Part shown: one piece after another, positions 1 through 35,162 of the stretch
How the letters are laid out: every line of letters begins with the position of its first letter
Position numbering within the stretch: position 1 is the first letter of the stretch
Source: a virus
Virus record (IMG/VR): IMGVR_UViG_3300042867_000389
Span: 1-35,162 of that record
DNA length: 35,162 nucleotides
Direction: 5' to 3' (one strand)
The notes under the pieces: model-generated
Seen by the model: only the letters and a program-made list of their open reading frames with translations
Database searches by the model: none
What the model was told of the DNA's origin: nothing
Translations under genes and position numbers: made by a program

Positions 1-1398
1 GTCTAGTTCTTCAAGAGTATAGTTTTCATAAAGATAATCCGACAACTGCTCTTTGAATAAAGTTACATCTTCATTAAGTCCTTTATGTTGTCCTGCTAAG
101 CCAGCTCCTGCATGACCTGCAATACCTGCACCAAATGATTTGCCTGAAAGTGAATTTACAGCTTTTGCAACACCACTTGGCTTACTTGCAGCTAATTTAG
201 CCGCAGACTTTACTCCACCTTTAAGAGCCTGTTTTGCGGCAAATCTTGCAATGCCACCAGCACCTGTTGCTAACAATGCAGCATCAGCTCCATAAGATCC
301 AACATTATAAGCTGTTGGATTATCTTTTTCGGCTTTCTTATTTGCGGCATCTTCTTTATCAACTTCATCTGAATACGAAGACTTTTTACCTGTTATCTTG
401 TTATAACCGTGTTTGACTGCCGCTGAAACATATTTGCCTCCACCCAATGTAGCAGAGTCCCAAGCGCCTCTTGCGCCCGCTGAGATTGAGTCCCAAAGAC
501 CTTCATTGATTACAAACTGCATAAACTCTTCATTCATGCCGAGTAGCTCAAGCTGCTCTTCATTTAGTGAGTCGATGTAATCAACAAAATCTTGTGTTCC
601 ATTATTTTCATAAATGCCAAAAGCTTCTTCAGCTAGGTTGTATGAAATTTCTTCTTGAATGGAAGTGATAGAATTTTCTTTGATAGCCTTCTTTAAGGTT
701 CCTGCAGGCAGTGAAGTCTTAGCTGTACGATTTGGTGTCTGTTCCTTAGACTTTGCATAATCAGGAGTTTCTCCTTCGGGCGCATAGTCTGGCTTCTTGA
801 TGCCCATTTTGGTCATTGGAGTTTCATCTTCTCTGATATGTGAAGCGTGTCCTTGACGAGCACCTTCCAAATCATCTTTTCCAATAGTTTTTGGATTATC
901 TTTTCGATTTACTTTTGCTCCTACTCTAGCAAGCATCCTTTGCTTAAGGGACATTTCTTCAAGTGCTTCTTCACCCATGCCGTGAACATAATTCTTAATT
1001 TCAGAAATTTTACCTGTTTGTTGATGAACCTTAAAAGCTCTAACTTTATCACTTTCAGGGTCATGATGGGTAAATACATCGTGACCTTTTTGAGATTCAT
1101 GCCATGGTTGTGCATGTTGCACTAGACCTGGTCCAGCAATCTTTCTAATCTTAGATGCCTCAGGACTATTTACACCTGGTGCACGACTTTTATTTTTTGC
1201 TTCATCAATTGATTCCACACATTCTGTCAATACAGCCTTATATGCTGCATCCCACTCACTCTGCTTTTCATGCGGTAAAACCTTACGGTCTTGAACACCG
1301 AATTTTTCGTTTACTGCCTTAACGGCTTCACGTTCAGCAGCATTCGTCTGCATTACTTTTTGAACGGCGCCGATTAGTGGATCGTTTTTGTCAAACAT
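1..1398 (-). CDS. Hypothetical phage protein, C-terminus cut by window edge
   Basis: Open minus-strand frame of 466 codons from ATG (MFDKNDPLIG) with no stop before the left edge, so the gene is partial. A purine-rich AAAGGAAA ribosome site precedes the ATG and an AATAAATA late-promoter-like box lies about 30 nt upstream. The N-terminal half is charged (Lys/Glu rich). Residues around 350-440 are Ala/Gly rich (KKAEKDNPTAYNVGSYGADA, then LLATGAGGIARFAAKQALKG), which could be a membrane-active or flexible segment. It heads a late-type gene group with the proteins to its right. No family recognised; virion-associated function is only a guess. Confidence 0.75.
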   Translation of the reverse strand, partial: MFDKNDPLIGAVQKVMQTNAAEREAVKAVNEKFGVQDRKVLPHEKQSEWDAAYKAVLTECVESIDEAKNKSRAPGVNSPEASKIRKIAGPGLVQHAQPWHESQKGHDVFTHHDPESDKVRAFKVHQQTGKISEIKNYVHGMGEEALEEMSLKQRMLARVGAKVNRKDNPKTIGKDDLEGARQGHASHIREDETPMTKMGIKKPDYAPEGETPDYAKSKEQTPNRTAKTSLPAGTLKKAIKENSITSIQEEISYNLAEEAFGIYENNGTQDFVDYIDSLNEEQLELLGMNEEFMQFVINEGLWDSISAGARGAWDSATLGGGKYVSAAVKHGYNKITGKKSSYSDEVDKEDAANKKAEKDNPTAYNVGSYGADAALLATGAGGIARFAAKQALKGGVKSAAKLAASKPSGVAKAVNSLSGKSFGAGIAGHAGAGLAGQHKGLNEDVTLFKEQLSDYLYENYTLEELD

Positions 1399-1428
1399 TG
1401 TTGATTTCCTTTTTAGGTTTCTTTATAT

Positions 1429-4170
1429 TTATTTTCTTTTGCGTCTGCAATTCCATCTCTTAAGAGAGGCTGCCTTAGGAGTATCTTCTCCGTTTTTATC
1501 TTTCATAGGACCGGGCATACCGCCCATTCTTGCACAAAATGAATGTTGTCTATTTTTTCTCTTGCCAGTTGGATTAGGTTCTGTCACTGCTGTTGATAAC
1601 TTTGATCCAGGATTTTCACGACGATATGCTTTAACCGCAGCTTTACTCATGCCATCTGTGTTATCTTGTTGATTGACTTTTTTCCAATCTTCTTTCATAG
1701 CTTGAGCAGTAGCAATTCGCATCTTCTTAGACATAGGCATTTCTGGATTATCACGATGAATAGCTTTTGCAATCTCTTCACGCTTTTTCATTTCTTCTGG
1801 TGTCATATGACGTTCCATAAGCTTCTTAATGCTTTTTGGCATATCTTTGTGATCACAGCCACAACCAGCTTTTTCTAAACGAAGAGCAGCTTCTACAAGC
1901 TTTTCTTCCCATACATTTCCATATTTGGTTTGAAATTTAATTTGTGTGGCATTCGAATTCATCCAGCTATGAATGCTTTCTGAAACTGTTACACTACTTC
2001 CAATTCTTGTTGGTATTTGTGATGTTGAAATTTCAGGACCAACACCATCTTTTGCAATGATCTCTTGACCTGGTATTTCTTGAGCATACACTTTGACAAG
2101 CGATTTTGTACCTTCTTCACGTTCAGAAGGTTTATTGCCTTTTGCTTCTTTCATAAACTCTTCGAACTTCTCGTTCACAGGTATGCAGTATGGATCTTTA
2201 TCTTCATTCATTACTCTCACGAGATTATTTCCTTGACTATGGTATAGAACATGATTCTTACCGTTAACTTTGCGACCAAATCTACCGAAACCATAGTACG
2301 AAAGACCTAACCGTCTTGCTTGTACCATTACTTCGTTATCTGGCATATGTTTTGGCATTGGTGTAATATCTTGACGAATTTGTGTTAGCGTCTTAAAGCT
2401 TTTTGGTGCCTGATATTGAGTGATACCACGGCGCTCTGCTTCTTGTTCGATCCACTTTTGAGAACGCGGATTCTTGTTATCAGCACGAACAAACTGTTGT
2501 GCCATACGACGAACGCGATCAAAATCAGCTTGTACTTTTAACTTCTCGTCAGGTAAAGCATTACGGGTATCTACAGTATTGTCGATGACAGCAAATTTTT
2601 GATTGCCAAAAATCTTTTGCAGTTCACCAATATTTTCTTGAGCAGCTTTCCACTTTTCTGTACGAATGTCTGGTGAGTTATCGGCTATTCCTTGCTTGTC
2701 AGTGCCATCAGGAACTTTACGCTTGCCCATCTTACCACGCTCAACATTGCGTTGTCTGGATACATCATTGGATGTATTGACAAACACCATCATTGTTTCG
2801 TAGCCACCATATTCAAGTCTTTGTTTGATGAGTTTAATTTTTTCAATATCATCAGCAGTGCCATTGATGATAACACCTAAACGGCCTCTTAGATATTCAG
2901 TCTCGCGCTTACGTGTAGTCTTCTTGGCTTTTTTACGAATTACCTCACGCTCAACTCTTTCATTTTCTGGCATTTCAAGATCAAGACCATTCTTCTGCAT
3001 TAGAAATTCAAAAGCAACGTCAGAATTAACTTCACGCAATCCTTCACCCTGAAGAACAGAGTTCATTACATAATCTTTACCAGAACCAGGACCACCAGCT
3101 AAGAATATAGCTTTCATCTTACCTGGATCATTGATTCCTTCAGAGATTGTTTCCTCAATAATGTGATCTTTGGAAAACATATGTGGGTTCTCTTTTGCAA
3201 ACCAACGCATTACTTTACCAGCTTCTGCGTTTGCTTCATTCTCAATATCAGAACCTGTATCGCCTTCTTTAGCGATATCTTTGCCAATACGACCTTCTTC
3301 ATTCTGCTTATGATGCACAAGCTCATGTGCTATCGAACGAAACACATCCATTGGATGACGGCTCTTCGTTGAAATAGAAAGTTCATTCTTTGAGGGATTG
3401 TATGCGGCAAATGAATTGTAATCGTCGTTTTCATCTTTATGACGAACAGATGGAAGCGATTTGATGCCTAATTTTTTAGATGCAAAGCTTACGAATGAGT
3501 CCAGCATTGGTGCTAGTTCTTTGCGTGTGATTTCTTCTCTAATGGTAGCAGCTTCATTAATGCTATGAAACTTTCGAATTTGAGAGTATACTTTGCGAAC
3601 ATGTGCAGTAGGTACTCCTGCGTGATATGCTTTAAAGTGTTCCCAATTGCCTTCTTTGGCCAATTTTTCAAGCTTAGATGCCGACACAGTGGATGTCAGT
3701 TCATCCTCAGACATGTCGCGAGGATCTTTATTACTTTCTGTGCGATTACCACCAGCAGTATGAACTTTCCAACTTTTGAAGTTGAAATCTATTTGACCTT
3801 TTTTATTAGGTCTACCATTATATTTTTTCAGATATTCTTGGTATTCTGGCACACGATCAGAACCTGCTATCAGATGAAGATCATCATGATGTTGATTCAT
3901 GTGTGTTAAGAAATGATGAAGGCTTCGTGTTTCTGGTGTTCCAACATGAACTGGATGATTAAATAGCTTCTCAGCTAGTGCTTTCTTTGTGAGAATATCT
4001 AGGGGTTCTGCTGCACCTGACAGTCCGACGGTCAGCTTACCGCCTACTTTTTGGGCAAGTTGCTTGCCCTGATCGACTGCTGTTCTGTGTCCTCGTTGAG
4101 GAATACGGGCTTTGCCGTAGAACGCTACACCAGGTACCTTCTGTGGTACCGTTTTTGATTTAATTTTCAT
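1429..4170 (-). CDS. Multidomain fusion: nucleotidyltransferase, HExxH metallopeptidase, P-loop kinase, C-terminal basic domain
   Basis: 913 residues. Residues 1-200 look like a cytidylyltransferase-fold adenylyltransferase: a degenerate HxGH site (PQRGH, residues 24-28), LIAGSDRVPEYQEYLKKYNG at about 100-119, and a VSASKLEKLAKEGN segment matching the ISSTxxR region. Residues 281-287 (AHELVHH) with E312 look like a zinc-peptidase site. GGPGSGKD at 359-366 is a Walker A motif of a kinase domain running to about residue 540. The last 75 residues (MSKAAVKAYRRENPGSKLST and SFCARMGGM) form a small basic domain seen at the ends of phage proteins. A CTAAATAC box sits 33 nt upstream of the ATG. Joining three enzyme domains in one chain is unusual; whether the first site is active is unclear because the first His of HxGH is Gln. 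Confidence 0.85.
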   Translation of the reverse strand: MKIKSKTVPQKVPGVAFYGKARIPQRGHRTAVDQGKQLAQKVGGKLTVGLSGAAEPLDILTKKALAEKLFNHPVHVGTPETRSLHHFLTHMNQHHDDLHLIAGSDRVPEYQEYLKKYNGRPNKKGQIDFNFKSWKVHTAGGNRTESNKDPRDMSEDELTSTVSASKLEKLAKEGNWEHFKAYHAGVPTAHVRKVYSQIRKFHSINEAATIREEITRKELAPMLDSFVSFASKKLGIKSLPSVRHKDENDDYNSFAAYNPSKNELSISTKSRHPMDVFRSIAHELVHHKQNEEGRIGKDIAKEGDTGSDIENEANAEAGKVMRWFAKENPHMFSKDHIIEETISEGINDPGKMKAIFLAGGPGSGKDYVMNSVLQGEGLREVNSDVAFEFLMQKNGLDLEMPENERVEREVIRKKAKKTTRKRETEYLRGRLGVIINGTADDIEKIKLIKQRLEYGGYETMMVFVNTSNDVSRQRNVERGKMGKRKVPDGTDKQGIADNSPDIRTEKWKAAQENIGELQKIFGNQKFAVIDNTVDTRNALPDEKLKVQADFDRVRRMAQQFVRADNKNPRSQKWIEQEAERRGITQYQAPKSFKTLTQIRQDITPMPKHMPDNEVMVQARRLGLSYYGFGRFGRKVNGKNHVLYHSQGNNLVRVMNEDKDPYCIPVNEKFEEFMKEAKGNKPSEREEGTKSLVKVYAQEIPGQEIIAKDGVGPEISTSQIPTRIGSSVTVSESIHSWMNSNATQIKFQTKYGNVWEEKLVEAALRLEKAGCGCDHKDMPKSIKKLMERHMTPEEMKKREEIAKAIHRDNPEMPMSKKMRIATAQAMKEDWKKVNQQDNTDGMSKAAVKAYRRENPGSKLSTAVTEPNPTGKRKNRQHSFCARMGGMPGPMKDKNGEDTPKAASLKRWNCRRKRK

Positions 4171-4202
4171 TGTCCCTCTACAGGATGTTATATCTATAGA
4201 GG

Positions 4203-4209
4203 TATTTAG
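4203..4209 (-). promoter_or_regulatory. CTAAATA late-promoter-like box
   Basis: CTAAATAC on the minus strand, 33 nt before the ATG of the 913-residue gene. The same box occurs at a similar distance before four other genes (7473, 10255, 12582, 24619), and resembles the T4 late box TATAAATA. Confidence 0.5.
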
Positions 4210-4214
4210 TATTC

Positions 4215-4919
4215 TTAGATATTGATCCCGTATGCTTTACGTTTTACAGCACTACGAACTGCCGACTTCACTTCTTCAGCAACATGTTTTTTGCTGTGGT
4301 TGTATCGCGTTACCTTATCTCCCTTGACAAGGTATCCAATCGCTTCAATGTTAGGAAACATCTCTGCAACTTTAAAGAGCATGTCTAGATTAGCTTTATG
4401 ATCATCCCACATGCGAATTCGATCAAATTTACCAGATGCGAGATACTTTTTGAGAATGACACCCTTGTTGATATGTGCGGGCATAGAAGAATTAAGATTG
4501 GACAGATTGCCTGAACGTTCTACGTAAACGTGATCGATAGGAAAACCATGATCTCTCCATGCTTGCAGGAATTCATGATGATCTTCGAAATCAGCCCGAG
4601 CTGTCAGAATGATTGAGTGGGAGTTTTCAGTCTGGTTCATGACAATATTTTTTGCACGATCTAGAATACTATTGATAGGTTTGAATGTATTACGAAATAC
4701 TTTACCTGATCTGAACTCTGAGAAATCAAATACCTCATCATGTTGAAGTTGATAATGATTGAAGGCTTTTGGATCTAAAACGTGAATGACTTTGCCATTC
4801 TTTACAACCTTAACTTTAGCATCCGTCTTGCCAAGAGTGTCATCGATGTCCCATACATTGAGAGTTCGGATTTCTTTCTTGTGAGTCTTAAGATAATGAT
4901 CTAGCTTCATTTGTCCCAT
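4215..4919 (-). CDS. HAD-superfamily phosphatase
   Basis: 234 residues with all three HAD motifs: nucleophile motif WDIDDTL (D24 and D26), motif II ILTARAD near residue 107, and the acidic motif IRMWDDHKANLD near residue 170. No signal peptide, so cytoplasmic. The fold fits a nucleotide or polynucleotide 3'-phosphatase of the PseT type, which its neighbours (a ligase-like protein upstream and a P-loop kinase domain downstream) would suit; this is inference. The ATG at 4919 overlaps the preceding gene by 13 bases. An internal ATG at 4910 forms an ATGA stop/start overlap and has GGGA in front, so it is an equally good start. Confidence 0.85.
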   Translation of the reverse strand: MGQMKLDHYLKTHKKEIRTLNVWDIDDTLGKTDAKVKVVKNGKVIHVLDPKAFNHYQLQHDEVFDFSEFRSGKVFRNTFKPINSILDRAKNIVMNQTENSHSIILTARADFEDHHEFLQAWRDHGFPIDHVYVERSGNLSNLNSSMPAHINKGVILKKYLASGKFDRIRMWDDHKANLDMLFKVAEMFPNIEAIGYLVKGDKVTRYNHSKKHVAEEVKSAVRSAVKRKAYGINI

Positions 4920-6139
4920 GTCTTTGTGGCATTAAAGTTTGCCTGTGAAAATTCCAATCTATCTACTAATTTTACAGCATTACCACTGATCTTGTCAATA
5001 GCAACAAAACCTTCCGCATTAGTAATTTTGTATCCATTATCGACACGTAGATATGTTCCGAATGCATCTTTTGCCATTTGCAACTTACGAACAATCATGT
5101 TCTTTGCCCGAACCAAAATGTTCTGTAAATCGAATATTTTTTTCAATTCGTTTTTATGGGAACGATAGAAGTCCATAATAATTTTCTTTTCCTGCTCACG
5201 GTTTCGCTTTGTATCGGCTTTCTTAGCATCAAGAATATTACGATTAAGCTTCTCTTCAATACTGGCAATAAGACCTGCAACATGAGAAGCAGTGTTGGTA
5301 ATTTCTTGTCCAGCACGAACTTTGGAATTGTTCCATGTCTTGATAGGAATCTTGTATATATCGTTTGTTGCGATTATGTTGAGCGTTTTTGGTGATATGG
5401 TTCTAAATAGAGATCCTGCTTGAGCAAGAATAGAATTCAATATTTTTGTTTCGTCTTCTGTAAATGTAGCTGTACCAGAAGCATCAACATAAGAAGCATC
5501 TCTAAACCATACGTTCTTAGTCGCTCGTAAATTTGAAATATTAGCACCAAATGATGCTCTCATATTTGCTAGTGTCTTGCCTGCATAAGTTGTATGCCAA
5601 ACAATACCCATCTTCGCAGCATGAAGATTCTTCGCTAACTCTGAATTGACAGGCACAGCATAGACAATAGTGTTTGGTTGAAAGGTAACAAAAGACTGAC
5701 CATCAATCTGTACAGTCTTCAAGTCTGAACTTGTAAACATCATATCGCCTTGAAGAACACCATGAATATTTAATTCAGGTAGATACTCCAATGCAATTTT
5801 TAACTTTGCATTAAGACCTTCACCAGGATGATTCTTATCGATGTCTGCTTTCGTGTAGTTCAGTTTTGCATTCTGTGCAAACACACCTTTTGTACCAACA
5901 AAGAACTTGCCATTTTCTGGATTGATGCCAGCAAAAATTGAAGGTGCACCATCCCATTTCGTTGTAATGTTCACATGTGTTTTAGCGTGACCTGCAAGCA
6001 TGTCTCTTAGAGATTGTAGAAAGTTGATTGCTCCACGTGTGCCGAGAACTCCACCATTGAGTACCTCATCTTCAAGATGCTCTAGATGGAGATTCTTGCC
6101 TTCTTTACTCTCAGTAAGATATTCTGTGTAGTTGATCAT
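4907..6139 (-). CDS. Ligase-like nucleotidyltransferase (putative RNA/DNA ligase-like phage protein)
   Basis: 410 residues. Motifs of covalent nucleotidyltransferases can be followed in order: motif I KWDG (K61-G64), a GVLQGDMMF segment near 127-135 in the place of motif III, NAEGFVAI with E376-G377 in the place of motif IV, and NAVKLVDR with K390 in the place of motif V. A long helical insertion (about 290-345) separates III from IV. The ATG at 6139 forms a TGATG overlap with the stop of the upstream gene, so the two are translationally coupled; a TTG three bases earlier is less likely. Known phage relatives are annotated only as conserved unknowns, so ligase activity is inferred. Confidence 0.75.
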   Translation of the reverse strand: MINYTEYLTESKEGKNLHLEHLEDEVLNGGVLGTRGAINFLQSLRDMLAGHAKTHVNITTKWDGAPSIFAGINPENGKFFVGTKGVFAQNAKLNYTKADIDKNHPGEGLNAKLKIALEYLPELNIHGVLQGDMMFTSSDLKTVQIDGQSFVTFQPNTIVYAVPVNSELAKNLHAAKMGIVWHTTYAGKTLANMRASFGANISNLRATKNVWFRDASYVDASGTATFTEDETKILNSILAQAGSLFRTISPKTLNIIATNDIYKIPIKTWNNSKVRAGQEITNTASHVAGLIASIEEKLNRNILDAKKADTKRNREQEKKIIMDFYRSHKNELKKIFDLQNILVRAKNMIVRKLQMAKDAFGTYLRVDNGYKITNAEGFVAIDKISGNAVKLVDRLEFSQANFNATKTWDK

Positions 6140-7440
6140 CAATCTTTCTTCATTCTTTTCTTAATGACAGCTTTGACTTTTTCTGCAATTTTAGGTCTTT
6201 TAGGCAGCTTTGGTGTTTCAAGGCTTCCGGTAGCTTTTGTTCCACCAAGGTGCTTACTCTTTCGAATTCTTGGTCTCAATCTAGAGATTGGTTCTCTATG
6301 TGCCTTTAAGAATTCTTTTGTAGTCATAACTTTAGCATCTTTACCAATCTCAGCAATATGTGTCGCGCGACCTTCTTCGGTTGCAAACTTGCCATTACCT
6401 GTCAGTGCTTCTTCGGCAACATGATGAATCAGATCTGGATGTTTATCGTGAAGTTTCTGTACAATTTTATGGGCGCGTTCGTGGTCTCCGGCTTCCATAT
6501 GTTTTCTGACCTTCTGCAGGTGTTCTTCATTTTCAGGTGTGTCGATCTTGCCTTTCTTCATAGCATGGCTATAGATGGCATGAAATTCTGCAGGACTTGA
6601 AGACATTAGTTGTGAGTTGCCTGTCTTTTTGAACGAGATGGCTTTAACACCTTTCGTACCTTTTTTCGACCTGATGATCAGAGCATCACCTTTTGAAGTT
6701 GCTCCGGCTCCAGTCACACCTTTGCTTAGATAATGCTTAGATAGTTTAGGCTTTGCTTTGCCAGAATGTTCCATGGAATCACCATCTTTATAGTGATCAG
6801 AAAAGTCTGGATGATTTCTCATTCCATGTACAGTATGTGCAGCATCTCTTAGATTTTGATAGTATGTCTTTCTTGCAAGATTATGAGATTCCGAAGTACC
6901 TACTTTTTTGTTATTGCCTGAAATCTTACCAGAAAACTCGTGGTCTTCAGCATTCTTGATGTGTAGAGGATGTTTCGGATCTTTTTCTGCCTTATCAATT
7001 TCAGCTAACGTGCTATCAAGGCTGTGTTTACTCTTATCTTTTGCGTTCATTCCCGAAAAGTGATTCCATACCTTCTTTACAGCATGTTCTTCATTATGTT
7101 TGCCATCTTTGTCGCTTGGCTTACGAATAGAGCTTAAAGGAATTTTAACAGTTCTTGTGCTACCAGAAGGTATAGCATGTATGTGGGTAACGCCATGTTT
7201 ATCTATTTCTTTGCGCTTGACCGTAAGTCTTGTTCCTTTTGGAATACCATCATGATCTTTTTCCAACTCATGGGTATCAGGCGCATGTCTGTCACCTTTA
7301 GGAAGATACGGATCAACATACTTTTCAATGTGTCGAGCCCCAATAGGTGATGCTGCCTTAGCGTTTAGTTTTGCTTCACCGAGAATTTTTCTTCTTAGGT
7401 TATTGTTTGTTTCTGTCAAAATTTCCTGTAAAGAACGCAT
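6139..7440 (-). CDS. Hypothetical basic phage protein, possible nuclease-like core
   Basis: 433 residues from the ATG at 7440, which has AGAGG seven nt upstream. An earlier in-frame ATG at 7482 has no ribosome site, sits in the tail of a terminator hairpin and would lie upstream of the CTAAATA box at 7473, so it was not chosen. Very rich in Lys, His and Ser. The segment KGDALIIRSKKGTKGVKAIS followed by FKKTGNSQLMSSSPAEF has an acidic residue followed by SxK-like spacing, which could be a PD-(D/E)XK nuclease core; weak evidence. The C-terminus is strongly basic. Stop overlaps the next start (TGATG). Confidence 0.75.
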   Translation of the reverse strand: MRSLQEILTETNNNLRRKILGEAKLNAKAASPIGARHIEKYVDPYLPKGDRHAPDTHELEKDHDGIPKGTRLTVKRKEIDKHGVTHIHAIPSGSTRTVKIPLSSIRKPSDKDGKHNEEHAVKKVWNHFSGMNAKDKSKHSLDSTLAEIDKAEKDPKHPLHIKNAEDHEFSGKISGNNKKVGTSESHNLARKTYYQNLRDAAHTVHGMRNHPDFSDHYKDGDSMEHSGKAKPKLSKHYLSKGVTGAGATSKGDALIIRSKKGTKGVKAISFKKTGNSQLMSSSPAEFHAIYSHAMKKGKIDTPENEEHLQKVRKHMEAGDHERAHKIVQKLHDKHPDLIHHVAEEALTGNGKFATEEGRATHIAEIGKDAKVMTTKEFLKAHREPISRLRPRIRKSKHLGGTKATGSLETPKLPKRPKIAEKVKAVIKKRMKKD

Positions 7441-7472
7441 CAGTCGACCTCTTATTAGTTTTTGTTCTTCAG

Positions 7473-7479
7473 TATTTAG
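7473..7479 (-). promoter_or_regulatory. CTAAATA late-promoter-like box
   Basis: CTAAATAC 33 nt before the ATG at 7440, the same distance as in front of the 913-residue gene. Confidence 0.5.
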
Positions 7480-7485
7480 CATAAC

Positions 7486-7516
7486 AAAAATAGGCGCCCT
7501 AATGGACGCCTATTAT
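7486..7516 (-). terminator. Rho-independent terminator after tRNA-Ser(GCU)
   Basis: Minus strand reads AATAGGCG, a short loop, then CGCCTATTTTTG: a GC-rich inverted repeat followed by five T residues. It separates the tRNA/protein array upstream from the late-type genes downstream. Confidence 0.75.
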
Positions 7517-7518
7517 GT

Positions 7519-7608
7519 TGGTGGAAGGTGTGGGATTCGAACCCACGGTACCGATTAAGGTACGCCTCGTTAGCAGTGAGGTGCCTTCGGCCGCTCGGCC
7601 AACCTTCC
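7519..7608 (-). tRNA. tRNA-Ser(GCU)
   Basis: Class II tRNA with long variable arm, acceptor GGAAGGT/ACCTTCC, anticodon loop CTGCTAA, T-loop TTCGAAT, A73 and encoded CCA (7519-7521). The upstream protein's TAG stop shares its last base with G1. Confidence 0.93.
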
Positions 7609-8033
7609 TAATCATGAATGTAGATAAACGTATTTTCAGATCCTTCGTCTTTAACTAGCCTATAGAGCCACTGAGCTTCACGAGGTGCAAGTCTAACACA
7701 ACCATGAGACGCCGGAGATCCAAGATTATGTATATCATATGTAGCGTGAATTGCGTATCCCTCATGAAAGAAAATTGACCAAGGCATCGGAGCGTTATCA
7801 TACTTCTTGCTGTAGTGGATCTTCTTAAGAAGATAGGGGCGATATTCTCCAGACGGTGTATTGTATCCTTCTCGACCCGTAGAAATTGGCCACTCATATG
7901 TATCGTTTAAAGTTTCGACATACATCATCTGTTGTGATTTTACAATAGTAATAACTACTTCTGCTTTAGCTCCAACAACTAACATATAGATTGCAAAGAT
8001 TACAACGCATACCATAACGAGAAATCTAGCCAT
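7608..8033 (-). CDS. L,D-transpeptidase (YkuD domain), exported
   Basis: 141 residues. An N-terminal hydrophobic segment (about 4-22) acts as signal peptide or membrane anchor. The catalytic motif HATYDIHNLGSPASHGCVRL (H96, S109, H110, G111, C112, R114) is the complete YkuD signature, with C112 as nucleophile. YkuD enzymes form or exchange 3-3 or 4-3 cross-links in peptidoglycan, acting in the periplasm. Its ATG follows directly on the TAA of the FlbD-like gene, so it is the last member of a three-gene operon ending at tRNA-Ser. In a phage this could serve cell-wall remodelling during infection, lysis timing or superinfection blocking; the choice is inference. Confidence 0.92.
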   Translation of the reverse strand: MARFLVMVCVVIFAIYMLVVGAKAEVVITIVKSQQMMYVETLNDTYEWPISTGREGYNTPSGEYRPYLLKKIHYSKKYDNAPMPWSIFFHEGYAIHATYDIHNLGSPASHGCVRLAPREAQWLYRLVKDEGSENTFIYIHD

Positions 8034-8231
8034 TTAAACTGCTTCTCCAATTAACTTCATTACTTCACCAAGACTTTCTTCGACTGACCATGTAACATTT
8101 TCCGCATGGACTTGAGTTAAAAGGCTGCCGCCAGGAACGTGATCCTCATATACCACTTTGATATGATTTACATTGAGATATAGAGGATCACCTTTTCGTT
8201 CAGGAACCATATTCGTTAGCTTGATAAACAT
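8034..8231 (-). CDS. FlbD-like small protein
   Basis: 65 residues resembling the FlbD family: starts MFIKLTN, has a LNVNHIKVVYE strand region in the middle, a threonine/valine strand (TQVHAENVTWSV) and a final helix with the VEESLGEVMKLI pattern. FlbD in bacteria lies in flagellar operons but is poorly characterised; similar short proteins occur in phages. TAATG overlap with the RNase H-like gene upstream and direct abutment with the transpeptidase downstream show an operon. Role here unknown. Confidence 0.65.
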   Translation of the reverse strand: MFIKLTNMVPERKGDPLYLNVNHIKVVYEDHVPGGSLLTQVHAENVTWSVEESLGEVMKLIGEAV

Positions 8232-8725
8232 TAGGCTACTTCCTTCTTAGCATTCCAAATTGCGTCATTGAATCGATCAGCACAGTATGAAGCTGCCCAA
8301 GCATTTGGCTTGACCAGAGGTATGATGTTACACATACCACGAATGTAACCAACAGCTTCGTTTATAACACATGAAGAACCATGCTTTGAATCTGGATTGA
8401 TATCAAGATGGATTTCAACCACACGATCTTCCAGAGCTTCTTCAAGGTCTATGTATAGCTGCGCGGTCTTCATCACTTCATTCATAAGGCGCATACGAGG
8501 CTTGTCCTTCTGCTGGTCATAGTCGCGCTCACGCACTATACCACCAAACACCTTACAACCGTTCTTGCCGTTCTTGTGAACAACTACCACGTTGATGTAG
8601 TCAGCATACCACACACCGTCAATCTGAAAACGTTCTGAGTCGCCGCCTAGATATACCTTTGTTTCTGGAGATTGTTCATGAATAAACGCGCGAACGGCGT
8701 CTAGGTCGAGATGCTTTCTAATCAT
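8231..8725 (-). CDS. RNase H-like fold protein (DUF458/YkuK-like)
   Basis: 164 residues. VYLGGDSERF, VVVVHKNGKNGCKVFGG, then HLDINPDSKHGSS and AVGYIRGM match the RNase H-like YkuK family, including acidic residues at the ends of the first and fourth strands. The ATG at 8725 has AGGA eight nt upstream; an upstream GTG would place the start inside a tRNA. First gene of a three-gene unit with the FlbD-like and L,D-transpeptidase genes. Substrate unknown; a nuclease role is suggested by the fold only. Confidence 0.75.
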   Translation of the reverse strand: MIRKHLDLDAVRAFIHEQSPETKVYLGGDSERFQIDGVWYADYINVVVVHKNGKNGCKVFGGIVRERDYDQQKDKPRMRLMNEVMKTAQLYIDLEEALEDRVVEIHLDINPDSKHGSSCVINEAVGYIRGMCNIIPLVKPNAWAASYCADRFNDAIWNAKKEVA

Positions 8726-8745
8726 TATTAAGTTCCTAAAAAAGA

Positions 8746-8832
8746 TGGTGCTGGCCACAGGATTCGAACCTGCAATGGGATTACTCCGACGGATTACAAA
8801 ACCGTTGCCTTCAGCCGTTCAGCCAAGCCAGC
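8746..8832 (-). tRNA. Class II tRNA with anticodon UGU (Thr codon ACA)
   Basis: Acceptor GCTGGCT/GGCCAGC, Leu/Ser-like D-arm, anticodon loop TTTGTAA with a U-U mismatch at 31-39, 15-nt variable region able to form an arm, T-loop TTCGAAT, A73, encoded CCA. The anticodon is that of threonine but the body is class II, so the amino acid carried cannot be stated. Confidence 0.8.
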
Positions 8833-8839
8833 ATTTAAC

Positions 8840-8847
8840 TATTTATA
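8840..8847 (-). promoter_or_regulatory. TATAAATA late promoter box before a tRNA
   Basis: Perfect T4-type late box on the minus strand. It ends 8 nt upstream of G1 of the UGU tRNA, so the expected start point falls at the mature tRNA 5' end. Confidence 0.6.
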
Positions 8848-8921
8848 TGGTGCCTCTATCCAGAATCGAACTGGAGCCAATCCCCTACCAAAGGATTGTT
8901 CTACCACTATACTATAGAGGC
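8848..8921 (-). tRNA. tRNA-Thr(GGU)
   Basis: Acceptor GCCTCTA/TAGAGGC, anticodon stem ATCCT/GGGAT with loop TTGGTAG, T-stem TCCAG/CTGGA, A73, encoded CCA. The stem register giving a seven-base loop is the only one that pairs. Confidence 0.78.
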
Positions 8922-8930
8922 TTTGTTAAG

Positions 8931-9052
8931 TTAGAGAAGTGTACACTCACCCATATTTTACTCTTGTGTACCGGGACTAAAGGAGCCAACGAGTATGGTT
9001 CCGCGCCCCAACTGTAATTACCGCCAGACCTTGCGGGCCTGAACTTCTCTAA
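8931..9052 (-). ncRNA. Structured RNA A between tRNA-Leu and tRNA-Thr
   Basis: A perfect 10-bp inverted repeat (TTAGAGAAGT/ACTTCTCTAA) closes 122 nt. Inside, on the minus strand, are CAGGCC-CGCAA-GGTCTG, a GGAACCA/TTGGCTCC hairpin with one mismatch, and GTACAC/GTGTAC. The 5' arm begins at once after the CCA of tRNA-Leu. No tRNA fold and no convincing reading frame. Comparable in position to the stable RNAs C and D of the T4 tRNA cluster, whose function is unknown. Confidence 0.6.
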
Positions 9053-9053
9053 T

Positions 9054-9135
9054 TGGTGCGGATAGAGGGACTTGAACCCCCACGCCGAAGCACTAGTTCC
9101 TAAGACTAGCGTGTCTGCCATTTCACCATATCCGC
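9054..9135 (-). tRNA. tRNA-Leu(UAG)
   Basis: Acceptor GCGGATA/TATCCGC, anticodon stem CTAGT/ACTAG with loop CTTAGGA, class II variable arm, T-loop TTCAAGT, A73, encoded CCA. Confidence 0.93.
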
Positions 9136-9140
9136 GTTAT

Positions 9141-9216
9141 TGGTAGCCGATGAGAGATTCGAACTCCCGACATTCTCGGTGTAAACGAGACGCTACTACC
9201 ACTGAGCTAATCGGCC
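9141..9216 (-). tRNA. tRNA-Val(UAC)
   Basis: Acceptor GGCCGAT/ATCGGCT, anticodon stem TCTCG/CGAGA with loop TTTACAC, T-loop TTCGAAT, A73, encoded CCA. Its first ten bases are also the end of the heme-oxygenase-like gene. Confidence 0.93.
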
Positions 9217-9704
9217 TTAATTTCGTCCATAATTTTTAGAAGAGCATGAAAACACTTTTTAGATTCCTCTGCAATCTCTTCACGCTCTCTAAACTTATTA
9301 AGTTCCACAAGTGCAGCCTTACGATCATCCCATTCCAGATGAGTGGTAGGATAACCAACAAGACGCCTACGCATAATCTCACCGCCCATCAGGTGCGCTC
9401 CAGTAAGCACATAAGCAGCACCCGCAATATCTTTTTCCGTTATTAAGGAATTAGTATATTTGTTGGCAGCACGTATTATATTAGCAGGACAGTTGGTTGA
9501 TGTCAAGTCATTTTGAACTCTTTCCGTTCTACGAATGACTTCTGGAATATGTTGATCAACTTCCCAGTGTATAGTGTAAAGAGCGGAAAGCCAGTCAGCA
9601 TACCATTTCATGGGTGGACTACCACTTGCCATAGCAGCACCAACAGGATGCGCTTCACAAGCATGGTGTAAGTCTCTAGTTGCTTCCCATAATGGACCTG
9701 GCAT
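9207..9704 (-). CDS. Heme oxygenase-like protein
   Basis: 165 residues. The N-terminus LWEATRDLHHACEAHPVG matches the proximal-helix pattern of bacterial heme oxygenases (H13 as likely heme ligand, E17 following). YVLTGAHLMGGEIMRRRL at 98-115 matches the distal-helix pattern with the flexible Gly-Gly pair (G107-G108). Length is slightly below the usual 190-220. Such enzymes open heme to biliverdin with release of iron and CO, needing an electron donor. AGGAG lies six nt before the ATG. The 3' end overlaps tRNA-Val. Known in cyanophages for bilin synthesis; here iron or heme scavenging or a biliverdin signal are possible. Family assignment good, activity unproven. Confidence 0.75.
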   Translation of the reverse strand: MPGPLWEATRDLHHACEAHPVGAAMASGSPPMKWYADWLSALYTIHWEVDQHIPEVIRRTERVQNDLTSTNCPANIIRAANKYTNSLITEKDIAGAAYVLTGAHLMGGEIMRRRLVGYPTTHLEWDDRKAALVELNKFREREEIAEESKKCFHALLKIMDEIKAD

Positions 9705-9726
9705 TTATGCTCCTACTGATTAATAA

Positions 9727-9853
9727 GGTGAGGTGGGATTCGGGTACACCCACAAGTCACGGCCCAGATACCTGTTCAACGTGACAGCCTAGATTCTCTT
9801 GGTCGGAGACGACACATCTTCTACTCTCGTAGATCACGCGCGGGCACCACACC
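9727..9853 (-). ncRNA. Structured RNA D upstream of the heme-oxygenase-like gene
   Basis: Inverted repeat GGTGAGG/CCACACC (six of seven pairs) encloses a second repeat GTGGG/CCCAC next to it, arranged like a tRNA acceptor and T-arm, plus GTCACG/CGTGAC and CTAC-GAGA-GTAG hairpins. No CCA and no T-loop sequence, so not a tRNA. It ends about 20 nt before the AGGAG of the gene and could be its leader or a separate RNA. Confidence 0.5.
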
Positions 9854-9903
9854 ATCTAGCCAAGTTAGCCGGTCTTTGCGTCCAGCCATTTCCTTGCACT
9901 CGA

Positions 9904-9923
9904 CCGATTCCCGTCGGAATCGG
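9904..9923 (-). other. Perfect 8-bp hairpin with four-base loop
   Basis: CCGATTCC and GGAATCGG flank a GACG loop on the minus strand, between structured RNAs D and E. No T-run follows, so a structural or processing element is more likely than a terminator. Confidence 0.5.
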
Positions 9924-9932
9924 CATTTAAAT

Positions 9933-10027
9933 TGGAGGCCCGTTAGCGGTTACTGCGATCAGTGATTCCTTATGGAAGGGTCAAGGCAGGAACTTACACC
10001 CCGAGGATTTATATACCGTCACGGGCC
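9933..10027 (-). ncRNA. tRNA-like RNA E with acceptor-like stem and encoded CCA
   Basis: Perfect 7-bp stem GGCCCGT/ACGGGCC followed by U and CCA, the ending of a tRNA, enclosing 78 nt with three small hairpins (GGGTG.TAAG/CTTGACCC; TTCC-ATAA-GGAA; ACTG-ATCG-CAGT). There is no recognisable T-loop or anticodon arm. It is either a degenerate tRNA or a stable RNA that uses tRNA end processing. Confidence 0.5.
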
Positions 10028-10043
10028 AACGACGGTTCTTTAT

Positions 10044-10217
10044 TTACATTCCAGAAACTATTGAAGTTACTGAATCGTGGATCCATACCCACCAAGCAGC
10101 AATGGCAGCTAAGATAGCGGCGCCGCCCTTCTTAAGGTCCCAACCGTTCTGCCACATTTCCCAGAGAACCCAGAGAACGGCAACGACTAGAACTAATACA
10201 ACGAGTGTGTTTAGCAT
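10044..10217 (-). CDS. Small membrane protein, 57 residues
   Basis: Starts MLNTLVVLVLVVAVLWVLW and has a second hydrophobic stretch GGAAILAAIAAWWVWI after a short polar, partly basic loop, so two membrane segments. GAGG lies seven nt before the ATG and a CTAAATA box 38 nt before it. Sits between a structured RNA and the thermonuclease gene. Unknown function; size and topology would suit a holin, but nothing proves it. Confidence 0.75.
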   Translation of the reverse strand: MLNTLVVLVLVVAVLWVLWEMWQNGWDLKKGGAAILAAIAAWWVWIHDSVTSIVSGM

Positions 10218-10254
10218 GTTAATACCTCATTATTGGCCTTTATTGACCGTGAAG

Positions 10255-10261
10255 TATTTAG
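10255..10261 (-). promoter_or_regulatory. CTAAATA late-promoter-like box
   Basis: CTAAATAC 38 nt before the ATG of the 57-residue membrane protein. Confidence 0.5.
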
Positions 10262-10268
10262 AATGCTG

Positions 10269-10619
10269 CTACTTCTTGATATTACCAGATGCAATAATAG
10301 CTTCATTCAAGCTTTCAGACTGAAAAGACCCAGTCCACATAATAACACCAAGGCTTCGACCATACTTATCTCTAGAATTATATTTGATGCTATAATATAC
10401 AAACTTGTTGTTGATAGCCTGTCTTTGTTGGATCCAGTCTTTGGTAAAATCAGATGCGACAATACCGCCCGGCGATGCGTTTGGTCCAAATACTTCTGGA
10501 GTGTCAACGCCAAGGAGACGAACACGTTCCTTAACTTTGATATTGAATCCAAGGTCTATTTCAATATCAATAGTATCGCCATCGACAATATTAAGAACTT
10601 TGCAATTATATGTGTACAT
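10269..10619 (-). CDS. Thermonuclease (staphylococcal nuclease-like)
   Basis: 116 residues. IVDGDTIDIEIDLGF (D13, D15), ERVRLLGVDTPE (R34, D39, E42) and DKYGR (R88) reproduce the calcium and catalytic residues of the SNase family, which hydrolyses DNA and RNA phosphodiester bonds. No signal peptide, so it would act in the cytoplasm, for example on host DNA or RNA. Complete domain. Located between two tRNA genes. Confidence 0.92.
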   Translation of the reverse strand: MYTYNCKVLNIVDGDTIDIEIDLGFNIKVKERVRLLGVDTPEVFGPNASPGGIVASDFTKDWIQQRQAINNKFVYYSIKYNSRDKYGRSLGVIMWTGSFQSESLNEAIIASGNIKK

Positions 10620-10638
10620 TGTTGTTCTCTTTATAATT

Positions 10639-10714
10639 TGGTGCCGCTGCCAAGTTTCGAACTGGGTTATCCCCCTTATGAGGAGGGCACGATAGCCAAT
10701 ACCGTCCCAGCGGC
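10639..10714 (-). tRNA. tRNA with anticodon CAU (Met or Ile2)
   Basis: Acceptor GCCGCTG/CAGCGGC, anticodon stem CCCTC/GGGGG with loop CTCATAA, T-loop TTCGAAA with one C-U mismatch in the T-stem, A73, encoded CCA. Whether C34 is modified to lysidine (Ile) cannot be seen. Confidence 0.88.
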
Positions 10715-10719
10715 ATAGA

Positions 10720-10742
10720 TAAGGGCCGAAGCCCTTATCGTT
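10720..10742 (-). terminator. UUCG hairpin after the Gly/Asn-rich gene
   Basis: ATAAGGGC-TTCG-GCCCTTAT on the minus strand, ten nt after the stop at 10752. No T-run, but stable UUCG hairpins commonly end T4-type messages. Confidence 0.6.
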
Positions 10743-10751
10743 TATCTGTCA

Positions 10752-11429
10752 TTACGTCCCAGGTCCGTATAGACCGCTGGAAGGATCAAAACCATTTATA
10801 TCATTGCTATTATGTTGACGAGGGTTGTTATTACCGCCGCCGTTGTTATTGCCAGGTCCGTTGCCGTTACCTTCGTTGCCGGTTCCGTTGCCGCCACCGC
10901 CACCGTTTCCTATGCCGCAGTTACCGCCGCCAGCTCCTTGGCAACCACCATCGCCGCCATTATTGCCGCCGTTACCGTTACCATTGCCATTACCGTTGCC
11001 ATTACCATTGTCGCCATCGTTACCGTTGTCGCCTCCATTATCGCCACCGTTGCCATTACCGTTGCCATTACCGTTGCCATTTCCATGGCCGTTATCATGA
11101 CCATTGCCATTTCCATTTCCATTACCGTTGCCATTTCCATGGCCGTTATCATGGCCGTTATCATGGCCATTTCCATTTCCATTACCGTTGCCATTACCAT
11201 GGTCGTTATCGTCAGGCTTTCCTGGCTTATCACGATGCTTCATATTGAACTTGAAATCAGGAAGATTCTTATTATCTGCACCTGATCCCTTATTGCAGCT
11301 TGACCATTCATCACGAAGGATATTGTAGCATTGCTTGTCAAGACCGCTAAGAGCGGCACTGGCATGAGCAAGTGGTGTGAAAGCAGTCGCAGCTAGTGCT
11401 ACTGCGCCGAACAGAATTGTGAACTTCAT
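10752..11429 (-). CDS. Exported Gly/Asn-repeat protein
   Basis: 225 residues. A clear signal peptide (MKFTILFGAVALAATAFTPL, then AHASAA) with cleavage near residue 24. A short globular part has two cysteines (CYNIL and SSCNKG). From about residue 75 to 160 the chain is almost only Gly-Asn dipeptides with HDN and GDN inserts, then a Gly-rich tail with two more cysteines. The DNA is a degenerate 6-bp repeat, which may vary in length by slippage. A perfect TATAAATA box lies 59 nt before the ATG, so late expression is likely. The composition suggests an extended, possibly cation-binding exported or surface polymer; no function known. Confidence 0.85.
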   Translation of the reverse strand: MKFTILFGAVALAATAFTPLAHASAALSGLDKQCYNILRDEWSSCNKGSGADNKNLPDFKFNMKHRDKPGKPDDNDHGNGNGNGNGNGHDNGHDNGHGNGNGNGNGNGNGHDNGHGNGNGNGNGNGNGGDNGGDNGNDGDNGNGNGNGNGNGNGGNNGGDGGCQGAGGGNCGIGNGGGGGNGTGNEGNGNGPGNNNGGGNNNPRQHNSNDINGFDPSSGLYGPGT

Positions 11430-11487
11430 TTTTAGATTCCTTTTTTCACGTTTAAGTATTTGTTACATACTACATAGTATATACACT

Positions 11488-11495
11488 TATTTATA
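11488..11495 (-). promoter_or_regulatory. TATAAATA late promoter box
   Basis: Perfect T4-type late box 59 nt upstream of the exported repeat protein and downstream of tRNA-Ph​e. Confidence 0.65.
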
Positions 11496-11507
11496 ATAAG
11501 TGAAATT

Positions 11508-11583
11508 TGGTGTGTTCTCTCTGGATCGAACAGAGTTCTTTCGCTCTTCAGGCAAACGTGAGCACCAGCTTCACCAAGAACAC
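11508..11583 (-). tRNA. tRNA-Phe(GAA)
   Basis: Acceptor GTGTTCT/AGAACAC, D-stem GTGA/TCAC, anticodon stem TTTGC/GCGAA with loop CTGAAGA, T-stem CTCTG/CAGAG, A73, encoded CCA. Confidence 0.92.
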
Positions 11584-11585
11584 AT

Positions 11586-11732
11586 TTAGTCTTTTAGCAG
11601 TTGAGGAGAAGATTCCGACAACTGTTTCTTTTCGTATTCTCTAATTTTAGCAGAATAATCTTCGTTTGTCAAGTTATGCCATCCAACACACTTTCCAGTT
11701 GGACTTCTTCCACATCCACAATCTTTACTCAT
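11586..11732 (-). CDS. 48-residue Cys-containing small protein
   Basis: MSKDCGCGRSPTGKCVGWHN followed by a charged helix (NEDYSAKIREYEKKQL). The CxC...C...H pattern (C5, C7, C15, H19) could bind zinc. AAGGAAAA precedes the ATG. Stop lies three nt before tRNA-Phe. Structured RNA C directly precedes it and could be its leader. Function unknown. Confidence 0.75.
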   Translation of the reverse strand: MSKDCGCGRSPTGKCVGWHNLTNEDYSAKIREYEKKQLSESSPQLLKD

Positions 11733-11753
11733 ATTGTTTTCCTTTTAATTAGA

Positions 11754-11855
11754 TCGGGTACGTGAGCCTCTGCACGACCTGAGAAAGTCATTTAGCGGCT
11801 TTGCCAGCAGTTACTCATTAAGCCAGTTGTCTCAGTTACTCTGGCTTCGTCCCGA
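11754..11855 (-). ncRNA. Structured RNA C after tRNA-Ser(UGA)
   Basis: Closing repeat TCGGG/CCCGA; inside, a perfect 7-bp stem AAGCCAG/CTGGCTT whose loop contains CTGAG able to pair with CTCAG further 3' (possible pseudoknot), and CGTG/CACG near the 3' end. It lies between a tRNA CCA end and the 48-residue gene, about 20 nt before its start codon, so it may be a leader element or separate RNA. Confidence 0.5.
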
Positions 11856-11858
11856 AAG

Positions 11859-11946
11859 TGGCGGATAGAGTAGGATTCGAACCCACGAAACATTTCTGTT
11901 CTCCAGTTTTCAAGACTGGCGCCTTCAGCCGCTCGGCCATCTATCC
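11859..11946 (-). tRNA. tRNA-Ser(UGA), copy 1
   Basis: Class II, acceptor GGATAGA/TCTATCC, anticodon stem CCAGT/ACTGG with loop CTTGAAA, G73 as expected for serine, encoded CCA. Variable arm nearly identical to the second copy at 12625. Confidence 0.94.
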
Positions 11947-11952
11947 AAATTG

Positions 11953-12543
11953 TTAATGGCTATCTACACATTCACATTCAAAAGCATTGGTTGCAAACCA
12001 TATTGCATAAGTGTATCTTGTGCCCTTTGAAATGGCATTAACCTTATGTAGGCATTCTTCATTTGCTTTGAAGAAGAAAACTGAGCCTTTTTTAGGAACA
12101 TTTGTATATTCACTACCATCTTCAAATCGAACTACTGTTTCACCGCTAACATAGTTATCATTAAGATATGCAATCATACTATACTTGCGAGGCGCGAAGG
12201 CGTGTTTCATTGGGCCTTCGTTTCCATCATCTTTATGAAAATCCATATACATGCCTGTTCGCCAGACAACAATATCAGAAAAATTTGGATACACAAATGT
12301 ATTGTAATGTTTACCTACAAGTTGACTCAATAAGAATCTATAAGAATCGATTTGACAACGCAATCTTTTGTTTTCAATATCAAGGAATGGAAGATTGTCG
12401 TTTTGTAGCCAAGGTTGCTTTTCAATAACGGGTTTTTCTGGTTTATTTATTGCCATATAGTTGACAATACTGTCGCATAGATTATCTGGTATAACATTAT
12501 CATATCTAGCCACCAGATTATTTTCAATTTCGACTTTATACAT
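11953..12543 (-). CDS. 2-oxoglutarate/Fe(II) oxygenase, prolyl-4-hydroxylase-like
   Basis: 196 residues from the ATG at 12543, which has GGAG six nt upstream; a GTG eleven codons earlier is inferior. Iron ligands are visible: H103-K-D105 in MDFHKDDG and H166 in CLHKV; R176 in GTRYTYAIWF binds 2-oxoglutarate. SMIAYLND, SGETVVRF and KKGSVFFFKA are the usual double-stranded beta-helix strands. Such enzymes hydroxylate prolyl or other side chains, or nucleobases; substrate not predictable. Similar genes are common in T4-like marine phages. CTAAATA box 39 nt upstream. Confidence 0.9.
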   Translation of the reverse strand: MYKVEIENNLVARYDNVIPDNLCDSIVNYMAINKPEKPVIEKQPWLQNDNLPFLDIENKRLRCQIDSYRFLLSQLVGKHYNTFVYPNFSDIVVWRTGMYMDFHKDDGNEGPMKHAFAPRKYSMIAYLNDNYVSGETVVRFEDGSEYTNVPKKGSVFFFKANEECLHKVNAISKGTRYTYAIWFATNAFECECVDSH

Positions 12544-12581
12544 ATCAACTCCGTAAATGGTAAGGGTTGGAAACACTACTC

Positions 12582-12588
12582 TATTTAG
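12582..12588 (-). promoter_or_regulatory. CTAAATA late-promoter-like box
   Basis: CTAAATA 39 nt before the ATG of the 2OG oxygenase gene. Confidence 0.45.
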
Positions 12589-12624
12589 CAGCCATCAAGC
12601 TTGTTGGCAATGCACCCTCATAAA

Positions 12625-12712
12625 TGGCGGAAGATGTAGGATTCGAACCCACGAAACATTTCGGTTCTCTCGCTTTCAAGGCGAGCGCAATAGACCACTC
12701 TACCAACCTTCC
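12625..12712 (-). tRNA. tRNA-Ser(UGA), copy 2
   Basis: Class II, acceptor GGAAGGT/ATCTTCC, anticodon stem CTCGC/GCGAG with loop CTTGAAA, G73, encoded CCA. Same anticodon as the tRNA at 11859; variable and T-arms are almost the same while acceptor, D-arm and anticodon stem differ. Confidence 0.93.
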
Positions 12713-12811
12713 AAATTCGATGCGATTTCTTATAGTGGTTACGCCCTCCACTTTTATGATTGACGAGAGTTTCCAGTCAAATACAGTCCACTCACAAACC
12801 TCTAACATATA

Positions 12812-13159
12812 TTATTTTATCACAACCATTTGCACTCTGCAAACTCCGTGACATCCAATTTTTCGAGCAGCAGCTCTGGAAAGATCAATATGACGACCCT
12901 TAATAAATGGGCCGCGATCATTAATTCTCACAACAACGGATCTTCCTTTATGTATAATACGGACTTTTGTCCCAAATGGAAGTGTTTTATGCGCCGCTGT
13001 TAACGCATTGGGATTAAACTTTTCCCCATTAGCCGTTATCTTGCTCTTACTACATTCACCTGGTTTCACACAATCATACCAGGAAGCAACGGTAGCATGA
13101 GCAGAAGGTATTGCCGCAAATAAAAATGATGTGGCAATTAAAGTTTTAATAAGTTTCAT
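12812..13159 (-). CDS. RlpA-like exported double-psi beta-barrel protein
   Basis: 115 residues. Signal peptide [20 protein letters not shown] with cleavage near AHA (22). Then the RlpA core: [44 protein letters not shown] (D81 in the place of the catalytic Asp) and [12 protein letters not shown]. No lipobox cysteine, so periplasmic and soluble. RlpA proteins are lytic transglycosylases acting on peptidoglycan lacking stem peptides, or bind glycan. AAAGGA precedes the ATG. Together with the L,D-transpeptidase it gives the phage two envelope-acting exported enzymes. Confidence 0.9.
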
Positions 13160-13175
13160 TAATTTTATCCTTTAA

Positions 13176-13267
13176 TGGAGCATTCGACAGGATTCGAACC
13201 TGCATTAGTTGTTATACCATTTCCAGTTACCTTTCTCTCCGTTCGTAGCGGAGGGGGATACGAATGC
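13176..13267 (-). ncRNA. tRNA-like RNA with T-arm and CCA but no normal D-arm
   Basis: Perfect acceptor-like stem GCATTCG/CGAATGC, T-arm GCAGG-TTCGAAT-CCTGT, U73 and encoded CCA. After only seven nt comes CTCCG-CTACGAA-CGGAG, a 5-bp/7-nt arm that would give anticodon ACG (Arg), and then about 33 nt with no obvious pairing. A D-arm is missing between acceptor and anticodon-like arm. Either a degenerate tRNA-Arg or a tRNA mimic. Confidence 0.6.
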
Positions 13268-13272
13268 ATTAT

Positions 13273-13348
13273 TGGAGGAGCCGATCAGATTCAAACTGAT
13301 ACCTCAAGGATTTGCAGTCCCGCGCATTAATCGTTTTGCTACGGCTCC
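13273..13348 (-). tRNA. tRNA-Cys(GCA)
   Basis: Acceptor GGAGCCG/CGGCTCC, anticodon loop CTGCAAA, T-stem ATCAG/CTGAT, U73 (a cysteine identity base), encoded CCA. The outermost anticodon-stem pair is mismatched. Confidence 0.9.
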
Positions 13349-13355
13349 ATTAACT

Positions 13356-13363
13356 TATTTATT
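13356..13363 (-). promoter_or_regulatory. AATAAATA late box before tRNA-Cys
   Basis: NATAAATA box ending 7-8 nt upstream of the tRNA-Cys 5' end, the same placement as before three other tRNAs. Confidence 0.45.
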
Positions 13364-13364
13364 C

Positions 13365-13438
13365 TGGCTGCCAGGCATGGATTCGAACCACGATAGCATG
13401 AGTCAGAGTCATGCGTCCTACCGTTAGACGACCCGGCA
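13365..13438 (-). tRNA. tRNA-Gln(CUG)
   Basis: Acceptor TGCCGGG/CCTGGCA, anticodon stem CATGA/TCATG with loop CTCTGAC, T-stem GTGG-type with TTCGAAT loop, G73, encoded CCA. Confidence 0.9.
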
Positions 13439-13491
13439 ATGTTCACTTGTTTGTACATATAGACGCTTCGCGTACAAATGAATGAACAAAG

Positions 13492-13566
13492 TGGTCCCGA
13501 GTGGTGGAATCGAACCACCGTATCATGTTCCACAGACATGCGTTCTAACCATTGAACTAAAACGGG
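13492..13566 (-). tRNA. tRNA-His(GUG) without G-1
   Basis: Anticodon stem CATGT/ACATG with loop CTGTGGA, T-stem GGTGG/CCACC, encoded CCA. The base before C1 is A, not G, and position 73 is A, not C. The acceptor CCCGTTT/ACTCGGG has two mismatches (5-68, 6-67). Confidence 0.9.
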
Positions 13567-13567
13567 T

Positions 13568-13643
13568 TGGTTGCAGGAGTGGGAATCGAACGCCACGACC
13601 TCTGGCTTATGAGACCAGCGAGCTACCTCTGCTCCATCCCGCA
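13568..13643 (-). tRNA. Initiator-like tRNA-Met(CAU)
   Basis: Acceptor TGCGGGA/TCCTGCA with a weak U1-A72 end, D-arm GGAGCAG...GGTAGCTC typical of initiators, anticodon stem CTGGT/GCCAG with loop CTCATAA, A73, encoded CCA. The three stacked GC pairs of classical initiators are only partly present. Confidence 0.88.
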
Positions 13644-13778
13644 TCACTTAAATGTACTAATGTATACTTCTTTCTTCTTGTCATAAATTTGTGAGACCAG
13701 TTTGTAACCGAATCTCACATACTGCTTGGCCAACGACTTAGCTCCGATAGCAGATAATGAAGTGAGTTTGAACATCAT
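13644..13778 (-). CDS. 44-residue small basic protein
   Basis: MMFKLTSLSAIGAKSLAKQY then VRFGYKLVSQIYDKKKEVYI and STFK. AGGAG precedes two adjacent ATGs; the second (13775) has the better spacing. Stop abuts the 5' end of the initiator-like tRNA. Amphipathic and basic; no family recognised. Confidence 0.65.
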   Translation of the reverse strand: MMFKLTSLSAIGAKSLAKQYVRFGYKLVSQIYDKKKEVYISTFK

Positions 13779-13789
13779 AACTCCTTGAT

Positions 13790-13864
13790 TGGTAGTTCCA
13801 GCGGGAGTCGAACCCGCCTCTGATCCTTGAAAGGGACCTGACCTAACCGATAGTCGATGGAACC
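13790..13864 (-). tRNA. tRNA-Glu(UUC)
   Basis: Acceptor GGTTCCA/TGGAACT, anticodon stem GGTCC/GGATC with loop CTTTCAA, T-stem GCGGG/CCCGC, A73, encoded CCA. Confidence 0.92.
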
Positions 13865-13869
13865 ATATT

Positions 13870-13944
13870 TGGAGAACCCTCTGGGATTCGAACCCAGGAC
13901 AGACGGATTAAAAGCCCGCTACTCTACCACTGAGTTAAGGGTTC
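13870..13944 (-). tRNA. tRNA-Lys(UUU)
   Basis: Acceptor GAACCCT/AGGGTTC, anticodon loop CTTTTAA on stem GCGGG/TCCGT (two GU pairs), T-stem CTGGG/CCCAG, U73, encoded CCA. Confidence 0.9.
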
Positions 13945-13947
13945 AAT

Positions 13948-14021
13948 TGGCTGGGAGACTAGGATTCGAACCTAGATAGCAGGAATCAAAATCCTGCGTC
14001 CTACCTTTAGACGATCTCCCA
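13948..14021 (-). tRNA. tRNA-Gln(UUG)
   Basis: Acceptor TGGGAGA/TCTCCCA, anticodon stem CAGGA/TCCTG with loop TTTTGAT, T-stem CTAGG/CCTAG, G73, encoded CCA. Confidence 0.92.
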
Positions 14022-14064
14022 ATATTAACTATATACTTTAAATGTCTACTACAGGATTAGCATT

Positions 14065-14454
14065 ATGAATAAAGGACTTAGAACTATGCCAACACTGTTA
14101 TTACTTTTGCTTTGTGCCATTTCAGTTTTCACAACGTTCTACCTTTTCTTTGAAATGAGAAACTATTATGCCTCGGCTAAGCAATATCAAGAACAGGCAT
14201 CGATAGCACAACATAACCTTGAAGTTGTTATCAAAGAGAAGACTGATCTTGAAGGTCAGATCACAACTCTAACGGAAGATGTTGATTATCTTAATACAAA
14301 GGTTGAGGATCAAAGACTTGTTATTGATCAACTCAACAAAGAACTTAAGGCCGCAAAGCAGAAGCCTATTGTAAAGCCTGTGCCTAAGCCTACACAACCG
14401 ACAAAGAAAAAGAAGAAGCGTATTTCATACGACATTGCTCCAAGTCAGCAGTAA
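14065..14454 (+). CDS. Plus-strand membrane-anchored coiled-coil protein (inner-spanin-like)
   Basis: 129 residues and the only convincing plus-strand gene. A short basic N-terminus, one membrane segment (about 8-28, TMPTLLLLLLCAISVFTTFY), then a long coiled coil with heptad-like Leu/Ile/Val (about 40-98), and a Pro/Lys tail (KPVPKPTQPTKKKKK). This topology is that of i-spanins such as Rz: cytoplasmic N-terminus and periplasmic coiled coil that helps fuse inner and outer membranes at lysis. No outer-membrane lipoprotein partner was seen nearby. AGGA precedes the ATG. The stop is two nt from the CCA of the oppositely oriented tRNA-Ile, so its transcript must run antisense through tRNAs unless stopped; a small hairpin with T-run lies at 14617. 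Confidence 0.8.
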   Translation: MNKGLRTMPTLLLLLLCAISVFTTFYLFFEMRNYYASAKQYQEQASIAQHNLEVVIKEKTDLEGQITTLTEDVDYLNTKVEDQRLVIDQLNKELKAAKQKPIVKPVPKPTQPTKKKKKRISYDIAPSQQ

Positions 14455-14455
14455 A

Positions 14456-14530
14456 TGGTTGGCACAGAAGGTAACGATCCTTCCACCCCTGTCTTATCAG
14501 GACAGTGCTCTACCTCTGAGCTATGCGCCA
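14456..14530 (-). tRNA. tRNA-Ile(GAU)
   Basis: Acceptor TGGCGCA/TGTGCCA, anticodon stem CTGTC/GACAG with loop CTGATAA, T-stem GAAGG/CCTTC with an odd loop ATCGTTA (A instead of T at 54), A73, encoded CCA. Confidence 0.88.
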
Positions 14531-14540
14531 GTAAATTAAT

Positions 14541-14600
14541 TGGTCGGGTATTTCTACACCCAGAGCGCACGGGCTCATGCCCTGCCATTTCTACCGACCC
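14541..14600 (-). ncRNA. Structured RNA F
   Basis: Minus strand contains a 7-bp hairpin TGGGTGT-AGAA-ATACCCG and GGGC-ATGA-GCCC within an outer GGTCGG/CCGACC repeat that competes with the first hairpin. Two alternative pairings would allow a switch. No reading frame. Confidence 0.4.
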
Positions 14601-14616
14601 CTAGGCCTGCTTCGTA

Positions 14617-14640
14617 TGCCTTTCGGCAAATTTTTATTCT
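14617..14640 (+). terminator. Weak plus-strand terminator
   Basis: TGCC-TTTC-GGCA followed by AATTTTTATT on the plus strand, about 160 nt after the plus-strand coiled-coil gene. The only element in reach that could stop that transcript before tRNA-Tyr. Confidence 0.4.
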
Positions 14641-14649
14641 TTACACCCT

Positions 14650-14691
14650 ATCGGTTTAGCCCATTGCGCTTATTGAGGTAAGCAATCCGAT
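14650..14691 (-). ncRNA. Long hairpin in the 14531-14762 gap
   Basis: ATCGG/CCGAT closes ATTGC and TTA pairs around a CCTCAA loop; a GCAAG/CTTGC repeat follows upstream (14699-14726) and CCAGT/ACTGG at 14732-14753. The whole tRNA-Ile to tRNA-Tyr gap appears to be one or more structured RNAs with no coding frame. Confidence 0.4.
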
Positions 14692-14759
14692 ATTAGCAAG
14701 CATTCCCCTCTGATAGTCTTGCGAGGTCTCTCCAGTCTGTTCTAGAATACTGGATAATT

Positions 14760-14845
14760 TGGTGGGTAAGGTTGGATTCGAACCAACTAAGTACTAGACA
14801 GGGGATTTACAGTCCGCCGCAACTCGCCGTCGTTGCCGCTTACCC
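14760..14845 (-). tRNA. tRNA-Tyr(GUA)
   Basis: Class II, acceptor GGGTAAG/CTTACCC, anticodon loop CTGTAAA, long variable arm, T-stem GTTGG/CCAAC, A73, encoded CCA. Confidence 0.92.
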
Positions 14846-14964
14846 GAAACTTGCTGCGCCGCACGTATTGGCGCGAATGTCTTCTAACATTTCATCGACT
14901 AATCCTGATAACGTCATCCAGTTTCAAGCAACTGGCGCTTCAGGCGTAAGTAGTTAGATCGAAT

Positions 14965-15039
14965 TGGTGGAATGCCAGGGAATCGAACCCTGTCGTCCGC
15001 CTTGCAAGGGCGGCATGCTTCCGTTATCATCAGCACCCC
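14965..15039 (-). tRNA. tRNA-Ala(UGC)
   Basis: Acceptor GGGGTGC/GCATTCC with two GU pairs, anticodon stem CCGCC/GGCGG with loop CTTGCAA, T-stem CAGGG/CCCTG, A73, encoded CCA. Its first ten bases overlap the end of the 57-residue gene upstream. Confidence 0.92.
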
Positions 15040-15203
15040 GTTTTCTTTTTTGCATCCCGCTTTGCAACATGTTGTTTAATGAACCAACGCGGCACGGCAG
15101 GATTGTATGCACATAATTCTTCTTCTGTATATGTATCAGGATGTGGATTGATACCAGCATCAACTGAATCCCAAAAAATCTTTTCGAATGCGCTTCGCTT
15201 CAT
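15030..15203 (-). CDS. 57-residue hypothetical protein
   Basis: MKRSAFEKIFWDSVDAGINP, then HPDTYTEEELCAYNPAVPRW and a basic end. GAGG lies just before two adjacent ATGs; the second gives good spacing. A sigma70-like promoter is 25-50 nt upstream. The stop codon lies inside tRNA-Ala. Function unknown; Tyr/Trp/Pro-rich and likely folded. Confidence 0.75.
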   Translation of the reverse strand: MKRSAFEKIFWDSVDAGINPHPDTYTEEELCAYNPAVPRWFIKQHVAKRDAKKKTGC

Positions 15204-15227
15204 CATTACCTCGTTGATTGTTGTTAT

Positions 15228-15256
15228 ATTATAGACGAGGCAATTAGCAAAGTCAA
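15228..15256 (-). promoter_or_regulatory. Sigma70-like promoter
   Basis: TTGACT, 17 nt, TATAAT on the minus strand upstream of the 57-residue gene, at the edge of structured RNA B. Confidence 0.8.
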
Positions 15257-15262
15257 GTAAGA

Positions 15263-15370
15263 AGAAGAGAAGCTCCACGCATCGCCACTAATGGCGATGG
15301 GATACTTAATGCCGAGTGTGCGATCACTCAGAATGTTCTTGCAGGTTCGCAGCCCGCTACCTTCTCTTCT
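15263..15370 (-). ncRNA. Structured RNA B downstream of tRNA-Trp
   Basis: Perfect 10-bp inverted repeat AGAAGAGAAG/CTTCTCTTCT closes 108 nt containing GCGGG-CTGCGAA-CCTGC, GAGTG-ATCGCA-CACTC and a 7-bp ATCGCCA-TTAG-TGGCGAT hairpin. It begins right after the tRNA-Trp CCA with the same ATTAGA..GAGAAG lead as structured RNA A. No reading frame. Confidence 0.65.
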
Positions 15371-15373
15371 AAT

Positions 15374-15448
15374 TGGCATCAGTGTAAGGATTTGAACCCT
15401 AGACGCACGGTTTTGGAGACCGGCATGTTACCGCTACACCACACTGAT
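15374..15448 (-). tRNA. tRNA-Trp(CCA)
   Basis: Acceptor ATCAGTG/CACTGAT, anticodon stem CCGGT/ACCGT with loop CTCCAAA, T-loop TTCAAAT, G73 as expected for Trp, encoded CCA. Confidence 0.92.
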
Positions 15449-15518
15449 AGAATTAGGCGAGGGTTCCTTCAGCTACTTGTGCCACTACGAGTGTACCCAC
15501 AACTCAGACTTCATGAAT

Positions 15519-15595
15519 TGGTCTAGGTGGCAGGATTCGAACCTGCGGCCCCTTGCGCCCAAGGCAAGTGCGATACCAGACTTCGCCACACCTAG
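15519..15595 (-). tRNA. tRNA-Pro(UGG)
   Basis: Acceptor CTAGGTG/CACCTAG, anticodon stem CTTGC/GCAAG with loop CTTGGGC, T-stem GCAGG/CCTGC, A73, encoded CCA. Confidence 0.93.
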
Positions 15596-15756
15596 ATAAC
15601 GGCTTTCGTACTGCGAGGGTGCCGTCAACCCTACCCAGCGTATCCCGAAGGATGCTCGGCGTACTAAATGGTGGAGGAGTTTCATACCTTAATACTTTAT
15701 ATCTCTCCCCAAGCCCGTATGTCAGGCACCCACATTGTCAAGAGGTGGGCTGTTAT
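15596..15756 (-). ncRNA. Structured gap H between tRNA-Asp and tRNA-Pro
   Basis: No gene seen. Several helices can be drawn on the minus strand: AGCCC/GGGCT around CCCAC/GTGGG, an ATCC-TTCG-GGAT hairpin, AGGGT-TGACGGC-ACCCT, and ACGGC/GCCGT near tRNA-Pro. Some are mutually exclusive. Possibly a stable RNA or a degenerate tRNA. Confidence 0.35.
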
Positions 15757-15830
15757 TGGCGATCTTGACGAGGCTCAAACTCGTTACTCCTCTTAGACAG
15801 AGAGGTGTGATATCCATTCACTACAAGACC
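15757..15830 (-). tRNA. tRNA-Asp(GUC)
   Basis: Acceptor GGTCTTG/CAAGATC, D-stem GTGA/TCAC, anticodon stem CCTCT/AGAGG with loop CTGTCTA, T-stem ACGAG/CTCGT with unusual loop TTTGAGC, G73 as expected for Asp, encoded CCA. Confidence 0.88.
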
Positions 15831-15835
15831 TTAAT

Positions 15836-15910
15836 TGGTGTGCCAGAAGAGAATTGAACTCTTGACCTTGGGTTTAAGAGACCCCTGCTCTACCACTGAG
15901 CTACTGGCGC
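15836..15910 (-). tRNA. tRNA-Lys(CUU)
   Basis: Acceptor GCGCCAG/CTGGCAC with one C-A mismatch, anticodon loop CTCTTAA on GGGGT/ACCCA, T-loop TTCAATT, A73, encoded CCA. Confidence 0.88.
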
Positions 15911-15914
15911 ATAT

Positions 15915-15989
15915 TGGAGCGGGAAATGGGGATCGAACCCACGACATTCACGTTGGCAACGTGACGCTCTACCTCTGAGCTATACCCGC
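15915..15989 (-). tRNA. tRNA-Gly(GCC)
   Basis: Acceptor GCGGGTA/TTCCCGC, anticodon stem TCACG/CGTGA with loop TTGCCAA, U73 as expected for Gly, encoded CCA. Confidence 0.92.
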
Positions 15990-15993
15990 ATAT

Positions 15994-16070
15994 TGGCTCC
16001 CTTAATAGGATTCGAACCTATAACGGCCTGATTAACAGTCAGGTGCCGGTACCAACCCGGCTCCAAGGGA
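15994..16070 (-). tRNA. tRNA-Asn(GUU)
   Basis: Acceptor TCCCTTG/TAAGGGA, anticodon stem CCTGA/TCAGG with loop CTGTTAA, T-stem ATAGG/CCTAT, G73, encoded CCA. Confidence 0.93.
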
Positions 16071-16083
16071 ATAAAACTTATCA

Positions 16084-16178
16084 CTTCCGCGACACACCAG
16101 CTAGTTTAGTTCGATAAGCTAATATCGGACGCAGACGTTTCGAACCAACCTGTCGTCCTGTCTGGTGTGTCTCGGAAG
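16084..16178 (-). ncRNA. Structured RNA I with 16-bp closing stem
   Basis: CTTCCG plus GACACACCAG pair with CTGGTGTGTC plus CGGAAG (one central mismatch), closing about 60 nt that hold GGACG/CGTCC and CGATA-TTAGCT-TATCG. The strongest long stem in the array. No tRNA fold or reading frame. Confidence 0.6.
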
Positions 16179-16198
16179 AGATAACTTTCGTTATCTCT
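16177..16198 (-). terminator. 9-bp GAAA-loop hairpin
   Basis: AGAGATAAC-GAAA-GTTATCTCT on the minus strand, about 30 nt after the stop of the 64-residue gene and at the 5' edge of structured RNA I. No T-run; could terminate, protect the 3' end or mark a processing site. Confidence 0.5.
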
Positions 16199-16228
16199 AG
16201 GAACTTAACAATGTAAATCAGCAGACCG

Positions 16229-16423
16229 TTATTCCTTGAGGTCACTAAAAGACCGACTACGCGGCTCCTGATTAAAAGAGCCAGTAGCAAAGACAACGGT
16301 ATCATCGGGAGTTATCTCCCGTCGAGCACGAAGATCCCATCCCGGATGGATGAAATCTGGTAGTCCGAAAATGCGACAAGCCCGAAGGTATTCGTCGCCC
16401 TTAAACCCTACGAAGTGAAGCAT
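16229..16423 (-). CDS. 64-residue conserved-looking hypothetical protein
   Basis: MLHFVGFKGDEYLRACRIFG then LPDFIHPGWDLRARREITPD and DTVVFATGSFNQEP. GGAGG precedes the ATG at 16423 and an early-type promoter lies 33-61 nt upstream. Richer in G and C than its neighbours. I do not recognise a family; the compact hydrophobic/aromatic pattern suggests a real folded protein. Confidence 0.8.
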   Translation of the reverse strand: MLHFVGFKGDEYLRACRIFGLPDFIHPGWDLRARREITPDDTVVFATGSFNQEPRSRSFSDLKE

Positions 16424-16455
16424 CGCCCCTCCTTCTCTCAATCTCTCACATACTA

Positions 16456-16484
16456 TAGATAATGCCTGCAAGTCTGTTTTTCAA
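16456..16484 (-). promoter_or_regulatory. Early-type promoter 1 (TTGAAA-N17-TATCTATAGTAT)
   Basis: TTGAAA, 17 nt, TATCTATAGTATGTGA. Shared almost letter for letter with 20846 and 21146, including AACxGACTTG in the spacer. Drives the 64-residue gene. Confidence 0.75.
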
Positions 16485-16520
16485 TGTTTTATTTTGCATA
16501 GCTGCTATGCATTTGGCGCA

Positions 16521-16553
16521 TAACAAAACCCCGAGAGTTTCCTCATCGGGGTT
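16521..16553 (-). terminator. Rho-independent terminator
   Basis: AACCCCGA, an 11-nt loop, TCGGGGTTTTG on the minus strand, 30 nt after the 27-residue gene. Confidence 0.85.
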
Positions 16554-16581
16554 CTTTAAGAATCTAAGTCTGTAACAAGAC

Positions 16582-16665
16582 TCAAATCATAGAACCCCCG
16601 TTGTCTGCCCATGATGGACGACCTTTTGGTTGATTATTCGCAATGGGGCAATAACGGTGTTTCAT
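16582..16665 (-). CDS. 27-residue microprotein
   Basis: MKHRYCPIANNQPKGRPSWA then DNGGSMI. AGGAAACAA precedes the ATG, a double promoter lies directly upstream and a strong terminator follows, so it forms a complete one-gene transcription unit. Function unknown. The alternative is that the unit makes a small RNA. Confidence 0.55.
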   Translation of the reverse strand: MKHRYCPIANNQPKGRPSWADNGGSMI

Positions 16666-16687
16666 TTGTTTCCTGTAGTGTTATTTC

Positions 16688-16695
16688 TATTTATA
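16688..16695 (-). promoter_or_regulatory. TATAAATA late promoter box
   Basis: Perfect late box 23 nt before the 27-residue gene, overlapping the start region of the sigma70-like promoter at 16699. Confidence 0.6.
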
Positions 16696-16698
16696 TAC

Positions 16699-16727
16699 AT
16701 TTTAGACGGACATTGAAGTTTTGTCAA
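16699..16727 (-). promoter_or_regulatory. Sigma70-like promoter
   Basis: TTGACA, 17 nt, TAAAAT upstream of the 27-residue gene; with the late box this unit could be made both early and late. Confidence 0.75.
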
Positions 16728-16734
16728 CCTTTTT

Positions 16735-17358
16735 TTAAGTTATGAGAAAAGAAGCGGGACATGCTGCTTCCGTTTCGACAACACCTAAAGGAATACAACT
16801 CAACTTTCGAAATTCTAAAAGTTCTTTAAATGCCTTGTATTCATGGTCCTGATAAGTTCCGTAATTGTAATATTCATCAAACACAATTACAGTTCCAGGA
16901 ACAATATAGTCGGCAAAGTTGTCAAACACTGTTTTAGTCGAACTATACAAATCACAATCAATATGCATATATGCCACATTCGATTTAGGAAATGTTGGAC
17001 ATGTTTCATCATATAAACCAACGACCAACTCAATATTTTTTTCCTCAAAGACAGGAACAGGTATAGAGAACATACCTTGTGGCACACAATGCCAAGATTC
17101 TGGCAAACCTGTAGTGAACACATCAAAACCGTAAATAGTCTTATTAGGCAATCTCTTTGCGGTGTGTCTCAATGAGCGTCCAGTGTACACTCCAAATTCC
17201 ATATAGAGTCCATCTAGTGTCACATGATCTAATGCATGATCAATATGAGGATAGATTAAATCTGTATAATACTTACTCTCATCAAGAGAAGTGCCATTCC
17301 ATTCTCTATAGTTTCCTACAAACTTTTGTTTGGGTTCTCCGTAAAAAATGCTACTCAT
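16735..17358 (-). CDS. TylF/macrocin-type SAM-dependent methyltransferase
   Basis: 207 residues. YMEFGVYTGRSL (about 52-63) is the SAM-binding loop, IYGFDVFTTGLPE the second strand, YMHIDCDLYSSTKTVFDNF contains the metal-binding acidic pair, and GTVIVFDEYYNY a further metal ligand. This is the macrocin O-methyltransferase pattern, acting on sugar hydroxyls. Start placed at the ATG after tRNA-Leu; a longer frame would read the tRNA. Only AAAGAAAG precedes it. A sugar-modifying role links it with the glycosyl genes at 29776-32361, but substrate is unknown. Confidence 0.88.
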   Translation of the reverse strand: MSSIFYGEPKQKFVGNYREWNGTSLDESKYYTDLIYPHIDHALDHVTLDGLYMEFGVYTGRSLRHTAKRLPNKTIYGFDVFTTGLPESWHCVPQGMFSIPVPVFEEKNIELVVGLYDETCPTFPKSNVAYMHIDCDLYSSTKTVFDNFADYIVPGTVIVFDEYYNYGTYQDHEYKAFKELLEFRKLSCIPLGVVETEAACPASFLIT

Positions 17359-17373
17359 TTTGCTTTCTTTGTT

Positions 17374-17455
17374 TGGTGCGAGTGGAGGGACTTGAACCCC
17401 CATGCTTACGCGGTGGATTTTGAGACCACTGTGTCTACCGTTTCACCACACTCGC
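17374..17455 (-). tRNA. tRNA-Leu(CAA)
   Basis: Acceptor GCGAGTG/CACTCGC, anticodon stem GTGGT/TCCAC with loop CTCAAAA, class II variable arm, T-loop TTCAAGT, A73, encoded CCA. Confidence 0.92.
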
Positions 17456-17460
17456 ATATA

Positions 17461-17667
17461 TTACCATACATCATAATCGGTGATATCAATAAAGATGCCT
17501 TCCGATTCAGTAGTCTTAACTCTGGCCTGTGTTGCGGTACCAATACCGTTGCCACATTCCTGTTCGATTACAACTCGGTGTGTCCGCTTAAGGCCGTGCT
17601 TTTCAAGCCAAGCAGCAAGATCCAAAATCTCACCGATATTCATTTCCATCTTCGTAATCATCATCAT
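17461..17667 (-). CDS. 68-residue hypothetical phage protein
   Basis: Begins at one of three tandem ATGs (17667, 17664, 17661), with AGAAAG just before them. An N-terminal helix (IGEILDLAAWLEKHG) precedes a beta-rich part ending GIGTATQARVKTTESEG and IFIDITDYDVW. No family recognised. Lies between tRNA-Leu and the class II UAU tRNA. Confidence 0.7.
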   Translation of the reverse strand: MMMITKMEMNIGEILDLAAWLEKHGLKRTHRVVIEQECGNGIGTATQARVKTTESEGIFIDITDYDVW

Positions 17668-17677
17668 CTTTCTAATT

Positions 17678-17769
17678 TGGTCGGAGTGCTTGGATTCGAA
17701 CCAAGTCAAGAACACTAATCTAGTGCTAAAGGGATTATAAGGCCCTCCCGTGTACCAACACCCACTCCG
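17678..17769 (-). tRNA. Class II tRNA with anticodon UAU (Ile codon AUA)
   Basis: Acceptor CGGAGTG/CACTCCG, anticodon loop CTTATAA on a stem with a C-U mismatch at 31-39, long variable arm CACTA/TAGTG, T-stem CTTGG/CCAAG, A73, encoded CCA. Class II body with an isoleucine anticodon, so charging cannot be stated. Confidence 0.8.
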
Positions 17770-17903
17770 TTATTCGCTGTAGATTGTTTCAAGCCGCATG
17801 TCCAATATGGACAATTCAAAAGAGCATCGATATAATCATCTCCTTTGAAAGTCTTCTTACATTTAGGACATTTTACCTTCAAGAGTTGTGATTCCATATA
17901 CAT
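17715..17903 (-). CDS. Zinc-ribbon-like small protein overlapping a tRNA
   Basis: About 62 residues with two Cys pairs: VKCPKCKKTFKGDDY and LNCPYWTCG, a probable zinc ribbon. The frame has no stop before it enters the UAU tRNA and ends there, so the last 18 or so residues are read from tRNA sequence. Start (ATG at 17903 or 17897) lies inside the preceding gene. Function unknown; zinc ribbons often bind nucleic acid. Confidence 0.65.
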   Translation of the reverse strand: MYMESQLLKVKCPKCKKTFKGDDYIDALLNCPYWTCGLKQSTANNGVGVGTREGLIIPLALD

Positions 17904-18078
17904 AATTCTCAGCGGCATCTTCGTGGTAAATGAGACCTCGATCTTGATATGATTCGGTCGTTACTAAGAATCCATTTTTACAATAATCGATTTCATACTG
18001 ATCATTATGAGGATTGTAATATACAATAGCCTTAAGATCCATATCATCGGAACGAAAAACAGACATTTGGACTCTCAT
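17863..18078 (-). CDS. 71-residue hypothetical protein
   Basis: MRVQMSVFRSDDMDLKAIVY then YNPHNDQYEIDYCKNGFLVT; strand-rich. AGGAAAA precedes the ATG. Overlaps the zinc-ribbon gene by about 40 nt. No family recognised. Confidence 0.7.
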   Translation of the reverse strand: MRVQMSVFRSDDMDLKAIVYYNPHNDQYEIDYCKNGFLVTTESYQDRGLIYHEDAAENYVYGITTLEGKMS

Positions 18079-18095
18079 TACTTTTCCTCATTGTT

Positions 18096-18171
18096 TGGTG
18101 CGCCCACCAGGATTCGAACCCGGAACCAGACGGTTATGAGCCGTCAGCTCTAACCATTGAGCTATAGGCGC
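18096..18171 (-). tRNA. tRNA with anticodon CAU (elongator Met or Ile2)
   Basis: Acceptor GCGCCTA/TGGGCGC, anticodon stem GACGG/CCGTC with loop CTCATAA, T-stem CCGGG/CCTGG, A73, encoded CCA. Third CAU tRNA of the window; elongator-like D-arm. Confidence 0.9.
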
Positions 18172-18176
18172 TTGAT

Positions 18177-18252
18177 TGGTGCCCCCTGTCAGATTCGAAC
18201 TGACCCTATAAGGATTTTAAGTCCTCTTCCTCTACCGCTGGGATAAGGGGGC
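18177..18252 (-). tRNA. Class I tRNA with anticodon UAA (Leu codon UUA)
   Basis: Acceptor GCCCCCT/AGGGGGC, anticodon stem GAGGA/TCCTT with loop CTTAAAA, variable region only about five nt, T-stem GTCAG/CTGAC, A73, encoded CCA. Leucine tRNAs are normally class II, so the body does not match the anticodon. G1 follows directly on the CCA of tRNA-Arg. Confidence 0.85.
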
Positions 18253-18329
18253 TGGCGACTCCGGCACGACTCGAACGTGCTACCCACAGATTAGAAGTCT
18301 GTTGCTCTGTCCAGATGAGCTACGGAGCC
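18253..18329 (-). tRNA. tRNA-Arg(UCU)
   Basis: Acceptor GGCTCCG/CGGAGTC, anticodon stem ACAGA/TCTGT with loop CTTCTAA, T-stem GCACG/CGTGC, G73, encoded CCA. Confidence 0.93.
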
Positions 18330-18338
18330 ATGAATCTT

Positions 18339-18346
18339 TATTTATG
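18339..18346 (-). promoter_or_regulatory. CATAAATA late box before tRNA-Arg
   Basis: NATAAATA box ending 9-10 nt upstream of the tRNA-Arg 5' end and overlapping the end of the 62-residue gene. Confidence 0.45.
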
Positions 18347-18530
18347 CTACATCCTCAAGGATATAACCCTCAACATAACATCCGTCAAGAAACTTATGAC
18401 CCACAAAGTGAGCATCATCCGAGTTACGGTAGAACTGTTCCCATACACAATCATCTTCTTCAAAGCAGTATAGCATGAATCCGATCTGATTGTCAAGAAT
18501 ATAAAAGTCTACATCATAAGACCTAACCAT
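18342..18530 (-). CDS. 62-residue hypothetical protein
   Basis: MVRSYDVDFYILDNQIGFML then YCFEEDDCVWEQFYRNSDDA; acidic and aromatic. The ATG at 18530 has GAGG six nt upstream and overlaps the upstream stop by eight nt. Last of a three-gene operon (with 18523 and 18726). No family recognised. Confidence 0.7.
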   Translation of the reverse strand: MVRSYDVDFYILDNQIGFMLYCFEEDDCVWEQFYRNSDDAHFVGHKFLDGCYVEGYILEDVA

Positions 18531-18726
18531 TAGCGACCTCATCTTCTAGCCAATATAAAAAATCTTCCATTTCTAGTAGAACATCTAATTTGCCTAGTAA
18601 ATAGGCTTCATAATCCTCAGTGACGCCAGACTTTCTTTGTCTATTACAAATAGACATTTGATTTTGAATCGATTTAATACGGCGCCTAACACTCTTTTGG
18701 GGCTTAGACATACGAGCCTTAACCAT
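18523..18726 (-). CDS. 67-residue basic helical protein
   Basis: MVKARMSKPQKSVRRRIKSI followed by a predicted helix pair ending LLEMEDFLYWLEDEVANG. Basic N-terminus could bind nucleic acid. TAATG overlap with the gene upstream and GAGG before the ATG. Function unknown. Confidence 0.7.
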   Translation of the reverse strand: MVKARMSKPQKSVRRRIKSIQNQMSICNRQRKSGVTEDYEAYLLGKLDVLLEMEDFLYWLEDEVANG

Positions 18727-18953
18727 TACGCGACCTCGCGAAGCTTAAGACCGGTGACCCGTTCATATGCGATAACAGAAACGGGATACTGAGGATTGCC
18801 AGTGTATAAACGAAAAGTATCTTTATGGTCATGTCGCTCACTTTTGATTATCTTTCCAGATTTGATGGAGACACTGTGTCGTGCACCGTACTTGTATTCC
18901 GTACGAACATGAACCAGATCACCGACTTGAATATTCCGTTGCTTTGTCATCAT
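18726..18953 (-). CDS. 75-residue hypothetical protein, probably leaderless
   Basis: MMTKQRNIQVGDLVHVRTEY then KYGARHSVSIKSGKIIKSER; a small beta-barrel-like pattern (GDLVHV..., SGKIIK) as in KOW or SH3-like folds. No ribosome site; the -10 box TAATAT is seven nt before the ATG. First gene of a three-gene unit. Confidence 0.7.
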   Translation of the reverse strand: MMTKQRNIQVGDLVHVRTEYKYGARHSVSIKSGKIIKSERHDHKDTFRLYTGNPQYPVSVIAYERVTGLKLREVA

Positions 18954-18959
18954 GTTTAT

Positions 18960-18988
18960 ATATTAACACTATCCAATAGGTTTGTCAA
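18960..18988 (-). promoter_or_regulatory. Sigma70 consensus promoter
   Basis: TTGACA, 17 nt, TAATAT. The expected start point falls on the first ATG of the gene at 18953. Confidence 0.8.
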
Positions 18989-19491
18989 GTCTTGTTGAAA
19001 CGCATCAGTTTTCCACCGATGTAAAGTTTTCCGTTCTTAAACTTGACCTTTTCGGTCTTCAACAATACCTGATAGAACAGGTAGAGCGAACGATCACGGC
19101 CGTAAGCTTCCACTTCCCAAGGCCAGTTAAGGTAATCTTCCATTGAGTTAGTCAACTTGAAGGTCTTTCCCTGCCACTTTGCGGTGATCAACTCGGAAGA
19201 CAACTCACCACGGGCATACTGCTTCACATGCACCATCTCATGCGCGAGGCATTGGAGCATCTTATACCTCTGCATTCCTGGACGAATACCAATCTCAAAG
19301 GAACGAGGACGCCGTTCAGCATCAAGAGGATTGCAACAACCCTCATTTTTTCCCTGATCCTCGATACGGATTTCGAAATCAAGGTTCTTGGCTAAACGCT
19401 CACCCATCACATAGTTGGCAAAGAATGCGGTAGCGAATTTGATTTCCGCCTTACACATGTGCTTAGCCTTGCCGATGATCTTAATGTCCAT
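18985..19491 (-). CDS. SprT-like zinc metallopeptidase
   Basis: 168 residues. LAHEMVHVKQYARGELSS (H84, E85, H88) and WEVEAYGRD (E126/E128) form the HExxH...E zinc site. Length and the SxxxW-G spacer fit SprT-like phage proteins. Bacterial and eukaryotic relatives cleave DNA-bound proteins, but phage members are untested. CC in EGCCNP may be structural. Part of the early small-gene run. A second HExxH site with similar local sequence is in the 913-residue fusion. Confidence 0.82.
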   Translation of the reverse strand: MDIKIIGKAKHMCKAEIKFATAFFANYVMGERLAKNLDFEIRIEDQGKNEGCCNPLDAERRPRSFEIGIRPGMQRYKMLQCLAHEMVHVKQYARGELSSELITAKWQGKTFKLTNSMEDYLNWPWEVEAYGRDRSLYLFYQVLLKTEKVKFKNGKLYIGGKLMRFNKT

Positions 19492-19496
19492 TAGTT

Positions 19497-19685
19497 TTAG
19501 TCCTCAATTGTAATTGCATCAATACCGAACTCTTCCCAGTCCATGTACCATGAATTACTTTCTTTCATCTTTGTAATTTTTCTCTCGGCGCCTTCTCTCG
19601 TTTTGTAGTAGCCGAGAATTTTGATATCGGATCTAGAAGCCCAATCAAATCGAGCCGTTAGACCAACCGCAGCATAAACTTTCAT
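19497..19685 (-). CDS. 62-residue hypothetical protein
   Basis: MKVYAAVGLTARFDWASRSD then IKILGYYKTREGAERKITKM; alternating strand/helix as in small alpha-beta phage proteins. ATG abuts the TAA of the upstream gene. No family recognised. Confidence 0.75.
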   Translation of the reverse strand: MKVYAAVGLTARFDWASRSDIKILGYYKTREGAERKITKMKESNSWYMDWEEFGIDAITIED

Positions 19686-19943
19686 TTACTTTGCCTTTAT
19701 CATCGCCATGAAGTCCGCGACCTCATCAGCCTTAACCCAACCCTTGACCTTACCATTTTCGGTGTCAAAGTAATACCAGTTGTCATCCTTGTCCCAAGCG
19801 GCAATCTCAGCATCAACACTCTGGCCGTGATGATCACGATCCGAGATATAGTTGCCCTTGCCGAATTGAACCGAGACAGTCCAACCGTTTGCGAAGGTCA
19901 TGTGAAAGCCATTCATATAGGCATTTCTATCGGTGCTAAACAT
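19686..19943 (-). CDS. 85-residue hypothetical phage protein
   Basis: YMNGFHMTFANGWTVSVQFG, GNYISDRDHHGQSVDAEIAA and WYYFDTENGKVKGW describe a beta-rich domain with a conserved WTVSVQ strand seen in many phage and bacterial small proteins of unknown role. TAATG overlap with the gene upstream. Confidence 0.78.
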   Translation of the reverse strand: MFSTDRNAYMNGFHMTFANGWTVSVQFGKGNYISDRDHHGQSVDAEIAAWDKDDNWYYFDTENGKVKGWVKADEVADFMAMIKAK

Positions 19944-20161
19944 TATTCTTCCTCACGCCAGTTGCTCCACACTACAATTCCAGTATCCATTTCAGGTTCC
20001 GCATCAACGGTAAACTGACGGATAACGAGATCACGGTAGAAAATTGAGTCCGAGCAATCCCGAGTATATCGCTGTACCGCAATCATAGCGGTATCAAGGG
20101 ACGAATATACACCCAAGATTATTTGGTTTTCATAGGTCGATTCGTATGCCAGAATAAACAT
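19943..20161 (-). CDS. 72-residue hypothetical protein
   Basis: MFILAYESTYENQIILGVYS then SLDTAMIAVQRYTRDCSDSI. Start fixed by the TAATG overlap at 20161 (a TTG further upstream lies inside the previous gene). TAATG again at the end. Unknown function. Confidence 0.75.
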   Translation of the reverse strand: MFILAYESTYENQIILGVYSSLDTAMIAVQRYTRDCSDSIFYRDLVIRQFTVDAEPEMDTGIVVWSNWREEE

Positions 20162-20301
20162 TATTCTAATTCCCCATGCATAAGCATTGAATAGAAGCCC
20201 CAAGCCATGAAGCCGAAGCCGATGGTGCCCATCACAATCTGTAAGCCAAGACCAGTCGTGGCCGAAGCGCCCAGAACCATACCGAGTAGAAATCTAAGCA
20301 T
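20161..20301 (-). CDS. 46-residue small membrane protein
   Basis: MLRFLLGMVLGASATTGLGL then QIVMGTIGFGFMAWGFYSML and MHGELE; two hydrophobic Gly-rich segments. TAATG at both ends. Found by following the coupling chain. Function unknown. Confidence 0.72.
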   Translation of the reverse strand: MLRFLLGMVLGASATTGLGLQIVMGTIGFGFMAWGFYSMLMHGELE

Positions 20302-20396
20302 TAGAGCACCCACGAATAAATCGTTGACCAGAACCAGACAAGATATGCAATCACTGCAATGAAGAGCGAAACGCGGACAAAAATTTCAAGGGCCAT
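20301..20396 (-). CDS. 31-residue single-span membrane microprotein
   Basis: MALEIFVRVSLFIAVIAYLV then WFWSTIYSWVL: one membrane helix. TAATG overlaps with both neighbours support translation. Unknown function. Confidence 0.68.
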   Translation of the reverse strand: MALEIFVRVSLFIAVIAYLVWFWSTIYSWVL

Positions 20397-20821
20397 TAGA
20401 GCCATCCATCCTGATAGTTGTGAGCCACATAGTCAATCGGAAGCGGAGCTTCATCGCGCTTGATGTTCTCTTCCTCAGCGTCTTCCTGAATGTAGATCAT
20501 CTCCTGAGCGCGCCACTCTTCCTCGCGCTTGATCTCGTCTTCCATCATGCGGCTGAGAAGGCTAATCTCGTGTTCCAGTTCCTCGTCGGACATGTCCTTG
20601 AGGTTGATGTGGCGCGGGCGACAACCCGTAACATCCTTGTACATCTCCCAGAAGAAACTTTCGTTTTCGTATCGCTTGAACTGAGCCACGGTCGTGACGC
20701 CCATCTCAGCCCAGAAATCGAGTTCCTCGACATAAAGACCAGTCCAGCGGTTATCGGGATCTTCAGCCACCCAAGACCGCTTCTCAGCATTGAGGGCAGC
20801 GAGGTGTTCAGCGAGGGTCAT
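20396..20821 (-). CDS. 141-residue acidic hypothetical protein
   Basis: MTLAEHLAALNAEKRSWVAE, then DPDNRWTGLYVEELDFWAEM and a long charged helix rich in Glu (LEHEISLLSRMMEDEIKREE). GGAG lies seven nt before the ATG at 20821, chosen over ATGs that sit in the promoter. First gene of the TAATG-coupled operon running to 19497. No family recognised. Confidence 0.8.
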   Translation of the reverse strand: MTLAEHLAALNAEKRSWVAEDPDNRWTGLYVEELDFWAEMGVTTVAQFKRYENESFFWEMYKDVTGCRPRHINLKDMSDEELEHEISLLSRMMEDEIKREEEWRAQEMIYIQEDAEEENIKRDEAPLPIDYVAHNYQDGWL

Positions 20822-20845
20822 AGTGTTCTCCGTCATCATATACTA

Positions 20846-20874
20846 TAGATAAGATCGGCAAGTCGGTTTTTCAA
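20846..20874 (-). promoter_or_regulatory. Early-type promoter 2 (TTGAAA-N17-TATCTATAGTAT)
   Basis: TTGAAA, 17 nt (with ACCGACTTGCC), TATCTATAGTATATGA; 25 nt before the 141-residue gene. Second of three near-identical copies. Confidence 0.8.
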
Positions 20875-20914
20875 GAGCGATAAACGCAACACTGATATGC
20901 GCGGAATGCATGAC

Positions 20915-21121
20915 TTACTGGTAAACCTGAGCTTGAATTTGGTTCCCGATCCGAACCCAAGTCACTTCGTCATATCCTAACTTGCGGATCTCATTGGCAA
21001 TCATCTGGTTGCGGGCGCGATGGTCATAACGCAGGTCATCCCAAAACAACTTCCGCGTGTCCCAAAGGGTCTCTACGGCATTACGGAAAGCTTGACGTTC
21101 CACGAAATGAAGTCTGGCCAT
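20915..21121 (-). CDS. 68-residue basic hypothetical protein
   Basis: MARLHFVERQAFRNAVETLW then DTRKLFWDDLRYDHRARNQM and a C-terminal TWVRIGNQIQAQVYQ. AAGGAAAA precedes the ATG at 21121 and a strong early promoter lies 25 nt upstream. Helical and basic, possibly an early host-takeover protein; no family recognised. Confidence 0.78.
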   Translation of the reverse strand: MARLHFVERQAFRNAVETLWDTRKLFWDDLRYDHRARNQMIANEIRKLGYDEVTWVRIGNQIQAQVYQ

Positions 21122-21145
21122 AGTAGTTTTCCTTCTCATATACTA

Positions 21146-21174
21146 TAGATAAGTATGACAAGGTCGAATTTCAA
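21146..21174 (-). promoter_or_regulatory. Early-type promoter 3 (TTGAAA-N17-TATCTATAGTAT)
   Basis: TTGAAA, 17 nt (with CGACCTTGTC), TATCTATAGTATATGA before the 68-residue gene. Third of three copies. Confidence 0.8.
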
Positions 21175-21195
21175 GGGTCGCGACCAACAAAAAAG

Positions 21196-21212
21196 TGCGA
21201 CAACCTGTCGCA
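21196..21212. repeat. Perfect 7-bp palindrome
   Basis: TGCGACA-ACC-TGTCGCA in the noncoding segment. Could be a protein-binding site or hairpin. Confidence 0.6.
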
Positions 21213-21214
21213 GT

Positions 21215-21269
21215 GCTAAGTGCTTGATTTTATTGGGTTTTGATAATGAGCTAAGTGCTTGATTTTATT
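21215..21269. repeat. 20-bp direct repeat, two copies
   Basis: GCTAAGTGCTTGATTTTATT at 21215-21234 and again at 21250-21269 with no mismatch. Lies between the palindrome and the GC-rich array. Confidence 0.85.
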
Positions 21270-21290
21270 AGAACTTGTCCAGACGCAATA

Positions 21291-21367
21291 GGAGCAGGCT
21301 GGAGCGGGGTTCTGGCACGGGGTATGATTGCTCCAACCCGCTCCTAGACCCGTCTCCAGCCCGTTCC
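21291..21367. repeat. GC-rich iteron-like array with inverted arms
   Basis: On the minus strand the unit GGARCGGGYT recurs four times in series (GGAACGGGCT, GGAGACGGGTC, GGAGCGGGTT, GGAGCAATC) and twice on the plus strand (GGAGCAGGCT, GGAGCGGGGTT). Left and right arms (21291-21309 and 21349-21367) are imperfect 19-bp inverted repeats. Markedly higher GC than its surroundings. No gene in 21175-21407. Candidate origin, control region or acquired element. Confidence 0.65.
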
Positions 21368-21407
21368 TCCACGTTATTTGTGGATTATTTCATGGTCTTT
21401 CCGACCG

Positions 21408-21644
21408 TCATTCGTGGAGAATAGCACTAAACTCACGGTTGATATCTCTGTAATTTGCAACTTCCTGCAAAATGAAGCTGGGAGTGAACCCATCAAATGC
21501 CCCACCCGCGCTTAGAAATTCACAATAGCTGTCGGCATCGTCCTCAAACTCAAATGCTCTAATGAGTTGTTCGGTATCTTGTTCCATAACACACCAGATA
21601 TAATCGTTGTCCTCAGTCCGTAACGCAATAACATTGTACTTCAT
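21408..21644 (-). CDS. 78-residue acidic hypothetical protein
   Basis: MKYNVIALRTEDNDYIWCVM then EQDTEQLIRAFEFEDDADSY. AAGGAG lies about ten nt before the ATG at 21644; an earlier ATG at 21668 overlaps the helicase stop as ATGA. Mixed alpha-beta pattern, no family recognised. Last gene of the replication operon. Confidence 0.75.
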   Translation of the reverse strand: MKYNVIALRTEDNDYIWCVMEQDTEQLIRAFEFEDDADSYCEFLSAGGAFDGFTPSFILQEVANYRDINREFSAILHE

Positions 21645-21664
21645 TTCACTTCTTCTCCTTGCTA

Positions 21665-23056
21665 TCATACTTTTAATCCTCTAAACTTATCCTTTGTATT
21701 ACCAAATTGTTTTTGAGGAATTTTAGAGATACTAGAGGTCTGTCCACTGTCAACGATATCCATTTGTGCAGATTGTTCCACATCAAATAGCTTCATCTTT
21801 GCCTTTTCAATACCAATCACAAACCGCTTGTTCGATGAAGGATCAGCATAACGATTCTTCAACTGCTTTACCATAATCTGTCCTAACTGTTCTAGCTGTT
21901 CTGTAGAAATAAGAGCAGCCATAAAGTCAGCGGTTGCAGGTAGACCGAACGATTCAGATGTGTTTGTTAGATCAACGTCTGAGTTATCAAAGCCCTGACG
22001 ATTTGTCTGAGTGGCAGACACAACGGGAACTTCAAACTCAACAGCAAGTCCACGCAGTTCTTCTGCGATACTCTTGATGTAGGTATAACTGTTCACGTTA
22101 CCACCAGGCTTGATACGAGCAGATGCACAGATGTTAAGATAATCAATGTAGATGATTTCAGGAACAAAAGACTTCTTCAAACTCAACTCATTCAGCAATG
22201 ATTTGAAATGAAGAGTGGATGCAGAGGCAGTTGGATATTCTTTTACAATAAGCTTACCGTTGGACTTGTTCTTAAGTGCAGCAGCTTTCTTAAGATACAT
22301 GTCTTCAGGAAGAACTAAAAGATCATCAATTGCAATGTTCATTAGATTGGCATCGATGCGCTTTGCAACTTCTTCTTCTGCAAGTTCCATAGTAATGTAT
22401 AAAACGTTTCTACCTTGTGAGATATTAGCAGCAGCCATATGACACATAGTCAGAGACTTACCAACACCAGTACCTGCAAGAAAGATATTCAATGTCTTCT
22501 TGCTAAAACCATTCTTGGTAATCTTGTTAAAGAATTCTAGATCGAAAGGAAGCTTATGTTCGACACGATGATAGTACTCATATCGTTCTTCAAACTCTTC
22601 GAAATAATCATGTCCAACGTTAGGATCGAATGTCACAGCAAGAGCTTGTGTCAAAAGATCGGGAATGGCGCCCTTCGTGAGAGCGCCATTCTTGTTGTTC
22701 ATAATTTCGATAGATTGCATAATCGCATTATAGATTGCTTTCTCTTGACAAAACTTTTCAGTCGAATCAAGAAGCCAGTCACCATTAGTGTCAACAGCAT
22801 CCTTTTGGATTTCTTTGATCACTTCACTGGCAGCTTTGGCTTGATCAGCAGTTAGATTTCGTAGAGAATCTACCTCAATCAAAAGTGCGTCAGCAGTAGG
22901 AAGATTGTTGTACTTCAAAGTGAAATCATGAATCTCGTTAAAGATCATTCTTTCCACTTCATCACTGAAATACTCAGTCTTCAGAAACGGAAGAACTCTC
23001 CTCATATACGATTCGTTCTTCAACAGATTCTTCAGAATTACCTTCTCTATTTGCAC
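21665..23056 (-). CDS. 41: Replicative DNA helicase, T4 gp41/DnaB-like
   Basis: 463 residues. N-terminal domain (QIEKVILKNLLKNESYMRRV...) matches the gp41 N-terminus. RecA-fold domain: Walker A AGTGVGKS (about 194-201), ITMELAEEEVAKRID, Walker B PEIIYIDYLNI and SATQTNRQG. Hexameric ring that unwinds DNA 5'-3' ahead of the polymerase and hosts the primase. GTG start at 23056 with GGAG seven nt upstream; alignment with gp41 supports it. It overlaps the 118-residue gene by about 80 nt. The C-terminus (IPQKQFGNTKDKFRGLKV) may bind partners. Confidence 0.93.
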   Translation of the reverse strand: MQIEKVILKNLLKNESYMRRVLPFLKTEYFSDEVERMIFNEIHDFTLKYNNLPTADALLIEVDSLRNLTADQAKAASEVIKEIQKDAVDTNGDWLLDSTEKFCQEKAIYNAIMQSIEIMNNKNGALTKGAIPDLLTQALAVTFDPNVGHDYFEEFEERYEYYHRVEHKLPFDLEFFNKITKNGFSKKTLNIFLAGTGVGKSLTMCHMAAANISQGRNVLYITMELAEEEVAKRIDANLMNIAIDDLLVLPEDMYLKKAAALKNKSNGKLIVKEYPTASASTLHFKSLLNELSLKKSFVPEIIYIDYLNICASARIKPGGNVNSYTYIKSIAEELRGLAVEFEVPVVSATQTNRQGFDNSDVDLTNTSESFGLPATADFMAALISTEQLEQLGQIMVKQLKNRYADPSSNKRFVIGIEKAKMKLFDVEQSAQMDIVDSGQTSSISKIPQKQFGNTKDKFRGLKV

Positions 23057-23330
23057 TATCAATCTCCGCTATATCAATGATTAAGGTATTGAGAACTAAT
23101 CCAAGGTGCTGCTGAAAATACTCATCTTCACGAAGCTTGTCTTCCTTAAATTTGCCAGGTGACAATATCTCATATGCAAATCGCAATGTGGCTGTGTCAT
23201 CCTCATTCTCACGAACACCAACGTTTGTATAACGATAGATGATGCCCTTGTAAGCTTCCGTCAGCAACTCAATTGCTGAAGTCTCTGTATTATACACTTC
23301 ACTGAAACGAAAATCAACACCTAAAATCAT
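22974..23330 (-). CDS. 118-residue hypothetical protein between uvsX and 41
   Basis: Starts MILGVDFRFSEVYNTETSAI, with YRYTNVGVRENEDDTATLRF and an acidic Ser/Glu tail that overlaps the helicase start. ATGA overlap with the membrane protein upstream. Position between uvsX and 41 suggests a replication accessory role, which is inference. Confidence 0.8.
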   Translation of the reverse strand: MILGVDFRFSEVYNTETSAIELLTEAYKGIIYRYTNVGVRENEDDTATLRFAYEILSPGKFKEDKLREDEYFQQHLGLVLNTLIIDIAEIDSANREGNSEESVEERIVYEESSSVSED

Positions 23331-23518
23331 TGATTATCTCCCTCACGATAGGTCTTATACAGCATGTAGATGAATCCTAATGGAAACAACAAAAGAAATA
23401 TACCATTCGTCAGAATTGCAATGCCAACACCGACAAATAGAAGTAGTATTAGAGTTACTGCGGCACAAACCATGAAGATAGCACCGTATTTGTCATTAGC
23501 TTTTTCAAGGAAACTCAT
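23327..23518 (-). CDS. 63-residue membrane protein with two spans
   Basis: YGAIFMVCAAVTLILLLFVG and ILTNGIFLLLFPLGFIYMLY are two membrane segments joined by a short turn; ends KTYREGDNQ. TAATG with uvsX upstream and ATGA with the next gene, so tightly coupled in the replication operon. Function unknown. Confidence 0.82.
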   Translation of the reverse strand: MSFLEKANDKYGAIFMVCAAVTLILLLFVGVGIAILTNGIFLLLFPLGFIYMLYKTYREGDNQ

Positions 23519-24570
23519 TATTCTTCCTCCACTGCTGCAACATTAGACTTGCCATAGAGGAACTCATCCTTACACTTTTCGTCAATCTGGTCGAGAATAT
23601 CCTTAGTGAAATACTTCTCAGGATTCTTTTCGATTGCTGATTCGAATGCTTTAGTTCCATCAGGAAGTTCGTAACGGGTTGTTACCTTCTTGAAGATACC
23701 AAACTTCTCTGCGAGGTCAAGAAGACCATAGTATGGATCAAGACCAGTTGCATAGTCAAGGAGAGTTTCGACCTTCTTATTCTCGATTGTCAAACGCGCC
23801 TTCTTGAGATTTGCGGTGATGATAGCACCAGTAATGGAGTTATCGGACTTGTCTTTGTCCTTCTTCTTGGACAGGAAGAGAATAGTAGACGCAGCATATT
23901 CAAGACCAGAACCACCACCCATCTTCTTAGTTGGGACATAAGCACCAACAACATCATAAACGTGATTTGTCACGATGAGAGGAACTTTGGCCTTGCCAAG
24001 CTTTAGAGTGAGAACACGGAAAGCACCACGAACAAGCTGTGCGCGTGTCATATCGCGCGTGTCTTTACCATCAGCAATATCTTCCATCTCTTTCGTAGTA
24101 GAAAGATTGCCAAGTGAGTCAAGAACAAAGAGCATCTGAGGACGATCCTTTTCATTCTTACTTTCAATATACTTGTCGAGGATCTTTACGGCTTGAGTGC
24201 GGAACTCTTGGATAGTTGCGACCGGCACAACAGCAACTCGCTTTGTGTCAATCTCTCTATCTGCCAGCATTTGCTTAGATATTGCGGATTCGGATTCGAA
24301 GTAGAAGACGAATCCTGTTTCGTTGTCTCTGAGGAATTGTCGGACGATGTTAATCGCATAAAAGGTCTTTCCGGTTGAAGGTTCACCTGCAAGCGCGGTA
24401 ACCTTGTTAGCAGGAAGGCCGCCGTAAATACTACCAGAAAGCAAAGCATTGAGACTATAGCTGCCGGTACCAATGAACCCAGTAACATCACCAGCTTCCA
24501 CGCCTTCGTCTGCGATTCCTGCGTATTCATTATCAATCTCCTTTAGTAGGGAGTTAAACATATTACTCAT
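23518..24570 (-). CDS. uvsX: UvsX, RecA-like recombinase
   Basis: 350 residues. Walker A GEPSTGKT (62-69), VFYFESESA with the catalytic Glu, Walker [12 protein letters not shown], and LIVTNHVYD match T4 UvsX. It polymerises on single-stranded DNA for strand exchange in recombination-dependent replication and repair. Acidic C-terminal tail AAVEEE. GGAG lies seven nt before the ATG. A hairpin whose loop repeats the ribosome-site sequence lies about 26-45 nt upstream and a CTAAATA box at 24619. First gene of a coupled operon to 21408. Confidence 0.95.
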
Positions 24571-24595
24571 ATTGATTCTCCAATATTATGATTAT

Positions 24596-24615
24596 CGTCA
24601 AGATTCTCCTTGACG
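24596..24615 (-). promoter_or_regulatory. Hairpin upstream of uvsX with ribosome-site-like loop
   Basis: CGTCAAG-GAGAAT-CTTGACG on the minus strand. The loop GAGAAT repeats the core of the uvsX ribosome site GGAGAATC. Could be an autogenous operator or a cupin-gene terminator. Confidence 0.45.
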
Positions 24616-24618
24616 CCG

Positions 24619-24625
24619 TATTTAG
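24619..24625 (-). promoter_or_regulatory. CTAAATA box
   Basis: CTAAATAC 49 nt before uvsX, overlapping the last codon region of the cupin gene. Confidence 0.35.
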
Positions 24626-25011
24626 CAGCGAACGATATCGTCCTCACTGCATATATCACCCATCTGAACTTCAATCGCAATCAAAGTTTCATGAAGGTGA
24701 GTATTCGTAATCTTGTGTAGAGCCATGCGAGGCACATGAAATGATTCGCCCTTACTAATAGTAAAGATATTACCATCAACGATGACCTTGCCTTCACCCT
24801 GTACAATCGTCCAATGTTCCGAACGATGATTGTGGTATTGAAGTGAGATTGCCTGATCAGGAAGAATGTGTAGGCGCTTTACCTTGTATCCCTGATCAAC
24901 ATCAAGAACATGCCACGTTCCCCAGGTACGCCTTACAGTTTGAATATATGGTTGATTACGCTGTGATACAATATCTTCCATAATTTGGTCAAAATCTCTA
25001 TCGTCTGTCAT
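24622..25011 (-). CDS. Cupin, mannose-6-phosphate isomerase type II-like
   Basis: 129 residues. RTWGTWHVLDVDQGYKVKRL followed by HILPDQAISLQYHNHRSEHW and TIVQGEGKVIVDG is the pattern of the C-terminal cupin of type II phosphomannose isomerase/GDP-mannose pyrophosphorylase; the metal-binding H-x-H...E...H is visible. Free-standing copies occur in T4-like cyanophages. It may interconvert mannose- and fructose-phosphate or bind sugar phosphates; not proven. GAGG precedes the ATG. Sits between DNA polymerase and uvsX. Confidence 0.85.
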   Translation of the reverse strand: MTDDRDFDQIMEDIVSQRNQPYIQTVRRTWGTWHVLDVDQGYKVKRLHILPDQAISLQYHNHRSEHWTIVQGEGKVIVDGNIFTISKGESFHVPRMALHKITNTHLHETLIAIEVQMGDICSEDDIVRC

Positions 25012-25032
25012 ATCTACCTCAATACTGTTTAA

Positions 25033-27585
25033 TCATGAAAAGAAATCTTCAAGGGATGAAACTTGTTCAGTTTTCCATCCAATACTGTCAAGCACAATGC
25101 GAAGAGGATCAATGAAAGACTTTTCAAACTGTGTATCGTAATCGATGTACTGATCCAATTCCAATTCTTTTGGCATTATAGTTGGGAATGCAATGATATC
25201 GCTTTGAATAGTGTTTGGTTCTTTCAAAAAGATAAACTTAATCTTCTCACCTTCTTGAATAAGAGGATACGTCTTGTCGAGTTTTCTACGCATGATCATA
25301 TTGTTATATAGAAGAGAACCACGAACATGAATTGGTGTACCTTTACCAAATACCCTCTGCGGATCCGAGAACTTTTTAAGTCCATTCACACCACGAGGAA
25401 AAGCAATATCAACAATGTTCTGAGTTCTAAACTCATCTTTCCATGCTTCAATCATACCGATCAGCTTGTCTTCGTTACCGTTTAGAACAACATCAATTGC
25501 TTCCCACATAATCTTGCGACAATATGCAGGAGTGGAAGACTTGATCATCTCAAGACCCATCACTTTAGGTTTGGGCTTTGCATACTCAACACCTTCGTTA
25601 TTGTATACATTCATGATGTAGCGTTTCTTGGCAGTCCAGATACCCTTATCTGCCAAAGCTTCACGCTTCATTTGCATCTTTTGTTCGTATGCGTTTACGT
25701 ACTCAGCAAGCTCAGAATAAGCCTTGTCAATAAACGGTTGGATCCTATCTTCACACGCCTTATCCATGAAGGCGATGATTTCTCTTGTAGTTGCATTCGG
25801 CTTCTGCTTAACAATAGTTTCGCTGACCAGTTTATCAAGCGAAAGGTAAATCGAGTCCGTATCTGACGCAATGACATAATCACCATCCTTTGTTTTGAGG
25901 AGATTATTCATCCACTCATTGATTCTGTGTTCGATCCATCGAATAGAAAGCTGACCAGCTGTTGTAATGGCAGAAGCTTGACGAACATCGAAGAATCGAA
26001 AAAACTCGTTACCTAACGCACCGTAAGCTGAATTAAGAGAAACCTTTTTCGCAAGCTGGAGGTTGTTAAACCTTGCAACCCTCTTTTCAATCTCAAACCG
26101 TTTTGAGTTATCCGTTTCTTTTTCAAGGGCTTTCTTAGCTTCAATAGCCTTCTTCTTGTACACACTGCGGTCATTGTACATTGTCTCCATAATTTCAGGC
26201 AAGAACCCATGACGTTCTTTTGTGAAAAACTGGCCGTTAGGAGTCAGTGTCACATTTGCTGTTTGAAGAACGCTTGTATTACATTCTCGATTCAACAAAG
26301 AATCGATTGATACTGTATTGTTGAGAAGGAACTCGCGAATCGTACCATCATAGTTCTCTGGTTGAATGAGAGTTTCTGGACTGATATTGTACTGCATAAT
26401 AAGATGTGGATATAGACTGTTCAAATCGAAAGATGCAACCCACTTATGTTCGCCAATCTGCGGATCTTTAACAAAGGCACCAATGTATGCCTCATCTTTA
26501 CGATTGCGCGTCTTTGGAGGTACCACCATCTTTCTATTGAGAAGATAGTTATAGATGATAGCATCCCACATACGAACCTGAGCGAACACATCATCATAGT
26601 TTGATTTGGAATCATATGCAAGAGTGAGGGCAAGTTCGATTAGACGGAGCTTATCTTCAAGCTTACCTACCAGTTCCACGTCTCGAATGTTATACTCAAT
26701 GAATAGCTGGTAATTGTCTTTGTACAAAGTATGCAGTGATCCATATTCTTCATACGATAACTTTCTTTCGCCAAGCTCTACGTTACAAATAGCGTCCAGC
26801 TTGTAGCTCTCTTGCGAAGCTCCGCCAGGTGCAAACTTACGATATAGTTCAATATAGTCTAAGGTTGCGATGCCAGTAGGTATAAATGTGGTTTGTTCAC
26901 GACCCATCACAGTGGCGGTACGTTGATCAATGTTCATCCAAGGCGATAGACGCTTTGCCTCAGCTTCGCCAAGTAACTTCGTGATACGATTAACAAGATA
27001 AGGAATATCGAAGAACTTCACGTTCCAACCAGTAATGATATCTGGATAATCAAAAGTCCACTCGTCCAAAAATCGCTTGAGCAAGTCTACTTCATCACGA
27101 CACTGAATGTACCAAACATCATCGCGCTTATTCTGAAAGATGCCACAACCCAAGACCACAAACTTGTCTTTGTTCTTGAATGTAATTGCTGTGATTGGTT
27201 CAGATGCACTCATGGGTTCAGGAAAGCCATTCTCTGAACCTACCTCGATATCGATATTGGTAATGTTAATATGCTGAAGGTCCCAATCAATTTCTTTGGG
27301 ATAAGAGTCGGCAATGAAAGCATACTCATACTTGTTGTTGCCGTATACAACAAACCCATCAACATCTTCATATTGCTTGATGAAGTCTCGGGCTTCACGT
27401 ATGTTGCCGGGCTTCAGTTCCGCAACATACTCTCCATGAATAGTTTTCCATTCAGTAGTCTCTTTAGCGGGAACAAAAAAGGTAGGAAAGTAATCGATCT
27501 TGCGACGAACTTTCCTACCGTTTTCAACGCCGCGATACAGAATACGTGAACCGAAAACCTGTACGTTGGTATAAAAGTCAGACAT
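25033..27585 (-). CDS. 43: DNA polymerase, family B (T4 gp43-like)
   Basis: 850 residues. Exonuclease motifs: NIDIEVGSENG (D112, E114), ITGWNVKFFDIPY (about 184-196) and YNIRDVELVGKL (about 298-309). Polymerase motifs: A SFDLNSLYPHLI (D387), B KKVSLNSAYGALGN (about 513-526) and C IASDTDSIYLS (D575, D577). Complete proofreading replicase. AGGAG precedes the ATG, which overlaps the upstream stop as TAATG. A TTGACA/TATAAT promoter lies inside the preceding gene. No intein or intron interrupts it. Confidence 0.97.
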   Translation of the reverse strand: MSDFYTNVQVFGSRILYRGVENGRKVRRKIDYFPTFFVPAKETTEWKTIHGEYVAELKPGNIREARDFIKQYEDVDGFVVYGNNKYEYAFIADSYPKEIDWDLQHINITNIDIEVGSENGFPEPMSASEPITAITFKNKDKFVVLGCGIFQNKRDDVWYIQCRDEVDLLKRFLDEWTFDYPDIITGWNVKFFDIPYLVNRITKLLGEAEAKRLSPWMNIDQRTATVMGREQTTFIPTGIATLDYIELYRKFAPGGASQESYKLDAICNVELGERKLSYEEYGSLHTLYKDNYQLFIEYNIRDVELVGKLEDKLRLIELALTLAYDSKSNYDDVFAQVRMWDAIIYNYLLNRKMVVPPKTRNRKDEAYIGAFVKDPQIGEHKWVASFDLNSLYPHLIMQYNISPETLIQPENYDGTIREFLLNNTVSIDSLLNRECNTSVLQTANVTLTPNGQFFTKERHGFLPEIMETMYNDRSVYKKKAIEAKKALEKETDNSKRFEIEKRVARFNNLQLAKKVSLNSAYGALGNEFFRFFDVRQASAITTAGQLSIRWIEHRINEWMNNLLKTKDGDYVIASDTDSIYLSLDKLVSETIVKQKPNATTREIIAFMDKACEDRIQPFIDKAYSELAEYVNAYEQKMQMKREALADKGIWTAKKRYIMNVYNNEGVEYAKPKPKVMGLEMIKSSTPAYCRKIMWEAIDVVLNGNEDKLIGMIEAWKDEFRTQNIVDIAFPRGVNGLKKFSDPQRVFGKGTPIHVRGSLLYNNMIMRRKLDKTYPLIQEGEKIKFIFLKEPNTIQSDIIAFPTIMPKELELDQYIDYDTQFEKSFIDPLRIVLDSIGWKTEQVSSLEDFFS

Positions 27586-27902
27586 TATGCTCCTGGGGTT
27601 ATAAGATTTCCTGTAGGAAGAACAAGACCGCCAAACATGGAATTATACTGATTGACGAACTCTTTAATAGGGTTCATTATAGCAAGTATGTGGGATTTGT
27701 CAAGCACAAAAGTCTTATCATCAGTAAATTCTGCCCACGGAGCAAATCCAATGTTTGGAGTCTTAGGATCAATCTTATTTGGCATCACAACGATACGAAC
27801 AGGATTCTTAAGAGTAATGTTATCCTCAATATGATGGTCGGCAACTTCGCCAAGCAATTCTTCACCCGTGATCAACTTAATGATCTTTACATTTACTGCC
27901 AT
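27585..27902 (-). CDS. 105-residue conserved phage protein, Sm-like pattern
   Basis: VKIIKLITGEELLGEVADHH and NITLKNPVRIVVMPNK give a strand pattern as in Sm-like folds, with PNIGFAPWAEF following; common next to replication genes in T4-like phages. ATG at 27902 overlaps the upstream TGA; stop overlaps the polymerase ATG. An RNA-binding or polymerase-regulating role is possible but unproven. Confidence 0.78.
   Translation of the reverse strand: MAVNVKIIKLITGEELLGEVADHHIEDNITLKNPVRIVVMPNKIDPKTPNIGFAPWAEFTDDKTFVLDKSHILAIMNPIKEFVNQYNSMFGGLVLPTGNLITPGA
27676..27703 (-). promoter_or_regulatory. Sigma70-like promoter inside the gene before DNA polymerase
   Basis: TTGACA, 16 nt, TATAAT, about 95 nt before the polymerase ATG. 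Confidence 0.65.
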
Positions 27903-28084
27903 CACTCTAGTTCCACTAACATGTCATAAACACCAACTGTCATCCACTTAGTTGGAATATAAGTCAGGTTTGATCCTGACTCGCTCTTATAGACATACTT
28001 GTTATCGTAGTCCATAACTTTGGCAAGCTTTTCCCACTTACCATCATAGGCACGCTGCACGAACTGAGTTTCAAGAATATTCAT
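27902..28084 (-). CDS. 60-residue hypothetical protein
   Basis: MNILETQFVQRAYDGKWEKL then AKVMDYDNKYVYKSESGSNL; AAGGAG precedes the ATG. TGATG coupling to the next gene. No family recognised. Confidence 0.75.
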   Translation of the reverse strand: MNILETQFVQRAYDGKWEKLAKVMDYDNKYVYKSESGSNLTYIPTKWMTVGVYDMLVELE

Positions 28085-28093
28085 AGTCTCTCC

Positions 28094-28294
28094 TTAATGG
28101 AATACATTGCCGTTCATTTTTTCTTCGGTAGTGACGAATACCATTTTCTCTTCATCGTCTGTATAGTATACAGGGTTTAATCCTGCTTGTCTATAGTCAT
28201 CTGCATATTTTAGTGCTGTGTGGAAGCTACTGTTAGGTCCGGATAGTTCTGCCGCTTGCTTTATAATCTCTTCGGAAATAGTCTGATATGTCAT
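28094..28294 (-). CDS. 66-residue hypothetical protein
   Basis: MTYQTISEEIIKQAAELSGP then NSSFHTALKYADDYRQAGLN; helix followed by strands. AAGGAA precedes the ATG. No family recognised. Confidence 0.72.
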   Translation of the reverse strand: MTYQTISEEIIKQAAELSGPNSSFHTALKYADDYRQAGLNPVYYTDDEEKMVFVTTEEKMNGNVFH

Positions 28295-28316
28295 AGCTCT
28301 ATTCCTTATAAGGGGT

Positions 28317-28568
28317 TTACCATACTCCGTCTTCTATCATCCAGGCTTTGCCATCTTTTATAAATTTACTAATACAATCATCACAGACAATGCCTGTCTC
28401 ATATTTATCTTTCTTGAGAGCAAATCTTTGCATGTCATATTTTGAACCAAAGTAAGCGAGAATGTAGTAATCATCATCTTTCAGATATAGCATTGCAGAA
28501 CCAACACCAAATATAGGCGGTCGTCCAGTCAAATCCTCAAACTCAACCTTACAGGTGTTACACTTCAT
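28317..28568 (-). CDS. 83-residue zinc-ribbon-like protein
   Basis: MKCNTCKVEF near the start and GIVCDDCISKFI near the end supply two CxxC pairs around a beta-rich middle (SAMLYLKDDDYYILAYFGSK). Probable single zinc site. Function unknown. Confidence 0.75.
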   Translation of the reverse strand: MKCNTCKVEFEDLTGRPPIFGVGSAMLYLKDDDYYILAYFGSKYDMQRFALKKDKYETGIVCDDCISKFIKDGKAWMIEDGVW

Positions 28569-28571
28569 ATC

Positions 28572-29261
28572 TTAATCCCACAAATTCTGATAGTACTTAC
28601 CGAACAGCGTGAATCCAAGTTGCTTACGCTCATTATATGCCTTACACTTTTCAGCATTAAACTTGCCGGTCTTCAGTCGCTCTTCTTTACTGAAGAGAGA
28701 ATCTCCCTCAACGATTTCTCCTGGTTCATAAGGATCATAGTAATTCTTATAATCGTCCTCTTCATCAATCTCTTGCTCAAAGCTCCAAATCATCTGATCA
28801 AGAACCCAGATCCACTGGGCATGAAACTTTTCACTGGCCGCTTCAATCTCTTCATCAGTTGCGTTTAGAGTCTTATCATAAGAGCCGTGATCAAAAACAG
28901 CAGTCTCTCTTTCAGTCAAACGCATATGTTCTGGAATATCTTCAGGTTCAATATAAGGGCTGCCGTGTTTTGTGGCCTTTAATTGTTTGAGCATAGGAAG
29001 AATGATGTATGCTAGAGTGTGATCCATACTCCAAGTATCTTCACGGTCAATACGAACACTGATCTTGCGCTTACGATGCTTCACAACATGATTTACAGTA
29101 TTGTTATAGAACCACCGAATAGCAGATTCAAGTTTTTCTAGAAACTTTTCAAACTTGGTTTCACTTTCTTTCCATTCAATACCATACTTCCTGTCCATAT
29201 AGTTAGAATGGATTTGACAAGTCCACCAAGTATCAGGATATCCGCCGATCTTAACCTTCAT
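28572..29261 (-). CDS. 229-residue conserved phage protein
   Basis: KISVRIDREDTWSMDHTLAY followed by ILPMLKQLKATKHGSPYIEP is a block I have seen conserved in many large phages, with the function unknown. Trp-rich (about nine) with a helical C-terminal half. ATGA overlap with the gene upstream. Confidence 0.82.
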   Translation of the reverse strand: MKVKIGGYPDTWWTCQIHSNYMDRKYGIEWKESETKFEKFLEKLESAIRWFYNNTVNHVVKHRKRKISVRIDREDTWSMDHTLAYIILPMLKQLKATKHGSPYIEPEDIPEHMRLTERETAVFDHGSYDKTLNATDEEIEAASEKFHAQWIWVLDQMIWSFEQEIDEEDDYKNYYDPYEPGEIVEGDSLFSKEERLKTGKFNAEKCKAYNERKQLGFTLFGKYYQNLWD

Positions 29262-29425
29262 TCTTTAGTTTCCTGTTCTTCAATAATCTTATTAGCAGAT
29301 TCAATAAGAGTGGCCATGATACCTTTTCGCGCAAACACTAAAAGGGTATCGTAATCCATAGTCACGGAAATAGTCGCACTACCATCTTCATTCTCAATAA
29401 ACTCATCTAGAGTAAAGTTATTCAT
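29258..29425 (-). CDS. 55-residue hypothetical protein
   Basis: MNNFTLDEFIENEDGSATIS then VTMDYDTLLVFARKGIMATL and a helix to the end; found by following coupling. TAATG at its start and ATGA at its end. Short acidic phage proteins of this pattern are common; no role known. Confidence 0.75.
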   Translation of the reverse strand: MNNFTLDEFIENEDGSATISVTMDYDTLLVFARKGIMATLIESANKIIEEQETKE

Positions 29426-29667
29426 TAGGTACCGCTTCCAGTCTTGCTAGTTGCCTTCTTGATTTCTTCGCCGGTAATTTCCTTACAGATGTAATAGACA
29501 ATACCAGCATTCGTGCCAATCTTAGTCTGCTCTTCATCCATAAGAAAGTTGCCGACTTCATTGCAAGTCTTCTCGTTATTGTATTCAGGAGTGTTAGGAT
29601 ATCTGGTATCAACGGTAGCCTTACCGTCTGCCAGAACAGTGAAAAGAATAATATACCAAATGGACAT
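29425..29667 (-). CDS. 80-residue possibly exported small protein
   Basis: A short hydrophobic start (MSIWYIILFTVLADG) could be a signal or anchor; two cysteines follow (KTCNEV, YYICKE). GAGG precedes the ATG. No family recognised. Confidence 0.72.
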   Translation of the reverse strand: MSIWYIILFTVLADGKATVDTRYPNTPEYNNEKTCNEVGNFLMDEEQTKIGTNAGIVYYICKEITGEEIKKATSKTGSGT

Positions 29668-29690
29668 AGTGTTACCTCATAATGAAAGAT

Positions 29691-29764
29691 TGGAGCGAGG
29701 TGCGGGACTCGAACCCGCTTCTACAGCTTGGAAGGCTGGGGCACAACCCATATACCAACCTCGC
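29691..29764 (-). tRNA. tRNA-Gly(UCC)
   Basis: Acceptor GCGAGGT/ACCTCGC, anticodon stem with loop CTTCCAA, T-loop TTCGAGT, U73 as expected for Gly, encoded CCA. Stands alone, 11 kb from the main array. Confidence 0.92.
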
Positions 29765-29772
29765 GCTCTTTG

Positions 29773-29780
29773 TATTTATC
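29773..29780 (-). promoter_or_regulatory. GATAAATA late box before tRNA-Gly(UCC)
   Basis: NATAAATA box ending 8-9 nt upstream of the tRNA 5' end and overlapping the stop of the 88-residue gene. Confidence 0.45.
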
Positions 29781-30042
29781 TAACTTCTTTGAACGAATAG
29801 CCGTCTATCTTAACTTCGATAGTATCACGATTCTTTGCCCAAAACTGAATGCTTGCTTCATCACAAGCATGGTTGTAATTCTTTGCATACACCACAAAAG
29901 ATTGTGCAGGAAGAAAATTCTTAACGTACGGTTCAACGGAAATAGTAAACTTCTTTCGTCCTTTCATTCGGGACTTTATAGACTTAAACGCACCATAAGG
30001 TTGCTCACGCCAAATAGTTTCCATTTCCAACTTACTAAGCAT
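29776..30042 (-). CDS. 88-residue basic hypothetical protein
   Basis: MLSKLEMETIWREQPYGAFK then SIKSRMKGRKKFTISVEPYV; basic N-terminal half, strand-rich end. GAGG precedes the ATG and a TTGACA/TATGAT promoter lies 30-58 nt upstream. No family recognised. Confidence 0.75.
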   Translation of the reverse strand: MLSKLEMETIWREQPYGAFKSIKSRMKGRKKFTISVEPYVKNFLPAQSFVVYAKNYNHACDEASIQFWAKNRDTIEVKIDGYSFKEVR

Positions 30043-30071
30043 ATTTCCTCTCTTAATGTAGATTACTAATA

Positions 30072-30100
30072 ATCATAGCATTGGAAGCACAGAATGTCAA
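30072..30100 (-). promoter_or_regulatory. Sigma70-like promoter
   Basis: TTGACA, 17 nt, TATGAT upstream of the 88-residue gene. Confidence 0.75.
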
Positions 30101-30726
30101 GCTTTTTCAAATATCCAATCTTCTTGAATAAGTGAACCATTCATATAGCTTTCATCAATTTTTTGGATTGGAACAAAACCTATACTCTTCATGTATTCCA
30201 ATACTTCTTCTTTTAAAGGAGCTCCTATGTTATAAGGAATAAGTGATATTTCCAAAAGAACATAACGTGCATTAGAAATGGCTTTTTGTCCACCTTTCAT
30301 AATGTCCACTTCAGAACCTTGAGTGTCCATCTTGATGAAATCAAACGCGATATCTGGGCAATCACGTTCAAGCACACTATCAAGTGTTTGTGTGGTAACC
30401 CAAGAATAGTTCTTCATAGAAAAATAATTTGTATTTTCAAGGTAGTAAGATGATCCTGTACCAATCATATTACCGTCTTGAAAATAGAACTGAACATCTT
30501 TTACATCATTAGACAAACACACAATCGAATATGGAATTCCTGTTCTCTTCAGTATGCCATCACAAAAAGGATTAGCTTCAATCATAAACAGTTGAGCTTC
30601 TGGCAATATATGTCTCATCATCATTGAGAAGTTGCCAACGTTAGCACCAATGTCTAAAATAGACTTCACATCTCGTTCTTTAAGAAAGTCAAAGAACTGA
30701 CTTATATCGCCTGTATTACTGATCAT
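30097..30726 (-). CDS. FkbM-family methyltransferase
   Basis: 209 residues. SILDIGANVGNFS (SAM loop), LFMIEANPF, and FIKMDTQGSEVDIMKGG are the FkbM signature. ATG at 30726 with GAGG upstream overlaps the glycosyltransferase stop by 11 nt; a longer ATG start at 30768 is possible. FkbM enzymes O-methylate sugars or other hydroxyls. With the two glycosyltransferases upstream it forms a glycan-modification operon. Confidence 0.9.
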   Translation of the reverse strand: MISNTGDISQFFDFLKERDVKSILDIGANVGNFSMMMRHILPEAQLFMIEANPFCDGILKRTGIPYSIVCLSNDVKDVQFYFQDGNMIGTGSSYYLENTNYFSMKNYSWVTTQTLDSVLERDCPDIAFDFIKMDTQGSEVDIMKGGQKAISNARYVLLEISLIPYNIGAPLKEEVLEYMKSIGFVPIQKIDESYMNGSLIQEDWIFEKA

Positions 30727-31621
30727 ATCTAGCCTCAATGCTTTCACGCCATGCCAATGTTCTGTCATATTGATGAACTATAACAAACGGTATACCCTTA
30801 GAATTGACAACGATACCATCATCCGTAATACTCGGTTGTTCGTCAAGGTATGTAGTTTCATATAGAATCATCTTAGACGGATTGTTTTGAATTGTAGCTC
30901 CTAGGTCACCTGCACCCGACTTGACTGCTTCTCTCGTAATACCTAGATTGATTGCCCAAGCATCTTTGTTCGTTGTGGTTTTCACTATATCAGTATAAGG
31001 CTTCTGCTGAAGAATAATGTTGAATACAACTTGATCGACAATAGGAATAGGACGATTGATCGACATTTGAAAAATCATGAAGAACAAGTCGCGCATTTGA
31101 GATGGTGATCCTGCAAGAATACCAACGTTGCAGACTTTCATTTCTTTGTAAATCTTATGGAAATATGATCCAAATGATTGCAACAGATTTTGATTGTTCC
31201 AAGGTTCATCTTCATACTTCATACCTTCACACGATACAATGAGGTCTTGAAGTCCTTCAAAAATTGCATCATCATACCAATCAGAAGGATTGGACTGAAA
31301 AACAACATCGCGGGTATCAGTTGCCACTACAAAGTCATATTTTGATCCATGCTTAGTCAAATAGTTCCAGATATAGAAGAAGCGTTCTACGTGCGGTGCA
31401 CCATTGTGAAAAGACTTAACACTACCATCTTCTTGAACGTCTCCATAAAGTTCAAGGATAAGTCCTTCTTCTGTAAGCTTTTCAATTGTTTCTTTTTCAA
31501 TGTTCGTTGCAACCAAAACGATATCACCCTTAAAGCCAGACTTCTTAATAGAGTTGACCCAATGCTTCAGTTTATTACAGTCGTAGTTTGATGCACCACC
31601 AATAATTAGGTCTTTACCCAA
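30716..31621 (-). CDS. GT-A-type glycosyltransferase-like protein
   Basis: 301 residues. KYDFVVATDTRDVVFQSNP contains the DxD-like metal site (TDTRD), VCNVGILAGSP and VDQVVFNIIL follow as in GT-A enzymes acting on nucleotide sugars. Start is TTG at 31621, supported by AAGGAG seven nt upstream. Overlaps the GT2 gene by 16 nt. Acceptor unknown: host surface glycan, virion protein or DNA. Confidence 0.8.
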   Translation of the reverse strand: MGKDLIIGGASNYDCNKLKHWVNSIKKSGFKGDIVLVATNIEKETIEKLTEEGLILELYGDVQEDGSVKSFHNGAPHVERFFYIWNYLTKHGSKYDFVVATDTRDVVFQSNPSDWYDDAIFEGLQDLIVSCEGMKYEDEPWNNQNLLQSFGSYFHKIYKEMKVCNVGILAGSPSQMRDLFFMIFQMSINRPIPIVDQVVFNIILQQKPYTDIVKTTTNKDAWAINLGITREAVKSGAGDLGATIQNNPSKMILYETTYLDEQPSITDDGIVVNSKGIPFVIVHQYDRTLAWRESIEARYDQ

Positions 31622-32361
31622 GGTAGTTCTCCTTTATAATGTTCAAGTTGCTTTTGATTGCCTTCGATAAAGAAATCACCGTTCACAGAAATAGGACCAC
31701 TATCCACACGATAGCACATAGAATGGTTGCTCGTTGTATTCCACCTACTGCGTTCTCGAATAGCGTTGAAATAAATCCGATCACAAGCGAAGTGCTTTGC
31801 ATCCCAAATGTAGCTTGTTGCCTGAATGAATTCACGCTTGAATGCATATGCGGAAGTGTCTACGAGATACTGTGGATTATCATGTGTAAAGTAGATTGGC
31901 CATTTGCCTAATGCTTCACAGTTGTCATCTGCAATAAACTGCTTATCTGGTGTATATATTTTACGCAATGAATGTGCCCAATCAAGTTTTTCAGCTTCGA
32001 TCAATTCGACAAGAGACTTGACATGATTCGGTTCAAACCAATTATCATCATCTAGAAATAACACATAGTCCTCATCAACCAGATGGGGATACGCGGCATA
32101 AATGCGCTGTCCGTTAATACCCTTTGCGCCGGTATTTGTAGGAACGCTTGTTGTTTGAATATTTTTCTTAGGAGGTATTTCTATAGTATTCAGAACAACA
32201 TCCATCATTGCATCAGAATATTCTTTGTGACCGTCCGCAACAATCAAATGACGAATGTTAGAATATGTTTGTTCTTGAACAGAACGAATTGCATCTGCTA
32301 AAGCAGGTTTGCCGATTGTTGGCGTGATAACGACTACAGACTTTTCAATGATTAGTTTCAT
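31606..32361 (-). CDS. Glycosyltransferase family 2
   Basis: 251 residues. VVVITPTIGKPALADAIRSV then QEQTYSNIRHLIVADG start the GT2 fold; YVLFLDDDNWFEPNHVKSL holds the DxD metal motif; a CDRIYFN acidic site follows. ATG at 32361 with AGGT upstream; an earlier ATG lies in the promoter -10. First gene of the glycan operon. Confidence 0.92.
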   Translation of the reverse strand: MKLIIEKSVVVITPTIGKPALADAIRSVQEQTYSNIRHLIVADGHKEYSDAMMDVVLNTIEIPPKKNIQTTSVPTNTGAKGINGQRIYAAYPHLVDEDYVLFLDDDNWFEPNHVKSLVELIEAEKLDWAHSLRKIYTPDKQFIADDNCEALGKWPIYFTHDNPQYLVDTSAYAFKREFIQATSYIWDAKHFACDRIYFNAIRERSRWNTTSNHSMCYRVDSGPISVNGDFFIEGNQKQLEHYKGELPWVKT

Positions 32362-32379
32362 AATATACCTATAAAAAGA

Positions 32380-32410
32380 AGAGAGGACACTATTATATAG
32401 CATCCTCTCT
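32380..32410 (-). terminator. Terminator for pstS that contains a promoter -10 in its loop
   Basis: AGAGAGGA, a 15-nt loop, TCCTCTCT, then TCTTTTTA on the minus strand. The loop includes TATATAATAG. Confidence 0.7.
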
Positions 32411-32420
32411 GTTGTGTCAA
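32392..32420 (-). promoter_or_regulatory. Sigma70 consensus promoter for the glycan operon
   Basis: TTGACA, 17 nt, TATAAT, directly after pstS and overlapping its terminator hairpin. Confidence 0.8.
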
Positions 32421-32423
32421 CTA

Positions 32424-33398
32424 TTACTTAAGTGGGATAAGACCCTTGTCCAAAAGATAGCCATCTGAGCCGATAGCCTCATCACTCTGATATTCTTCCA
32501 TAAACTTCTTCAAGTTTGGATTGGATTCCAGATGTGAAGTTTTGAAGTATACATAAAGCTTACGTGAGATAGGATACTGACCAGCAGCGATTGCTTCGTA
32601 TTCAGGAACAACACCGTTAACAGTAGTGCCACTGATTGCGTTTGCATTCTGCTCAAGGAATGAGAATCCGAAGATACCTAAAGCCTTAGGATTAGCCTGA
32701 ATCTTCTGAACGATTAGATTATCGTTCTCACCAGCTTCAACATAAGCGCCATCTTCACGAACAGAATGACAGAATGTCTTTGTGTCTTCCGGTGATGCAA
32801 TGATGTTGTTCTTCTTAATGACAGACTTACATTCCTTTTCAAATACCAACTCAATAAATGAGTCGCGGGTACCTGAAGTTGGCGGAGGGCCTAGAACTTC
32901 AATCTTGTCAGCAGGAAGATCAGCGCGAATGTCCTTCCATGTCTTAGAAGTATTCTCTTTGAAACCACCATCAACGAAAACATACTTGGCTAGAGCCTTG
33001 TAAATGTCTTCGGTTGTTAGGTTCATATCAACATGATCCTTAGATGCTGCTAGAACAATAGCATCAATACCAATTGTAACTTGCTCAATATGCTCTACAC
33101 CATTCTTAGCGCACAAATCAAGTTCTTCCTTCTTCATCTCGCGCGAAGCATTAACTGCATCGGGAGTTTCTGGACCGTCACCAGCACAGAACAACTTAAT
33201 ACCACCACCAGTACCAGTTGATTCAACGATTGGTGCAGATACACCATTCTTCTTAGCAAACTGTTCTGCTACAGCGGTTGTGAAAGGATAAACAGTGGAT
33301 GATCCAACGACACGGATCTGGTCGCTGGTAGCATAAGCAGCACTAGTGCCAAAAGCAAATAGAGCAGCAGCAAGAGTAATCATAGTTTTATTGTTCAT
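32424..33398 (-). CDS. pstS: PstS, phosphate-binding periplasmic protein
   Basis: 324 residues. Signal peptide MNNKTMITLAAALFAFGTSA with cleavage near AYA (23). VVGSSTVYPFT and VESTGTGGGIKLF contact phosphate, GPPPTSGTRDSF holds further ligand residues. PstS delivers phosphate to the host PstCAB importer; phage copies are known in marine T4-like phages and are thought to raise phosphate uptake during infection. GGAG precedes the ATG. A 10-bp hairpin lies just upstream. Several Cys (FCAGDG, LCAKNG, KECKS, FCHS) could form disulfides. Confidence 0.95.
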   Translation of the reverse strand: MNNKTMITLAAALFAFGTSAAYATSDQIRVVGSSTVYPFTTAVAEQFAKKNGVSAPIVESTGTGGGIKLFCAGDGPETPDAVNASREMKKEELDLCAKNGVEHIEQVTIGIDAIVLAASKDHVDMNLTTEDIYKALAKYVFVDGGFKENTSKTWKDIRADLPADKIEVLGPPPTSGTRDSFIELVFEKECKSVIKKNNIIASPEDTKTFCHSVREDGAYVEAGENDNLIVQKIQANPKALGIFGFSFLEQNANAISGTTVNGVVPEYEAIAAGQYPISRKLYVYFKTSHLESNPNLKKFMEEYQSDEAIGSDGYLLDKGLIPLK

Positions 33399-33414
33399 AG
33401 TAACTCCATAATAA

Positions 33415-33444
33415 ATATTGAGGGAGCTGATTCCCCCTCAATAT
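33415..33444 (-). terminator. 10-bp hairpin upstream of pstS
   Basis: ATATTGAGGG/CCCTCAATAT with a 10-nt loop, followed by TTTATTATGG and the pstS ribosome site. Either the terminator of the DUF3563-like gene or a leader hairpin of pstS. Confidence 0.55.
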
Positions 33445-33497
33445 ATAGTGTCATTGGCCAGATAGCCAATCAGCTTCTTCATTAGTATAAGGAAACA

Positions 33498-33647
33498 TTA
33501 CCAATGTCTCCTATCATTATAGGACTTGCGGTCCCATTCACGCTGAAGCCATTCTAAGTGAGCCTGATCTGTAGCCTGACAAAGATAATCATACATGCGA
33601 TCTTGCTCACTCTTGCGAGTGAATATTTTCTTCAGTGTTCTTATCAT
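33498..33647 (-). CDS. DUF3563-like small protein, 49 residues
   Basis: MIRTLKKIFTRKSEQDRMYD then YLCQATDQAHLEWLQREWDR resembles the DUF3563 pattern (KSEQDR...YL..A.D...LE...RE.DR) of short proteobacterial proteins. TAATG overlap with Hsp20. Function unknown. Confidence 0.72.
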   Translation of the reverse strand: MIRTLKKIFTRKSEQDRMYDYLCQATDQAHLEWLQREWDRKSYNDRRHW

Positions 33648-34183
33648 TACTTATCCGATCTGTCTTGTAGATATTCTTTAGTGGCATTGTTGCCAGATTC
33701 GGTAAGAAGTTCTTTCTTTGATTCAGTCTTAGGTTCTTCCCCAATGTTAATCTTCTTAGGCTTCTTATCTTCAGGAATGAAACGCTCAAGCCAAATCTTA
33801 AGCATACCGTTGATAAGATCAGCATTCTTGACTTCGACCGTATCAGCTAATTCAAATTGACGAGTGAATGCCCGTTCAGCAATACCTTTGAAGATGTAAT
33901 TATCATCTGTATCATTCGTATGAACGTTACCCTTGATGGTTAACTTTCCGTCTTGAAGCTCAAGTTCCAAATCTTGTCTACCGAAACCTGCAACAGCCAT
34001 TTCGATGACATACGTAGTATCACCAGTCTTCTTTATGTTGTATGGGGGATAGGCAGAAATCTTAGGAAGAGTTTCACTCATTTCCGCAAGACGCTTGAGA
34101 ATAGGTTCAAAACCTACTGTAGTGTTAAACTGCTTAGGAAAATCTGAAGCAAAAGAGAAGGGATCGAAAAATGACTTGTTCAT
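33647..34183 (-). CDS. Small heat-shock protein, Hsp20/alpha-crystallin family
   Basis: 178 residues. Alpha-crystallin domain from about 45 to 145: YNIKKTGDTTYVIEMAVAGF, LELELQDGKLTIKG, IAERAFTRQFELADTVEV and the NGMLKIWLERFIPE end. Holds unfolded proteins; in T4-like cyanophages Hsp20 is a regular member and often linked with virion assembly. GGAG precedes the ATG. Both a late box and a sigma70-like -35 lie upstream. Confidence 0.93.
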   Translation of the reverse strand: MNKSFFDPFSFASDFPKQFNTTVGFEPILKRLAEMSETLPKISAYPPYNIKKTGDTTYVIEMAVAGFGRQDLELELQDGKLTIKGNVHTNDTDDNYIFKGIAERAFTRQFELADTVEVKNADLINGMLKIWLERFIPEDKKPKKINIGEEPKTESKKELLTESGNNATKEYLQDRSDK

Positions 34184-34244
34184 ATGTTAACTCCATTTAT
34201 GCAAGTTAGTTGTTGTAGTCTTCCCATTAAGGCGAAGACATATC

Positions 34245-34276
34245 TATTTATAGCACGTTTTGGTTGGTGGTGTCAA
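34245..34276 (-). promoter_or_regulatory. Dual promoter: TTGACA plus TATAAATA
   Basis: TTGACA (34271-34276), 18 nt, TATAAATA (34245-34252), 62 nt before hsp20. The late box doubles as a -10 element. A GTCTTC/GAAGAC hairpin follows in the leader. Confidence 0.65.
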
Positions 34277-35162
34277 GTATTACTTTCAAGAATTGCAATT
34301 TTTTCATTCAATGTCTTTACGGCTTCAATGAGAACTCCGATAAGACCATTATAGTTTACCGTCTTCTTTCCATCTGTTGTTGATACCAATTCAGGGAACA
34401 CATCTTCGACATCTTGAGCGATAACACCTATCGATTCTAGATTTGTATTTTTCCATGTAAATTCTACACCGTTTAACATTTCTAATTTATTTAACGCACC
34501 ATTTACATTTTTGATATTGTACTTCATTGATCTGTCTGAACTTGAATTGAAGTTCGTTGCTGTAAGAGTTGCCGTACCTGGGTTAAATGTTAAGCTGCTA
34601 CTATTCACATACGTTGTGCTTAGGAAACCAGAAGATTGATCTGTAAACAAGACATTTCTGGCTGCGCTTGTAGAATCTGTAGTAATTGATGCAGAAGCGC
34701 CTGTCGTGCCTTGACTTGATATACCTTGTGGTCCTTGAGGCCCTAGTCCGCCTAATATACCTTGAGCACCTTGAAGTCCAATAGGACCCTGCAAACCTTG
34801 TGTGCCTTGAGCGCCATTGGCACCAACAACACCTTGAGAACCTAATACACCTTGTATACCTTGAGATCCTAATATACCTTGTAATCCTTGTGCACCAGTG
34901 GCACCAGTTGCACCTGTATTACCAGTATCACCTTTTATACCTTGTAATCCTTGTGCACCAGTGGCACCAGTTGCACCTGTATTACCAGTATCACCTTTTA
35001 TACCCTGAATACCTTGAGCGCCAGTAGCACCAGTTGCACCTGTATTACCAATATCACCTTTTATACCTTGTAATCCTTGTGCACCAGTGGCACCAGTTGC
35101 ACCTGTATTACCAGTATCACCTTTTATACCTTGTAATCCTTGTGCACCAGTGGCACCAGTTG
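34273..35162 (-). CDS. Collagen-like fibre protein with S74 intramolecular chaperone (N-terminus beyond window)
   Basis: Frame open to the right edge, 296 codons seen. The visible N-terminal part is Gly-X-Y repeats ([20 protein letters not shown]) for at least 120 residues, forming a collagen-type triple helix. A head region follows ([20 protein letters not shown]), then the Peptidase_S74 chaperone: [10 protein letters not shown] (Ser/Lys self-cleavage site), [26 protein letters not shown] and [20 protein letters not shown]. The domain helps trimerise fibres and is usually cut off. A tail or head appendage role is likely. Confidence 0.92.
34878..35162 (-). repeat. 63-bp tandem repeats in the collagen-like gene
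   Basis: At least four to five copies with period 63 (marker GTAATCC at 34881, 34944, 35070, 35133; the 35007 copy is diverged), each coding seven Gly-X-Y triplets. The array continues beyond the window. Confidence 0.9.

Follow-up and report, generated by a model that had tools for sequence, protein, structure and literature searches.

Organization of the locus

The stretch of DNA analysed here (the window) spans the 35,162 bases of the virus record IMGVR_UViG_3300042867_000389 (positions 1 to 35,162). Four genes on its minus strand make up a module, in the order 6139–7482, 4907–6142, 4215–4919 and then 1429–4170. They encode, respectively, a basic protein of 447 amino acids, a DUF6267 protein of 411, a HAD-superfamily phosphatase-like protein of 234 and a multidomain protein of 913. 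The first gene overlaps the DUF6267 gene by 4 bases, and the DUF6267 gene overlaps the HAD gene by 13 bases. The start of the DUF6267 gene can be placed at a TTG (6142) or an ATG (6139), so that K61 and K62 are one and the same lysine.

Upstream of the module, also on the minus strand, lies the replication cluster (21665–27585), comprising a gp43-type DNA polymerase (25033–27585), UvsX (23518–24570) and a DnaB-type gp41 helicase (21665–23062). Together with Hsp20, these genes precede the module in the window and follow the same order in the Kyanoviridae. The interval between helicase and module is occupied by an array of 30 tRNA genes (7519–18329, minus strand), and a single further tRNA gene is located at 29691–29764. 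ARAGORN thus predicts 31 tRNA genes in total, among which each of the 20 amino acids is represented, in agreement with the full tRNA set described in the initial annotation. That annotation had singled out three adjacent genes by the motifs GGPGSGKD, WDIDDTL, KWDG, EGFVA and VKLVDR, all of which are indeed present on the minus strand; it did not include the upstream gene of the module, the HIGH and DUF6321 domains or the identity of the DUF6267 family. PADLOC returned no defence-family match for the proteins of the window.

By iterative profile searching, together with an alignment of 18 proteins whose genes lie directly upstream of DUF6267, a conserved PKTD...(S)xK...QLMSG core was recognized in the 447-residue protein. 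This core resembles that of PD-(D/E)XK nucleases, from which we infer a nuclease-like fold.

DUF6267 contains ordered nucleotidyltransferase motifs

The 411-residue protein is a full-length member of DUF6267 (PF19782), matching profile positions 1–376 of 376 with 360.9 bits (E = 1.3e-107; the curated Pfam cut-off is 27 bits). It also belongs to phrog_455 and corresponds to the protein named 'T4-like GC 71' in cyanophage annotations, with which it shares both the full-length match and its place in the gene order, downstream of gp41 and ahead of a cytidyltransferase-type gene. Both families are catalogued without a function, and no paper naming DUF6267 was found in the literature searched.

The motifs of covalent nucleotidyltransferases occur in order along the protein: motif I (KxDG) as K62-W-D-G, a Ia-like lysine at K85, a III-like Q131-G-D133, a IIIa-like P-N157-T-I-V-Y161 followed by H183-T-x-Y186, motif IV (EGxV) as E377-G-F-V and motif V as K391-L-V-D-R395. 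A helical insert of about 130 residues (approximately 229–356) separates motifs III/IIIa from motif IV, and a natural version of about 300 amino acids, found in some cyanophages, is devoid of this insert and keeps every motif. Because none of 130 homologues (39–79% identity) departs from K62, D64, G65, Q131-G132-D133, E377, G378, V380 or K391, the ligase-like motifs noted in the initial annotation amount to more than a chance resemblance. Their order and conservation are also maintained in 64 short homologues.

The order and spacing of the KxDG, G-[D/E], EGxV and lysine motifs are common to DUF6267 and to T4 RNA ligase 2 (RnlB, PF09414), DNA ligases, Trl1 and REL1. Measured from the catalytic lysine, motif Ia lies at +23 and motif III at +69 to +71, compared with +19 and +64 in T4 Rnl2. 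In contrast to T4 Rnl2 and other polynucleotide ligases, however, Asp takes the place of Glu in motif III of DUF6267, motif V has only one Lys, the 130-residue insert separates motifs IIIa and IV, and no C-terminal domain follows motif V. Similarly, whereas a sealing role in the replication cluster is what it is proposed to share with the T4 DNA ligase gp30, it lacks both PF01068 similarity and an OB-fold domain after motif V. An hmmscan of the protein gave no match to PF09414, PF01068 or PF01653, and alignment with a T4 Rnl2 alignment by hhalign matched motif IV (EGYV) alone, without significance. Sequence searches of the PDB, with the single protein and with a 12-sequence profile, gave chance matches only.

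Predicted fold of DUF6267

An AlphaFold2 model of the window protein was obtained with a pLDDT of 83. Foldseek comparison of this full-length model with the PDB, which is dominated by the helical insert, gave no significant match; against viral structures only its own family was significant, with weak matches to RNA and DNA ligases below. Since the insert swamps the full-length comparison, we turned to the natural short homologues and modelled one of them. The insert-free model (64 sequences) reached a pLDDT of 92.4, and its top nine Foldseek matches in the PDB were all polynucleotide ligases, the best with E = 0.055 and none singly significant. Approximately 36 of the 50 matches listed were DNA or RNA ligases, a fungal tRNA ligase, NAD ligases or capping enzymes. 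Each match is weak by itself, and the evidential weight lies in their concentration on one superfamily. Taken together, the ordered invariant motifs and the Foldseek list suggest that DUF6267 probably adopts a ligase-type nucleotidyltransferase fold. If this fold is right, the catalogued family would constitute a new and strongly diverged family of ligase-type nucleotidyltransferases.

The HAD protein and the 913-residue protein

The HAD protein bears the phosphatase motif that was first recognized in it, and most of 64 homologues retain the motifs D-I-D-D-T, T/S-A-R and D-D (DIDDT, TAR and DDH in the window). A weak match to phrog_415, 'polynucleotide kinase' (1.5e-5), is its sole link of this kind. 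The possibility that it corresponds to the PseT phosphatase was rejected, since it has no Pfam match to the PNKP 3'-phosphatase families (PF25109/PNK3P) and hhalign with PseT yielded no match (21% over 38 columns).

In the 913-residue protein we distinguish a divergent HIGH-superfamily nucleotidyltransferase domain (approximately residues 10–200), a putative HExxH metallopeptidase region (approximately 215–325), a PNK/zeta-toxin-like P-loop kinase (approximately 340–580) and a C-terminal DUF6321 domain (835–906). The P-loop kinase of the initial annotation was confirmed by matches above the Pfam cut-offs (Zeta_toxin 8.5e-9, AAA_33 3.5e-6). On the basis of sequence comparison it is homologous to the T4 PseT-type kinase at superfamily level, the two aligning end to end (hhalign 99.1%, 145 columns, 21% identity), with T4 PseT as the sole P-loop family compared in this way. 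Zeta_toxin is nevertheless the better Pfam match, and phrog_12810/2071 also match better than PseT. The Walker A motif (GGPGSGKD) ends in GKD, as it does in 35 of 98 relatives, which distinguishes it from PseT; further differences from PseT are that the HAD protein has a gene of its own and comes from a different family and that the kinase is fused to the HIGH nucleotidyltransferase.

The fusion of a HIGH nucleotidyltransferase to a P-loop kinase is also a feature of NadR, which combines an NMN adenylyltransferase with a kinase. However, the kinase of the window is of the AAA_33/zeta class rather than AAA_28 (the Pfam scan of the 913-residue protein gave no match to this ribosylnicotinamide-kinase family), the domain order varies among DUF6267 loci, where both orders of the fusion occur, and the HIGH motif of the window is degraded (GKARIPQRGH versus GRFNPPTxGH).

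Partners of DUF6267

Among 66 dereplicated DUF6267 loci with enough downstream sequence, a HIGH nucleotidyltransferase was encoded downstream in 56, a kinase in 24 and a HAD protein in 5. The HIGH nucleotidyltransferase, which in S-PM2 is fused to DUF6267, is therefore the constant partner, and the HAD and kinase genes are optional neighbours; ligase, kinase and 3'-phosphatase are not conserved together. A HAD gene adjacent to DUF6267 is almost wholly confined to the clade of the window, which differs from other loci in having this gene and a partner containing kinase and HExxH regions. A freshwater clade seemed to be devoid of a HIGH gene near DUF6267, but this was rejected for two contigs, in which a HIGH-kinase fusion is encoded 7 kb downstream. 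In another clade, DUF6267 is adjoined by an adenylate kinase and a PNK-like kinase, as well as by a possible nucleotidyltransferase domain of the Pol-beta type.

The longest close relative, the 167-kb contig behind locus L013, encodes a DUF6267 protein 78% identical to that of the window and has the same HAD and HIGH/kinase arrangement. Approximately 20 kb from DUF6267, this contig encodes in a row a HAD_PNKP phosphatase (3e-31), a T4 Rnl1-type ligase (1e-20; its gene is interrupted by a frame break in this metagenomic sequence) and an AAA_33 kinase. This row is the canonical T4-type set. In the L013 relative it thus stands apart from the DUF6267 module, a separation that speaks for a different function of the module; the 35,162-base window is too short to bear on this set in its own phage.

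Distribution of DUF6267 and the reportedly missing cyanophage DNA ligase

DUF6267 is encoded in 464 phage records, almost all of them from Synechococcus and Prochlorococcus phages. Comparison with gp41 gave 365 versus 376 records named Synechococcus and 61 versus 61 named Cyanophage; DUF6267 is thus near-universal in T4-like cyanophages and is a core gene of the replication cluster in hundreds of them. Both in the window and across the Kyanoviridae it lies in this cluster, in the latter after gp41 and before the cytidyltransferase-type gene.

A review of cyanomyoviruses reported that the g30 ligase and rnh genes were not found, with the exception of RNase H in S-PM2, and held that unrecognized distant homologues were possible and that recruitment of host enzymes was more probable (PMC2984593). 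A host ligase could indeed serve, as this review prefers. Six-frame scans of 25 DUF6267-carrying records detected an ATP DNA-ligase domain in 3, leaving 22 devoid of it, an Rnl2-type domain in 1 and an NAD-ligase domain in none. Conventional ligase genes in three records (DLP6, S-CRM01 and a vibriophage) are separate from DUF6267; since these phages carry both, we rejected the idea that DUF6267 is a strict one-for-one replacement for DNA ligase. A scan of viral contigs for DLP6-type DNA ligases found none. A search with T4 gp30 retrieved 2,520 phage records, with Synechococcus outside the ten commonest names. The literature search for cyanophage RNA ligase together with cytidyltransferase returned no papers.

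Discussion

We propose that the phage family DUF6267 consists of covalent nucleotidyltransferases of the ligase type and that its members most likely act as polynucleotide ligases, a reading (polynucleotide ligation in general) to which we give about an even chance of being correct. The gene order, the conservation of the motifs and the homology of the kinase are established by the data and the fold is strongly suggested by them, whereas the ligase activity, the nucleotide donor and the substrate are inferred. K62 would be adenylylated by ATP (or NAD+) and would hand the AMP on to a 5'-phosphorylated end, after which this end would be joined to the 3'-OH of the nick or break. DUF6267 would form the constant core of a replication-cluster module in Kyanoviridae-type T4-like phages, its partners being the nuclease-like gene upstream and the HIGH-family nucleotidyltransferase downstream. 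In the clade of the window, the HAD phosphatase and the PNK-like kinase domain would have been added to this module and could make 3'-OH and 5'-phosphate ends, giving a healing-and-sealing set. Points against this explanation are the absence of a significant single Foldseek match, for the full-length model as well, the non-significant Rnl2 profile comparison, the Asp of motif III, the one Lys of motif V and the lack of anything after motif V, together with the three phages that also have a conventional DNA ligase and the possible use of a host ligase.

The initial annotation likened these genes to PseT and RnlA of T4, which repair cleaved tRNA. In this scheme, the HAD protein would clear 2',3'-cyclic or 3'-phosphates, the kinase would phosphorylate 5'-OH ends and DUF6267 would seal breaks made by anticodon nucleases, consistent with the ligase-like fold, the PNK-like kinase, the weak connection of the HAD protein to phrog_415 and the 31 tRNA genes in the window beside the module. 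The clade in which DUF6267 has a possible Pol-beta domain and two kinases, one an adenylate kinase and one PNK-like, as neighbours also fits, since phage RNA ligases are known to have Pol-beta enzymes as partners (PMC7824862). Nevertheless, the equivalence to PseT/RnlA found no support, and we consider tRNA repair unlikely: the HAD protein falls outside the PNKP phosphatase families, HAD and kinase genes are found at the minority of loci given above, the nearest long relative has its own HAD_PNKP-Rnl1-PNK set, and DUF6267 is a core replication-cluster gene in hundreds of cyanophages, most clades of which have no adjoining HAD or kinase gene. It is also rather unlikely that DUF6267 is a covalent nucleotidyltransferase other than a ligase, acting in RNA 5'-capping or in nucleotidylation of proteins or small molecules. 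The capping enzymes among the Foldseek matches listed, and the departures from ligases in motifs III and V, would be compatible with such a role, but most of the matches are ligases, and the module lies among replication genes and has a PNK-like kinase in several clades.

The constancy of the HIGH nucleotidyltransferase, including its fusion to DUF6267 in S-PM2, raises the question of a nucleotide or coenzyme module, in which DUF6267 would depend on NAD+ for ligation or would transfer adenylyl groups, while the NMNAT-like HIGH domain and its kinase would regenerate NAD+ from NMN, much as NadR does. The nearest named families of the HIGH domain at locus L041 are NMN adenylyltransferases (6e-8), and the fusion of HIGH and kinase in both orders points in the same direction. 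HIGH domains act on many substrates, however, and with the degraded HIGH motif and the lack of an AAA_28 match in the window we regard this reading as unlikely too. We see a still fainter prospect that DUF6267 is the missing cyanophage ligase and forms a self-supplying sealing unit with its constant HIGH partner, for example as an NAD+-using enzyme whose NMN is turned back to NAD+ by the NMNAT-like protein.

What best fits the near-universal occurrence of DUF6267, the reported absence of g30 and the scarcity of conventional ligase domains is that DUF6267 acts as a ligase within the replication cluster. DUF6267 may accordingly be regarded as a candidate for the missing cyanophage DNA ligase rather than as clearly part of a tRNA-repair kit, the sealing of DNA nicks appearing more likely than tRNA repair as its function.

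In the sea, T4-like cyanophages count among the most abundant phages. A ligase-type enzyme in the replication cluster of nearly every one of them, labelled hypothetical, would offer an answer to the question of the missing DNA ligase. If the proposal is true, the polynucleotide ligases would gain a deeply diverged family, and a marine gene that is widely conserved would be accounted for.

Domain features and gene order of the DUF6267 module

The HIGH-superfamily nucleotidyltransferase domain (aa 10-200) of the 913-aa product of 1429-4170 (-) retains the GSDRV and SASK motifs, whereas its HIGH motif is degraded, reading GKARIPQRGH in place of the family pattern GRFNPPTxGH. In a pelagiphage-like clade (loci L182, L185, L193, L197, L204, L223 and others), DUF6267, the ligase-like protein encoded at 4907-6142 (-) in the window, is followed by an adenylate kinase, a PNK-like kinase and a HIGH protein. 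Among the members tested, the HIGH proteins of this clade gave a weak yet recurrent N-terminal match to Pol-beta nucleotidyltransferases.

Genes upstream of DUF6267

Directly upstream of DUF6267, the 6139-7482 (-) gene encodes a core with PKTD..., SxK and QLMSG, then EAMTG further on. This core is common to proteins encoded at the equivalent position in other phages and resembles a PD-(D/E)XK nuclease.

Sequence reading of the small protein encoded at 7608-8033 (-), a gene adjoined by tRNA-Ser, revealed HGCVRL, a motif typical of L,D-transpeptidases. Upstream of the module, amid tRNA genes, the 8231-8758 (-) gene encodes a product matching RNaseH_like (PF04308, 4.5e-16). Besides the gp30 DNA ligase, RNase H is reported to be missing from most cyanomyoviruses (PMC2984593).

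An RNA-repair cassette in a relative

The contig behind L013, the locus of a close relative of the window phage, carries genes in the order HAD_PNKP, Rnl1 and PNK kinase at 150.8-153.5 kb (L388). The Rnl1 reading frame is broken; the cassette is of the canonical RNA-repair type.
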